Source: Ganoderma boninense
Lineage: Eukaryota; Basidiomycota; Agaricomycetes; Polyporales; Polyporaceae
Length of the DNA stretch: 64,000 bases
Assembly (NCBI GenBank): GCA_002900995.3
Contig: CM035312.1
Location: 124,001-188,000, forward strand
Reading direction: 5' to 3'
Translations under genes and position numbers: made by a program
Notes under the pieces: model-generated
Seen by the model: the letters and a program-made list of their open reading frames with translations, nothing else
Database searches by the model: none
Told to the model about the DNA's origin: nothing
Shown: positions 1-64,000 of the stretch, in pieces
Position numbering within the stretch: position 1 is the stretch's first letter
Layout of the letters: each line of letters starts with the position of its first letter

Positions 1-262
1 GACGACCCGTGACGAGGACCGCTGAGCACTTTGAATACGCCTCTGCGGTCGCGTGTTCGCGCTGCGTTCACGCGCCCCAGCTTTCGTTGCTGACAGCCCC
101 GGCCTACAGAACTTCCAGGAGGTTTTAAGTATGGCAGAGGCAGTCGGTGGTGGGTGCAAAGCAACACCTCTCATACCGCCCTGCCATTGTACATCGACCA
201 TCCCACCCTCACCGTCAAGCCTACTCACTTGTAACATTTTGACACCCCCACTACTCACCAGC

Positions 263-1841
263 ATGTTCAGGAGAGCAGCGCTAGCGCACATCCGCCCCCT
301 CGCCTCCCAGCTCAGACTCGGCGCGCACCTGCGTGCTCTCCGCCCAGCTTTCTCAACCACCGCGACGCGGCGGGCGGCGGGCAGCAACCTGACCGCCCCG
401 CCCCCGGCATACGGCCCTGTCGGCGTCGCCCGCGCCCTCCAACCTGGCACCACCGCCAGTCAGTATCCTCTCCCTCCTCCCTCTCCCCCGTCTCCTCCCT
501 CCCTGCCCCTTTGCCCCTATGCCCCTTTGCCCGAGTCACAAGACAGCAGCTGACACTCCCCTCGACGCCCAGCCCCGACGATCTTCACGGACGAGTTCTC
601 GCTCGCGGACCGGGTCGCGCTCGTCTCTGGGGCGGAGCGCGGCATCGGGCTCGAGATGGCGCTCGCGCTCGTCGAGGCGGGCGCGCGCGCGCCGTGTACT
701 GCGCGGACCTGCCGCGCACGCCTGGGGAGGAGTGGGCGCGGGTGAGCGAGTACGTGGGGAAGCTCAAGGGGAAGACCGGCGTCGGAGAGGCGCGGCTCGA
801 GTATGTGTGTGCGGACGTCACGGACCAGGTGTGTGTGCATTTGTGTTTGAGTTTGAGTTTGGGGGGAAGAGGGTGGGGAGGGGGGGGGTTGGACTGCAGG
901 CGATTGGATTGGGTGTGCGATACCGATTACTGATGTTCGATGTACTGTATGCAGGAAGCGATGTGGAAGGTGGGGAAGACGATCGGGGATAGGGAGGGGC
1001 GCATGGACGTGGGCATCGCGGCCGCTGGGATCCTGAAGCCGGACAGCCCGTGCTTGACCTACCCCGCGAAGCTGTTCCAGCAGGTGCGTGGGTATGGGCG
1101 ATGTCTTCCCCGCATGCTGAGGACGTCCGTACTGAGACCGTCAATGTAGGTGCAGGACGTGAACGTCAACGGGGTGCTCTTCACCGCGCAGGCGGCGGGG
1201 CAGCAGATGGAGCGGTTCGGGAACGGGGGCAGCATCATCCTGATCGCGAGCATCAGCGGGCACGGTTCGAACAAGGTCCGTCATGTCGTCCCCTAGCGTC
1301 TCGCAGGAGTACCTTGCAGACGGGATGGGGCAAGGCGGACCAGGCTGACACTGACGTCTTCGGCGATGGTGCTTAGGGCCACGAATGGGTGTCGTACAAC
1401 ACATCTAAGTCGGCCGTGCTCCAGATGGCGCGGAGCATGGCGTGCGAGCTCGGCCCGCAGCGCATCCGCGTGAACACGATCAGCCCCGCATACATCAACA
1501 CCAAGTACGTGCTCACCTCGCACTGGCGTCCCAACGGATGCTAACTACTCTGTAACTCCTCTGTGCTCTATATCCGGACTTGAAGGATGACGGGCGCGTT
1601 CCTCGCTAAGAACCCGGAGGTGGGCGAGAAGTGGGCGGCGATGCACCCGCTTGGGTACATAGGTCGCCCGGACGAGCTGCGGGGCGCGGCGGTATGGCTG
1701 GCGAGCGACGCGAGTTCGTTCTGCACCGGCACGGAGTGAGTACTTTTCGGTGTATGACACTCGTACTCAGGTTTGACCGCGGGGCCGCTGACTTGAACGT
1801 TCTCCAGCTTCTCCGTTAACGGCGGATACCTTGCGTGGTGA
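263..1841 (+). CDS. Short-chain dehydrogenase/reductase, D-arabinitol/mannitol dehydrogenase-like, with an apparent frame break
   Basis: NAD(P)-dependent SDR oxidoreductase, probably acting on a polyol or ketose. Exons by splice signals: 263-458, 573-828, 955-1083, 1150-1275, 1377-1504, 1586-1735, 1808-1841. The first ~45 residues are Arg/Ala/Ser-rich and lack acidic residues, like a mitochondrial presequence. Visible motifs: the cofactor loop SGAERGIG (exon 2), the AAG strand (exon 3), a Ser-bearing IASISG strand (exon 4), the catalytic YNTSK (exon 5), and a C-terminal FSVNGGY. The exons total 1,019 nt, two more than a whole frame. Exon 2 changes frame inside the GC run near 680-693, between the EAGARA and VYCADLP strands. 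The gene is therefore either broken or carries a 2-base sequencing slip. The subfamily assignment comes from general SDR resemblance; substrate is not readable. Confidence 0.8.
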
Positions 1842-2598
1842 TCAGTGCCATGCCAAGGAGTTGGCGGAAGGGTATCGTGCCTAGGGCCGGGGAGGGGTCT
1901 GTTCCTATCTGCGTAGGGAGGTTATGAGCGCTGATATCTGAGAACTGACTGTAGAGTGCGACCCTTTCGTGCTTGGACTAAAAGAAAACATATGCCTATG
2001 CCCGAATCAAGCTTTTGGTCGGGTGAAGATTCGGGTGAGCCATGGGTTGATTGTGGTTCAGCTGGACGCCTGGGCCATACTACGTTAATCTCGACCCCGG
2101 GCGGCGGGCCTGTTCGAGAGACGGAGGATAATTGCACTATGCAAAGGGTAGTAGCGTCATTCTTGGATGGAAGAAGGAATTCGAATATGTATGTACAGTA
2201 CTTACAATGACTGGAAGATTTCCCGTTCTCTTCCACGGCAACTTGAACATTCAGTGGGGTCAAGGCAACAGTGCAAGCTCAGTGAACCTGAAGTTGATTA
2301 GTCAGCAACGCAGGTGATTTTCGGAAGGAGACTGGACCCGACGTCCTACGCCCGCTCTCAGCTCATCGTCACCGTTTTTATACTCCCTCTCCCATCCCAC
2401 TCAGCACTGTCCTCCCTCGAGCTTGCTCTGCTCTCGCGCTGCAACGAGTCTATGATACCCTTGGGGTCGCTGCCACGCTCCGATTACCATTGATTGCACC
2501 ACTTACTCCTCGACGAGCAAAGCCTGCACAGCGCTCTCGCTTCCCAACGTAACGCAATCTCCTCTGGTACCCACTGACGTCTCCCTGCTAGTGCCACG
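1842..2598. other. Intergenic; promoter region of the next gene
   Basis: No coding signal found. Short AT-richer stretch to about 2330, then C/T-rich DNA with a TATA-like ttttatact at 2376-2384, about 215 bp before the next start codon. Confidence 0.4.
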
Positions 2599-4243
2599 AT
2601 GGCAAGCATGCACTTCTCCTGGTCCGACTCCCTCCACGCCGCCGTCTCCTCCTGCCTCCCCTGCCTCAAGCACTCCGGCCCCGACTCCGACTCCGAGTCC
2701 GACGCACAATCTCGTTCAGGTCCCCGCCCCACCCCGCCATCCCGCCTTCGCCCACGCGATCCCCCGCCGCGCGCCCGCCCAGACGAGCTCGAGGGCCTCC
2801 TCGCGGACGCCTCGGACGACGCCGACGCGCTCTCGCTGCACACGAACCCGGGCGAGCGGAGGGCGCGCAAGAAGCACAAGCGCCGCAAGGGCCCCAAGCA
2901 CATCCGCGTGTTCGGCTTCGACCTCTTCGGCCGCCCGCCCGCGATCCAGCTCCCCGAGTCCGACGACGACGAGGGCAGCAGCAGTCTGGGGAACGGGGCG
3001 CTGAGGCCGGGCGCGGAGGAGCGGGAGCGGGCGCGCAAGATCTCGACGTCGACGCTGGACTCGGACGCTGCGCCGCTGGACGTGTCGACGATCGAGGAGC
3101 TGAGTGCGGCGCGCCATGCTGACGCGCTCGCGCGGGAGGAGGAGGAAAGGCGCGAGAAGGAGGAGAGGCGGCGCAAGCGGCGGGAGAGGCGCGAGCTCAA
3201 GCGGGCGGCAATGGCGCACGCCCTTGAGCTGCAGGCTAACGGCGAGGATGAGTTCGAGGGCTTCCAGGTGCGTCCCTCTTCTCCATACTTTCCTGTGTGA
3301 TTGTGTTTCTGACGCAGATATCGTGTCCGTTGCCCGTACTTAGGGAAGCGGCCCCGCGTACGGCTCGGGCATGCCGTTCAGCCCCAGCGCGGGCACGCTC
3401 TCGGACTCGCTCACCACGTCCTCCCAACAGGAATTCGGGCCGTTCGCGCACGGCCAGCCCGTCGAGCCTTTCGACCCCGACGCCGCCGAGGCCGCACGCG
3501 AAGCGGCCGAAGCGGAAGTCCTAGACGGCGCGGACTTCGGGGGCGAGTCGTACACGTCGCGCCCGCGCAGGAGCAAGAGTAAGAGGTCCGCACACGGCGG
3601 CGGCGCAGGCACGATGTCCACGTCGGACACGCGCTCGTCCTCGAGCCGCAGCCGCAGCACTGGCTCTCAGGGCTACACGTACACCCACGTACACCCAGGG
3701 CAGGGTGGCGGGGCAGGGGCTGCGCCGTACAACCACCAGTTCCTCGTGTCGCCCTCGGGCCAGGCCCCCACGCAGGTCCCGCGCTCGCCGCTCTCGGATA
3801 GTGCCCCCGCGTCGCCGAACGTGACGGAACGCAAGAAGCGGCGCAAGTCCACCAAGTCCCAGTCGAGCAAATCGCACGCGGCGTCGCTCTCGGTCTCGAC
3901 CTCGTCCCAGTCCGCGACGGCCAGCGCGACCGCGTCCTCGCCCTCGCCCGCCTCCCCGCCGCCCTCTGCCTCTGCGCCCGCGCACCCCGCTGTCGTCTCG
4001 CACGCGGGCGACGACTTCGAGGGCTTCCCGGGCGACTTCGGCTTCGGCAGCGGGGACGGCGCGATGGTCGACTTTCGCGCGGGCGGACTTGGGGGGGAGC
4101 ATGGGGAGACTCCGGCAGAAGCGAAGAGGGACAGGGACGACGCGTACGTGCCCGTGGCGCGCTTCCCGAGCGCGGGCTTCAGCCGGGCGCCGTCGCGGAC
4201 GGGCGACGCGGGCGTGTTCCTCGCGCGCCGCGGGGACGAGTGA
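2599..4243 (+). CDS. Ser-rich, charged orphan protein
   Basis: Two exons, 2599-3267 and 3344-4243, joined in phase 0 by a 76-bp intron, give 522 residues. I do not recognise a domain. The N-terminus has a short Cys pair (SCLPC) followed by a Ser/Asp stretch. A basic patch (KKHKRRKG) precedes a compact hydrophobic segment (IRVFGFDLFGRPPAI), probably the conserved core. Around exon 1 residues 165-215 there is a highly charged Glu/Arg/Lys stretch that could form a coiled coil. Exon 2 is mostly disordered Ser/Pro/Ala with two basic KRRKSTKS-like patches. The motif DEFEGF/DDFEGFPGDFGFG occurs at the end of exon 1 and again in exon 2, a short internal repeat. The start ATG has an A at -3 (cacgATGG). 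Nuclear localisation is possible but not shown. Confidence 0.7.
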
Positions 4244-5113
4244 GCGGGCGCTCCCTAAACGTTCCTCGTCCTCTTCCTCGTCCTCTTCGTCCCGGGAAGC
4301 CCGTCGTAGATGCTCAATGGTAATACTACGAGGCTGGCAGAGCTTGGATAGCCACGCCGCACACACGGACCCGGATGGCCGCCCCTTCAAGTTCCCTTTC
4401 GTTCGTCCGTCCACAATGGATATGAATTATGATGCCCTTACCAACCTGTGTTTTCCTTCGCACTTCGCACTTCGCCTTCTATAGTTGTACTTACGGATAC
4501 GATACATACATACGACGACCTCACCACGCCTCGCCACGACCTGCCACTTTTACTGTACCATTCCCTTGTATTCCCTTCCCTGGCACCTGCTGACACTGTG
4601 TTCTGTGATCGCTAGATGTTGCGTTCCGCAAGTCGGCGCACCGTCAAAAACAATTCCACAATCCATGTTTCCCGCTCATCCCCCGGGGTCATCTGGACTC
4701 ATATACCCGCATATTCGCTGGATCATGCCAGACACCAGAGAGAATGCGCACTGACATCGGAGATGGATGCTCAACGATGATCGACGACCATCGTTCAAAG
4801 ACTGCACGTCCGAGTACTGTTGTATTGTTACACATATGGTAGGTAGCGCGGTCGACCGCAACGGTATCGTGGAGGTCGTGACAGGCGGCGAGCGCGCAAC
4901 ATCAACACCAACATCAACATCATGAGAGTGAATACCGTCCGGACCCGTCAGATCAGAAAAAAAACACGACTGAAACAGCGACTAGCGACGATGGAGCTGA
5001 GGGCGGGTGTGAAACAAGCGACGAGAGAAAGGGGAGCGGCTGCGTCAACGAGAAGGCGCGGGGCGAAGTTGGAATACCCTGGCCCAACCCCAATGGTCCG
5101 CTGACGACATCGC
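4244..5113. other. Intergenic between convergent 3' ends
   Basis: Lies between the stop of the Ser-rich orphan and the stop of ATG18 on the other strand. Contains no supported gene; probably the 3' UTRs of both genes. Confidence 0.5.
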
Positions 5114-7029
5114 TCAATCGTTTGTCTCGTCATTTGAGTCCAGTAAGCTAGGGGGGAGAGGATCGACCATGAGAATGCGGGCAACACAGTGCAGGATAGA
5201 CGTGGACACACCTATACTGCTTCATGAGCGAGCACTCGCCGCCGTTCTCGAGATCGATGTTGTACGAGTAGAAATATCCCTCCGAAGAGAGCACCATCAC
5301 TTGCGGCATCGTGCTGCGGGGAGGTTCGTGGCGAGGTTAGTTCCTAGCTCCTGGAGGGATGCAACACGACTCGAGCACGTACCCGCTCAGCGCGGCGATG
5401 CACCGCGCGCCGCTGGTAGGTAGCCGGAGGAACGCGAAGTCGCGTGAAGGCTCCCACATCTCCGTGAGCGTGTTCGGCAGGTATCCGCCGACGGAGGACG
5501 TCAGGTTCTTCGTGAGATGCAGCGACTTCCGCCGCAATGTCGACCTGACAGCAACCGTGGGTGGGGTGGGGACATGAACGGAGGTGAAGAGCAGAAGAAA
5601 GGAAGAAAACGAAACACGCACGAGACGCTGCTCCCCTTCTTCTTCTCCGCGTACGCCTCGTACCCGCCGTCCAGCCCCTGCGACCCCTCCCTGCTGTCGA
5701 TCGACCCCGACGGGCTCGCGGGGCTCTGCGCCCCGACACCCCCGCCGACACCCCCGCCCCTGCCCTGCCCGAGCTTGAATATGTGCACGGTGTCGTGCGC
5801 AGAGGACACGCAGAGCAGGGACGAGACGAGGTTGAAGTTGATCGAGTATATGCGGGCCTCGCGCGTGCCCCTGCGGAACTGGTAGAGCTTCTCCGCCCCG
5901 GGGACGCTCCAGACGCGGATGACGGTGCCCTTGTCGGACGCGGTCGCGAGGAGCGTGCCGGCGGCGTTCACGGAGAGCAGCGAGATCGGGGACTTGTGCG
6001 CCTGGATGACGTTCGCGACCGTGAGCGAGCGCGTCGAGAAAGAGCAGCACGTCGCCCGTCGCCGGCGCGCCGCCGCTCCCGCCTCCCCCGCCCGCCCCGC
6101 CCGACGCCGACGCTGCGGAGGACCCCCGGCGCCGGGGGACGAGCCTGCTTGCTGGGCGGATGCCTGGGAGAGAGCGGGTGAGGGGACGGGGGACGGGTAT
6201 GCGAGGTATGAGTTGTCGGCGGAAGGGGAGAGGGCGACGATCGCTTTGGGGTTCGGGGACGAGGAGGAGGAGGAGAAGGAGGAGAAGGAGGGGCACATGG
6301 GTACTGGGACACACGGGCGCGAGGCGGGGAGGGGGCTCACCGTTTGGGTTGGGGGTCGTCTCTATTACGTGGAGGAGCTTCATATTCGAGATGTCGTAGA
6401 TGTAGATCTCGACCTCGAGGACGATGACGAGCGTCTTGCGGTTGAGCTTGACGGCGAGGATGGAGGACGGGAAGAGGAGCTCGCATATCATGGATTGCCG
6501 CTGTAGAGAGAGGAGGAGGACGGAGCGTCAGGGAACGGTCCACATACCGAACAGACAGGGTGCCCGGGGAGACTTCACTCAGAGCGTGCGCGTTATTCAA
6601 CGCGGAGTCGGAGTACCGGGGAACGGCTCCGCAAAGGGCGTGTGCGGTGTGGAGTGCTCGGAGTGATACATACCTTGGTGTTGACGATCTGAAGTTTGCG
6701 CGGACTGGACTGCGGCTGGTCTGCAGCGCCGACCAGGGCAAGGAGGGAGGTGCAGAACAGCATCTCCACAATGCCTCGCGCTCCGTCGTCTGTCCGCGCA
6801 TCCTAGCATTAACACAGGACCGAGAAATATGCAAAGAGTACACGCACTCATAGTGTACACCCGTCCGAAAGGGTCGCAGTTGGTTATGCTATAGCCCTTC
6901 TTGGTGCCCACGGAGATGCACCTACGAACGTCGTAAGTCTCGTCCGAGAAGGAGCAGCGGGCGGCGGGCGCACGTAAAGTCCTGGTTGAAGTTTGCGAAG
7001 AGCATGTTGGGGTTTACACGCTCGACCAT
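5114..7029 (-). CDS. atg18: Autophagy-related protein 18 (PROPPIN, phosphoinositide-binding WD40 protein)
   Basis: Seven-bladed WD40 PROPPIN that binds PI3P and PI(3,5)P2 and works in autophagosome formation and vacuolar membrane retrieval. Eight exons: 6974-7029, 6848-6921, 6674-6789, 6341-6500, 5622-6243, 5383-5544, 5212-5313, 5114-5147, totalling 1,326 nt (441 aa). Markers: NFNQDF at the N-terminus, [19 protein letters not shown] across exons 2-3, [34 protein letters not shown], the diagnostic FRRG phosphoinositide motif in exon 5, [15 protein letters not shown] and [12 protein letters not shown]. In exon 5 the expected GDVLLF strand is in another frame from the sequence on both sides, so about 6040-6135 looks locally frame-shifted with net frame restored. 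It shares a 252-bp divergent promoter region with the SET gene. Confidence 0.93.
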
Positions 7030-7281
7030 GGTGGACAGAGATACCGTTCTGAATGTCGGGACTCGGGGAGGTGCTCGTGGTCGGGGCAGCCATTCGGTCG
7101 GGTCACGCTCCCTCCGCTCAGACGGTCGTGACGAGGATGTGACACTGCGTCACTCCGCGGTGCATGCACGCCCGCAGCACCGGCAGCAGCTCGCCAATCG
7201 TCCTTCCCTTTTGCTCTTCCTTGGTTTCTCCTGCAACACTCTAGTCTCTCGGGCACCTGGCTTCGTCCTCATCCTTATGTT
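7030..7281. promoter_or_regulatory. Divergent promoter between ATG18 and the SET gene
   Basis: Only 252 bp separate the two start codons on opposite strands, so both promoters must overlap here. No clear TATA box seen. Confidence 0.45.
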
Positions 7282-10021
7282 ATGTCTGCACAAGATACTG
7301 GTCTGTCGATATCCCGCGCCTCCACGCCGTCTTCCGACGAGGATTCCGGCCGCGCATTGCGAACCCAACGCGAACGGTATGCGGAGCTTGTCCGCGGGCT
7401 CCAGCGCGTCCCGGAGCAAATCAGCGAGGCCTACAGGGATGCATGGCAAAGGTTCTACCTCTGGGAGCCGCAGTATTGTCAAGGCATGTTGCGGAGCTTG
7501 CGGGATGCCACTCTCCCGCAGCCGTCTACCGTCCCCTTCAGTGCTTTCGTCTCGGAGTCGTTCGATATTTCTGCCATAAACGACGACTCTATGGAAGGAG
7601 GTGGGGAGGACGACTCGCTTTCGTACCAGCAATGGTTCTGCGACGACGGAAGAGCGGTGTCCATCCTCGGCGTCGCTGAAGAAGTTGTGGTAGGCTCGCG
7701 CGATGCCCCCTTCACCGGTCTTGCGTACGCGAAGTACGAGGCCTGTACGCCCGCGCTGCAGAACATCAAGCACGAGTCGGACATGAGGATCCTCCAGTTC
7801 ATCCCCTACGCGGACGAGCCCGGCTTCCTGCGGCGTATCAAGGCCTACGCTCGTTTGCATCCCGTCTTCGCCTGGCAGCATTCCTGGCACGATGTCGACT
7901 GTAAGCTCTTTGCGCTTCACCCATTCTCTATTCACGGGATCTCTCAACGCACACAGTCAAGCTCATCGCCCTCGAAGCCGCCTGGCATTTGAACGAGGCG
8001 GGCCTTTCGCCGGAGACTATGGACGAATATCAGGTCGCTTTCTTTCCCTCCCTCGGCGGCCCCTCTGGCCTCCTCGCCTCCATGCACCATCGGTATGTTG
8101 TCCTACTCACCGTTTGTCGGCCCGTTGTTTTGTATGTTAGTAAACGTACGCAATATGCCAATATATCCAGCGACCTCATCGAGTGGGGCAGCTCGCTTCC
8201 ATCTGCACAGCTATCCGATCTGCGACGGCCTCCGCCCTCGTGTCTCGGCAGGTCGGTTGATAACTTGACGATGATGTTTTGCGCCAGCATGAACTGCATT
8301 GAGAGTCGGTGCATGCTTCATCGTGAGTAATATTGCGGATCGTACGCGTGCCGTTGCATCTGAATCCTTACAGGACAACATTACCCGCCATTCGAATTGG
8401 CGATACCTCCGACGGATCAAGCACCCTTTGAACTGCGAAGGGCTTGCGGCCCGCACTGCTTTCGCTTGGCACATCCTGATCAGTTCGATGTATGGGCTAC
8501 TAAAGGTTGTTTTCAACTCGGACCAGGTTCTAACGCACCAGCAGGCGAATGGATTTCTTGCCGTCAATCAGGAGACGTATGAAGCTCTGCGACTATTTCC
8601 AAACAAGCCCAGCTGCCAGGTTGCTAAACTTTGCAAGACCACGTGTATAAATGTAGGAACCCTCTTTACACCTCTTCGTTCTGTTGCTCACTTCCTGTCT
8701 CAGGTGTTTCTCCATAGACAACTTGTTCTGAAGGATGAAACTACGCAGAGCTCCTTTCTGCAGCGAGATTTTACTGACTGGGCAGAGTCGGTGCCTCCAA
8801 TTACCTGAAGCTGTCTTCATATGGACTAATCCTGATATCTAGGTTAGACTTCTGTATCCATTCAGGACCTTGCACAAGTCAGACTAGATGCCCCTGCGCA
8901 AGACAGGGAACTCCATGCCAGAAAAGATGCAGATGTCAATGCAAGTGGCAACTCTTATTCTACAACCCAAATCTCCAGGCATTGGTATTGGAATCTACTA
9001 ACAGCTAAGCATAGGTCCTCTCCAAGAATGTCACTGTAAAATTTGCGATGAAGGCTGCCCTTGTGTCCAAGATTTCAGAGAATGCAATCCTGAAAGCTGC
9101 AAGCATAGGCAAGTATAGTACTTTTGCATAACTTTATTAGTAAACTGACTTTAAAAAATTTTCAGTTAGTAGCCCATTATTACTATGTACCTGACACACT
9201 GTTGAGTTCAAGTTGGCCTACAGAAAAGCGCAAGTCAAAGCACAATGCTAAACACCACTGCTCAAATACAGCTGTGCAGAGAGGCAAACAAAATGTTGAT
9301 TAACTTGTTCTTGTTTACTTCTCTTTTGTTATAGTGGTCTGACTACAATTCTGTCAACCAGAGACAAGTTAGAGTACAACTAGGCTCCTTTGGATTAGGC
9401 ACCTTTGCTGAAAAAGATATTCCGAAAAATAGCCTGCTTGGAGGTAGTGCTTCCCACTATCCCATTCTTGAAATATGTGGCTAACATGGATTTAGAATAC
9501 ATTTCAGAGAGATTCCCCAATCTCCAATCAGAAAAAATGAACCTCCAGTTAATAATTCCAAGCAGTGTAATGCTGTTTTTTGTTACTAACCTTCTGGGTA
9601 GGATTGACCAAGCAGCAGGCAAAATGAACAGACAAAGGGGCCTTAATTATCTTTTCAATATTGAAAAAGATCAGAATAACTCCTTTGATGCTGCAACAGT
9701 TGGAGACCCAACGCGCTATCTGAACCATCCTGGACCAGGTCTCAAAAGCAATGTTGATGCATCAGGTAATTACTAGGAACAGCTATAGGCCAGTGCTAGA
9801 TGCTAAGGCTATCTCAGAAAGAAATATAGATGGAGACTGGAAGATCCTCTTTCAAACTAGTAAGTAGCACTGGTTCACCAATTAATATTAATCAGAGTGC
9901 AACTCACAATTTTACAGTGGATGCGCAGGTCAACAGAGGCGAGGAACTGCTGTTCCACTATGGAAACACATACTGGCTTGATGAGACTTCAAGTGAGGAC
10001 GAGGAGGACCCAGACCAGTAA
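7282..10021 (+). CDS. E(z)/EZH2-like CXC-SET histone lysine methyltransferase (possibly degenerate)
   Basis: Candidate H3K27-type methyltransferase. Exon 1 is 7282-7900; it continues through KLIALEAAWHLNEAG (from about 7957). Exon order after that is partly inferred. A Cys-rich CXC region is seen at 8860-9110: GPCTSQTRCPC, then a Cys run, then CKICDEGCPCVQDFRECNPESC. The SET domain follows at about 9355-10020: LGSFGLGTFAEKDIP, LGEYISE (restored by splicing an intron that ends near 9500), NYLFN, DAATVGDPTRYLNHPGPG (the NH motif), and GEELLFHYGNTYW with the catalytic-type Tyr. It ends in an acidic tail. Several introns have clear CTAAC branch points. From about 8800 onward CpG is nearly absent, unlike everything around it. 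Between the two Cys clusters (near 8920) a frame change is needed, so the gene may be damaged. The continuity of the 5' and 3' halves is inferred. Confidence 0.7.
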
Positions 10022-10221
10022 CAATCAAATGCTAGTTGTACAATGTCCGTGACAAGCTCGTAGATTATGCTCCCAATTACATTTACCACCCCCAGCCAGC
10101 TTGTTGGAGCAGAGTGTTGGTGAGTTTCTCCTGGGTTTGCGGTAACGGTAAGGTGCTCGCGCCGCTGCTAGAGTAGAGCCATCAGAAAATTTGTCGCCCG
10201 CACGTCAGCACATAACGCAGC
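10022..10221. other. Short convergent 3' intergenic
   Basis: 200 bp between the SET gene stop and the EXO70 stop. The composition returns to CpG-rich at about 10140. Confidence 0.5.
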
Positions 10222-12686
10222 TTACACATAGAAGCCCTTGATCAGGTTCTCGACGTCTTCAGGAGGCATCTTAATGTCTGCAAAACAAACATGTCCGAGT
10301 CAGTCGCAGCCTCGGGGTGGCGTCTCAACGTCGCCTACGCACACTTCTGCGGGTCTAGAGGCGCATACAACAGCACAACGTCAGCAAGCATGCAAAGCAA
10401 AACAAAGGAAAGACAGGCCCGGCGGCCAGAACACCCACTCTTGCTGAACTCCTTGCCCAGGTTGCGCTGTATGAACCGCTGCAGCGACGGCACGACGAGC
10501 TTGACCGCCTCGTCCGCGACGGTCGCCCTTCCATCAGGGTCGTCGACGAGCACGCGCGCGACGACGTGGCGCTCGGCGACCTCGTCGAGGAGCTCGAAGA
10601 AGCGCGTGAACTTCTCCTTGACCGCGCTCTTGCCCTTGTCCTTGTCGTCGGCGGCGAGCGTCTGGAGGAGCGGCGCGAAGTTCGCGTCGAAGTAGCCCGC
10701 CTTGGCGATGCGGAAGTTGGAGTTGAGGAGGTCCTGCGTGGGCCGCGAGAGCAGCTGCGCGCCGACGTCGGCCGCGCGCTCGACGAGCAGCTGCGTCCGG
10801 AAGAAGGACACGTTGTTGAGCAGGAAGATCGCGCCGTACGCGGGCCGCTTGCTCGTCCGCGAGAGCGCGAGCAGCGACTGCACGACGGCGTTCACGACGT
10901 CGTCTGTGTGCGGTGCGGACGGCGTCTCAGTCTGCAGTCCTGGTTTTATGCAGGGCAGGAGGAGAGGGGGAGGGAGAGGGGGAGGGGAAGAGATGACGCA
11001 CACGTGAAGTGCTCGAGCACCGTCTGCTCGTCGACCTCGGCGGCCTTGGTCTTCCCGACCTGCGTGCCCTCGCCCATCTTCCAGTTCCCGTCTCCGAGGG
11101 TGAGGAGTGCGGATGCTGCGGCGTCCTGCACCACAAGCAACCGCTCCAGATACTGGACAGTCTGCAGCGAAACGCGTAAAACACCCCTTTGTTGGATGTT
11201 GGACTCCAGGTAGCGGAAAGCAAGACGTACCGATATCGTAAACTCCGTAAGGCCACTTCCGATCTCCCCACCCTTCCCCAGGCCCGCCATGCGGATGTCG
11301 GCCAAGATCTCGGGGAAGCTCCGCAGACACGACGCGCGGATCGAGTGCAGGCCCTCCTTCAGCTCGTTCTCCTTCCGTTCCGCGCGCCGCGACATGACGT
11401 CGGTCCACCGTGCTTGCTGCAGCGTGAGCGACGAGTAGGTGGACAGCGCGAGGAACGTGTTCTTGTTCAGGTTGCGCTTGATCAACGACCCGAGCATGCC
11501 CAGCGTCGCCGTGAACAAGTTGGTCAGCGGAGAGATGAGGGCGGAGTACGTCGCGCTGAGGACGTTTGCGGCGCTCAAGGGCGCCAGCTCCAGCAGCAGG
11601 TCATACTCCTCCTGCGATATGGCAGTGGGCAGGTCAGGTCGTGCATACGCGCGAGTGCGGACAGGACGAACGCACCTCCGCGACGCTGAGCATGTCCTCC
11701 GTCCACCGTCCCACCTCCTTGCCAGCAGCGACTCCGTCGATGGTCTCCGCGCGGTCCGTCACGCGCTTCCCGAACGTCTCGAGGCACTTGCGCACCCATG
11801 CCCCACGCATGTCGGCGTACCCCTTCTGCGCATCCTTCAGCGCGGACTGGATACCGGGGGCGGCCGGATGCGACGGGTGTGTCGCGGGGAGGGGCAGGGT
11901 GCGCAGGAAGGCGACGAGCGGCCGCAGCGTGACGAGGAGCTGCGCGGGGAAGGGGACGGACGTGAACTCGGCGCCGCCGGGAGGTACGCCGGACGAGCCC
12001 TCCGCGACGAGCTTCGTGTAGAGCTGGATGAGCTTCTTTGCGCCGCTCTCGACGAGGCGTGCCTTCCTCATGCGCATGAGAGGCGACATGGAGACGTCGG
12101 GCAGGGTGCTCGTACCTTGTCTCGAGAATCTCCGCTGTTGAATGCGACGCTTGCGTTCATGCGCTCCAGTATCTCAGTGTATTCAGACAGCTGGTTTGGT
12201 TGCGGGCTTTGCCATGGAAATCGGTCTTAGAACCGCAGGCACAGAACGATGAGAGAGTAGTAGAACTCACCCTCGCAGAATCAATGCCTCTTCCGCCGCA
12301 ACCCCTTCATGGTAGCTCGCAATCTCGTCGATCTTCTGCAGGGCACTCTCGATGTCTGAAACGCGTTCATGAAACAGAGGACGCGGATATGTCGATCATC
12401 GCACGCACTATTGGACCTTCTGGTGAGCAGCTGAGTCGAGGTGTATAGTGGAAGGATAGACTTCTCGAGTTTGACCAGCCGGGCATCGAAGCTGGACAGA
12501 ATCGCTTCGCGAAAATGGGATAAGAAACTCGCATTCAAAGCATTCCATAACTCACAGGTCATGCGCTGGGATATCTGTCTCGTCTTGTTGAGGTTCTGCT
12601 CGAGCTGCAGAGGACGTCATTGCCGAGCTCGCAGCCGAGTTTGCTGCAGCACGCACCAGCTCAATTTCCGCTGTCTCGTCATCCAT
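10222..12686 (-). CDS. EXO70: Exocyst complex component EXO70
   Basis: Subunit of the octameric exocyst that tethers secretory vesicles to the plasma membrane via PI(4,5)P2 and Rho GTPases. The start is ATG at 12686 (MDDETAEIEL). A small intron joins this to LEQNLNKTRQISQRMT, then to SILSSFDARLVKLEKS and LPLYTSTQLLTRRSN, the usual EXO70 N-terminal coiled coil. The C-terminal all-helical body includes FLLNNVSFFRTQL, LNSNFRIAKAGYFDANF, KEKFTRFFELLDEV, FVVP-like LVVPSLQRFIQRNLGKEFSK, and a last exon ending KMPPEDVENLIKGFYV, the typical EXO70 terminus. At least six introns interrupt it. No frame break noticed. It is head-to-head with TRL1. Confidence 0.93.
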
Positions 12687-13329
12687 GGTATCTTACGCGA
12701 AGTCCTGGGGTATCCTGGGGTATAGAAGGGGTACTGTACAACAGCGGTGAGAATGCAGAGCGAACAAGAAAATGCCAGTCGCCGCCTGAGACGATGCAAG
12801 TAACAAGTAGTAGCTGCGGTTCCAGGAAGTCGGCCCAACTGTAAGTGCTAGCGAGAGTACTTCTGAAGAGAACTTTAGGCAAGAATAAGTAGAGCCAAAC
12901 AGCCAAAAGTTGGAGGCGAGCTGCTAGAGACTGGTAGGATGCTGTCGAAAGAGGCAAAGCGCCTCAGCGCCCGTCGCCACTGGGCGAGCGGTGTGCGGAT
13001 GGACCCTCGGACGTCGTTGCACAGGACCATGACGACGTCAGGGCCACTGAACAGTTGACTCCTTCATACTCACTCGACCTGTACCGAAGTCCGACGTCGG
13101 CTGGTCGAGTCACATCGCCATCCTCAACAAGCTTTATAGCTCCAGCGCCGAGTGCATGCTCCTCAGCTTGCGAGGTCTCCGCACCCGCCATCGACCCCGT
13201 GCCTCGCAAAACTTGTTTCTCGCCACTCCCATCTTCCTTGCTGCAGCATTGCGATCGGTGCGCTGTATATATTCAGGTCTCAACAGTCCCTCGATAGCTC
13301 GCGCTCAACTGTTACGCAACAATCTAGCC
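12687..13329. promoter_or_regulatory. Divergent promoter region of EXO70 and TRL1
   Basis: 643 bp between the two start codons. A TATA-like tatatatt lies at 13266-13273, 57 bp before the chosen TRL1 start. An upstream ATG at 13156 is in frame with TRL1 and would add 58 residues. I judged it less likely because the longer form adds a non-conserved hydrophobic/Arg segment. Confidence 0.4.
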
Positions 13330-16300
13330 ATGGCCTCACCCTCCAACTCTCCCCCTCCCGCTCCTGGCAGCACTGACGACCAGCACGCAGGGCTCGCAGA
13401 AGAGCTCGCGAACCTCTTCAAAGATCTCAACGTAGATCAAGAGGACCACGAGCTGATCGACTCCCTCAAGGCGCTGTCCAAGAAGTCCCCGAAGCTCGTC
13501 AAGTCGTCCGAGTACCAGGCTCCTGCGGATCCCAGGATCTTCGTACGGAGCTGGAAGATGAACGAGTTTAAGTACTACGATATTCCGTCACCCTTCCCCA
13601 CCCTCGCGCGAGGTCTCTTCACCCAAGATGTCAAAAGTTCGTCGGGGAAGATGATGCATCGTATTGTGGCACGGGGATACGACAAGTTCTTCAACATCGG
13701 CGAGGTGCCCTGGACAACGGTGAGTGTATATCCCGGTCCAGATGAATGTCCGAACGTTCCTCCTCAGGACTGTGGTTGGCCTTGAGCCTCGCCACGGTCG
13801 ATAGTCCCAAATAACGAGGTACACAGTAACTCCGGTCAGGCGGCGTAACCAACTGGCCACATCCTACCCCTGATACCTTTATTCCACTCTAACTGTGCTG
13901 ATTTTTATCGCCACCACTAGTGGGATTCGCTAGAGTCCCATACAGCCCCTCCCTATACCCTCACGCTCAAGTCCAACGGATGTATCATCTTCATCGCCGC
14001 CCTCACCCCCGCAAAGCTCCTCGTCACCTCAAAACACTCCATCGGGCCCACCCCAGGCGCGTCCGGCCCCGAGTCGCACGCGCAGGTCGGCGAGCGATGG
14101 CTGCGCAAGCACCTCGCCGCGGCGCACAAGACCGAGGAGCAGCTCGCGCGCACGCTCTGGGATAACAACTGGACCGCCGTCGCCGAGGTCAGTCTTCCCC
14201 TCCAGTGGCGACACAAAAGTGCATTTGAACTTTGATTCTGATTTTGATTGTGATTGTGATCGGTGTAGCTCTGCGACGACTCGTTCGAGGAGCACGTCCT
14301 CCCCTACAGCGCAGACAAGACCGGGCTGCATCTGCACGGGCTCAACACCTGCACAAAAGCCTTCCAGACGCAGCCCCAACCCACCGTCGACGCCTTCGCG
14401 CGCGAGTGGGGCTTCATCCCGACGCCCTCCACCGTCCTCTCCACGGTCCCCGAAGTCAAGTCCTTCACCGAGCACGTCGCGCACGCCGGGCACTGGCAGG
14501 GCGACGCACTCGAGGGCTTCGTCGTGCGCACACACGTCTCCAGCACGCCCACCGGGAAGGGCAGCGCGCGCGCGCCGTACGCGGCCGGGTCGTCCTTCTT
14601 CTTCAAGGTCAAGTTCGACGAGCCGTACCTGATGTACCGCGACTGGCGCGAGGTCACCAAGACGCTGCTGAGCAAGGGCCCGAGCGCGGGCAACGTGCCC
14701 AAGGGCAAGCTGCGCCGCCCCGAGACGCAGCTGTACGTGCGCTGGGTGTGCGCCGAGATCCGGCGCGACCGCGCGCAGTTCGACGGGTTCGCCAAGGGCA
14801 GGGGCATCATCGCGGCGCGCGAGCGGTTCCTCGCGTGGATGGCGAGCGGGGAGGGCAAGGACGCGCTCGCGAGCGGCGGGGACGGGGACGGGGAGGCACA
14901 AGGGGAGGCAGGCGCGAGGGAAGAGGTGGACTTCACGAAGGGCAAGGTCATCATCGTGCCAGTGGCGATCCCCGGGGTCGGTGAGTGCTAGTGTTCCGAC
15001 GTTTACCTTCACTGCGCTGCTGTGTGCAAGGAAACTCACGCGGGGATTTGCAGGCAAGACGTCCGTCGCAGTCGGGCTGCAACACCTCTTCGGGTTCGCA
15101 CACGTCCAGAGTGACGACATATCCTCCAAGAAGGCCGCCCCGATCTTCATCAAGCATGTCTCCCAGGCGCTCCGTACGCACGACGTCGTCATCGCGGACA
15201 AGTACGTCCCCCTCCCCTCCCTCCTCTCTCTGTGTATCGGCCCATAATGTCCTCGGAGCTAACCGCACCTCCCCCCGCGGCTTAGGAACAACCACCTAAC
15301 ACAGCACCGCACGCAGCTGCGCGACGCCGCGTCCAAGCTCAGCCCGCGTGCGCACCTCCTCGCGCTGCACTGGCCGCTCGACCTGCCGCGCGCGACGCTG
15401 CACCGGCTCTGCAGCGCGCGCATCGCCGCGCGCGGCGCGAACCACCAGACGCTGCACGCGGGCGCGCACGAGCGCGTGCTGTGGCAGTTCCTCGAGGGCG
15501 CCGAGGAGCTGCGCGACGCCGAGGTCGACGCCGTCGTCGCCATGGACGTCGAGGAGCCGCTCGAGGACGCGCTCGCGCGCGCGGCGGGCGCCGTCGCGCG
15601 CATCCTGGGGCGGGCGCAGCCGGACGCGGAGAGCATGGGGCGGGCGCTCGCGGCTGCGCGGGCGTATGTGCCGCGCGTTAAGGGGAAGAAGGGTGGGAGG
15701 CAGAGAGAGGTGGTGGATGAGGAGGAGGGAGAGGAGGAGGAGGGCGAAGACGGAGAAGGGGGCGCTGAGCCTGCGCGGAAGACGAGGAAGGAGAAGAATG
15801 GATCGAAGAAGGACAAGAAGCAAGAGAAGGCCAGGGAGAAGGAGAAGGGCAAGCCCCCCCGGTACTACGGCATCCTCGCCGAGGTCGACCTGCAGTCCGT
15901 CGTCGCGCCCGCTCTCGAGGGCGCCTCCGCGAGCCTGCCCCCGGAGGCGAGGAAGTTCTGGGAGAAGCTCGTCCAGGGCAAGCGCGTGCAGCCGCGGCCG
16001 CACGTCACGCTCGTGCACTCGAAGCAGCTGCCCGGCCTGGGCTCGCTGTGGGAGCGGTGCCGCGCGGTGGACGCGCTCGAGGGCGCGCCGCTGCTCCGCT
16101 TCCGCCTGGGGCACGTCGTGTGGAACGAGCGGATCATGGCCGTCACCGTCGTCGATGTCGGCGCAGCGGCAGCGGAAGGAGAGGGGGAGGAGGAGGGGAG
16201 GGAGGAGGTGGCGAAGTTCGCACGGCAGCTGGGGGACGAGGTGACGGAGCGGCTGCACGTCACGGTCGGGACGCGGGACAAGAGCGTGCCCCCGGTCGAG

Positions 16301-16414
16301 GCGAAGGACATGGTGCTCGAGTGGAAGCGGAAGGGCGACGGGAAGGCGGGGGTGTGGTCGGTCCCGCTGACGGACGTGTGGGCCAAGGGGCAGGTGAAGG
16401 GTCTGTTCCAGTGA
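13330..16414 (+). CDS. TRL1: Fungal tRNA ligase Trl1 (ligase/kinase/cyclic phosphodiesterase)
   Basis: Tripartite RNA repair enzyme that joins tRNA exons after intron removal, and HAC1-type mRNA in the unfolded protein response. Five exons: 13330-13719, 13921-14187, 14269-14980, 15054-15201, 15286-16414; 2,646 nt in frame, 881 aa. The adenylyltransferase domain carries the nucleotidyl-transferase motif KSNG with the lysine near residue 147. The kinase P-loop PGVGKTS is assembled across the intron at 14981-15053 (around residue 455). The C-terminal 2H phosphodiesterase has its two HxT motifs, HVTLVH (about residue 745) and HVTVGT (about 829). Between the kinase and phosphodiesterase lies a Glu-rich then Lys-rich insertion of ~45 residues. 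All three active sites look intact. Slightly longer than the ~830-aa yeast enzyme. Confidence 0.95.
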
Positions 16415-18603
16415 CTCAGGGAGGGATGGTGGACGAGGAAAACGACGTGCTCGACATTATAATTGGGTTCTAGTGGGAAGGAGGGGAACTATGACTACAA
16501 TCTACAGTACAGCTGAGCTTAGAAGGGGGAATTGGAAGCACTGTATCAATAGACGAACAAGCCTTTTCATCGTGTATTGTCGATCTTGGAGGTCGGGTGG
16601 TTTTCCCTACTTGCGCTCTCGATTAAGCTTCCAATCGCAGCGGCGACGGTCCGAGGGCCTGCTGTAGCGACACCAAAGGACAATCAAAACGAACGCTGCG
16701 TTCGGGGACAAACCACTCGTACTCACTCGCGGATGCTGGTCGATACTCATGACTTGTAGATCCGATACTGTACGTTGCTGGGACAGCACGCATGCCACGC
16801 GCGCAGTCCTCCAGAACTACATAATGGAACGGGAATTCGGAGACCAGGACCATGACTTCGCCAGATTTTGCAAAAGGAGGGCCGTTAGCTCGCTCGAGGC
16901 CACCCGGTTGGGAACGGCGTGTGACCTTGATTGCGAGCCCGGTGTGCGAACGAACTTGTTACTTCACCGTGCTTGTCAAATTTTGAAAAAAAAAAATCGG
17001 CATGGCACGTACGGTTCCTTGATGGCAGCGACGAACATGTCTTGGCTTGGGCATGAGGAGAACTCACGAGACGGTGCAATAATCATTGCCCTCAGCCCAA
17101 ATCTTGGAGAGTTTGAAGAGGACCATCCATCGCATCACTGTGCATGAATGAAAATCATCTGGCAGGAAGTTTGGAGTTTGTGAGATGGCGGTGAGCCACT
17201 GTTCGTATGAAGGCGGGGGTCTCGCCAGATGCACAGCACGATGGGCTCTGTGATCAGAATTTTGCAAAACGGATGCCAGGGCGGGGACGGTGAGAGACAT
17301 TGTCGTGTTCTCGTACAGGTGCGTCGTGAGGGGTATCATGACGGTGAGGAGAGGACGCCCACGCGGCTCGAATTTGATAGTAAAATGAGCTCGAGGCTGC
17401 TAGCGAGGAGAAGGAACAAATCAGTGATTGAATTCATATGCTTGCAGGACGAGTGAGAAGAAGTGAGAACGCCGTGCCTTGATGCGTATGTGGTACATAC
17501 CCATGGATTGAAAATCTGGTTTGCGGGATCTCCGAGCTTGTCCCGTTCCTGTCAAGCAGGCTTGTTGGGCGTTTGCGAGAGAGTGCGGGGCCAGCGCCCC
17601 CGCAACTTCAAGGACCCGCCTCCGGATGTTCCACGTTGACCGTTGACCGGTGACCTGTGGACTTGCGGGCCCGTCACGGCGATGCACTGGGCGAACAGAC
17701 CAACACGACACCCTCCAGGGCGGATCCAGTGCCAGTGGACTCTGGAGGATCCAGCTTGGTTCTAGCTCAGGTCTATGAGGCGAAGGGCGGTGTCTCTCGA
17801 CGGTTCCCGGGACTGGATTTCAAGTTGCGGCCGCGGAGCGAGGGCTATCGCCGCCATCTGGCCCTCACGGCGCATATTTATCGTGTGAGCTTCAAGGGCC
17901 ACATCGAACCCGCATACAGGCGTCGTAGGGGATATAGGGGACGGCTCCGCAACTAGCGGGGTAGCCTGGATACTAACCATCGGCAACGACGGCGCCCATG
18001 CGCCTCCATGCGCATGCTGGGGTGGTAGCGCCAGTTGATCCGCTCCCCGCAAATGCACCCAAACCGTGCATGTGTTGTCTGCGCGCTCGCATGCGATCTC
18101 GCGTTCGTGATGTGGCCAGTTTTCATCCTATCTGTACCGTCTGCCAACGCAGAACTTTGACGGATCGTCCTGGAGTCCAGGTGCGTCGGCTAGTCTGTGC
18201 GCTGTTCCCTGCGCGACGACGATGGAGGTGTTTGGGAGACGATGAGGCCGAGAATGCGTCGAGAGTACTGGGGAGGGAGAGGCGGGGCAGAGATGAAGGA
18301 TGGTGGGGAGGGACAGTGTGGGGGATGGCTCACATGAGCGAAATTAGAGTTGAGGAGAAGCCTGGCCGGGACGATGTTTGGGAGGAGCACGCCGGGTGGG
18401 AGACCCAAGGCGAGTTGCTGTCACGTTCCCATCAGTTCCATCTGTGTGCACCATGTGCTCCAGCCTGCCCTCCCCCCGATCCGCCTTATCGTCTTCTTCC
18501 CAACCAAACTATAAGTTCCCGGCAATGCTCCCCTCCTCCTCCGAGCGTCCGCCCCGCAACCAACTCAGCCTTCCTCACGCCAGACCGTTCTCTCTGGGTA
18601 GCC
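16415..18603. other. Intergenic with possible gene remnants
   Basis: 2.2 kb without a confident gene. Minus-strand 17400-17060 holds a clean ~100-codon stretch containing PALASVLQNSD and DDFHSCTVMRWMVLFKLSKI. Minus-strand 16850-16760 holds a second short stretch (VLVSEFPFHYVVLEDC). I do not recognise either; together they could be exons of a broken minus-strand gene. A TATA-like tataag at 18510-18515 lies 89 bp before the next start codon. Confidence 0.35.
17064..17400 (-). CDS. Unassigned exon-like open frame
   Basis: Opens after a plausible 3' splice site (ttctcctcgctag) near 17398. It encodes about 110 residues of balanced composition ending WAEGNDYCTVS at a potential donor (gtgagt) near 17067. 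No start or end exons could be joined with confidence and no domain is recognised. Either one exon of an unrecognised gene or a relic. Confidence 0.3.
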
Positions 18604-20855
18604 ATGGTCAACTATCCTGCGTGGTACACGTACGTCCTCCTCCATCACACTCCGTCTCGCGCCCACCGATGAACGCGTCGTTGGTTGCAGCACGCCGATG
18701 GCGCAGGTCGTGCTTGTCGGCATCACCTGGTGAGTTCTCCCGCGCATACAGCAAGACTTCTACTGACCCCGCGATTGTCTCCAGTTTCGCCACAGTCGGC
18801 ATGTTCAGTGCCGTCTCTAACTTGGGTGCTGGAGGTCTCAGCAACGTCGCCCTCTCAGACACTGCAAACGGTGTCCTCTACGGCTGCTTCGCCGTCACCG
18901 GTCTCATATCCGGTGCTATCACCAACTGTATGCTCCCTCTCACGTCCTGTCCGATGGCGTTCACCTCCCTCCTTCTCACATGCTTCGCCGCTGCACAGTG
19001 CTTGGGCCCCGACTCACCCTCTTCTTCGGTACGCTCGGCTACGCACTTTACGTTGGCTCTCTTTGGTGGTACGTCTGCCCGTTTCGCTCTCTTCCTGCTC
19101 AAACAGCCGCCTTCCATTCCGTTTTCCCTTGAGTCGTACGACAGCGTGGAATCCGCTCAAATGCGATCCGCTTCTCCCGCTCCGAGCACTTCCCCTCGTA
19201 TCTTTCACCCCCCTCTGCATGCTGCTGTCCTCAGGCACCTACGCCGCGAAGAAGACGCGACTGTATGCGGTCTTGATACGCGCATTGCAGCGGTTATCCT
19301 TTATCACACCCCGAACACACTCGTTTTCCCATGTTTCATCACATTGCAGAATGTGAGCTGATGATGATCCGCCCCGTTCCTCTCTCTCCAGCTACCAGAC
19401 GCAAGGCACCGGATGGTTCATTATTCTCGCGGGTGCGCTTCTCGGAGTCTCTGCAGCCCTCCTCTGGTCGGCGCAGGGTTCCATCATGATGTCCTATCCC
19501 CTCGAGAAGGACAAGGGCAAGGCCTTCGCCGTTTTCTGGGCCATCTTCCAGTTCGGCTCCTTCATCGGCTCCCTCATCGCCCTCGCCATCAACATCCGCT
19601 CCGGCGGCCTCTCCGCCGTCTCAACCTCGACGTACATCGTGAGTCCCGATTTTCCTCCTGCGCCTCTTCGCGCCGATCGTACCGGGGGAAGCAAGCGCGA
19701 CCGCATGGACAATAAACGCTAACCAAACACGGTCTTCCCCACAGGCGTTCTTGGTCATCATCTTCGTCGGTGTCGCCTCCTCGTTCTTGATCTTGCCCCC
19801 GAACAAGGTCATCCGGTCGGACGGCACCATCGTCAAACTCGAGGCCGCCTCCAAGCCCCATGAGGAGGTCATCGGGCTCCTCCGCCTCTTCAAGGACTGG
19901 CGCATGCTCGGTGAGTACCACGTCTCCGGGTCTCGCTCTTCCACTCCCACGTCCACGCCGTCCCCCGATGCAATCCCCCGATCTTCCTTCCATCTTCTCC
20001 CCCCCCCTATCGCACACGCACACGCACATGCTCACGCTCACGCGACCCCCTCCCTGCAGCGCTCGCGCCCATGTTCTTCGCGTCCAACTACTTCTACGCC
20101 TACCAAGGCGCCGTGAACGCCGCGGTGTTCGACGGCCCCACGCGTGCGCTCAACGCCACGCTCGAGGGCGCGGGCGCGATCGTCGGCGCGCTGATGATCG
20201 GGTACCTCGTGCTCGACCTCAAGTGGTTCCACCGCCGCACGCGCGGCTACCTCGGGCTCGGCGTCGTCGCCGCCCTCTCGATCATCGTCTGGGCCGTCGC
20301 GCTCGCCTGGCAGGTCACCTTCGACCGCTGGGACGTCTCCCCGCACAACCCGGACCGCACCCCCTTCATCAACTACCACGACGCAAACTACAAGGGCAAG
20401 GGCGCGCTCTACTTCTTCTGTGCGTACTTTCTCTCTCTCCCTCCGCTCTCCTTCGCTTGCATCGTCACGAACCGTAGCGCTGACCGCTGCACACAGACTA
20501 CTTCGCGGACGCGTGCTTCCAGGCGCTCGCGTACTGGATCATGTCCGCGCTGACGAACGACCCGTTCACGCTCGCGCGCTACGCGGGGCTCTACAAGGCG
20601 CTGCAGTCGGCGGGGTCCGCGGGCTCGTTCGGCATGGACGCCGTCGCGACGCCGTTTTTGAACGAGCACCTCGCGTCGTGGCTCATGCTCCTCGCGTCGC
20701 TCCCGCTCGCGTGGCTCGTCGTGCGCACGGTCAAGGAGACCAACTACGAGGACGAGAAGACGGTGTACGTCGACGACGTCAAGCGCGCCGAGGCGGAGGC
20801 CGGGGAGCACGGGACGGGCAGCATCGAGAAGCAGAGCGTCGAGGCCGCCGCGTGA
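18604..20855 (+). CDS. UNC93-like major facilitator superfamily membrane protein
   Basis: Polytopic membrane protein of the UNC-93-like MFS branch; substrate unknown. The start MVNYPAWYT is followed by many short exons. Hydrophobic segments in order include MAQVVLVGIT, FATVGMFSAVSNLGAGG, YGCFAVTGLISGAITN, LTLFFGTLGYALYVGSLW, GWFIILAGALLGVSAALLW with the UNC93-typical QGSIMMSYP, FAVFWAIFQFGSFIGSLIALAIN, FLVIIFVGVASSFLILPP, FFASNYFYAYQ, AGAIVGALMIGYLVLDL, VVAALSIIVWAVALAW and SWLMLLASLPLAWLVV. This is consistent with about 11-12 membrane segments and a charged cytoplasmic tail. One intron (19068-19391, ~320 bp) is unusually long; it joins SLWC to YQTQGTGW in frame. No frame break noticed. Confidence 0.88.
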
Positions 20856-22509
20856 AAAGGCGGCGCTGCCGCGCTTCCGAGCTCGGACTCCCGAGCACCG
20901 CGCTGCGATGGTCTGTCTTGCTTGATTGTTTGTTTTGGCTGAGCTCCTGCGAGGAACGGTTTATCTTCTCCTGCTGCTGCTACGGATAGATGGATGGATG
21001 TTCCGACACGGACGCGACGACGACGACGACACACAAACGACGACCCCCCCTTCCCATATACTGGGCTTGTTGTTCCTTCAGCTGGTTGGTTCTTCCGTCC
21101 CTCCCCCCTCCCCTTTCCTCGTATGTGTCACTGTCGATCTCGCTACCTCACTCTCGCGCTATCTTATTACTACGGGGCGGCGCACGGCGGCGTTTGTGTA
21201 AGTGCTAGTACTGTATCGCGGACCCGGACGCACGGGCGAGACTCCTGACTCTCTTGCAACTGGTGGATGATACCTTGTAGGATACGCTACTCACGTTATT
21301 ATATCTTTCGCACTCTCTCAGCCTCAGGGTCTATACGCCCCCTCCACCTCCCCTCCCCTGGGAGTGCCAGCGCTGTGCGTGTCCGTATGTCGTGAGCCGT
21401 GGGAGGCTAGTATGTAGTGCTGAGGGAACCGGGCGCACACCCTGGTATTCCTTACTTCTCGAGACTCGCGTGCACAGCTTGGAACGTATTCGATATCCGG
21501 GTGGTTAAGCGAACTTCCAGCCTCAGCGTCCAGGAAGTTCGCCGAAATTATTAGATCAATGCATCAGGACTGTGCAGTTTGAGTTCGGTCTCCGTGCTCG
21601 TGTGTGATGGTGATTTGCGCCCTGACGAGGAGGCTGCGATCCACAAGTGCACTGGCGGTACTATGCGCCGTATCATACCCAGTCGCTGCGGCCATCATCC
21701 TGACGTTCAAAATCAAGACCCCCCGGTGAATTCGGGCTTAATCCGGTGTCCATGTTCGCTTATTACATGCTTATTAGGTATTGACTTTATCATGACCTCA
21801 CGGGACCTCGCGGTGTTGCTTGAGTAAGTAAGTATCTGTTCTGAGATCAAGTTGGCCCTGGCTGATGATTGCAATCCTTGGCAGGTACGTACTGGGTGCT
21901 CTGAATCTCCGGGCCCGGCTACATTCACTGGATATTTACTTACTTTTTGAGTTCATCGTCGGGATCATGTCGAGCGTGCCCGACCCCAACGGCAAATTGG
22001 GCCGCTATTCAAGCCGCGGCGATCAAGGCATTTCATGTCCCCACCTGGAAGGCCTAGGGGTGGAAATTGAGCTCTATGCTGCTGGGACACTGTAGCCAGG
22101 ATTTGTGACAGCCGCTCTTTGTTGCATTTGCTATCGCCATGATTCTCCATCATCGCGCAGGCGGATAGCAAGTGCCCGCACGCTGCGCCAGATTCTTGGG
22201 GTTATCGCTCCTGTACGCACCTGCTAGGCACTCAGCCTTATCCGAATCGTGGCCAAGTGGTGAGGAAGCCTAAGTGACCGTCGGACCGTACTGTAAGTCT
22301 ACCGTACCAAACCACTACTAGCACTCCGAACCCAAACAGTCGGATTGGGCCTACCAAACCACCTCACTGTCACGATGCGGCAGTGCCGCCATCACACCGA
22401 TTCTCCCATGGCAGTGATGTATGTTTGACATGACTCGTCAACGCGGTCCCGGGCCCGAACCATCGGTTATCGCCCTCATCTCGACTTGTCGAGCGACCAC
22501 CACCTCCCG
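20856..22509. other. Intergenic
   Basis: About 1.65 kb. Contains a small ATGG/GAC microsatellite patch (20985-21030) and C/T-rich 3' UTR-like DNA, then featureless sequence. No supported gene. Confidence 0.45.
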
Positions 22510-24607
22510 ATGCCGCCCCAGACGCGACCCTCCCGCCCCCGGCCCAGCGCACCCAGCTCCGCAACCAAGTCTGCGAGCACCCGCAGGCCGGGCGGGGGAC
22601 GGCAGCACGCCCACCCGCAGCTCGACACGAACCCGTCCTCGTATCCGCGCACGGACCCGTTCAGCGCGCTCAATGCCCTCCGCTCCCTCCTCTCGCTGCT
22701 CCCCTCCCGCCTCGGGCCCTGCCACCTGAAGCTCGCGCCGGCCGAGCACACGCTCGCCCTGCACCTGCTCACGGTCGTCGAGCCGTTCGTCGGGCTCGCG
22801 CCCTGCGCGTCGCGGCGCGCGCTCGCGCGGCAGCCGACGGAGGTGCTCGACGCGATCGCGTTCCACGTCGAGAGCGCGGCGGACCTGCGCGCGCTCGCGC
22901 TCACCTGCCGCCGGCTGCACGCCGTCGTCGTCCCGCGGCACACGGCGTACCGCGTCGTCCGCGCGAAGGCGAGCCAGCTCGCGCTGTGGCACCACCTCGC
23001 GGTGCACCGCGCGCTCGCGCGGAACGTGCGCCGGCTCGAGATCCTGGACGAGCGCGCGCCCGCGGGGGACGTCGTTGTGCCGCCCGGCATTGGCGCGACG
23101 GACACGGACATGGAGAGCACGGACGACGAGCTGGGGATGCATGCGAAGCAGGAAAGGTTCCTGGTGGGTGCGCTGAGGCAGATGAGCGCGCTCACCGCGG
23201 TCAGGTGGAGCTGCAGCCATTCGCTCGTGGCGTTCGAGCGGGTGTGGCCGGTGCTGGTGCGCTCGGCGCCGGGGCTGAGGGAGGTCGAGGTGAACGATAA
23301 TCTGGTGTTCCAGGCTGTGGAGGTCGAGGAGGAGGCGGGGTCGGAAGGGACGAGGAAGCGGCGGCAGCTCGTGGTATGTCCTCGCACTCCGTGTGCTTGC
23401 GATATGCTATCCATGAGAAGCTCATGCGTGCCCAGCTCCATGACCTCACCAAAGTCGGTCTGCATGGCACGAAGAGTACGTTCGGTGTATCTAAGAACCC
23501 GGACCTGTCGCGGCTCTCGGCAATGTTGCACAACTGTCCGAATATTGAGGTACTGCCTGTTCTCCTTGCAGTGTTGTGCGAGCACGCGCATTGAACGAGC
23601 CCTTTGCAGACCCTAGACATCAGCTACCCCCCGCGCCACGCCCCGGGGTTCTTCAGCCCCGTAGCGGACGACTTCCTCCTCTGCGGCCGCTGGCCGGCCC
23701 TCCGTTCCCTCACGCTCACCAACCTCTGGTGCACCCCTCAAGCAGGCCTCGACGCCGCGGCCGCCTTCCTCCTCGCGCACACGACCCTGGAAGTCCTCCA
23801 CCTCGACGTCGCGTTCGGCGCCGGGGGCGGGGCGGTGGGGGCGCTCACGACGTTCAAGTTCCCCCCGAGCTGCCTCCCCCGCCTCCGCGAGCTCAAGGCG
23901 TGCCGCGAGCTCGCGGGTGCGCTCCTCGCGTGTCCCGGCGGCCGCCCGCTTGAGACGCTGAAAGGCGTCGGTTGAGCGGGTCTGCGGTGCGCGACCGCGC
24001 GTTCTTGGAGAACCTGAGGGCGGGCGGGGATACGGTGAGGAGACTGGAGCTCGCGGGGTGGAACGAGATGGAGGACGTGCGACGGCTGGCAGAGTGCGTC
24101 CCCAAGCTGGTGTGGCTCGACCTCGGCAAGCGGGGTGGGGCTACTGGCTCTGGTGTGGGCAACACGAATGCGACCGCCATGGGATCAGGGTCGGGGGCAG
24201 GCGCGAGCGGGACCGGAAAGCATCCCGCCCACATCACCACAAATTTCGTAAGTCTCTCTTGATATCAGTAAGGCGCTGTTGGGGGAAAACATGCTGATAT
24301 GACGGACTGACAGGTCGAGTGGGCGAACGTGCTGGCACAGATGCCGGAGCTGACGACGTTCCACGGGCTCCGGTTCTTCTACGAGGTCGCGAGCACTGCG
24401 ATGCAGGCGGACGGCGGGGCGCTGCCGCTCTCGCTGTCGGACCGGAGCCGGGTGCGCAAGAACGACGAAGTCGCGTCGGTGCTCGCGTGGAAGTGCCCGA
24501 AGCTGCGCCGGCTCGACCATTGGGACGAAGGCTCGGGCAGAGTCATCGTGCTCGTGCGCGATGCCGAGAGGGTCAGATACGAAGTCAGAAGGACGCTGAA
24601 GGTGTAA
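22510..24607 (+). CDS. F-box / leucine-rich-repeat-like protein, with an apparent frame break
   Basis: Probable substrate receptor of an SCF ubiquitin ligase. The first in-frame ATG is at 22510 (MPPQTRPSRP); the N-terminal ~80 residues are Pro/Ser/Arg-rich. The F-box-like helix pair is ARQPTEVLDAIAFHVES followed by LRALALTCRRLHAVVVPR. After that come LRR-like segments separated by introns near 23372-23440 and 23550-23610, e.g. LRSLTLTNLW, TLEVLHLDVAFG, TVRRLELAGW, KLVWLDLG, PELTTFHGLRFF and PKLRRLDHW. At 23967-23975 the frame ETLKGVG meets a stop while the neighbouring frame continues SGSAVRDRAFLENL. No canonical intron resolves this, so one base appears missing or the gene is broken there. 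Confidence 0.72.
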
Positions 24608-25640
24608 GGGTAAGAGTGCCTAAGGAACCATGCCCGGAAGAGAGGATGATAACTGGAGACGGGGGCCATGGTCAGTTTTGAAGGTTATTCAGTTATACCA
24701 TGGCTTCACATACCTTATGCTAACACTGATGGACACGGATATCCACATCTCCTGTATGCCTACTCCACCTTTGTGGTAATTGGGCAATAAGTCAACGACT
24801 CACCTTCCCGCTCTCGGATTGTTGTGTACTTGTGACGCGCCGAATGAAGGAGGGAACAACATGATACAAAATGGAATCTGAAGCCGATACAAGTTAACAG
24901 CCCTACGTACCACCATACATCAGGCCAGACGGCGGGTCATTCCAATCGACACGGCCGGAGTCTAGCCAAGTTGCCTTGTGTAGCCGTTGGTAGCCTCCCT
25001 CGAGCTCGTCATAGTCGTCCACTTCCTCCCCGACTGATTCCGCATCCCGGTGCTTCAACGCGTCCTACCCGCCATTGAGGCCATGCATCAGCGAGGTTCA
25101 CGCACGAACCAGGCGAGACCGTCAAAACATGAACATACCACGACCTCCTGCGGATACCCAAGCAGCGCCCCGACCTCCAGCCACCCCGCGACGATGGTGG
25201 GGTGGTCCCCGCGGAAGAACTGCAACAACCCTAGCGTCTTCGCGATCTGCTCCCCACACCTCCCGGGAGTAACAAAGACGAAGCTCCACTTGATCTCCGC
25301 GCCCGAGTCCGAGTCACGTTCGGGCATCGACCGCAGCACGAGCTCGATAACTCGTGAATGTCAGAACCACGGGGTAGCCGTCGTCGTTGACGCCGTTATA
25401 CGGCGATATACGCCGTTATCCCTCGATTTTTGCCGTTTGACAGACAGCCACGTGGCCCACGCCATTTTTCGCTCACACGAGCGATCCGGCTGCTCCTCCT
25501 TTTATTCCCGTAAGCCTGCGTCCATACGTGTCCTATCTATGTAGTATCGGCAGTACTTCCGCTCCACGACGTTCGAGCGCCCTGACCAACCTTGTACACG
25601 AGCTTACAGGAGTCGGGCAACCGGGTTGTGTACGCCCTGT
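24608..25640. other. Intergenic with one unassigned minus-strand exon-like frame
   Basis: Mostly featureless. See the separate entry for 25088-25339. Confidence 0.4.
25088..25339 (-). CDS. Unassigned exon-like open frame
   Basis: A minus-strand frame with protein-like composition (IKWSFVFVTPGRCGEQI, then LLQFFRGDHPTIVAGWLEVG). It is open for about 80 codons and has no recognised domain. No convincing partner exons were found. It may be an exon of an unrecognised gene or a relic. Confidence 0.3.
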   Translation of the reverse strand: MLRSMPERDSDSGAEIKWSFVFVTPGRCGEQIAKTLGLLQFFRGDHPTIVAGWLEVGALLGYPQEVVVCSCFDGLAWFVREPR

Positions 25641-26395
25641 TCGCGAATGCACACGCCCCGCTCGACCTTGTGCACAGTTCGCACACGCCCTCGTTGACCG
25701 CAAACGCCCACGCCGCGGGCCACCTTGAGCACAGCTCGGGCGCGCGGACATAAGCTCAGGGCGCGAACCCACACGCCCCGGTCGACCTTCCCTACGCACA
25801 GGCTACAAACGCACGCGCCGAGGTGGACCTGGCATACGCTCAGCTCGCGAACGCACACGCCGCGAGCCACCTTGTGCACAACTTGGGCGCGCGCACATAC
25901 GCTCAGGTCTTGAACGCACACGCCGCGGGCGCGAACGCACACGCCGCGGACCACCTTGTGCACAACTTGGGCACGCGCACATACGCTCAGGTCGTGAACG
26001 CACACGCCGCGGGCCACCTTGTGCACAGCTCGGGCGCGCGCACATACGCTCACGTCGCGAACGCACACGCCCCGGGGACCCTTGCATACGCACAGGGCGC
26101 GAACCCACACGCCCCGGTCGACCTTCCCTACGCACAGGCTACAAACGCACGCGCCGAGGTGGACCTGGCATACGCTCAGCTCGCGAACCCACACGCCGCG
26201 GGCAAGCATGTGCACAGCTCGGGCGCGCGCACATACGCTCAGCTCGTCAACGCACACGCCCCGGGCCACCTTCCCTACGCACAGGCTACAAACCCACGCG
26301 CCGAGGTCGACGTGACATACGCACCGGTCGCGAACGCACACGCACAGGGCAACCTTGTGCACCGCTCGGGGTCACACACGTACGCAGGGTTCTCG
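25641..26395. repeat. 63-bp minisatellite (about 12 units)
   Basis: Tandem units of about 63 bp built around the core gaacgcacacgcc, followed by a cacc-ttgtgcacagctcggg block and a cgcacatacgctcag block. Units vary and some are truncated. A stretch of about 90 bp starting near 25767 recurs near 26098, so there is a higher-order duplication about 331 bp apart. Because 63 is a multiple of three, frames stay open on both strands: plus gives NAHAAGHLVHSSGARTYA-type 21-residue repeats, minus gives Cys/Val-rich repeats. I see no reason to call either a gene. Confidence 0.85.
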
Positions 26396-27172
26396 CACCT
26401 CTCCCCCCCACCAAACGCGACCTTTCCATTCCCTTGGACGACACGGATAGTAGTATATACATTAGCGCAATTGATGTATGTGCGCAGATATCATGCCCCA
26501 CAGTACAATAAATATGTCATCGACATGTGTGCAAATCATGGCTAGCATCGCGACCCTCCGCAGAGTGGTGCTCCCGATGATGACAGCTCCAGGTATACCA
26601 TCATCGCTTATCACAGCCTTAAGAACATTAGTCTTGCCAACGAGGTCACTTCCTGCATAACACAATGTTGACTTTAGCCTGACAAAAAAAAAACCTACCG
26701 GGGGAATCGAACTCTGGACCTCGTCAAGTCAGCAATAGTATTACAGGCAGCGCTTGCAACCACTGCGCCAGGCATCCATATCTCTTCAAGGCATATACTA
26801 TTAGTTATGTACCGCGGGGTCATTCGAAAAATAAAAACATGAACGATGCCTCATCTAAACGGCTTCAAAGCATTCAAGACTCTCAAGGCCAGGCCGTTAG
26901 TTTTTATTGTACACATGAAGCTGTCATCCCTAGCAGTGCTATCGATCTCCTGAATACATACGTTTATTTTCACGGCGTCAGCGCATCGCGGGCATGGCCA
27001 GAGTTTCTCACCCCAACGCCTGCCATCGCCCCCCGCTACCATCTCCTCAACAACTGACTCATTCTCCCCCTCGTTCTCGCCCATACCCAGAACGTCAGTG
27101 AGTGTTGCAATCTAAATTGTATCCTGTGCGGCAGCCTCCCTCTCATCTCACATTGCAGCCCTCTACACGCTT
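26396..27172. other. AT-richer intergenic with tRNA-like sequence
   Basis: Lower GC than the flanks. Contains the tRNA-like sequence listed separately and no confident coding region. Confidence 0.4.
26694..26777 (-). pseudogene. Degenerate tRNA-like sequence with a T-run (tRNA pseudogene or SINE head)
   Basis: Read on the minus strand it has an A-box-like TGGCGCAGTGG with a 4-bp D stem (GCGC/GCGC) and a B-box-like AGTTCGATTCC. It ends in CCGGTAGG followed directly by T10. The acceptor stem does not pair well, the T stem is poor and no 7-base anticodon loop can be drawn. I therefore do not call a functional tRNA. Internal Pol III promoter boxes plus a T-run fit a tRNA-derived short interspersed element or a decayed tRNA gene. 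Confidence 0.5.
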
Positions 27173-28117
27173 ATGGCTCTCCATATCGATCCCCTCGTCC
27201 ACGCGATACTCGGTATTGGGCACAGTGCCACCGTAGAGGTCTACGCCGTCAACGCCGTCGTCCAGTTCCCACTCGTGATGGAGGACCGATACGCGGGGCA
27301 CGCTCTCTACATTCCAGCCATATCAGTCGCAGACGTGTACGACCTCCTCCATGTTGTCCTCCTAAACGTCGTGCCAGCCGCATGGTGTCCAGACGCGATA
27401 GCCGTCGTCCACTGCCGCGTCCAGGACGCACTCGCAATCGGAGACGAACGCCTCCCTATCTCCCCCGCTATTCCCTTCATAGGCGCATTCAGCGTTGTTG
27501 GGACCTGCCTCAGGTATGTCCCCGCCCCTGGCTTCGATCCCGCAATGACTGGCGGAGAAGGCGATGACGCCCTCCATCTCGACCTCGTCATCATCGTACA
27601 AGTCACACGTCTCGTCCACGTCCACATCCCACTCCCCACTGCGACATGTCTCCCTGTCACCATTTACTTCGCGATTGGGGCACACGCAGTAACCCCATTC
27701 TACGTCGTCCCCGTCGTCTTGGTCGCAGACACGACCCGATCCTCTGCCACAGGGCTCCCGTATGTTGCGACCGCTGTCCTCGTCCCTAGCGCCAATGCGC
27801 CGTCGTCTCTGTTCGTCGCGCCCTACGTGCTTGAGCCATTGACCATCGCCACCTCGTCCGGTCTCCTCATGCGCTGCGACATCCTCGTGACATATTCCAG
27901 CCACAGCCTGTCGATTGTACGCGCATATTCCCTTCCCCTCTCCCCTCTCGCAGGCACGGCTGTCCTCGTCTCAATGCCCATCGCAACGGCTCACGCCATC
28001 CTCGTCATGTATTCCACGTCGACGTCTCTCACCGAACAGGCCATGGAAGTCCACGAATATGTCCCCGCAATGGGGCACGGCCTTGACGACGCCATGAACA
28101 TCGACGAGGACCTCTGA
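27173..28117 (+). CDS. Orphan single-exon ORF, Ala/Val-rich
   Basis: 314 codons without interruption. Third positions are strongly biased to C, as in the real genes of this window, which supports coding. No domain recognised. The protein is rich in Ala, Val, His and Leu and ends in an acidic tail (DDAMNIDEDL). An upstream 5' exon ending at about 27107 (gtgagt), with a 3' splice site cattgcag near 27160, is possible, so the true start could lie further 5'. The minus strand also has an open frame of 180 codons here, but its codon use is less typical. Confidence 0.45.
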   Translation: MALHIDPLVHAILGIGHSATVEVYAVNAVVQFPLVMEDRYAGHALYIPAISVADVYDLLHVVLLNVVPAAWCPDAIAVVHCRVQDALAIGDERLPISPAIPFIGAFSVVGTCLRYVPAPGFDPAMTGGEGDDALHLDLVIIVQVTRLVHVHIPLPTATCLPVTIYFAIGAHAVTPFYVVPVVLVADTTRSSATGLPYVATAVLVPSANAPSSLFVAPYVLEPLTIATSSGLLMRCDILVTYSSHSLSIVRAYSLPLSPLAGTAVLVSMPIATAHAILVMYSTSTSLTEQAMEVHEYVPAMGHGLDDAMNIDEDL

Positions 28118-29386
28118 GCTGCTTGCTGCAATGCCCAGGTTAGTAACTCATTCTACTCCTCACGCTCTTACAACGTGCTTACCAGCGATTCTGTCGACGT
28201 CTTTGGCCTGTTCTTGTCCAACCAAGTAACGTGTACTCAACAAAGTACGTCCTTAAACCTCTATGTCACTTCTCACATCACCAATGTCGTACGAAGCGCA
28301 GTCCTCAACGACTCCATACCCCCGCTCTGCCCCATAGTACTCACACGTCTGTGCGATTCCTATCTGCTGCTTTCTTGGCGAACCTCAGTCTCTGTGCTTT
28401 TGTCCTAGTTATCGTACATCATTTCCTGCTATCCACGTTGTTACAGTCACCTTGTTGTCGCGTCGCTTTTTGCTGTGGTGTTATGCTATGCCTCCCTTAT
28501 CGTCTCGGACGTCTTGATGTCATCCTCCAGTCTGTGTCGCAGATATAGTGCTAGTCCTATCGTTCACCGAGTCACATTGCTCTGTTCTACCTATATTCAT
28601 CTCATGCGCCATCATTTTCTTTTCGTCGCTGTGTATCGTTCTCGTTGTATGTGTTTTGTACATCATCCATTTACCTATATCATCATCGTGTCTTACGCTA
28701 TCGGAAACCCATTGACGCTGCTCATCCTTTCTCACCTGCAAGTCAAGGCCATTGCATTGTCCGCGCTGCCCAACGCCTGGCTCGAACCCTCACTCGCGAT
28801 CCACGCATTGGAGTACGGCGTGGGCTCAGGCTCGCGATGTCATTCCACTCCGTCCACCATCGTAGCGTCGCGGAATTTAAGTCTGCCTGAAGCCCCCTTG
28901 TATCTCACGATCAGCGAGCGAAGGTGACTACACCCTTTTGATCGCGCCCTCTCTCATTCGCTCCGTGTCCACCATTCGCACCTCGATGCCCCCCCCTAGG
29001 ATCGAGCTTGCCAAGCGGGTCAAGTTATTGATGTAGCGTGGCGGCCTGTGCACAACCGGCCGTTAAGGCATGAGCGGCCCATATTTGTCCAGGACCGCAT
29101 CCAGGACAGACCGAGCCCAGCAGCGTTAGTGGTGGTGCATGCCACAACCCTGCCTATTAGAGCTATGTTTTGCGCATGCGTTGGCAGTGCATCAGTCGAC
29201 ATCGCCCTTGCACAACATGCTCGGCGTCAACGTTATGATAGACGACAGAATGGGTCATAAAGTGGATGCCATTCAACTTTCTCCACGTCAGGGGTACATG
29301 CGTGCTACGGGCGGTGATGAAGTCTGCAAAACTGGGCCTTGTGAGGACAGCCGCACACTCGCCCATCCTCCATATCTCGTAGAGCC
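28118..29386. other. Intergenic, no gene supported
   Basis: T/C-rich DNA with only short scattered open frames on either strand. Nothing recognisable. Confidence 0.45.
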
Positions 29387-30143
29387 TCAGTCGTCTGCGA
29401 GGATACGCTGGGCATGATGCGGCTCAGTCAGGCAAATTGCACAGTGAAAAGTGGCACTTACAGGGTATCGATTTCGCAACCAATTCGACACGCGCTGCAG
29501 GTGCGCTTCCCCTCGCATGAGCTGCTGGGCGGGTGGGAAGCCGTCCATGAAGACAGACCAGAACAGTGGCCACTCCGCCAGGTCGATGCCGTCTGCACCC
29601 CGACGGCACAACGCTCGGAGGAATTGGGCGATCGTGAGAAGAGCACGACGTTGGTAAGGTAGGAGCGCCGGGAGAAGGGTGTCATCGCCGCTATGGAATG
29701 TCTGCACCCATCCGTCCCATCGCCGATGGCCCCAAACAACCATCTCGACGCTGTCCGGGAACGTCAACTGGAAGGTTGAGTGTGAGTTCGAGATATACAA
29801 TCATGCAGTCACTTCAGCGCACCGTGCTGTCCATACACTCCCGAGTAGCGCCGCCAATGCCGACGAGGCGGAACTCATATACGAGTTCCGCCTCGTCGCC
29901 GGGATCTCCGGTCGAGTAGCGGCCACATCCGATATAGATTTGAGGAGGCTGAGGGTCTGAAGGTGGATCGCCCGGCTGGGGAACCCACAACACAGACCCC
30001 AGTGCCAGGAAGGAAGGGGGACGAGGCGTGTCGGTGGTGCGATCCGCCACCGGCGCATGGGAGGGTGGCTGCCCCTGCGACGCGGTGGGGTGTAAGTCAG
30101 GAGCGGGGTCCATGCTCGATGCCCACCTGGCCCCCTTGAACAC
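29387..30143 (-). CDS. 215-aa orphan protein beside the KDZ transposase
   Basis: Three exons join in phase 0 with canonical sites: 29823-30143, 29462-29767, 29387-29407; 215 residues. The N-terminus is Pro-rich. The body includes IYIGCGRYS, AELVYEFRLVGIGG and VEMVVWGHRRWDGW. A Leu-rich helical segment follows (LLPYQRRALLTIAQFLRAL) and then FWSVFMDGFPPAQQL. No known domain recognised. An alternative start at 30113 (MDPAPDL) would shorten it by 10 residues. It is divergent from the KDZ gene, with 183 bp between the starts, so the two probably share a promoter. I infer it is an accessory gene of the same mobile module. Confidence 0.65.
29862..29897. repeat. Perfect 15-bp inverted repeat inside a coding exon
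   Basis: Arms GACGAGGCGGAACTC and its exact complement, separated by atatac. It lies in exon 1 of the 215-aa orphan and encodes AELVYEFRL on the minus strand. Confidence 0.8.
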
Positions 30144-30326
30144 AGGTTATTTAAATTCACCCACCAGGCACATTGATGTCGACTGAGACGCTATAGCATC
30201 ATACCATCTGCTGTTTTTGGATGAGACGTTGCCCATTGTCATTTCTCCCAAAGACGCTATCCGTCTTGGCTGCTCACCTCGTCTCCTCGCCTAAAAACCT
30301 TCTCTCACCTTGGTTCCAGACTCCCA

Positions 30327-32526
30327 ATGATCCCTTTGCACACCTTATTCCGGCGTATTGGTCAGGATGAGGCACTTAGCAAGCGGCTGAACTTCCAGAC
30401 ACTCAGTAGCTTCTTCAACGTCATCGACAGGTTGATGCCTTACATCCTCACTTCGTCGCCTCGCCAACGTGCGGGTCTTCCCACTTTGCCCGAAAAAGTT
30501 CGTAATGTACTAGCCACGGCTCTCAATCTGTCATACGGAGACGTGGACGGTTTGTGGCGTCAAACGGGCGACTTGGTGTGGCCAGTGAATGACCGGCCAC
30601 ATGATAGTTCCGGGATTCCTGGACTCGATGAGATTCTGAGCAGATCTGCTCCTCAGTTCGAGATGGGTACGTGGTGTATGTGTGTACTTTACCTTTGCTA
30701 ACTCATTGTAGGTGCCGAGATCTTGAGCCCGCCGGTGCTGCATTGCATTCAAGAGGGTTGTCCACAACGCGGTCTAGCTATGGGTGGAAATCGGAAGACG
30801 TACCCAGGAACGTTGTTCACTCATGGAAGAGGCACTTTGCCAATTGTAATCATGACATTGTATTGCCGCGGTACGCTCACTCCGCACGTCGCTTTATCGG
30901 TCTGATACAATGTGATGCTCAAGGCTGCAAAACCACATATCGCCCCAACTACTACGTCACGGACACCGACTCGCCGGGGGCTCTTCGTCGTTACTACGAA
31001 GGTGTCCCCAAACATGTCGAAGTCGTGCTGCACTCGTATGTCGACGAGCAGCTGACACAACTCTTTTGTCATCAGATGGCCTTCGCGCAGTGAGCTCATT
31101 TCATCACCAATCCGCTTTCAGCCGCTCATCCTCGAGACAGCGCGTCCGGAGATGCGTGTGCAAAAATCTACAATCTCTCGAACGTGACCTCCTCGGCGGG
31201 GAACCGGGCCATATCGTCCGATATGGTATGGAACGCTTTCTATCTCCATGGCCTAATGGTCTACCACGAGCGACACAAGACCGTGCTTGAGCTGCCTCAT
31301 CACGAAGTACAAGGGGACCGGTTGTCAGCTGCCCTGGATGCGCTGAATAGGGAGATGGTCGGCATCGGCCAACCACATTGGGCGCACGCGTGCGACGATT
31401 GTGAGAAATCAGTGAAAATAGCGACGGAAGAGGGACCCACGTCAGGTACGTGACGTCGCCAATGATTCGCCGATCCCTATTCATTCTAGTTAATAGGCCG
31501 TATATCGGCGATCGTGATGGACGGAGTTTGCATCGGTCACCCGCGCTGCCAGGTCTATCACTGCACCGAGCGGCTCACGTCTCCACGCGACAGACACTGC
31601 GAGACTCATCGCGCTCTGGATAACGTGTGCGCCATCGTTGGCTGTCAGGACCCATGCACGGACGGCAAACGAACTTGCAGCAATCTAGAACATCGCGAGG
31701 TTGAAGACGACAGACAGCGAACGGGGCATGCCCTCTTCGAACTGAAGCGTCGGCTTGAGGCTAGGAATATGGCTTCTTGTATCCGCGGTCTCACGGCGGA
31801 GAACGGACCGTCCGACGACACCGAGGACGTAGACATGGACGACCCGCCTACTTCCTCTAACGTTGCGGGCAAAGAGCCGAAATCGCGCAAGTCGAAAATC
31901 AAGACAACGTTGACACGGCGATGGACTCACAATGAGCAGCTGCTCGTCCGCCCCTGCGGCGTCATTGTCTCTCGCTGCACGTTCTTCGAAGCGGAATCGC
32001 TTCCTAATGAACGAGTAAGTGTCATCGTTGCTGCATCATTGATTCTCGACGCACCCGATTGAGAACATTGTAGCTTTTACTCAACGCCACTTTTCCGAGG
32101 CACTTTCCTCGCGCGCTGCCATCTTTCCTTTTCTTTGACAACAACTGCCAGCTCCTCGCCCACCTCGTCAACGTCGAGGACGACCATTTGCTTCAAATGG
32201 GCTTCCCAGTGGACGTCTTTCACGCAGTCAACAAGCATTCTGAGGAGGACGGATACTGCCAGGAACACTGCAATCCCGCTAGTTTTCCGGAGCTGTTGAA
32301 CGGTGACGACGAGTGGATCTTCAACTCATCAGTTTGTGAACAGATCAACGTATGGGTCGGCAAATTTTTGCCAGTCGTTCGGGAGATGACGGAAGTACAC
32401 TTCAACTTCTTCCTTGATCGCATGATCTCCACGCACAACGAGCTCAAGGTGGCTATCCTTGAGGCAAGAGGACGGCGCCCCCGATTAGTGCCTGTAGACG
32501 AACTTATGTCGCCCCTTTCTCTGTAG
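30327..32526 (+). CDS. KDZ transposase with CxC5/CxC6-like cysteine clusters
   Basis: DDE/RNase H-fold transposase of the Kyakuja-Dileera-Zisupton class. Starts MIPLHTLFRRIG. Exon 1 ends near 30665 and splices to GAEILSPPVLHCIQEGC. A cysteine-cluster segment follows (LIQCDAQGCKTTYRPNYYV), then VWNAFYLHGLMVYHE. The likely catalytic acidic residues are D in IVMDGVCIGH (about 31512), D in FFDNNCQLL (about 32140) and E in SSVCEQINVWVGKF (about 32330). Between the first two lies a Cys/His cluster (CHTER-like, CETHRALDNVCAIVGCQDPC) and an acidic linker. Around 30850-30890 a frame change between GTLPI and RYAHSARRFIG needs either an unusual intron or a lesion. The DDE positions look intact. Confidence 0.82.
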
Positions 32527-32656
32527 ATAAAGTGCTGTAGTCTGAGCCGCATTCGTTTTCCGATGATTGTCAGTTGCCGCCATGGTACGCGTCGACATCT
32601 GAGTGACGACATAGCTTCGTTCCCCCCGGATTCGTACCGAGGGCACGCGTGTACTA

Positions 32657-35417
32657 TTACTGCGCGTGCGTCGGCTGTACAAAGTTACGGAATGTGAAAT
32701 CCCATGATGCCTTGTCTACACGGTCCGCCAAAAGTCCAGCTTTCTTGAATCCCTTAAGCCTATCCTTCCATTCTGTGCCGTTCAATGGACGCTCGCGCCC
32801 GGCGAGGATGCCCTGATGACGTTCTAGGAACCAATGTTCCTGCCAGGGAGTCCAAATGCCAGTGTACGCGCCAGCCCTCACCCATGCCGAGTGTCTCGGC
32901 CACCACGAGGCGTCCTCCGTCTGGCTACGAAGACCTGATGGACTGTCAATCTGGTGGGTCAGCCTGAATTATATAAGCTGACGCACCGGTATACACCTTC
33001 ACTACCCCGGCAATGACGTCGAGCTCTTCAAGCGACAGCCCGTCGTCGTAATACGCCTCGCCCATCTTGTCAATCGTCACGGGCAGGTGGTTCGCTGTCA
33101 TGATGGACGGACCATCCGCAACATCCTCTTGATTGGTGAGAGGGGTTTCCCTGCCTGTCACATGGCGCATGATACGCCATACGATCCCTCCCTTTAGCCA
33201 GGCTGCGCGTGCATGGGGTGAAGCAGCTAGCTCAAGAACTCGTTCGCAATAAGACACATAGTCTTGGACCACGGGCCGGTGCCCCTGATATCGCCAAGGG
33301 GGGAGCATCCGCCTTCTAGATGCTAGAGGGAGCGCGTAAGGGAGGGGCGGCGGGCGATTGAGGAGTGTCGCCGTCCGAAACGGAACGCCGACGGACACTA
33401 GACTGTTCACAGCCTCTCTCGATGCTTCCCCATCAGCAAGCCGACGTGCAAGCCATAGAGCACCCATTGCCGTCGTAAAGATCGACCACGAGATGTCGTC
33501 GCCGTCGTTTCGCAATTTGACCTCGACCCAACCAAAGATGTTGTCTATGTCTTGAACATGCTTCGGAGCACGGTGGTGCTCCATACTCATTCTTGATCGC
33601 AGTTTGCCGTCACCTAACAGGAAGGCTGAATTGCGCGCGTCCAGGTCCCAAGTGTGCATCAGCGCGCGTGAGCGTAGGTCGCCGGCTAGCATCGCCGACA
33701 CCCAACCAGCGACAATGCCTTGGTGCTCGATGTCGAATGGCAGGTTCATGGCTAGTTCGCTGAAAATTTGCGGCAAGCGCATGACCCACGTCGTGTAGTC
33801 GAGTCCAGGGAAGGTACGAGTGTCCGTGATCGAGATGCCGTACCAATCGCTGAGATGAAAGTTGGACGGAAAAACCATATCATCTTTCTCGTCTTCTGGC
33901 GCAGCTGCCAAAAGTGACGTGTCGACGGCGAGCAGCTGATACACATCCCCTCCGTTCAGCCGAATGGGCCTTGACGTAGTCACAGGAGCAACAGGGAGTC
34001 GAGATGTCTCCTCACCAGTTGCGATGGTCGGCGACAGACTTTCTGATAGAATATCTGCGTGCCAGACACCCCATCCGTTCGGAAACCAAAGGTCCCAGTC
34101 GTCGAAGAACGCATTGTACTGCCGACAGCCGGCGGGATGGACCATCCATATACTCCGGTACGCCGACGGGGGAATGGCGTATCGATACTCCTGGCCGTGC
34201 CATCGAGGTGGCAAATCGGGGAACAGCACCTCAGCCTTCACCCAGAGGAACACGCGCGACCGACGATACGGAGGTAAGCCGCTCTGGGCATGGGCTGTGC
34301 GCGCATTGCGCCACTGCATCTGCAGGTTAGACTCTTGACGTGCCTGATCGGGGCGGAATTTCTCCCTTCGGGCGAAGAACTCCATTCGGGACTCTCCGGG
34401 TAGCTGGTATGGTCCAAAAGGTGGCGTCACTTGGTCTGTGGCTGAGAAGTCCGGGCAAGATCTAGTTTCGCCATGTCGGCATACCGTCACGATGCGCGGC
34501 TTCCCGGCGGGAGGGCGCTGACAGGCCAGAAAAAAATCTGCGGGTGTCGGGGGGGCAAAAGACTTCATGAATGGGAGCGATTGCCCGCATGACTTCACGT
34601 CGTCTGCGGTACGCCACCAGATGAACACTGGTACATTGGCCGCTCGCAGGACTGGGGTGATGGGTAGCGGCTTGCGCTCCTTCGCGTCGAAAACGGCCCC
34701 GACTCGAAGGTTGAAGGAAAAGTCACTGACTACCGAGTCGTTGAGAGCATCAATCCAGGACGAGGGGACCCCCTTGTTGGTCAGGAACTGAATCCAATCG
34801 GGGACGACTTCATCCTTCTGGTAATTGTAGTGCCTATTGAGGACTTCAGGAACGTGACCGTCTCGGGGTCCAGGAAAAAGCCAAAGTGCAATGGCCAAGG
34901 AGCAACGCGCTATGAGCAGCTGAAACGCGACATGCGCGCGGCGGATCGCCGACTGAGCACCATGAGGCGTCTTGTGGAGGTCCCTATACCCCGAGTCCTC
35001 AGGATGCGACCAGTGGGGCTGGTTACGTATGGCGTGCCTTGCAGACGACCCGCACGAGCTTTGTTCGGTTGAAGTCATCAGCAATTCTGAAACATACAAC
35101 AAGCCTTTTTCGAGACGCATCCAGGCATTCCGTATGTTATCTGCGAGCGCCCACCCTGCCTCATGATGCACGATCGTCAACGTGGCAGGATCGGCGCACA
35201 AGCGCGAGAGGAGCGGGTCGCCGACGGGCAGCCTACACAAGAGAAACGGTAGCTCTGGGTAACAGCCGATGTTGAGCTGCGGGCGAAGGAGGGCGCCTAG
35301 GGAGCTGTTGGCTAGGGTGTGCACGTCGATCGACGTGGCGATTGGAGCAATGATGGGAGGCGCATTCGTGACAGTGTATACTTGACTTTTCTCGTCAGAA
35401 AATGTTTGGGGCTTCAT
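32657..35417 (-). CDS. 904-aa orphan protein of a transposon-associated type
   Basis: Two exons: 32997-35417 (807 codons, uninterrupted) and 32657-32950 after a 46-bp intron. The long exon has normal coding composition. Recognisable stretches, but no domain I can name, include PFLLCRLPVGDPLLSRLC, HHEAGWALADNIRNAW, LHKTPHGAQSAIRRAH, VFIWWRTADD and FHLSDWYGISI, with a C-terminal Trp-rich exon (TPWQEHWFLERHQGILAGRE). Long open frames of this style are familiar next to KDZ-like elements in mushroom genomes; that is recollection, not proof. It converges on the KDZ gene with 130 bp between stops. Nothing suggests an enzyme or a transposase. Confidence 0.7.
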
Positions 35418-36318
35418 CCTCCTAGACGATATAGGTTAGAATGGTGAGGTCGACGCGCATCAATCGCGTCGAAAGGCACTTACCAATTCTCTGAAGACAT
35501 AATGATCGCGCGGCCGACGGGCGTACTGATGAGAAGATACGACTGCATGCGTGGCATTGTCAAGGCCTGTCCTCTGATGTACTTTAATTATCATACCTTT
35601 TGACACTCGGATGGCCTGATGACAACAAGTACTAGTCGCGAATACGGGGGCTCAATACGGGCCAGAGAGTGGGAAGTGGTGCTGCGGGAGCCGTGCTCAG
35701 CGACCGGCCATCAGGCATGGAATACTTATCCATACCTCTAGCAGGGATTTTTCCCCTGCTGCAGCACTCGCCTAGGATCGAAGGATCGTTCCGGGGGATG
35801 CGTGTAGTCGACTAAGAGCTTAGTCGACCCTAGATCATGACAGACTTGGAGCGTTGTAAGTATTGATGGAGTGCCAGCGCGGCACCCTAGATGCCTAATT
35901 TGACCTTTCACACAATGTTAGCCGTATTATTTCCATGTAAAATGTGTCAACACATCCACGTGCATGGGGTATCTAGCCTTTCGGGGCTCAAGGCACTACG
36001 TGTGCTGCAACGTGGTGGTTGCAAATCAAATTGCCCACACCGCAGTAAGTATTCCTGGGGGGCTTCTCCGGAAGCTGTGTCGCACTCTGCATTGGTTCGG
36101 TCATTCCAATTATCGTGCCCGCGCGGACGCGTGGCCAGCTTTTATGACAATGTAACTATTTTTGGTAGACGTTGGGTGCAACATAACGTTTACCATGCCG
36201 ATAAGAGAAGATATGCTAACCCGATTCCTTCACCAGTGGATCCAGGAGCAATTCGACTAAGAACAGAGCGCCCGCACCCTCGTCCGGCTTTGCACGTGAA
36301 TGACAGCTTACAGTCACA
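35418..36318. other. Intergenic between two mobile modules
   Basis: No gene supported. Contains a short palindrome at 35807-35828: 10-bp arms GTCGACTAAG and CTTAGTCGAC with a 2-bp spacer. Confidence 0.5.
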
Positions 36319-36839
36319 TGCTATCGTCGTCGCGGCGAGACACCCCATCCTCGGCCGTGGAACTACTGACGACGTCGGAGTTGCATGTCGCCATGACGCC
36401 ATGACGACTGTACACCAGTAGTTACCCATATTGTTAATAATATAGCTACTGTACAGGCCAAAGCATTGTGTAAAAAGAGGGCTCATTATATATAGTGTAA
36501 TACAGTGGGCAGCTATTAACAATGATGGCGGGGCAGACAATTAATCATTGTTAACAAAGCATTTACAATGGGGGAGCATTGTTAAACCCCCCTGCCCATT
36601 ATTATTGACCGCTTTTGGAGCTATTATGATTGATTGTTAACCCGGTGGTGCTTTCATTGTTAATTGGTTGTTAATTAGGCTGGCAGAGGTTGTTAATCCA
36701 TTGTTAATCCTTGCGGGAGCCTAAATCAAGCCAATGTTAATCATTGTGAACTGTCTGGGTGGTCGGGCACCCCGGGGATGCATTGTTAATAGATTGTTAT
36801 TGCTGTGGGCGCGCAGATGGCTCGCGCGGGTGGTCGGGC
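36319..36839 (+). repeat. Left 521-bp inverted repeat with TTGTTAA motif array
   Basis: Matches 57578-57058 on the other strand over its whole length. The outermost ~110 bp is CpG-rich. The rest is AT-rich and carries ten copies of TTGTTAA in either orientation plus one near match, including a self-complementary TTGTTAACAA. Such clustered short motifs resemble subterminal transposase-binding sites. Confidence 0.9.
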
Positions 36840-37235
36840 ACGCGGGCTCTCGGGTGCGCGGTCGCGCAGGTGTTCAGGCAGTCGCGCCGGTATGCGGGCG
36901 GTCGTGCAGGTATGCGGGCGGTTGGGCAGTCGGGTGCGTGGTCAGGCGGCGGGGCGCACGGGCGATCGGGAATGCAGGCGGTCGCGCAGGTGTTCAGGCA
37001 GTCGCGCCGGTATGCGGGCGGTCGTGTAGGTATGCGGGCGGTCGTGTAGGTATGCGGGCGGGCGGGCGCACGGGCGATCGGGCATGCAGGCGGTCGCACG
37101 GGTGTTTGGGCGGTTGGGTGTATACGCAGGCAGTCGGGTGCGTCGTCGCGCGGTCGGGTGGTTGCGCGGTCCAGCAGTCAGGTACGGGTGCGCGGACAGG
37201 CGGGCGGGCGGGCAGGCGGGTGGACAGTCAGGCGC
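36840..37235 (+). repeat. 20-bp minisatellite, left copy
   Basis: About 20 imperfect units of 20 bp around gtatgcgggcggtcgtgcag and gtgttcaggcagtcgcgccg, directly inside the left inverted repeat. Open frames here (Gly/Arg/Cys-rich) are by-products of the repeat. Confidence 0.85.
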
Positions 37236-37676
37236 GTAGCCACTCGGGACAGCAGGTTATTGAAGTGGGAGATTTGCGGGGACATGGGTATGAGCGGTTC
37301 GCACAAAGTGGTTCGGACGAGCATGCGGGCACGCAGATTCGCAGTGTGCGGGTAGGCGGACTATGCCACTGCCTAGCGCCGCGCGGAGCATGCCTGATAC
37401 ACGGGCAGTGCGCAGGTCGGGGTGGCCACAGTCCGCCCATTAGGGCGGGCGGCAGGTGAAGCCAAGGGGGCGGTGCGCACTGGTGGGCGGGAAACTCGGT
37501 GTTAACGGCATTGTGAATCTTGTGGGCGGCCTGCGGGCAGCTCAGAATCATTATTAATTGTTGTTACTCTTGCAAGGCTGACAGGCGGAAGTAGACAAAC
37601 AGCAGGTGTGCGCAAACAGTGAATCTTCGCAACACACATGTGATACATGATCTACGTTGCTATTACAATGGAGGGA
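37236..37676. other. Non-coding internal sequence
   Basis: G-rich sequence fading out of the minisatellite, then 3' flank of the orphan gene. No gene seen. Confidence 0.4.
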
Positions 37677-40568
37677 CTACACCAGCCGCGCACGCTTCTG
37701 ACCTTCTAAGTCACCTTCTACCTGTTCGAAGGGTCGTTTCTCCCCAGTACCAAGCTGCCTGACTGCCAGCTGCATTACCCACACCATCTCTGACACAGCG
37801 TCAAGGGCATCATCCAAGGGCTCATCATTCTCGCTCGCAGCCCAGAGCCACCAAGACAGACTGATCAGAGCGAGAAACATACCATTTGGACCCGCCTTCC
37901 AGAGTGTTTTCCACTCGGCGTGATCATCCGGTTCAACCCGCAGCAACGGCCACCCCTCCGAGTCTCCATTCCAACGGCACTGGGGCTGCATGGATGTCCA
38001 CCACAGCATCCATGCAGGACCAAGAGTGGTTGGATCGATCTCCGGTAGCTTTGCGTAACTGCGATGGACCTTCATCCATTGGGCGATAACCTCCGGGCGG
38101 CCCTCGGTCGGGAGCCGTTCATCACGCTTCTAGTGAACGATGAGCCTCCTAAGCGCGATACACAAAAGCTTTCGCATGAGAACTAACCTGCGTATTGCCA
38201 GGATACCCCATGCGCAGCTCAAAGACTTGCCAAAGTTCCACGAGCTCGCAGAACGATTGCCCGCCACCCTCAATCAACGAGAAGAACTTGAGGGCGTCCG
38301 CGACATAGTCAGGCGCATCCTTACTAATAATCGTGAACGGGATGTTGCCATTGGACGGCGAGGACTTGCCGGAGGCATTGCCATCGAGAGACGGACCCGC
38401 ACGCGAGCCTTCGATCGTGAACGCGGGCGAACGACGAGTCGCGATTGCAGCGGAAGCATCGGCCGAGACCGCGGGCGAGGTGTGCGTCACAAGCCCAGAC
38501 GAAGGGTGCGTCGCCAGCCCAGCTGAGGTGCCGTTAGTGGTGGCAAGCGTCGAGGAGTCGGCCTGCGAGACCACTGGTGTGGCTTGGATACCGCCGGACG
38601 CGTTGAAACTGTCAGGGAGGGCGTGCGACGCGAGAACAGGGGCGTCGGACGTGGGTGCGGGGGTTTGTATAGCAGGAACGCAGCTTGGGAGCGGGGTGGA
38701 AGGAGTGGGAGAGGCTGTAGCGTCGGGGCGTAAGTTCGAAGTCGCAGACTCGGACATCGTTCCACCCAAAGTAGCACAGCCACCGGGCACCGAGTTCTCG
38801 GCGGTCGAGTCGTCGGTGACACTGGCGACTGAGGTGTTGGCTGCGACAGTTGGGCCGACAGTTGGGGCGATAGGGTGAGCCAGAGTTGCGGCGGTGGAGG
38901 ATGCTTGGGAGCGCGTAATGCGGGGTGGCCCCTGCGTGGGAGCCTGAGGAGGCTTCTTCGGAGTGCGTGGGGCTCGAGGCTTCTTCGTCTGGAGGAGTTT
39001 GCCCGCATTGGCGAGACCCAGCTGCTCGAACATCTCCTTGTTTTCCTTCAGTCTCCGAGTCCTCTCTTCGTCGTATGACAGAACGGCCGGCGCCCCTGCC
39101 CTTTCCTTCCCCTTCCCCGCGGACTTCAAGTTCGCGACACGGTGCTGTTCGCCGGATGAGTCGCCACTCCCCTGGGCCCCCGACGGACTTGTCGACCCAG
39201 ACTCTGACGCGGCGGGTTCTGAATCTGCAACCCTTGGTGCGTGCGGCGTATCCACCCCCGCCGACTCGGCACTTGTCGTCGTGTCAGCAGGAGCAGGAGG
39301 AGAGGCTGCGGGAGCACGAGGAGAGGCTGCGGGGCGTTCCGACTCAGCAAGGGTCGCAGATGTCGACGAAGCAGTCGCCTCGACTGGCTCAGGAACGCCG
39401 TGGTACGAGTCGGTAAGTCTCTTGATCACATCCGCGGCTATGCCAGGGACAGCATGAGCTCGTACTAAGGCGTCGAGGGAGGCAGGAAAACTCACGAAAA
39501 CAACTCGTCATGAACTTATTGAAGGCGTCTTGAATACCCGGCCAGCCCTCCGTCGCCTCGCCAAAATCGTACCCGAGGTTGTGCGTGCGGCCTGAGTGCA
39601 GGCTAGTCGAGGACGGTGAGCACCTTAAGCTCGCTACGTAGTCGGAAGGGAGATACTTACAAAATTGCCGTCAGCTTGCCAGTATCTGGTCATGGACCAC
39701 CGACCATGATCGTCCCTGTCCAACCCATTTGCTTATCGACCTGATCCAATAGGTTGGTGAGGACTTTTGGAAGCCCTTCTATCGCACTTGAATGCGGTGA
39801 GCATGGATAGATAATTGATCTCGGTGGCACTGTGATCAACTTACCTCTGAACCTTTTTAGCCCGTTTCTGCCGCTCGAGCACCCCCGGGTCGGCATTCGG
39901 ATCGAGGAACATGTCTAAACCTGTCAGGTCAGAAGCCTTGTTCTTGTTGCGATACTCTTCGACCGTTGCCTTGACCTCGTCGCTCGCCTCGTTGAGCAGA
40001 TTTTTTGCCGCCTCGATGGAGAACGAAAGCGGATCTCGCGGCTTCTCCTCCCCCCCATCGACCTTCACTTGATACGTCTCCGCAAGCAAACGCGCCGCCG
40101 TCGTGACCTCCTCGTTGTGCAAGGCCCAGTAAGCTTGGTACGGATGCATCTTGCCCGATTTCTTGGGCGCGAAGTTGAAGCCTCCGCCGTTAGTGCCAGA
40201 GCCGCCTTCCTGCTCCGGATTTTGGCCGATTCGGTGATTGTAGAACCATGTCATTATTTGCTAGTACGGCATGCGCGGGAGGTAAGTGTACAGGAGGGAT
40301 ACGACATCATTTTGGGAGTGCTTACGTCCTTCCGCTTCTGAACAGTCAACGGCTTCCCATCCTCTGGACTCTTCTTCGGGTCACGCGGTGTGATCGTATC
40401 GCTGTTGCTGGTGAACTTCGAGCCTGGATAGAAGGTGTCAAAGTACTCTTGCCATACGGTCTTCTTGAAGTCGGGTATCGTTCCCTTCGACTGCGCAGAG
40501 CGGAAATCAGGGAGTTTTTCGTCGAGCCACTCAAGTTCAGTGGTATCGGCCCATCCTGGACGTGGCAT
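37677..40568 (-). CDS. Orphan protein of the large inverted-repeat element
   Basis: Multi-exon gene. Exon 1 (40326-40568) encodes MPRPGWADTTELEWLDEKL and the following basic segment, and splices at KRKD to an exon (39845-40260) with TWFYNHRIGQ, MHPYQAYWALHNE and a charged helical stretch. A small exon (GLPKVLTNLLDQVDKQMGW) follows. The large exon 38149-39495 is Ala/Ser/Pro/Thr-rich and disordered, ending FCELVELWQVFELRMGYPG. The last exon (37677-38075) encodes AWMLWWTSMQPQCRW and NGMFLALISLSWWLWA. The N-terminal aromatic spacing (W..W.. with basic residues) suggests a DNA- or protein-binding helical domain, but I cannot name one. Its position opposite the KDZ transposase suggests an element-borne accessory gene. 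Confidence 0.65.
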
Positions 40569-41484
40569 GGCGGCGGTGCGGAGCGCAGGTGGGAAGGATG
40601 CGAGATGACTTGGAGATGAGGAGACTGGCTGTCACGACGTGTGCGGATGGAAAGGAGGCTGGAGTGTTTGGCCGGCACACTGCCAGCAGCGAAACCTCCC
40701 CACCTTGTCAATAATGTGGTATGTCCTCCCCCGTTGCGACTTCAATGATGTCCTGACTCATCCGTGCAACGTGTGCACCGATTCTAGGGCCCAAATGTGT
40801 TAATGCCACCATCAGCTTCAAAGGGGCTGTCTCCGACGCCATCTCCCCCTGTCGCCGCTCGCTCATTCCGGCTGCCCGCCTGCAAGCATTCTCCGTAGGG
40901 AGTGTTTGCATGTACTGTAAGGGTACAGTACCTCGTTTAAAATTCCTCTTGACCCCCTTCTGAATAAAGAAATTGTCTCTTGTGTTTGCAGATGTCTTGC
41001 ACTACGGTTGCGATGCTGGCAGCGGAGCTGCCAGTGTCTCAGGAATGATGATCAAGAGCAACAAAGCCTCGATCCCGGCCAAGCCTCATGATCACGACCC
41101 CCCCTCCTTTCCGGTGAGCCCCAACCACTGATGTGACTAGCGCGATGCATTCGGCCACGGACCGCGCCTCCATTCCTACGCGCTCTGACAATTTGGCCTT
41201 TGAAGCTCGTAGATTACCTGCACCCGGGCCCACCACCTACCACCAGACTTTAAACTTCGTTGACTTTGGATTTAGTGTACTTACTATGTAGTATTACTAT
41301 GGATATTGCTTAATTCTTCGGATCGGACACCAGGCTATTCTCTTCCGAGTCAGCTTGGTGTCGGTTTGCTTCGACTCGCAGTTCCTTGGGACACCCTTGA
41401 ATTGTCCCGCTTAGATCTAGTAACAATGTTGATATATTATTATACACTTTGAGAGTGTACACCCAGGTTGATCTATCAGACAGG
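40569..41484. other. 5' flank of the orphan gene, no other gene
   Basis: Probably half of the original divergent intergenic region between the orphan gene and the KDZ transposase, now split by the hAT insertion. No supported ORF. Confidence 0.4.
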
Positions 41485-41492
41485 CAGTTATG
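41485..41492. repeat. Left target-site duplication of the hAT element
   Basis: CAGTTATG, identical in direct orientation to 50150-50157. Confidence 0.9.
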
Positions 41493-41846
41493 TAAGGCTG
41501 AACGTAGGTCCGGGTCACCCCGCGAATCAACCTGGGCCGCCCCGGCGCCTAACCCGTAGGTTACCGATCCGTAGGTACAGGTACCCAGGCCGTGAATCAG
41601 CTGCGGATCTGGATCAGAGGTCCAGGATTCCCTCAACCTGTATAGGTTACCTGCATTTTGGAACCTTGTTTTCACACATTCTAACGGCAGTTTAGGGCAT
41701 GAGAACATAAGATCTATATTTGTGGACATATTGGCCTTTAACAGTGCGCATATACAATGATACAGAGGTTCGGTTCGCATTTGGGCGTAGGGCGCTAAGT
41801 AGGCTAGGTCGGCGGCAGCTACACAGACATATTGGCACACCAGTAT

Positions 41847-43200
41847 CTACAGATCGAGATCGGACATGTCATCGCCGTCCTCGTTGACTACAAAACCGCA
41901 ACGTATCAGTTCCTCTTCCTCTTCATCGGAGTCAGGCTCCTCAGAGGAGTCGGAATAGTACTGGTCATCAGAGGAATCGGAAACGGTACGGAGAGTAGGC
42001 ATGCTATCAGCGGAATCGTATCCGGAGTCATACGCGCTAACGTCAGCGACGTCTACAGCTCCTGTCACGGATGGGGAACCAGGAGATGGGATCGGGTGCT
42101 CTGATGAAGCTTCGCCGGGAGGCGCGCCGGTCCGCAAAGTCGCCTACAGCCAAAATCAGCTAGGTGTACAGGTAACGATGCACTTGGAACTGATGTACTT
42201 GCCTCGGGGATAAGCACGCACATGTCGCAAAGGGTAGAGCGCGAGGTCGCGCTTGACGCACCGCCCAACAGCCGCCTGGGCGAGGTCGACAAGGCCGCTG
42301 GTGAAGCTTTCGTAAAAGTTGGACCTCAAGTTGACGCGCGCATGTTGGCCGATGGTGAACGCGCGGTAGATGCAGGCGAGGTTGAGGAGGACCCTGCGGT
42401 CGAAGGGGGTAGCTTTCGATTTGGCGAGGAATGATCGCTGAAGGCGAACGATCCAGCGGTCCCAGAAGGCGCGCGATGGCGCAGACTGAGACCGGCCGAT
42501 CGGGAGACGCATCTGCGATGTAAGGATGCCACATGAGCTGTTGTCTTGCCGCTCGCGCCGAGAACGAAGACGTACGGTGAGTTCAGTCGACGGGGTATCG
42601 ACGGTGAGAAGCAAGTGTTGAATCCTCGCGGTCGGAACCTTCGCGTTCGAAGAGGCGGACGGGATGTGAAAGAAAAAGCGGACAGTTGGCGGGGACATTT
42701 GTGGGTGTGACGAGAGAAGGATGCGAGAGCGCGGGATGTGTTCGGCGTGGAGGGACACGACGATGTGGAGGGCAGACTCGCGAGCGCAATATAGGAATGT
42801 TGTGGCGAGAAGCGCCCGCAGTCTAGGAACGGTGGTCGTGGTTAGCATGCACGGGACCGAAACCACGAGATGCGAAGTCCATATGGTGAAAACAAAGAGA
42901 CTCACCGAATTGAGCTGCTAGGATGACTGAGGCCGCCTCGTTGCGAGTCCTGACTTGGGATAGTAGGGAGCGTGGCGGACTTGGAGACAGGCCATCGGCC
43001 AATGTACAGGCGTACATGACGAGACTTGCATGGCGTCGCGGAATCGCGGTGTCGCGACGACATGTGCAATGAGTACTGCGGAGGGGGTGGACGGCCGTGG
43101 ATGGAGCGCAGTGGTCCTTTGGGATGCGGGGACGGGGTTGCGTCGGAACACGTTTCTTGCGACTTCCGAGGTATGAACAAAAAGGACGCACTCGAAAGAA
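41847..43200 (-). CDS. Second gene of the hAT element, unknown function
   Basis: The last exon (41847-42137) encodes an acidic Ser/Asp-rich tail (SDSSDDQYYSDSSEEPDSDE) ending MSDLDL. Upstream on the minus strand a long frame (about 42160-42830) encodes TVRFFFHIPSASSN, RAFWDRWIVRLQRSFLAKSK and VLLNLACIYRAFTIGQHARVN, with protein-like composition. A 5' exon (RNEAASVILAAQFG, donor gtgagt near 42905) is plausible, though I could not make every junction keep frame. No domain recognised. The start is uncertain. It is divergent from the transposase, a common arrangement for two-gene hAT elements. Confidence 0.45.
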
Positions 43201-43925
43201 AACGTGGCGCGATTGGGCGAGCCTCGTGGCAATGGTATCGGAAGGGTAGGCGTTGGCCTGGTGGACAGAGAGCGAGCGGAATGGGGAGGAATTGAGCGCT
43301 TCGAGGCGAGATCAAGATCGTAGCGGACGTCGATGCAGTTAGGCGCTGTTGGGGAAAGCGGGATATAGTACAAGCGGAACGAGGGTTTTGAAGGGGACGA
43401 AGAGGGGATGGGTCGCAGTGGAGAGAGTGCAATGGTCAAATACAAGCTTGCGCGCTCAGCGTTCCTTCTTCGCAGGTACACGACTGTGATGCTCTGTGAA
43501 GGGAAGCGAAGAAGCTGCTCGTGTAGACGCCGGTCGCTTTCCACCCCCTCCTCGTCACCACCATCCTCCCCCCGCCACACTGCTGCACCAACCCATTTCG
43601 GTCGCAGCGTGTGCTTCGCGGAGCTACTATTTTGTCAGCCCATGAGTCACCCTCGAGTCCCCCACAACCCTTCGCCCTGCAATGAGGCTATCCGGACGCA
43701 CTAACGCAAGCAAACGTGGCCATCGAGCGTATGGGGAGAGTTGCGTGAGCGAATGTGAGTCCCGCGCGGAGTCCCGTATGGTTTTTGAATTTGAAACATC
43801 CGTGCTAATTCTTGTCTTGGGATAGGTTCCGTGTTGTTTTGGCGGACTCGGCGGGAGCAACGCGCGAGCAGACCTGCGGGAGCTCGGTTTCAGGCAGAAC
43901 GCAAGCAGTCGATGGGTGCGGGACA

Positions 43926-43933
43926 TATAAAAG
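43926..43933 (+). promoter_or_regulatory. TATA box of the hAT transposase
   Basis: tataaaag, 109 bp upstream of the transposase start codon, followed by a C/T-rich leader. Confidence 0.55.
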
Positions 43934-44041
43934 GGTGGCCTTGTGAGGTGTGTGGACTCAGCCTTTCTGTCTGTTTTGGCTCTAACATTTAGTTTCTGAA
44001 TCGCCACCCTCTCTTGTCCTCTCTCCCCCCTTCTAATCGCC

Positions 44042-47000
44042 ATGTCTTCCTCCGGTACCACGCGCAAACGTCGTGTCTCGCGTCGTTCCTCCGACCAGTT
44101 CCCCGGTCTCCCCTTTGAGCCCGTGAAGAAACCTCGCGAGGGATCTTCTGAGCCTCCCGACTCTCCCACCGACCGCGACGCTGCCGCCGAGTCCGACGAC
44201 GACGTCTTTGTCCCCTCCGCAGAACCAGCGGCTTCCGAGCTCTCTTCCGCCTCCGGTGGCGAGCTCGACGACGATGACGGTGACAGCGACGCAGTGGGAG
44301 CCGTCGTCGCGCGCACGCGAGCGGTGGCCGTTCGCAACCGTGCTGGCGGTCCCTCTAAGTGGGACGCGGATGCGAAGCGGGCTCGGTACAACGAGAAATA
44401 CGGCGAGATGACAGCTGACGCTGCTCTCGGTAAGTTTGCGCTCTTCTGGATCAGACTTGCAGCGCGCTGATACACTTTGTTTCCCAGCCAAGTTGGCCAA
44501 GGCGTGGCGCTCGCCGGCGTACAATCATTTCAAGTACCCGGTCGTCGTGTTGGACGAAGACGGGGTCGTGTATCATCGTTTTGTTTGCAAAGAGTAAACA
44601 GCGTCCTTTCTTTGCTGTGCCAATACGCGCTGATTATTCTTTAGTCATCCTAGTGTCTATCTCGATCGTATCGCCCACGAGGACTCGACCAGTAACCTCC
44701 TGCGCCATGTGCGCACCTGCGAGCCGCCCGACACCCCGGAATCTGAATCTCTTGCGGCGTACGCCTCCGGAGCGACTTACTCGAAGGCGAAGTTTCGGTA
44801 CCTCCTTGCGCTTTGGTGCGCGCGGCGCCACCGCCCCTTCAGCATGGTAGAGGACCCCGAATTCCGTCGCATTGTGCGTATGCTCTACGCCCGCGCGGAG
44901 ACGCCTTCCCGCATCGCCGTGTCCCGCGATATTCAGCATCTTCTGGAGCACGCGCGCAAGCATCTCGTGGCCCGCCTGGGGGTATGTGCCAATTTTTTTG
45001 CCGATGCTTTGGCTGCCATCTTGATGAGCGTGAGCGCATCAGGCTCTCCCGTGCAAGGTACACCTCTGCGTGGACGGCTGGACATCGCCGAATTTCATGT
45101 CGTTCCTGGGCGTTACGGCCCATTGGGGCGAGGGCGCCGAGCTCCAGCACGTAACGCTAGATTTCATCAAGTAAGTCACCGGATCGTGTCTCGGTTGCAT
45201 ACATGAGTTCGCTAACATCAAACGTGCTTCCCATAGGTTGAACAAAGCGCACACGGGGGTGTACCTCGCGGAGAAGCTCGTGAAGTCCCTCACCGACTAC
45301 GGTATCGAGAAGAAGGTACGACTGTCATCCGCTCGATACAAGTACGGATGACATACTGACTTCGGCTTATTGGCAGGTAATGGCCATCACGTGCGACAAT
45401 GCCGAGAACAACCAGACGATGATCGACGAGATGGCCATCCGGATTCCGGGATACCGCGGCCACGAGATGCGCGTGCGCTGCTTTGGGCATGTCCTCAACT
45501 TGATCGTCAAGGTACGATCAGATCCAATCGACGCCGTCATCCTCCCGCACAAGCTGTGGCACTCACGTCAGGCCTTGCCCGCCCTCAGGCAATCTTATCT
45601 CGCTTCTCGCGCACGCGCAAAGGGAAGAAGAATTCGAAGACGCCACACACCGAGTTCGATGGGGTTCTTGCCGACCTGGACGCGGACGAAGATGTTCTCG
45701 CTGAGTATGAGGCTGAGGCTGGCCTGGTTCCAGATGAAGGGGATGACGGAGAGCAGACCGACGAGGCCCGTGATGAAGCCGATGACACGATCATTGACGA
45801 CATCGAGCACGCGGACACCAGCACAGTTCAGGTGTCCAAAGAGGAACTGGTGGCGGGGAAGCAGGCACTCGAAAAGGCAAGTGCAGTCATTCGACTCTGT
45901 CCCATCCGTGCCCCTCTCATCCTCTTCGTGCAGATCATGGTGCTATCTAGCCATGTATTCTGCCGCCCCCAGATCCGCGCGGCTCTGGCGCGCTTGGCAA
46001 AGGAGGGAAACCTCAAGAGCCAGGTGCTAATCCGCCCCGTGCGAACCCGCTGGAACACCGTCACCCATAGTCTCGGCCGCGCGATCGACATGCAAGAAGT
46101 GCTCGACGCCCTCTGCGACATGCACCAATTTAACACCGTGGGCGGTGTCCGCCTTCGCCGCTTCATCCTAGATGTTGAGCAATGGACAGTTATCCGAGAG
46201 CTCTACGAACTGCTTTACGTACGTCACCCTTTTGAATGGATTTTGACGTTTCCGAGCTCACGCGATGCCGCCCTTAGCCGTTTTTGTACGCCACCAACAA
46301 AATGTCCACAAACAGACACGCGCTGGTGCACGAGGTGATTCCCTACATGGACATCCTCACCGAGCACCTCGCTCGTTTCAAGCAGGACCCCGTGCTCAAG
46401 AAGATCGTTCGGTCAGCTGCCGAGCGGGGCATTGAAGTCATCAACCGGTACTATTCGAAGACAGACCAAAGTGTTGTCTACCGGATCGCGATGAGTACGC
46501 CATCAATTTGATGACATCATGTATATCGCTAACGCTGCCTCTTTCTGGCAGTCCTCCATCCCGCATACAAGATGCAGTACTTCGCAGATCACGAGTGGCC
46601 GGCTGAATGGGTGGACGAGGCGCTCCGACTCGTGCGCGAGGAATGGACCAAGTACTACAAGCCCGCCGCCATGGTCAAGGGCGAAGACGACGCGGACGCG
46701 GGCGACTCCGAATCCCCCGCCCAGTCCCAGTCCTCTAGCGCTCCCAAACGTCGCCCCGGCCACTTGAGCGCTCGCGCCACTTTTGACGTGAGTAGTCCGC
46801 CCGTCTCCTTATGTCACTATAGGCATACATACTGACTACTTGAACATGTTCCAGAGCACTCGGAAGATGTTCGCGTCGACCGCGCAGGCCCTTTCTACCA
46901 AGGATGCCCTCGAGGAGTACCTAGCGACCCCACCCACGAAGTCCATCACCGATCCGATCGGCTTCTGGGAACTACACCTCAAGGCCTCGAAGAATGATCC

Positions 47001-47727
47001 GGGCGCGCAGGCCTTGGGTCGGATGGCGATCAACTTCCTAACAGTCCCTGGTAAGCCAGATTGCTCTTTGGCAAGCGCGTCCAGCCGGACCCGGGATCCA
47101 TCTCCATCTTCTAACGCTATCATTTACTCAGCCACGTCCACTGATGCTGAGCGTGCATTTTCCCGAGGAGGTCTCACTGTCTCTCGACTCCGCCACTCCC
47201 TAGGCGACGCGAGTATCCGCGCGAGCGCGCTCCTGGGGTCCTGGGCTCGAGTCGATGGCCTAGTTGACGAGGCAGACGCCGTCGACCTCCTCAAGACGAA
47301 GATGCGAGAAGCTCGCGGCCGTGATGACGACCACGATGTTGCGCCCGCCGCCCGCGAGAAGCGGGCGTCCGCTGCCCCGCCCGTCAAGATAAAGCAGGAG
47401 CCTGGTATGCCGCCTGTCAAGGTCAAGCAGGAGCCTCTCTCGGATGACGACGCCCGATCCGTCTCCCACGCGTCGACCTCCAAGGGCAAGGGCCTGGCCA
47501 CTGTCGCGAAGCCTCGTCCCGCGGCGAAAGCGGGCCTCGCCACTCCTGGCTCCTCGTCCTCCGCTTTGAAGGTCGCTACTGTGCCCGCACCTATCCGTCG
47601 CAAGACCTCGAAGCCCAACATCACTGCTCCCCGCGGCGCGGACAAGAAGAACAAGCGCGCCCGTCGCGTGCCGCTCAGTTCAGAGACCATCGAGATCTCG
47701 TCCGACGATGCCGAGGAGGAGGACTAG
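44042..47727 (+). CDS. hAT transposase (BED finger, RNase H core, hATC dimerisation domain)
   Basis: Cut-and-paste transposase of the enclosing element. Exon 1 (44042-44429) gives a basic then acidic N-terminus (MSSSGTTRKRRVSRRSS). A BED-type zinc finger follows, with CKD then EDSTSNLLRHVRTC (44590-44735). The catalytic region includes VHLCVDGWTSPN (about 45055-45090, needs splicing), VMAITCDNAENNQTM with its conserved Asp (45380-45420), and GHEMRVRCFGHVLNLIVK. RTRWNTV and LLYPFLYATNKMS follow. The hATC region at the 3' end contains YLATPP, DPIGFWEL and the diagnostic ATSTDAERAFSRGGLTVSRLR. The C-terminal ~150 residues are Lys/Pro-rich with two repeated VKQEPG-like segments and an acidic end. 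Multiple short introns. No stop found in the joined frame, so it may be active. Confidence 0.9.
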
Positions 47728-50149
47728 GTGCCGGGCATTCATATGGCCGCTTAATCATAAGGTAAACTCCCACTTTCCGCTTCCCTTCGTTGTATTCTCA
47801 GCATCCAACCCATGTCCTCTCGATGTCGCGTCGTTGCATTGCCGTTTCCGCCCACGCTACCCCCTCCTACTCTGTCGTGATCGCCTCCCTGCCCCGTCCA
47901 TGTACGACATTGCATCAGTATGCCTATCCTTTTTCCGTTCCTGCTCGTCTAGAAACTACGTACAGCGCGCGAGCGCAATCTGTTCATGTACTAGTTAGTT
48001 CAATTGTGAATGCGATAACCTATCGCAAACGTTTCTCGGCGCGCCAAGGTCACTCCAAGTCTGCCGCTGTGCAGCGCCGTCTCCATCCAAAACTATCTCC
48101 GCGGTGAGATAGTTAACTTTGCAACAAACCACGGGGCCAAAGTCTTATGCACCCAGCCCTGAAAATCGGAAGATTTTCAGGGATGGGTGATGATTTTCAG
48201 GCCTCGTGCGAAGATCTTAGGGCCGCACCGCACGCGAATTGCCGCCGACTGATTGGTCTCCTTCTACCCCCTCCACTCGAATTCATCGCCATACCTCATA
48301 CCACCCCTCACTATCCAACGAGCACTCCCCTTCAAACACGGACAGTCGATACCCCGCAAAACCCTTGAACACGAGCTCACGGAGGCACGGTTGGAGGAGA
48401 CGCGGTGACTCAGAGACCTCGCGCAATCCAAGTAAGTCTGTTCCACCCTCTGAGCCGAAGATGAGCCAAACGGTCAGTCTTCGAGCTCGTAACCTCATCG
48501 CGTTCCCCAGCGCTCCACCCCCCCCCTCCCTGCTCCTCTTATCATCCCACGCCCTGCCGTATGTCGAACGGCAGCAAATCGGACGACTGCTAAGCGTCGA
48601 CGGGCGCAGTCGCGCTACGCCCTTCGCTGCCCACTCTCCTACTGGTCGCTATCACGACCGTCGCCACTCCTCCGCGTCAAGCTCGTACTACGACAGAACA
48701 ATCACCGCCCTCTTCAGCACCCATCAAATTCATGCTCGCATGCCCTATCCTCCCGCGGCGACAGGCCCTCGATGGTAAGTCATCCGCCCGAGTCTTCTGG
48801 GCCCACGACGCTGACTCTCTGACCCGCTCCGCCTCCTTCACCACACATCGATGTCCAGTGCCCACGCAATCGCGTCAACCGCCCCGCCCGCGGGAATCTG
48901 CCCTGAGACGACACGTCTGCTGCCATCATCGCCGGGTCGCCGCCCCTACGTTAAGACGGGACCAAGACAGCGCCCTCCTTCTGTCACCTTTCATCGACCA
49001 TCTCACCTGCCGACCAAGCTCGCCAGCAGCCAGCCCAACGTACTCCACATCCGAGGGCTCGACCACCACCGACACTCTGCCAAGCTGTCGGGGCAGAATG
49101 GCGTCCGCTCATCGTCGAGCTCGAACCCCCCGCCTGTCGCTCCTCATCCCATCCAGCTGAGTGCCAACTATTCTCCCATTGACCCATCCTGCTGCCATGC
49201 TCGCCTCCTGCTGCCGTGCTCGGTGGCCCCATGCACCCATTCCCGTCCCGCCAATCGCCCGTTGTGTTCACCGCACTGGCAACGGTGATCTGAGTTATCG
49301 CCTCCGTTGTCGGCGGCTCCGCCTGCCCGCCCTCCGAAGATCAGCATCCAGTGCCCCGACGCCGTGAACCGCCCATCAGAAACCAGAACCGCATGTTGCA
49401 GCCAGCCATGATGCTGGGCCTGCTGGCTAAAGTTTTCTATCCGCCGGCGGGGAACTTCGCGAGCCCCATCTTAGCTACCCCCACCCAGTCTCGCCTTGTC
49501 CAGTACCGCCCCGCACAGTGTCGGCCCTGCATTATCAACAACTAGCATACTTGTTTTGTATTGTACACGGAGTTAAATGTGATGAGTGACGTCTCGCGAG
49601 CCGAGACCATGTTTGCGTCTCTGCGGTATGCTGGCGCGCCTCTGCTTCGATGACAGGCGCTTACCTCTCCGGATATCACGGCTTATCACGGCAATGTCAA
49701 AAAGCGAGCTGCGCCTTTGATATACCCACTGGAGGCTCAGTCTGCATTGCCTGCCATGGTGTACAGTATAGATCCAATCGTGATCGGGTCTCTAACGTTG
49801 TATGCGTGCAAAACCCATGCTTGTATGCTCTATAAGTAATGTAAATGTTTATCAACATGGGTAGCAATCCTCTCAAGATAGTGGTCAACGGTCCGGCACT
49901 CTCAATGCGTGCATTGAACTTCACTTGAGCATAAAACATGCACACTATAGGTCTCCTATGGCTTATAACCTGCAACCTGCAATAGGTTTAGGTCAATATC
50001 TGGGTGGCCTGGATTCTATAGGTTTGAGAGCCGTAGGTTTAGGTGAAATTTCAGGTCGACCTAAACAGATCCCAATCATGGTTGAGAATTTGTGCAAACT
50101 TATAGGTTCAGCTCCCAATCATCTGTAGGTCGACCTACGTTCAGCCTTA
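47728..50149. other. Non-coding right part of the hAT element
   Basis: 2.4 kb without a convincing gene. The C/T-rich stretch at 48240-49540 has only short fortuitous frames. Near the right end (49965-50135) are repeated AGGT motifs and a 14-bp perfect palindrome, GTAGGTCGACCTAC, at 50125-50138. Confidence 0.55.
48157..48182. repeat. 11-bp hairpin
   Basis: CCCTGAAAATC and its complement around the loop ggaa. A further copy of gattttcag follows 12 bp later. Lies in the hAT non-coding part. Confidence 0.7.
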
Positions 50150-50157
50150 CAGTTATG
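50150..50157. repeat. Right target-site duplication of the hAT element
   Basis: CAGTTATG, the partner of 41485-41492. Confidence 0.9.
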
Positions 50158-50694
50158 GGATGTCGAACACTCCCAAGATTCCAGCGCTGTCCTTCGGGAC
50201 AAGCTCACGTATTCCGCGGCCGAGTCAAGAAAGGGACGGGGGCTTAACTTTCAAGCATCTAATAAAAGGACTGACACTCGCAAGGTGGCTAACCTCATGA
50301 ATTTACCAGAGCATGTGTGTCGTAAAGGTTAGCCATGCGGTGAGACTTGCAGTGTGCTATGTTGCCGAGACTTGAAGGCATGAGCGCTGCAAAGCCCAAA
50401 ATGAACGTTGCAAGTAAAAACCGCTGCGGCGCGCACAGTACCGTACCATGAATCAACCTTTCTGGGGCCTCCGAATGGGGGAAAAATGTGCATTTGATGT
50501 ATTATGAGCTGTTAAATACCGAATCTGCTCCCCAAACAGCCTCAATGTTCGAGGAACGAGCTCGGTAGTAAAATCTATGTTCGAGGAAAGGCGCTTAGCA
50601 GCCAATTCCTCGAGCGCTTCTCGAGCATCTGCAGTGCGTTCCGGATTTGGATTTGCGCGCCCAAGCCTGTTTGTTCTTCTCTAGCTTCTTGCTC
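50158..50694. other. Promoter-side flank of the KDZ gene
   Basis: 537 bp between the hAT right end and the KDZ start codon. No ORF supported. It includes the other half of the pre-insertion divergent promoter region. Confidence 0.4.
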
Positions 50695-53600
50695 ATGGCC
50701 AGGAATGATAAACGCAAGGGCAACGCATCGACTAAGACTTCAAAAAAGGCCCGAGTCAGCATAGTCGAAGTCCCTGCCCATCCTGATCCCCGAGATCCTG
50801 CCGTCCGCCCGGTTGGTTCAAGCTCTACGCTTCCGAGTCGTGAAGTCAAGTCCGTAGTCGTCGAGAACATATCGTTCTCAGGGAATGCATCGCGACGATA
50901 TAGCCGGCACACATCGATTCACAACGTCGTCCCGAACCCTGCCGAACAAGTGTTTCGGCCTCTCGAAGAAATCGAGGCTGCGTCGATTGACGATGCCGGC
51001 GCATCGATCCTCGATGACTCGCTTCCAATACCAGAGGCCGAAACACTCGAGCATGACGCATCGACGTGCCTCAAGCCCAAAGGTTCCCGCCAGCGTCCAG
51101 AGCTTCGTGCAGGAGTGAGTTTCCCAATGCATGACCGGCCCGGCTTGAAGTTATTATGGCTGACGCTAGCTACAGAACAAGCTTCGCGACTGGCTCCCAT
51201 CCCGAGAAGACTTCCTAGAGGAGCTCCTGTGTTTTGGCGGAGCCGAAGAGGATCAGGACGACGGCCAGTCTCTCTGCAGTCTCTGTCACATCAAGGAAGC
51301 CACCTACCGGTGTCAAGACTGCTTCTCGAGGGCTCTCAAATGTGATGACTGCCTTCTCGCCAGCCACGCCGAGCATCCTCTCCACCGCATTGAGGTTAGT
51401 TGGTCCGGTCCGGCCATGACAATCTTCAATTGAATGACCCGTGTTCTCTAATGGCAGCGCTGGGATGGCGAAGCTTTCGGCAAGACATCGTTACGCGCCC
51501 TCGGGCTGCAAATTGCTCTCGGCCACCCGGCAGGAGTGTCGTGTTTGAGTCCGGCTCCAAATACACGCCGCGTAGTTATCTGCGATCTGAACGGTATCCA
51601 TGAGGTGGACATCCGCTTTTGCGAGTGCCTCGGCTCAGACTGGACCCTCACGCCACAATGGAAGCAGCTCATCCGAGTTGGATGGTTTCCCGCCACAACA
51701 CGGGCCCCCGCCACCGCGTTTACGTTCGGGCTCCTCAAGTTCTTTCAGGAACTTAATTTCCAGGGGAAGACCAATCTCTACGATTTCTGGAAGACAATCG
51801 AACGAATCACGGATAACTCCGGAGGTCGAGACGTCCTAGTGTGTACCATTTCATCCGAGCATGCTCGTTCTATGTCTATTCAGCACAAACTGATGTTCCT
51901 TGACTACAGAATCGTTACAAACAACTCTCTCATGCTATGCGGCTCTGGCGGCATCTTGTCATGCTCAAGCGCTTCGGACGCGCGCACGATCCGGCGGGAG
52001 CGGGTGGCACGAAGCCGGGCGAGTTGGTTGTGGAATGCGCAGCTTGCCCGCATCCGGACAAGAACCTCCCGGCTAATTGGGAGCATCAGCAAAAGCGCAA
52101 AAATATCGCCCAACTTTGCGCGATCATGGGTGCGTATGGAACCCTGAAAATACCATGCACAAATTCCAGAACGGGGTATGGTGCTCTTCTGCTTTGTGAC
52201 GCAAGGCAATGTCACCCTTGGGACAGGCGCCGCCATGCAATGTCAGACAATACCAGGCAATCCTCCCAATATCTCTCGCAGATTGTCTTGGCTTGGCGGG
52301 ATTGCCTTGAATTGGGGAGATTGCCGCCGGAGGCATAGTAGAGGATGGCGGCATATTGTGGATAAATAGCTCTTAATATCACTATTATTCACTCATGCAG
52401 ACGGACGCTTGTAAGGAGTGCAAGTAGAGAAGTTTATTGTGCACAACACTAGGACAGACACATACAGATAGCTGGTGATAAACAAAGCTGGACCAGTTGA
52501 CAGGAATAATGCCTGTCCTACGAGAGGCGGGAGATTTATGGGAGAGGTGGTAGATACGCGCGCTGGTGTACATTCTTCAAGCCGTAGTAAGGTTGACGGA
52601 ATGTGGAGAAGGACAATAGTGATCATGCTCACAGATGGCGATGGGCAAGAGCAGTGACGGTCAAAGGTACATTAAAGGGCGAGGCAGGACGGAAAATGAT
52701 TAGTCAAATAGTCCTATAGGCCGTAAAATAAGTGGCTCACCATTTATGCGCATATACCCACATATAATTAGGCCATCTTGTCGCCAAATGCGACGGTAAT
52801 CACGGCAAGTACATGGAGTGAGTGAAACCAACACGTTGGGCCTGGTGACGGTGGACGCACCAGAATCGGATGCGCATCTTGCAGCGCACCAGAAGATTGT
52901 AAAGATCGGCAGATATATGCACAATAAAATGGCATCTCGTACGAGTATAAGGATCGGAAGCACTCACAGTGCATATGAAATCCCGCTGATTCTCACCAGT
53001 ATGCAACCAGAATCTCCGGTGGTCTTCTATCTTGGGCAGTGGGATGGTGTAGGGGTGAGCGACGGAGCTGGCATAGATAGAGATCGAGAATTCGGACTCG
53101 AAGCTTGGACACGGTGCGACGTTGGTGAGAGATAGCGCAGCACATGAGGGCAATAAAGTGGGGAAGAGCCAGGAGGAGGGAGAACGGGGGCGGAAGGAGA
53201 GTGCGTGGTCCGTTGCCGGACATGATGGTACAAAACAAAGAGGAATTGAGCACCTGTTGAGAACGTCTTCTTGCGAGGACGAGAAGATGAGCAACGCGAT
53301 GATCACGTGTGCACCCTAAACTGGTGTCGAGACGCTCACCTACTTCTGTTGACCTTCGACGCAGACTCGCTTGCCATCTCTATGAGTTTTCCTCTCCATG
53401 GTAGTCCCCACCACCTGGGACTCGGATCTGTCTGGCTCACCACTCCCGTCCAACTTGTTCTATTCAAGTACGTAGCACGGCAACTTAGACTTGCGTAGAG
53501 GTGTCCGAGAATGCAACACTTACATATAATTGGCTTATTAGGCCATCCCATGCCGAATATTGCGCAGGATCGCAGGGAATTGCACGATCAGACCATTCAC

Positions 53601-56158
53601 GTCGAGTCTTGAGCGCTCGTACATACCAAGGCAAGAAGGGACGCTCCGGGCAATACTCGCAAGCCTGGCCGCGATTTTCGGAGTTTTGCTGATGAGAATG
53701 CTCCGCCTCATCTCAGGTACGTGTATCTCGCGTTTAGAATCACATTGATTCGAGTTTAGTCTGATATTGCATAGGTGGTTGTACACCCTTTTCTTGATGA
53801 TGGACGCAAACTTTCGTGCACGGTGTAAGGACCGTGGGTTCGACGACGTTGAGCTCGCCCCTGGTTGGGCTTATTATGTCGAAGAGAATGCTTATCTGGC
53901 TCACGTTTTGATGCGCGCCGATGAGAAAGATCTTGTACGTGGACATACGGCGGTATCTTTCCAGGGGTCTGCTTACATTCAACCGCTTAGGAAAACACCT
54001 GTTCCGCGGAACATAACGCGATTCGTCAAGCCAGCTTCCATCGTGAAGGCTATATCGCATCAGGTGTTGGGGCGATCTTGTGCGCACGCCACGCCCTTGT
54101 CCGGAAGAATGGAGCCGGCGACTTGCAACAAGGGGAAAGGTAAGTTGAATCCCATGTGCCTGTGATCGGCGGAATTGCTCATGTAATCAATCAGACAAGC
54201 CAACATGGACTACCTGTTCTTTTCGACTCTTTACCTGAGCTTGATGCTCATCATCCTCATCTCGTACGACATTGTATGCCAGTGGGCTGTGCACCTGTTC
54301 GCCCGCATGATCAAATGGTTTCCCGAAGACATGCACCTCGACCAATCAAAGGTGACTGCGCGATTTGCCATCCCGAAGAAGCACTTCCGGGTGCACGGCG
54401 GATCACCGCATTCACAATATTCTTTCAATTACCTTCCTTATGTTGGGCGCACATATGGAGAGCGCATCGAGACCCATTGGTCTCATGTAAATCCGCTCGC
54501 ACTCAGCACACGGGAAATGAGTAGCGGAATGCGCCACGAGGTGATGAATGACAACTGGGGTGCATGGAATTGGCAAAAGACGCTCGAATTTGGTATGTCA
54601 TTTTCATTTCTCATTTGACTATGTGATCTATTATTTACTAGGCATTCGCAGGGATGTTTCTTCTACGGTCCTTGGAAGAAGCGCACGAAATGAAAATCAA
54701 GCAACGCCGCATCTTTACGGAGTACAACGCCACATTCAGTCCGGACGTTGTCAAGGTGTGGGAAGATATGGTGGACGCGTGGAACCGGGATCACTCTCAG
54801 CCCGATCCCTACGAGGAGCCGAGCACTGGTACGTCATGCCGCTCCTTGTCTTGCGGAGTTAAAAATCCCTGACATGCCTCCGATAGCGATCTCTATGAGC
54901 ATGGTAAAATTAGAGCTGGCGCAGCAGGAAGCTGTCGAAGCTGCACAGGGCCAACTTCCAGCGCATGAAACCACACCTGCCGTCTTCATTCAGGTTGGCC
55001 TGGAATTAGAGGAGCAACAGTATGTGTTCAGTATACTCAGACACACTGTCCGAAGCACTGATTTTTTCTAGGCGCGGACTCCGGCAGCGCACGTCCACTA
55101 GCCGCAGCATTTCCGATCTCGCAGATCTGCAATCCAAGCGAAACGTTCTCGCTCGTCGAATCGAATCTTGGCGCGGTATCCAGGAGGTACACATGCCCCT
55201 GGTTGTGCAGCTCCGGGCCACAGAGCCGGAGCGTCCAATCAGCTCACCTCCGATTAAGCCGGAAGACATCAACCTCTGGCTGCCGTCCTCAATTCCGCCC
55301 TCACACGCATTCATAACGTCTTTCTCAGCACTCCGTGCCAAAGAACAACGCCTGCGACTAGCGCAGATGTCCGATAGCCTCGAAGATATCCGTCGAATCC
55401 GGCGCATTCTTGCCTCCATCTCGGAATTCAAGAGGCTGAATGTCTCCGGCACTGGGCAGCGCGCCGTCACGCGAACACTTGGTGTTTACGAGCGGTTCCT
55501 GACGAAGCAGGAGCGCTGTGCTGAGCGCTATCGGGCTGCTCGCTCCGCAATGCTGGTGCTTGATCCTGACGGGGATTGGAAGGCAACGTACCAGGTGCTC
55601 CGGAAGACCGATCTCCGTGGGCCACGTCGTGATGACGATGAAGGCATCCCAAGCGAAGGCCGCTACGAAATCAGCTGGATTTGGCTGACTCCCCGTTCTG
55701 GACAGGAACCTGGCGAACAGACCGGTGGCGCAACAGCAGGAGAATTCACCGAGACAATGCGCGCAGAGTGGGCACGAGCGAAAGCGCGGGTGGAGAGGTG
55801 GGCCGAGGAGGAAACTTTGCTGGTCGAGGAGATGCGGCGCGTCCTTGCCTACTTGGAGTGGAAGGCTCGGTGGTGGCGGCTCCAGCCGGGGCGGCGCACG
55901 GGCGTCAGCGCCCGCTTCAAACGAGGATTGGCTGCGTATGCTGAGAAGGAGGCCCGGGTATTTGAAGGTCTAGCCCGGAGATCAGCAGCCTACTGGGTGA
56001 ACTACTTGAAGACCATTGGTCAGGGCGAATTGCCCCCGTGGCTCCTTCCGTACGCTGCATACGCCAAAAAGATCCGAGCCCGCCGGTTTATGGGAAATGG
56101 AGAGGAGGATTTGGATGAGGAGATAGATGAGGAGTCTTCGGACGAGGAGGATAGCTGA
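50695..56158 (+). CDS. KDZ transposase with CxC2-like cysteine cluster
   Basis: DDE transposase, probably of the large inverted-repeat element. Starts MARNDKRKGNASTK. Exon 1 ends at 51114 and splices in phase 0 to NKLRDWLPSREDFLEELL. The CxC2-type cluster is CSLCHIKEATYRCQDCFSRA then LKCDDCLLASH (51275-51370). After GEAFGKTSLRALGLQIALGH and a helical region comes a second Cys pair (VECAACPHPDKNLPANW, about 52040). The coding frame is then interrupted until 53775. It resumes with the first catalytic Asp in LYTLFLMMDANFR, the second in LISYDIVCQW (54262) and the Glu in YGERIETHWSHVNP (54455). MRHEVMNDNWGAWNWQKT and a long coiled-coil C-terminus with an acidic end (EEIDEESSDEEDS) follow. The catalytic triad is present; whether the 1.65-kb gap is spliced out decides if it is functional. 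Confidence 0.85.
52132..53774. other. 1.65-kb interruption of the KDZ coding sequence (long intron or insertion)
   Basis: A donor-like gtgcgtatgg follows the last sensible codons at about 52131. The coding frame restarts after gcatag at 53774 with the expected next residues (RWLYTLF). Other introns in this gene are under about 80 bp. The interval has no gene I can support. The string acatataatt plus nearby taggccat occurs near both 52758 and 53522, hinting at an internal repeat. Confidence 0.5.
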
Positions 56159-56274
56159 ATACTAGTAATGTGGAAAGGATATTAGTGCTCCTGACTTTTG
56201 TCTGCCTATAGCGCGAATGGTCTCTATCTATTCAAAACACGACTACTACCCCGAGCTTGGAGCAGCTGGCGCAC

Positions 56275-57057
56275 CTGCGAACATGCACACCAATGCACAC
56301 CCTCCTGCCCGAGCACCCGCCCTCCCGCGCGATTGCTCGCCCGCCCGCGCGAGTGCTCGCCCACACAACTGTCGAGACGCCCGAGCACCCGCCCGCCCGA
56401 ACACCCTCCCGACCACCCGCTCGCAGGACAGTCGACCGCCCACCTGCACGATCGTGCACCCACTGGTGATGCCTGTCCGCACGACCACCCCTACGCGCGA
56501 CCGTCCGCATACCCGACCGACTGCCGGCTGGCCCGACTGCCCATCCACCCGCGCTTGACTGCGCAACCGCCCGCAGAGAGCATGCGTGCCAGACCGACCG
56601 CACGAGCGTGCAACCCGACGCACGCCTGACCACCCGCACGCCCGACCGCCCGCACGCCTGACCGACCGCATGCCAGACCAACTGCCTGACTGCACGACTG
56701 CGCGCGCACGACCACCTGCATGCCTCATCGCACGACCGTGCGCGCTCAACTGCCCGCACGCCTGACCGCCTGCATGGCCGTGCAGCCACCAACGACGCCT
56801 GACCGTGCGACCGCCCGCCCTCCGGCCGCGCGCTGCCCGCACGCTGCCTGCCCGCCACCCGTGCACCCGAGAGCCCGCGTGCCCGGCCGCCCGCGCGAGC
56901 CATCCGTGCGACTGCCCGCATACCCGCGCGACTGCCCGCATACCCGCGCGACTGCCCGCATACCCGCGCGACTGCCCGCATACCCGCGCGACTGCCGGCA
57001 CACCCGCGCGACTGCCGGCACAACCGCACGACCGCCCGCGCGCCCGAGAGCCCGCGC
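56275..57057 (-). repeat. 20-bp minisatellite, right copy (about 39 units)
   Basis: The same family as the left array but inverted and about twice as long. It includes at least four exact consecutive copies of actgcccgcatacccgcgcg at 56929-57000. It starts about 115 bp after the KDZ stop codon. Confidence 0.85.
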
Positions 57058-57578
57058 GCCCGACCACCCGCGCGAGCCATCTGCGCGCCCACAGCAATAA
57101 CAATCTATTAACAATGCATCCCCGGGGTGCCCGACCACCCAGACAGTTCACAATGATTAACATTGGCTTGATTTAGGCTCCCGCAAGGATTAACAATGGA
57201 TTAACAACCTCTGCCAGCCTAATTAACAACCAATTAACAATGAAAGCACCACCGGGTTAACAATCAATCATAATAGCTCCAAAAGCGGTCAATAATAATG
57301 GGCAGGGGGGTTTAACAATGCTCCCCCATTGTAAATGCTTTGTTAACAATGATTAATTGTCTGCCCCGCCATCATTGTTAATAGCTGCCCACTGTATTAC
57401 ACTATATATAATGAGCCCTCTTTTTACACAATGCTTTGGCCTGTACAGTAGCTATATTATTAACAATATGGGTAACTACTGGTGTACAGTCGTCATGGCG
57501 TCATGGCGACATGCAACTCCGACGTCGTCAGTAGTTCCACGGCCGAGGATGGGGTGTCTCGCCGCGACGACGATAGCA
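57058..57578 (-). repeat. Right 521-bp inverted repeat with TTGTTAA motif array
   Basis: Reverse complement of 36319-36839, no gap or difference found on inspection. A 75-codon open frame shared by both ends (MSAPPSLLIAAHC on the reading toward the outside) comes from this identity. Confidence 0.9.
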
Positions 57579-57667
57579 CGTACGCCGCCCGCGTTCTGGA
57601 GAACACCACCTGTAATGAAACACATCACACTGCGCAGTCAAGTAACAGATGCGGCGCGCGAGAGGCC

Positions 57668-58514
57668 TCATTGCATGATGTCCACTCCACGCGGGGTAGC
57701 CATGTACATACTCAACGTCTTCAGCTTGAACTCGACCCGGTACCCCTCGCCCACTTTAACGCGCACACAGCGCATCTCCATGCGCACTACGTCACCCCCC
57801 ACCAGCTCGTTGACACTAAGTGCTGCAACTTTGTGCCGCACCTGCTCACCACCGCTTCGGTCGTACACGTTGAGCAGTCTTGAGCGCGGGCCGGCCGACT
57901 CACGTCGTGCAGTGATGCCGTAACTTGTAACTTGAGCGACAGATCAATAACGCATCCGCGTCCAAACGGCGTCACGACTCACCACCGCCTGGGTTAACCA
58001 TGTCGTTTATGCGTCGCAGCCTGTCCGCATCCGCAGCGCTAAAAAGCTCGACGAGGACCGAAAGCGTGGTCGACTTGTATCGCTTCAGAACCAACTGGAA
58101 ACCAGCGAGGCTGCCAAACGCGACTATGACAACGGCCCGCGGTTTGGCACCAGGAGTGGAGAGTGTGTTGCTCTGGCTCCAAATCACGTCGTCGGGAATG
58201 TCGCGGAGATGGCAGAAGGGAGGCCCGTCGCCCAGGGGCTCATGGATGAGCTTGACGATGGCGCTACGCTCCTCGTTAGTGTACCAATGGATGGGAACGA
58301 GCAAAGTATCATCTTACCGCGAGTGGTCGTGCAAAGCGAAATCGAGTGCGAAGAGCGACTGCTGACCTTCTTCTGCGTCGGACTCAGCGACGCCAGTTGA
58401 TTTGTCCTCGTCATCTTCACTCTGCCCGTCGGAGAGGGAGATGGTGCCCAGGTCTTCAGCTCCAGAACCATTTGCCGACTCGGAGCGGAGGATGCGCTTT
58501 CGCTTGGGGGGCAT
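57668..58514 (-). CDS. Orphan protein with a basic-acidic N-terminus
   Basis: Exon 1 starts MPPKRKRILRSESANGSG and is acidic thereafter, with a donor after DHS. The next exon (AIVKLIHEPLGDGPPFCHL, PDDVIWSQSN, RAVVIVAFGSLAGFQLVLKR, then a Leu-rich helical end) closes at a gtgagt near 57980. The last exon encodes VYDRSGGEQVRHKVAALSV and VRVKVGEGYRVEFKLKTLS, strand-rich with an MQ stop at 57668. One of the junctions does not keep frame in my reading, so an exon boundary is uncertain or the gene is damaged. No domain recognised. It begins only ~90 bp outside the right inverted repeat, pointing away from it. Confidence 0.55.
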
Positions 58515-58834
58515 GGCGCGGGCAGCGGGATGGGGTGCGGATGAGGGGAGGGCGGGCTAGACAAAAGATGCAGGTTCACAGAGGGCCCCGAGTTCTAGTA
58601 AGGGCAGGAAAGAGAGGCGCGGCCCGAGATGATCCCGCCCCGGCGAGAGTCAGACGATCTAATGCCTGATGGTCTCCGTACTCAGTGGACTAGCGAGTCA
58701 GGGTCCAGTCGGGTTATCCGTGACCTGACGTGACAATGACGACCCCCGAGCTGTTGTCTGCGTTTTTGGGGGCAAAACGCCTTGCCTATTACGTGCGAGT
58801 ACATTAAACAAACGAGCAAGGCTCATGATGGACC

Positions 58835-61147
58835 CTACGGATCCTCCTCCACATACGAGCCGTCTGAATAGTCATCACCGTTACTCTTAGTCTCCTTCGC
58901 CATCCCCTTCCCCTTCCCCTTCGCCCTCGCCTTCCCCTTCGCCTTCCCTTTCCCCTTCGCCTTGCCGTTCTCCTCGTCGTCGTCGTCGTCAGAGGAGGAG
59001 CCCTCGTCATCATCGTCTTCCGACGACGACGACTCAGCGGTTCCACGCTCATCAATTAGCTCTTTCAGGCCCTGCAGGAGTGTCCTGACGCCGACGCCCC
59101 GATGCTTGAGCGACGCCAGGAACGCCTTGACGTCCGGTCTGCCGCCATACTTGCGAAGAAGGCGGTTTGTCTCCAGAGCATTCCGAACCCACCCGACCTT
59201 TCGCCCGACTGCGTAAGATATAGCGACGCGATTCATGGCCTTACCACGCGCCGCGCGAGGCGCAGTGGCATCACCGTGACCGAGATCCATCATTGCCTGC
59301 ACGGCGTCAATCTGTTTTCTCACCACCTCGTACGCGAACGACTTATCCTCGGAGCCGTTTAGAAGCGAGAGCGACTCGTTCTGCCTGAACGCGCCATTGT
59401 TGACGGTCTGTATCCAGTACGCGAGGGCAAGGTTCTTGGCGGATTTCACGGGGGGCTTGGTGTTGGCCTTCACCTTGGGCTTCGCCTTGGCCTTGGCCTT
59501 GGTCTTGGCCTTGGCCTTGGTGGGCTGCGAGGCCGCCGTTTGAGAGCCGGCGGGCCCGGACACCTCGTTAGAGGCGCGCGAGAGGGGCGGGAATGCCAAC
59601 TGTCAACCGCGTTTAGTTTTCAAGATCGAGCAGCGAAGACGCGCTTGACAACCCACGGGTATCACCTGCAGAGCAGTGCCGAAGCGGAAGCGCTGATACA
59701 TGACAATTGGACTAGATGGATCCAGCGTGAAGAGCGGAACCTCAATCGTGGGTGCTGGTGCTATCGCGCCCCCCTCCAATATCGTTCCAATGCTGTACTC
59801 GGCGGTAAAGGTACTGATGGCAATGGGCACGCTGAGGAGAACGTTTCCTACAACATACAGGGATTAGCGAGATTGCGTAGACGGCGGAGGCGCAATCATA
59901 CCCGCTCTGAGCATCTGTTCCTGGGCCAACGCTTGCAGGATGTCGGTCGACGAGGCACTGATTGTCGGGCGATTCGGGACATACGATAGAGGTAGGTCGT
60001 TTAAAACCGATAGGAAGTGCACAGCCGAATGCGAGCGACGGTCTTTGGCAAATAGGATAACACTTCCTCTCGCGCGCAGAGGGCCGTTCGACGTCAACGG
60101 CAGTCCCGGGCCGCCGAGGACCGGCTCTGCACCACCGAGCGTAGCCTGCGTCACAGTTATCAGCGATCCAGTACAAGTTGAGAAGATCGACAAGGCTTAC
60201 AAATCGGTACTGTCGCATGGCCGCGCCAAAATGCGCCCAGTACGCATCCGTTGCATCCTGTCGGAGGGCGTGTCAGGGCACAGGGTGGTATGACAACGCG
60301 ATAAGCGCACTTACCGAACTGGAAGGTACAATGGCGGGCAATGGCAACCGATCGGCGGCCTGATTGAGAGCACTGGACGCCGGCACGAGGTTTGGGGGAG
60401 GTGCACCGGCAGCGGGAGCGGGGGCAGGGGCAGGGGGGCGACGGCGGGACGGAGACGGGGGATGCTGCGGAGCTGCTTGCGAGCGCAGGGTCTAGGATGC
60501 GGGCTGGCACGGAGGCTGGGGTGGGCGCGGGTGAGTCGTCCTCTGGTTCGGAAAGCGGCGACGACGCAGACCTCCTGGCCCGTCGGAGGTGCTGCAGTCC
60601 AAGCTCCTCGACTTCCTGTTCAAAGACGCCGAATAAGCCCCCGAGCCCCGACTTTCGGTGATGCTAGCGCCGCAACTCACCAAGAGAGCATCGGCGATGA
60701 TACGACCCTCCTTCGCCTGCAGAAAGAAGGCACGGTCTAAACCCCACTCGCGGGCAGCGATACCGTCCTGGGGTTGAGCGCCAGGATCGATGACGCCAAG
60801 CTCGCGCCAGCGACAGATGCGACCAAAGTCGACAGACAGACGAGCGTCCACGAGTGCCTTTCTAGCCGACGACTTTTTAACCTTGTTGAGACCCTTTGCC
60901 TGAGTCCACTGCCCGAGCAGTGCCTGTAATGGAAAAGCCGAGTCAATAGAATGTGAACAAGATGATGGCGCGGGAGCGGGATGCGTGGGGAAGAGGAACT
61001 CACCCTGCACGCATCGAGTCTCAAATGGTCCCTGTCGTACATGAGCGTAACACTGAAGGCCGAGAAACAAATAACTTACCAGACCTCGTCGGAATCAGGC
61101 AAGAGAGTGCGCATGGAAGGCTTTGAGATCGTCGTAGCCTGGGACAT
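58835..61147 (-). CDS. Orphan protein with KAKAK-type basic repeat
   Basis: Starts MSQATTISKPSMRTLLPDSDEVW at 61147. The next exons give DHLRLDACR and then LLGQWTQAKGLNKVKKS, FGRICRWRELGVIDPG, GLDRAFFLQAKEGRIIADALL. A Pro/Ala-rich middle region follows, then exons with FAKDRRSHSAVHFLS and STDILQALAQEQMLRAG, and a strand-rich segment (TIEVPLFTLDPSSPIVMYQRF). The last exon (58835-59599) has a KAKAKTKAKAK repeat, a helical region (YWIQTVNNGAFRQNESLSLL), an acidic run and a second GKAKGKGKAKGK repeat. No known domain. Lys/Ala repeats suggest nucleic-acid binding, but that is inference. Confidence 0.55.
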
Positions 61148-61858
61148 GTCGGTTTTGATGCTTGTAGCAGGACAAGACAAGTGAAGAAGACCGGAAAGTA
61201 CCCGCGCGAGGTAGAAATGCGCTCGGGCGGCGTGACTACAACCACGCCCTGATTTTATACGTGACCGCATGGGGAGATAGATACTATTTGTGAGTCTTCG
61301 GTAAGATATGATGGTCCGCACGTCGGCAAATTGATCGGGCTACCTGTCAATGGATGCGTTTTCAAAATCGCTCTGTATGTGACATTTCCAAAACAACGCT
61401 GCGTCACGGCCCAGAATAAGGAGGGGACCCGCTCAGACCACGATCCTCAGGCAACGCTGATATGTTCCCATGTAGGACATGGGCGTACATGCCCGGTACG
61501 ACCTATTATATGTAGGAGGAATGTAAGGATATGCGACGGCGGAATCCATGTCACGTTCCGTTCGCACAACCGGCGCGGAGGCTACCTTTGGTGGCGGTCC
61601 CGTAAATTCGTCGTGATGTCGATCCCCGCCAATAACGAAGATATAGAATAAATCGAATGGGGCGATCTGTAGGGTGGAGTCGGAACCTTGCCCGAATGTT
61701 ACCATGAGATCGGAACCACTGACCCAAGCGTCGGTCAGTCCCCCCTCAATCACTTAAGATATTCTTTCATCTCATCGCGAAGGACGTGTCGCCCACCTCA
61801 CTGTCCCCCCCGGCCACTCGGCGTATCTCGCAATCCGTTTGTTGCTCATCGCGTCGAC
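61148..61858. promoter_or_regulatory. Divergent intergenic region
   Basis: About 710 bp between the start codons of the KAKAK orphan (-) and the GRF-finger gene (+). No other gene is supported. No clear TATA box seen. Confidence 0.4.
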
Positions 61859-63722
61859 ATGTCCGACAACTTAACGCCTGCTCAACTGCTTTCTCACCTC
61901 AAACCGTGCGCGGAATGTGGATACTACGTTGGAGCGCCCCTCTTGTGCAAAGGGCAGGCAGACCCGACGAAGAAGGGGTTTTGGTTCGAGAAGGTCAGTC
62001 AGAGCAGTACCCTTCAGACCGACTAGTCAATTAGACTCAACGACCCATGTTCAGTGCCTCAACAACGCCAAACCCTCCCCGAACACCTGTACCTTCTTCG
62101 ATTGGCTACCGGACATGGGCCGGGGTAAGCCGACGGGGGGGAAGAAGACGCCATGCCCCGGGGCCCTCTGTCGCCAGGCCAGCAAACCGAACACCACTAA
62201 CATAGATTGCACGTTCGGTGTTTGCGTGAAGTGTTGCCGCCACCTTCAAGCGCTTCTCACAATTGTTCGATCCTGTTCTATCAGCGAGCACCGCAAGGGT
62301 GTGGTGTATCCTACCCTTCAACCCGACGGTGCACATACCTCTGAGGATTTGTATCGCCTCAATTTGGACTCATGGATCTACGTAGGCAACATCTCGGTTG
62401 CCGCAGATCCCCCGCGTCGCGGCCGTGGTCGGCCCAAGAAAGTCCAGAACACAACAAAGGACACCGTCGACCCGTCAAAACTCGACGTCCTCGAACATTC
62501 CACGTCAGGCGGCCCCACACCAGCGCGCGCACCTCCGAAGCATCAAACGTACGCTACGCCAGTGGGCCCTGCGTACCGGGATCGCATGTCTGTCCTCGAC
62601 GCCGAACGCCGACTTGAAGTCGAACGTGACGCCGAGCGGGCGAAGCAAGCCCGCGCGCATACGTTCCTCCACAGGGTGAGCCTTCGATGGTGGGCGAAGG
62701 TGAGTAATCGTGTCATCTACGTGTCCAACATGCGTTGATGACGCCTTGTCACCTCCAGGACGGTGAAGACCCCGAACATGTCGAACTCGACGTAGACAAC
62801 CCCTCGTCCTTCCATCCAAAAGACATTCCTCACCTCGTCCACCGCTATCAATGCGATACCCACGCCTTCCAGTACTATGACTCGAAGAAGTGCGTGTGGT
62901 TCACCGGCACTCAGTTTAGTGCCCCGCGCGATGTCAGGAAACTTTCTGGCGACGACTTCTGCTACCGCTCTGAAGGCGTCACTTCGGGGGGAGGAATGCC
63001 AGGGGTCTCGAAGAAACGACCTCCTCCCGACGACTCCCCTTCGAACGACCCGCCTCGTCGTTTCCTGTGCGTTCTCCTCCGTCCGCTGGTGATATCTGAC
63101 TACTCATGTTCATCATGTCAGCCCCGCGTTCACTGAACTGCCGAACGACCTAGCTGCTACTCCTCGGCGCTCTTACTCCCCAGCTGCGACTGAGCCCCCT
63201 ATGAGTGGCTGCTCCACCTTCTCAGAAGAAGCCGACTGTGATGCCTTCCTCGCGGCCTACAACTTCACGCCAACCACTACGTACAAGGGCGCGCATACGC
63301 ACGATGCCGTCAACCGCGACCAGGCACGACTACCCGCACTCTTCCCCACCGACTCCGACATCACACAACCGCTTGCATCCACTTCAACAGCGCTCCCCGC
63401 CGCACTAAGCCTTGAGGTCGACATGTCCACCGCCCCACGGGGTAGAGGCGCCAACCCATGGCCTTGGCGCTATGTCTGTGATATGGCCGCTGGCTTCGCC
63501 GCCATCCGACGGCTCGAAGATGGTAACCCGCCCATGACGACCGCGGACGCGTTCAAGGACGTCTTCGACGCCGACTTCAAATTGACCACGTACGGCGATC
63601 AGAAGCGAGCATGGCGTGCGGCTGGCCTAGTAACGGGGGAGAGAGATCGTTGGATCGGCTACGGTCGCACGGAGGCGGGCGAGTGGCTGACCTTCATGAA
63701 GTCGTGGCGCCAGCGCCGATAG
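61859..63722 (+). CDS. GRF-like zinc-finger protein
   Basis: Starts MSDNLTPAQLLSHL. Exon 1 carries CAECGYYVGAPLLC and ends FWFEK (donor gtcagt near 61996). The next exon continues CLNNAKPSPNTCTFFDWLP. Together this gives the Cys spacing and the C-x-FF-x-W ending of a GRF-type zinc ribbon, a nucleic-acid-binding module. A second Cys cluster follows (CPGALCRQASK, CTFGVCVKCCRHL), then an AT-hook-like RRGRGRPKK, a coiled segment (VLDAERRLEVERDAERAKQ), and a C-terminal region with YTFTPTTTYKGA-like and ANPWPWRYVCDMAAG sequence. At least four exons; the last stop is at 63722. The GRF assignment rests on the Cys pattern alone; the rest is unrecognised. Confidence 0.65.
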
Positions 63723-64000
63723 ACGTCGGAGGTACCTTTTTCGGTATAGCGAGACGATACGCGAACATGTCAGATAGAGTCCAAATGGTGCCATAGACTT
63801 GCCATAGTCGTGAGCACGATAAAATTCTCATCGCCGGCCGCACAGACCAAACAGCGACAGCGCCACAAGCGAGGACGATCGCATGACAGCTATGCCACCT
63901 TATTTTGTGAGGTTCCAACCGGACAGGGGGTTTTTGCAAGCGGCGCATCAGGCACGGCGCGAACGCCCAGGGTTTGTCTATGCTCCTCCTGCGACCACAG
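63723..64000. other. Window end, no gene seen
   Basis: No supported coding signal to the window edge. Confidence 0.4.

Follow-up and report, generated by a model that had tools for sequence, protein, structure and literature searches.

The window, a 64-kb stretch of Ganoderma boninense DNA, contains a two-gene transposon that is a distinct variant within the known KDZ superfamily. Its CxC2-KDZ transposase gene (50695-56158, + strand) was modeled by hand as 10 exons encoding 1115 aa with no internal stop. The product matches PF18758 (2.9e-32) and the CxC2 domain (4.8e-38), and these matches confirm the CxC2-type KDZ transposase that an earlier note on this DNA had placed inside the right end. 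Four acidic residues are conserved among 86 homologs (D425 in 79, D543 in 78, and E607 and E610 in 81 each) and are candidate catalytic residues. The closest relatives of the transposase, among 7999 candidates scored, come from Ganoderma, Earliella, Daedaleopsis, Lentinus, and Trametes. Intron 4 (52134-53774, + strand) is 1641 bp long and contains dispersed-repeat DNA, pieces of which recur elsewhere in the genome at 71-85%; a search of this insert for inverted termini found none. Related elements were located in the same genome by a transposase exon search, and six of them were read at length (C22, C12, C11a, C11b, C15, and C11c).

The partner gene lies on the opposite strand (approximate span 37680-40631, − strand) and was delimited by exon homology using tblastn. 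It had been regarded as an orphan, a description that no longer fits: tblastn matches are present in 6/6 relatives, and the C22 copy has two Ganoderma homologs, P0001 and P0002, one of which is labelled "transporter" and sits on a contig whose stated length equals that of the contig carrying the closest transposase homolog, among 7999 candidates scored. A partner profile search over 7999 scored candidates returned the same two proteins alone. Neither P0001 nor P0002 contains a Pfam family over the cut-off, and a search with the partner protein gave no PDB match. The window copy carries an in-frame TGA (39690-39692, − strand) in a conserved stretch that the C22 and C12 copies read through, which suggests that it is probably not fully functional.

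Between the two genes lies a nested hAT-type transposon (41493-50149, + strand; 8657 bp) with short inverted termini, TAAGGCTGAACGTAGGTC ends, and an 8-bp target duplication, CAGTTATG. A protein spliced by eye from this transposon matches Dimer_Tnp_hAT (PF05699, E 1e-6). Among the matches listed, its first 1308 bp recur at 100% at C2:4347649-4348955 and C2:1844930-1846236, which suggests that the nested hAT probably moved recently. Once the hAT is set aside, 12.4 kb of KDZ element remains, some of which is extra intron-4 DNA; the six relatives are 8.5-11.6 kb long. The locus had previously been read as a simple 21-kb element, which is at odds with the 8.66-kb hAT, its 8-bp duplication, and the 1641-bp intron 4 inside it.

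The inverted ends of the locus, first described as 521 bp long and near-perfect, are exact reverse complements in pairwise alignment (36319-36839 and 57058-57578; 521 bp, 0 differences), and the inverted repeat goes on at 99% over 549 bp (36316-36864 and 57033-57581). A search of the assembly (55.6 Mb, 74 contigs; very common words skipped) with the 521-bp unit, which had been proposed as a check, returned just the two paired window copies among the matches listed. The terminal inverted repeats proper are 427 bp long and perfect. The left one (36413-36839, + strand) begins CACCAGTAGTTACC and holds ATTGTTAA arrays, and the right one (57058-57484, − strand) has the end CTACTGGTG.

Inward of both ends lies the same 20-bp minisatellite, as the earlier note had observed, with 10.2 degenerate copies at 71% on the left (36858-37061, + strand) and 6.8 copies at 93% on the right (56904-57039, + strand). 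The motif arrays it described exceed chance: ATTGTTAA occurs 8 times within 420 bp of the true terminus on its inner side, whereas no 8-mer reached more than 4 copies in any of 200 shuffles. Repeat arrays across the family share an ATTGT core and consist of ATTGTTAA in the window, ATTGTTAC in C22 and C12, ATTGTCAG in C11a, and ATTGTATA in C11c. C11b contains a weaker TTGTTA-type signal in its repeats, and the C15 repeat is interrupted by a gap. These ATTGT-core arrays are candidate transposase binding sites. The layered end structure had been called unusual; because the relatives read at length also have identical ends and inner arrays, the layering is not special to the window copy.

The termini of the six relatives share the motif CACC[AT]GT[AG]GTT[AT]CC. 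The window copy of this family terminus is located at 36413 and 57484, 94 bp inside positions 36319 and 57578, which the earlier note had taken for the element ends. Two genome-wide pattern searches with the terminal motif CAC[CA]... gave 21 end-pairs including the window. The first returned 28 matches, 24 of which formed 12 pairs, and the four unpaired matches (C2:4026176, C2:4159637, C7:1725746, and a third C11b end at 2538557) were left out. The second, in which up to 3 mismatches were allowed, returned 38 matches, comprising 12 already known, 18 that formed 9 pairs, and 8 single. The motif read backwards served as a control and gave 5 matches in each search. The pairings C2:4026176/4159637 (133 kb apart) and C2:4148713/4159637 were inspected and rejected. 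Termini are CACC..GGTG in the window and the six relatives, and CACC or CACA in the remaining pairs; the motif by which the pairs were located itself begins CACC.

An exact direct 7-bp target duplication is present in 17/20 pairs other than the window. A search for further copies with the same outer boundary had been suggested, and in these 17 pairs the duplication abuts the inner motif instead; as all 20 pairs were found through that motif, its presence there is not independent evidence. C12n has a 6/7 target-duplication match, and C11b and C14n have no target duplication at their ends. None of these three has an overrun, which indicates that other kinds of end damage exist.

The outer 94 bp at one end of the window copy match the reverse complement of those at the other end at every position (94/94), compared with 18-28/94, or about chance level, in the 20 other pairs. 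The 94-bp sequence has no further match among those listed for the assembly, and its GC content is 0.606 versus 0.438 in the inverted repeat proper. The heptamer TACAGTC, of which the + strand of the window has three copies, abuts the right terminus (57485-57491, + strand), and another copy lies on the left at 36309-36315 (+ strand), 97 bp from the left terminus and 3 bp outside the 94-bp copy. The earlier report of no target duplication therefore stands at 36319 and 57578 themselves and fails for the element, which has a 7-bp duplication that is displaced on the left. The intervening DNA (36319-36412, − strand) is an inverted copy of right-flank DNA at 57485-57578; it lies between the left terminus and its duplication. 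The placement of TACAGTC beside the right terminus and outside the left copy suggests that TACAGTC is most likely the duplication made when the element inserted, and its displacement on the left suggests that the inverted right-flank copy was placed between duplication and terminus later. In the assembly, this apparent overrun footprint is a single case, in 1 of the 21 pairs.

Our main reading, to which we assign a probability of about 0.72, is that the left end of a two-gene KDZ element was rebuilt from its right end with a 94-bp overshoot into the right flank. A two-gene, Kyakuja-like CxC2 KDZ transposon would have inserted by cut-and-paste with the 7-bp duplication TACAGTC, and at some time was also struck by the hAT. 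After insertion, the chromosome would have broken at the left terminus, perhaps when the transposase cut one end only. From the left tip, the 3′ end would then have invaded the homologous right inverted repeat, and synthesis would have proceeded outward through the right tip and on through 94 bp of right flank (proposed template 57485-57578, + strand). On its release, the new strand would have been joined to the left flank at the target duplication, with about 3 bp between this duplication and the copy. The repair would thereby have given the left end the sequence of the right one, and would have left inverted right flank between the left end and its duplication. The right-to-left direction is taken solely from the target duplication, which is one 7-mer.

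The 521-bp repeats could instead be true terminal repeats, in a lineage that acquired an extra 94 bp at each end and carries them along when it moves. The repeat is perfect across the 94 bp, in keeping with such a history, but its outer boundaries lack a 7-bp duplication (left flank ...AGTCACA, right flank CGTACGC...), the matches listed include no further copy of these 94 bp, and their GC is unlike that of the repeat. The terminus motif and the duplications, which abut the inner motif in 17/20 other pairs, place the ends 94 bp inward, and the outer boundaries were rejected as termini, this history being very improbable. Also very improbable is an insertion at the center of a pre-existing perfect palindrome. 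Such a target would provide inverted flanks at once, but the 7-mers abutting the termini are GACTGTA and TACAGTC, which are reverse complements instead of direct copies, whereas those 17 pairs have exact direct duplications. With a direct TACAGTC also present outside the left 94 bp, the palindromic target was rejected.

Ds is a hAT element. In the available part of the report on it, transgenic Arabidopsis Ds ET500 has a 598-bp inverted repeat between one end and the target half-site (PMC1978519). Among the accounts compared, this is the nearest published topology to the overrun, with the difference that its extra DNA is described there as coming from the donor T-DNA and not from the current opposite flank. 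The extra 94 bp in the window might similarly have been brought from an earlier donor site, with the same order of end, inverted extra DNA, and target duplication. Donor DNA is not expected to match the present flank, and since the 94 bp copies the present right flank, which starts with the 7-bp target duplication, an origin from a donor site is quite unlikely. Misassembly, in which the left junction was built from the right one, is unlikely. The assembly has 100-N gaps at C12, C11b, and C15 and an inverted unoccupied-site piece at C12, which speak for such errors, but the window contains no N, the copy ends beside an intact target duplication, and the sequence just outside the copy differs (ACATGC versus ACGTGC).

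The suggestion of looking for empty sites had a mixed outcome. An empty allele of the window's own insertion site was looked for and not found, whereas an unoccupied C12 site and three flank-homologous loci were recovered. The C12 piece (G000:C12:1056853-1058007, L028) is inverted beside the C12 element and cut exactly at its 7-bp duplication; it adjoins a 100-N gap and resembles the other haplotype scaffolded in. The three flank-homologous loci (C26 and C18, which were read, and C6, from match tables) have both flanks without the element. The homologous loci match at about 70-71% over the right flank and contain an unaligned spacer at the site, which is 118 bp in L044 versus 445 bp in the joined window; the L045 homolog matches the left flank only. 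When the 94 bp was compared with two homologous sites, 86 and 297 of 500 shuffles scored as well in the forward orientation, and 448 and 331 of 500 in reverse. These loci do not bear on the direction of copying because their junctions are too diverged.

The left flank contains an 829-aa intronless open reading frame (32946-35435, − strand) with no Pfam match at E<=1. It has 40 matches in the genome, four of them near-full-length at 75-79% with stops inside. The sequence that flanks the KDZ insertion on either side, including 57655-58600, continues in three loci of this open reading frame, which suggests that the KDZ element sits in another repeated, possibly mobile, unit.

The left and right ends of the seven elements, compared over their first 269 bp, are 97.7-100% identical within an element when gaps are ignored. 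Across lineages, identity over this stretch falls to 52-67% with gaps included, except in C15 and C11c, which are one family, and the last transposase exon of the relatives is 47-68% identical to that of the window. This likeness within elements and difference between lineages indicate that the ends evolve together within a lineage. To our knowledge, cut-and-paste transposition has no means of its own to preserve the likeness between an element's two ends. End-to-end copying would account for near-identical ends within an element while lineages differ, and its repetition is the proposed way in which long ends are kept identical. In the window, the perfect identity of the arms would follow from it if copying spanned at least 427 bp inside the tip, and the earlier conclusion of a recent event or ongoing homogenisation is upheld, with 0 differences across 521 bp. 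The near-identical ends could also be inherited in part from few events, and C15/C11c, the sole same-family pair, fits both copying and inheritance.

A broader proposal is offered tentatively and is somewhat doubtful: that the long repeats of KDZ elements are kept identical by routine repair, in which one end is cut and then recopied from its counterpart within that element. The window would then be the first recognised overshoot of this process, with break position, template, direction, and join visible at base level. The literature was searched for a comparable overshoot of end-to-end repair, and the records listed include no such account. Rice transposon excision sites contain foreign segments of 1-123 bp that are attributed to synthesis-dependent strand annealing in the accessible part of the report (PMC4423477). 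Unlike this filler DNA at emptied sites, the window has a retained element whose end would have been rebuilt from the opposite end.

Kyakuja is the closest kin of the window family. Kyakuja-1_LB and -2_LB of Laccaria bicolor are described, in the available sections of a 2025 report, as having 7-bp duplications, CA..TG ends, no terminal inverted repeats, and an encoded TET/JBP (PMC12730594). The window family likewise has a KDZ transposase, a 7-bp target duplication, and CA..TG termini, so that it inserts like Kyakuja, yet it departs from the reported absence of inverted repeats (427 bp, perfect) and has a different partner gene and no TET/JBP. None of the seven family elements contains a TET/JBP gene (0/7). 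Elsewhere in the genome there are 29 TET/JBP matches (22 over the Pfam cut-off), 27 of which are at most 6 kb away from other KDZ matches; TET-bearing KDZ elements thus form a sizeable population separate from the window family. A tree of about 120 aa of the KDZ domain groups the family with one TET/JBP-linked locus, apart from 11 other KDZ loci (support 0.953), and, as it samples 12 loci of the 152 KDZ matches in the genome and no reference Kyakuja protein, it does not settle clade membership.

Other KDZ elements with inverted repeats differ in detail. KDZ1-3 of Cryptococcus neoformans, according to the portion of the report available, are mobile, about 9-11 kb long, and have inverted repeats of 139-241 bp, which are shorter than those of the window family, a CxC1 domain, and duplications of 8 bp (KDZ1) or 4-8 bp (KDZ2 and KDZ3) (PMC12810828). 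Zisupton also belongs to the KDZ superfamily and has terminal inverted repeats, with 8-bp duplications in the corresponding part of its source (PMC12730594). What sets the window family apart as a KDZ lineage is its pairing of Kyakuja-type insertion with inverted repeats that are long and with a partner gene that is conserved but unstudied.

Under the main reading, the window would be a young footprint that ties end identity to end-to-end copying. It offers a search signature, namely inverted flank between an element end and its target duplication, and illustrates how repair overrun can mislead the placement of transposon ends.

Twelve short end-pairs of about 2.6-3.4 kb have related termini, with exact 7-bp duplications in 10 of the 12 (C7:3734225, C8:750749, C8:3653953, C14:383322, C32:18847, C3:1731809, C12:2769442, C14:533182, C5:2662251, C5:3731149, C6:431792, and C6:2310748). 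Judged from their ends, they are probably non-autonomous derivatives. At the C11b locus, three copies of one terminal repeat surround a 100-N gap (G000:C11:2538557-2558528). The duplication TGCTGCG is common to two of these ends, in opposite orientation, and the third abuts CAGAAGG, an arrangement that may reflect either a scaffold misjoin or a transposase-made rearrangement. The window also contains a large GC-rich tandem array with mixed periods of 42-336 bp (25699-26370).
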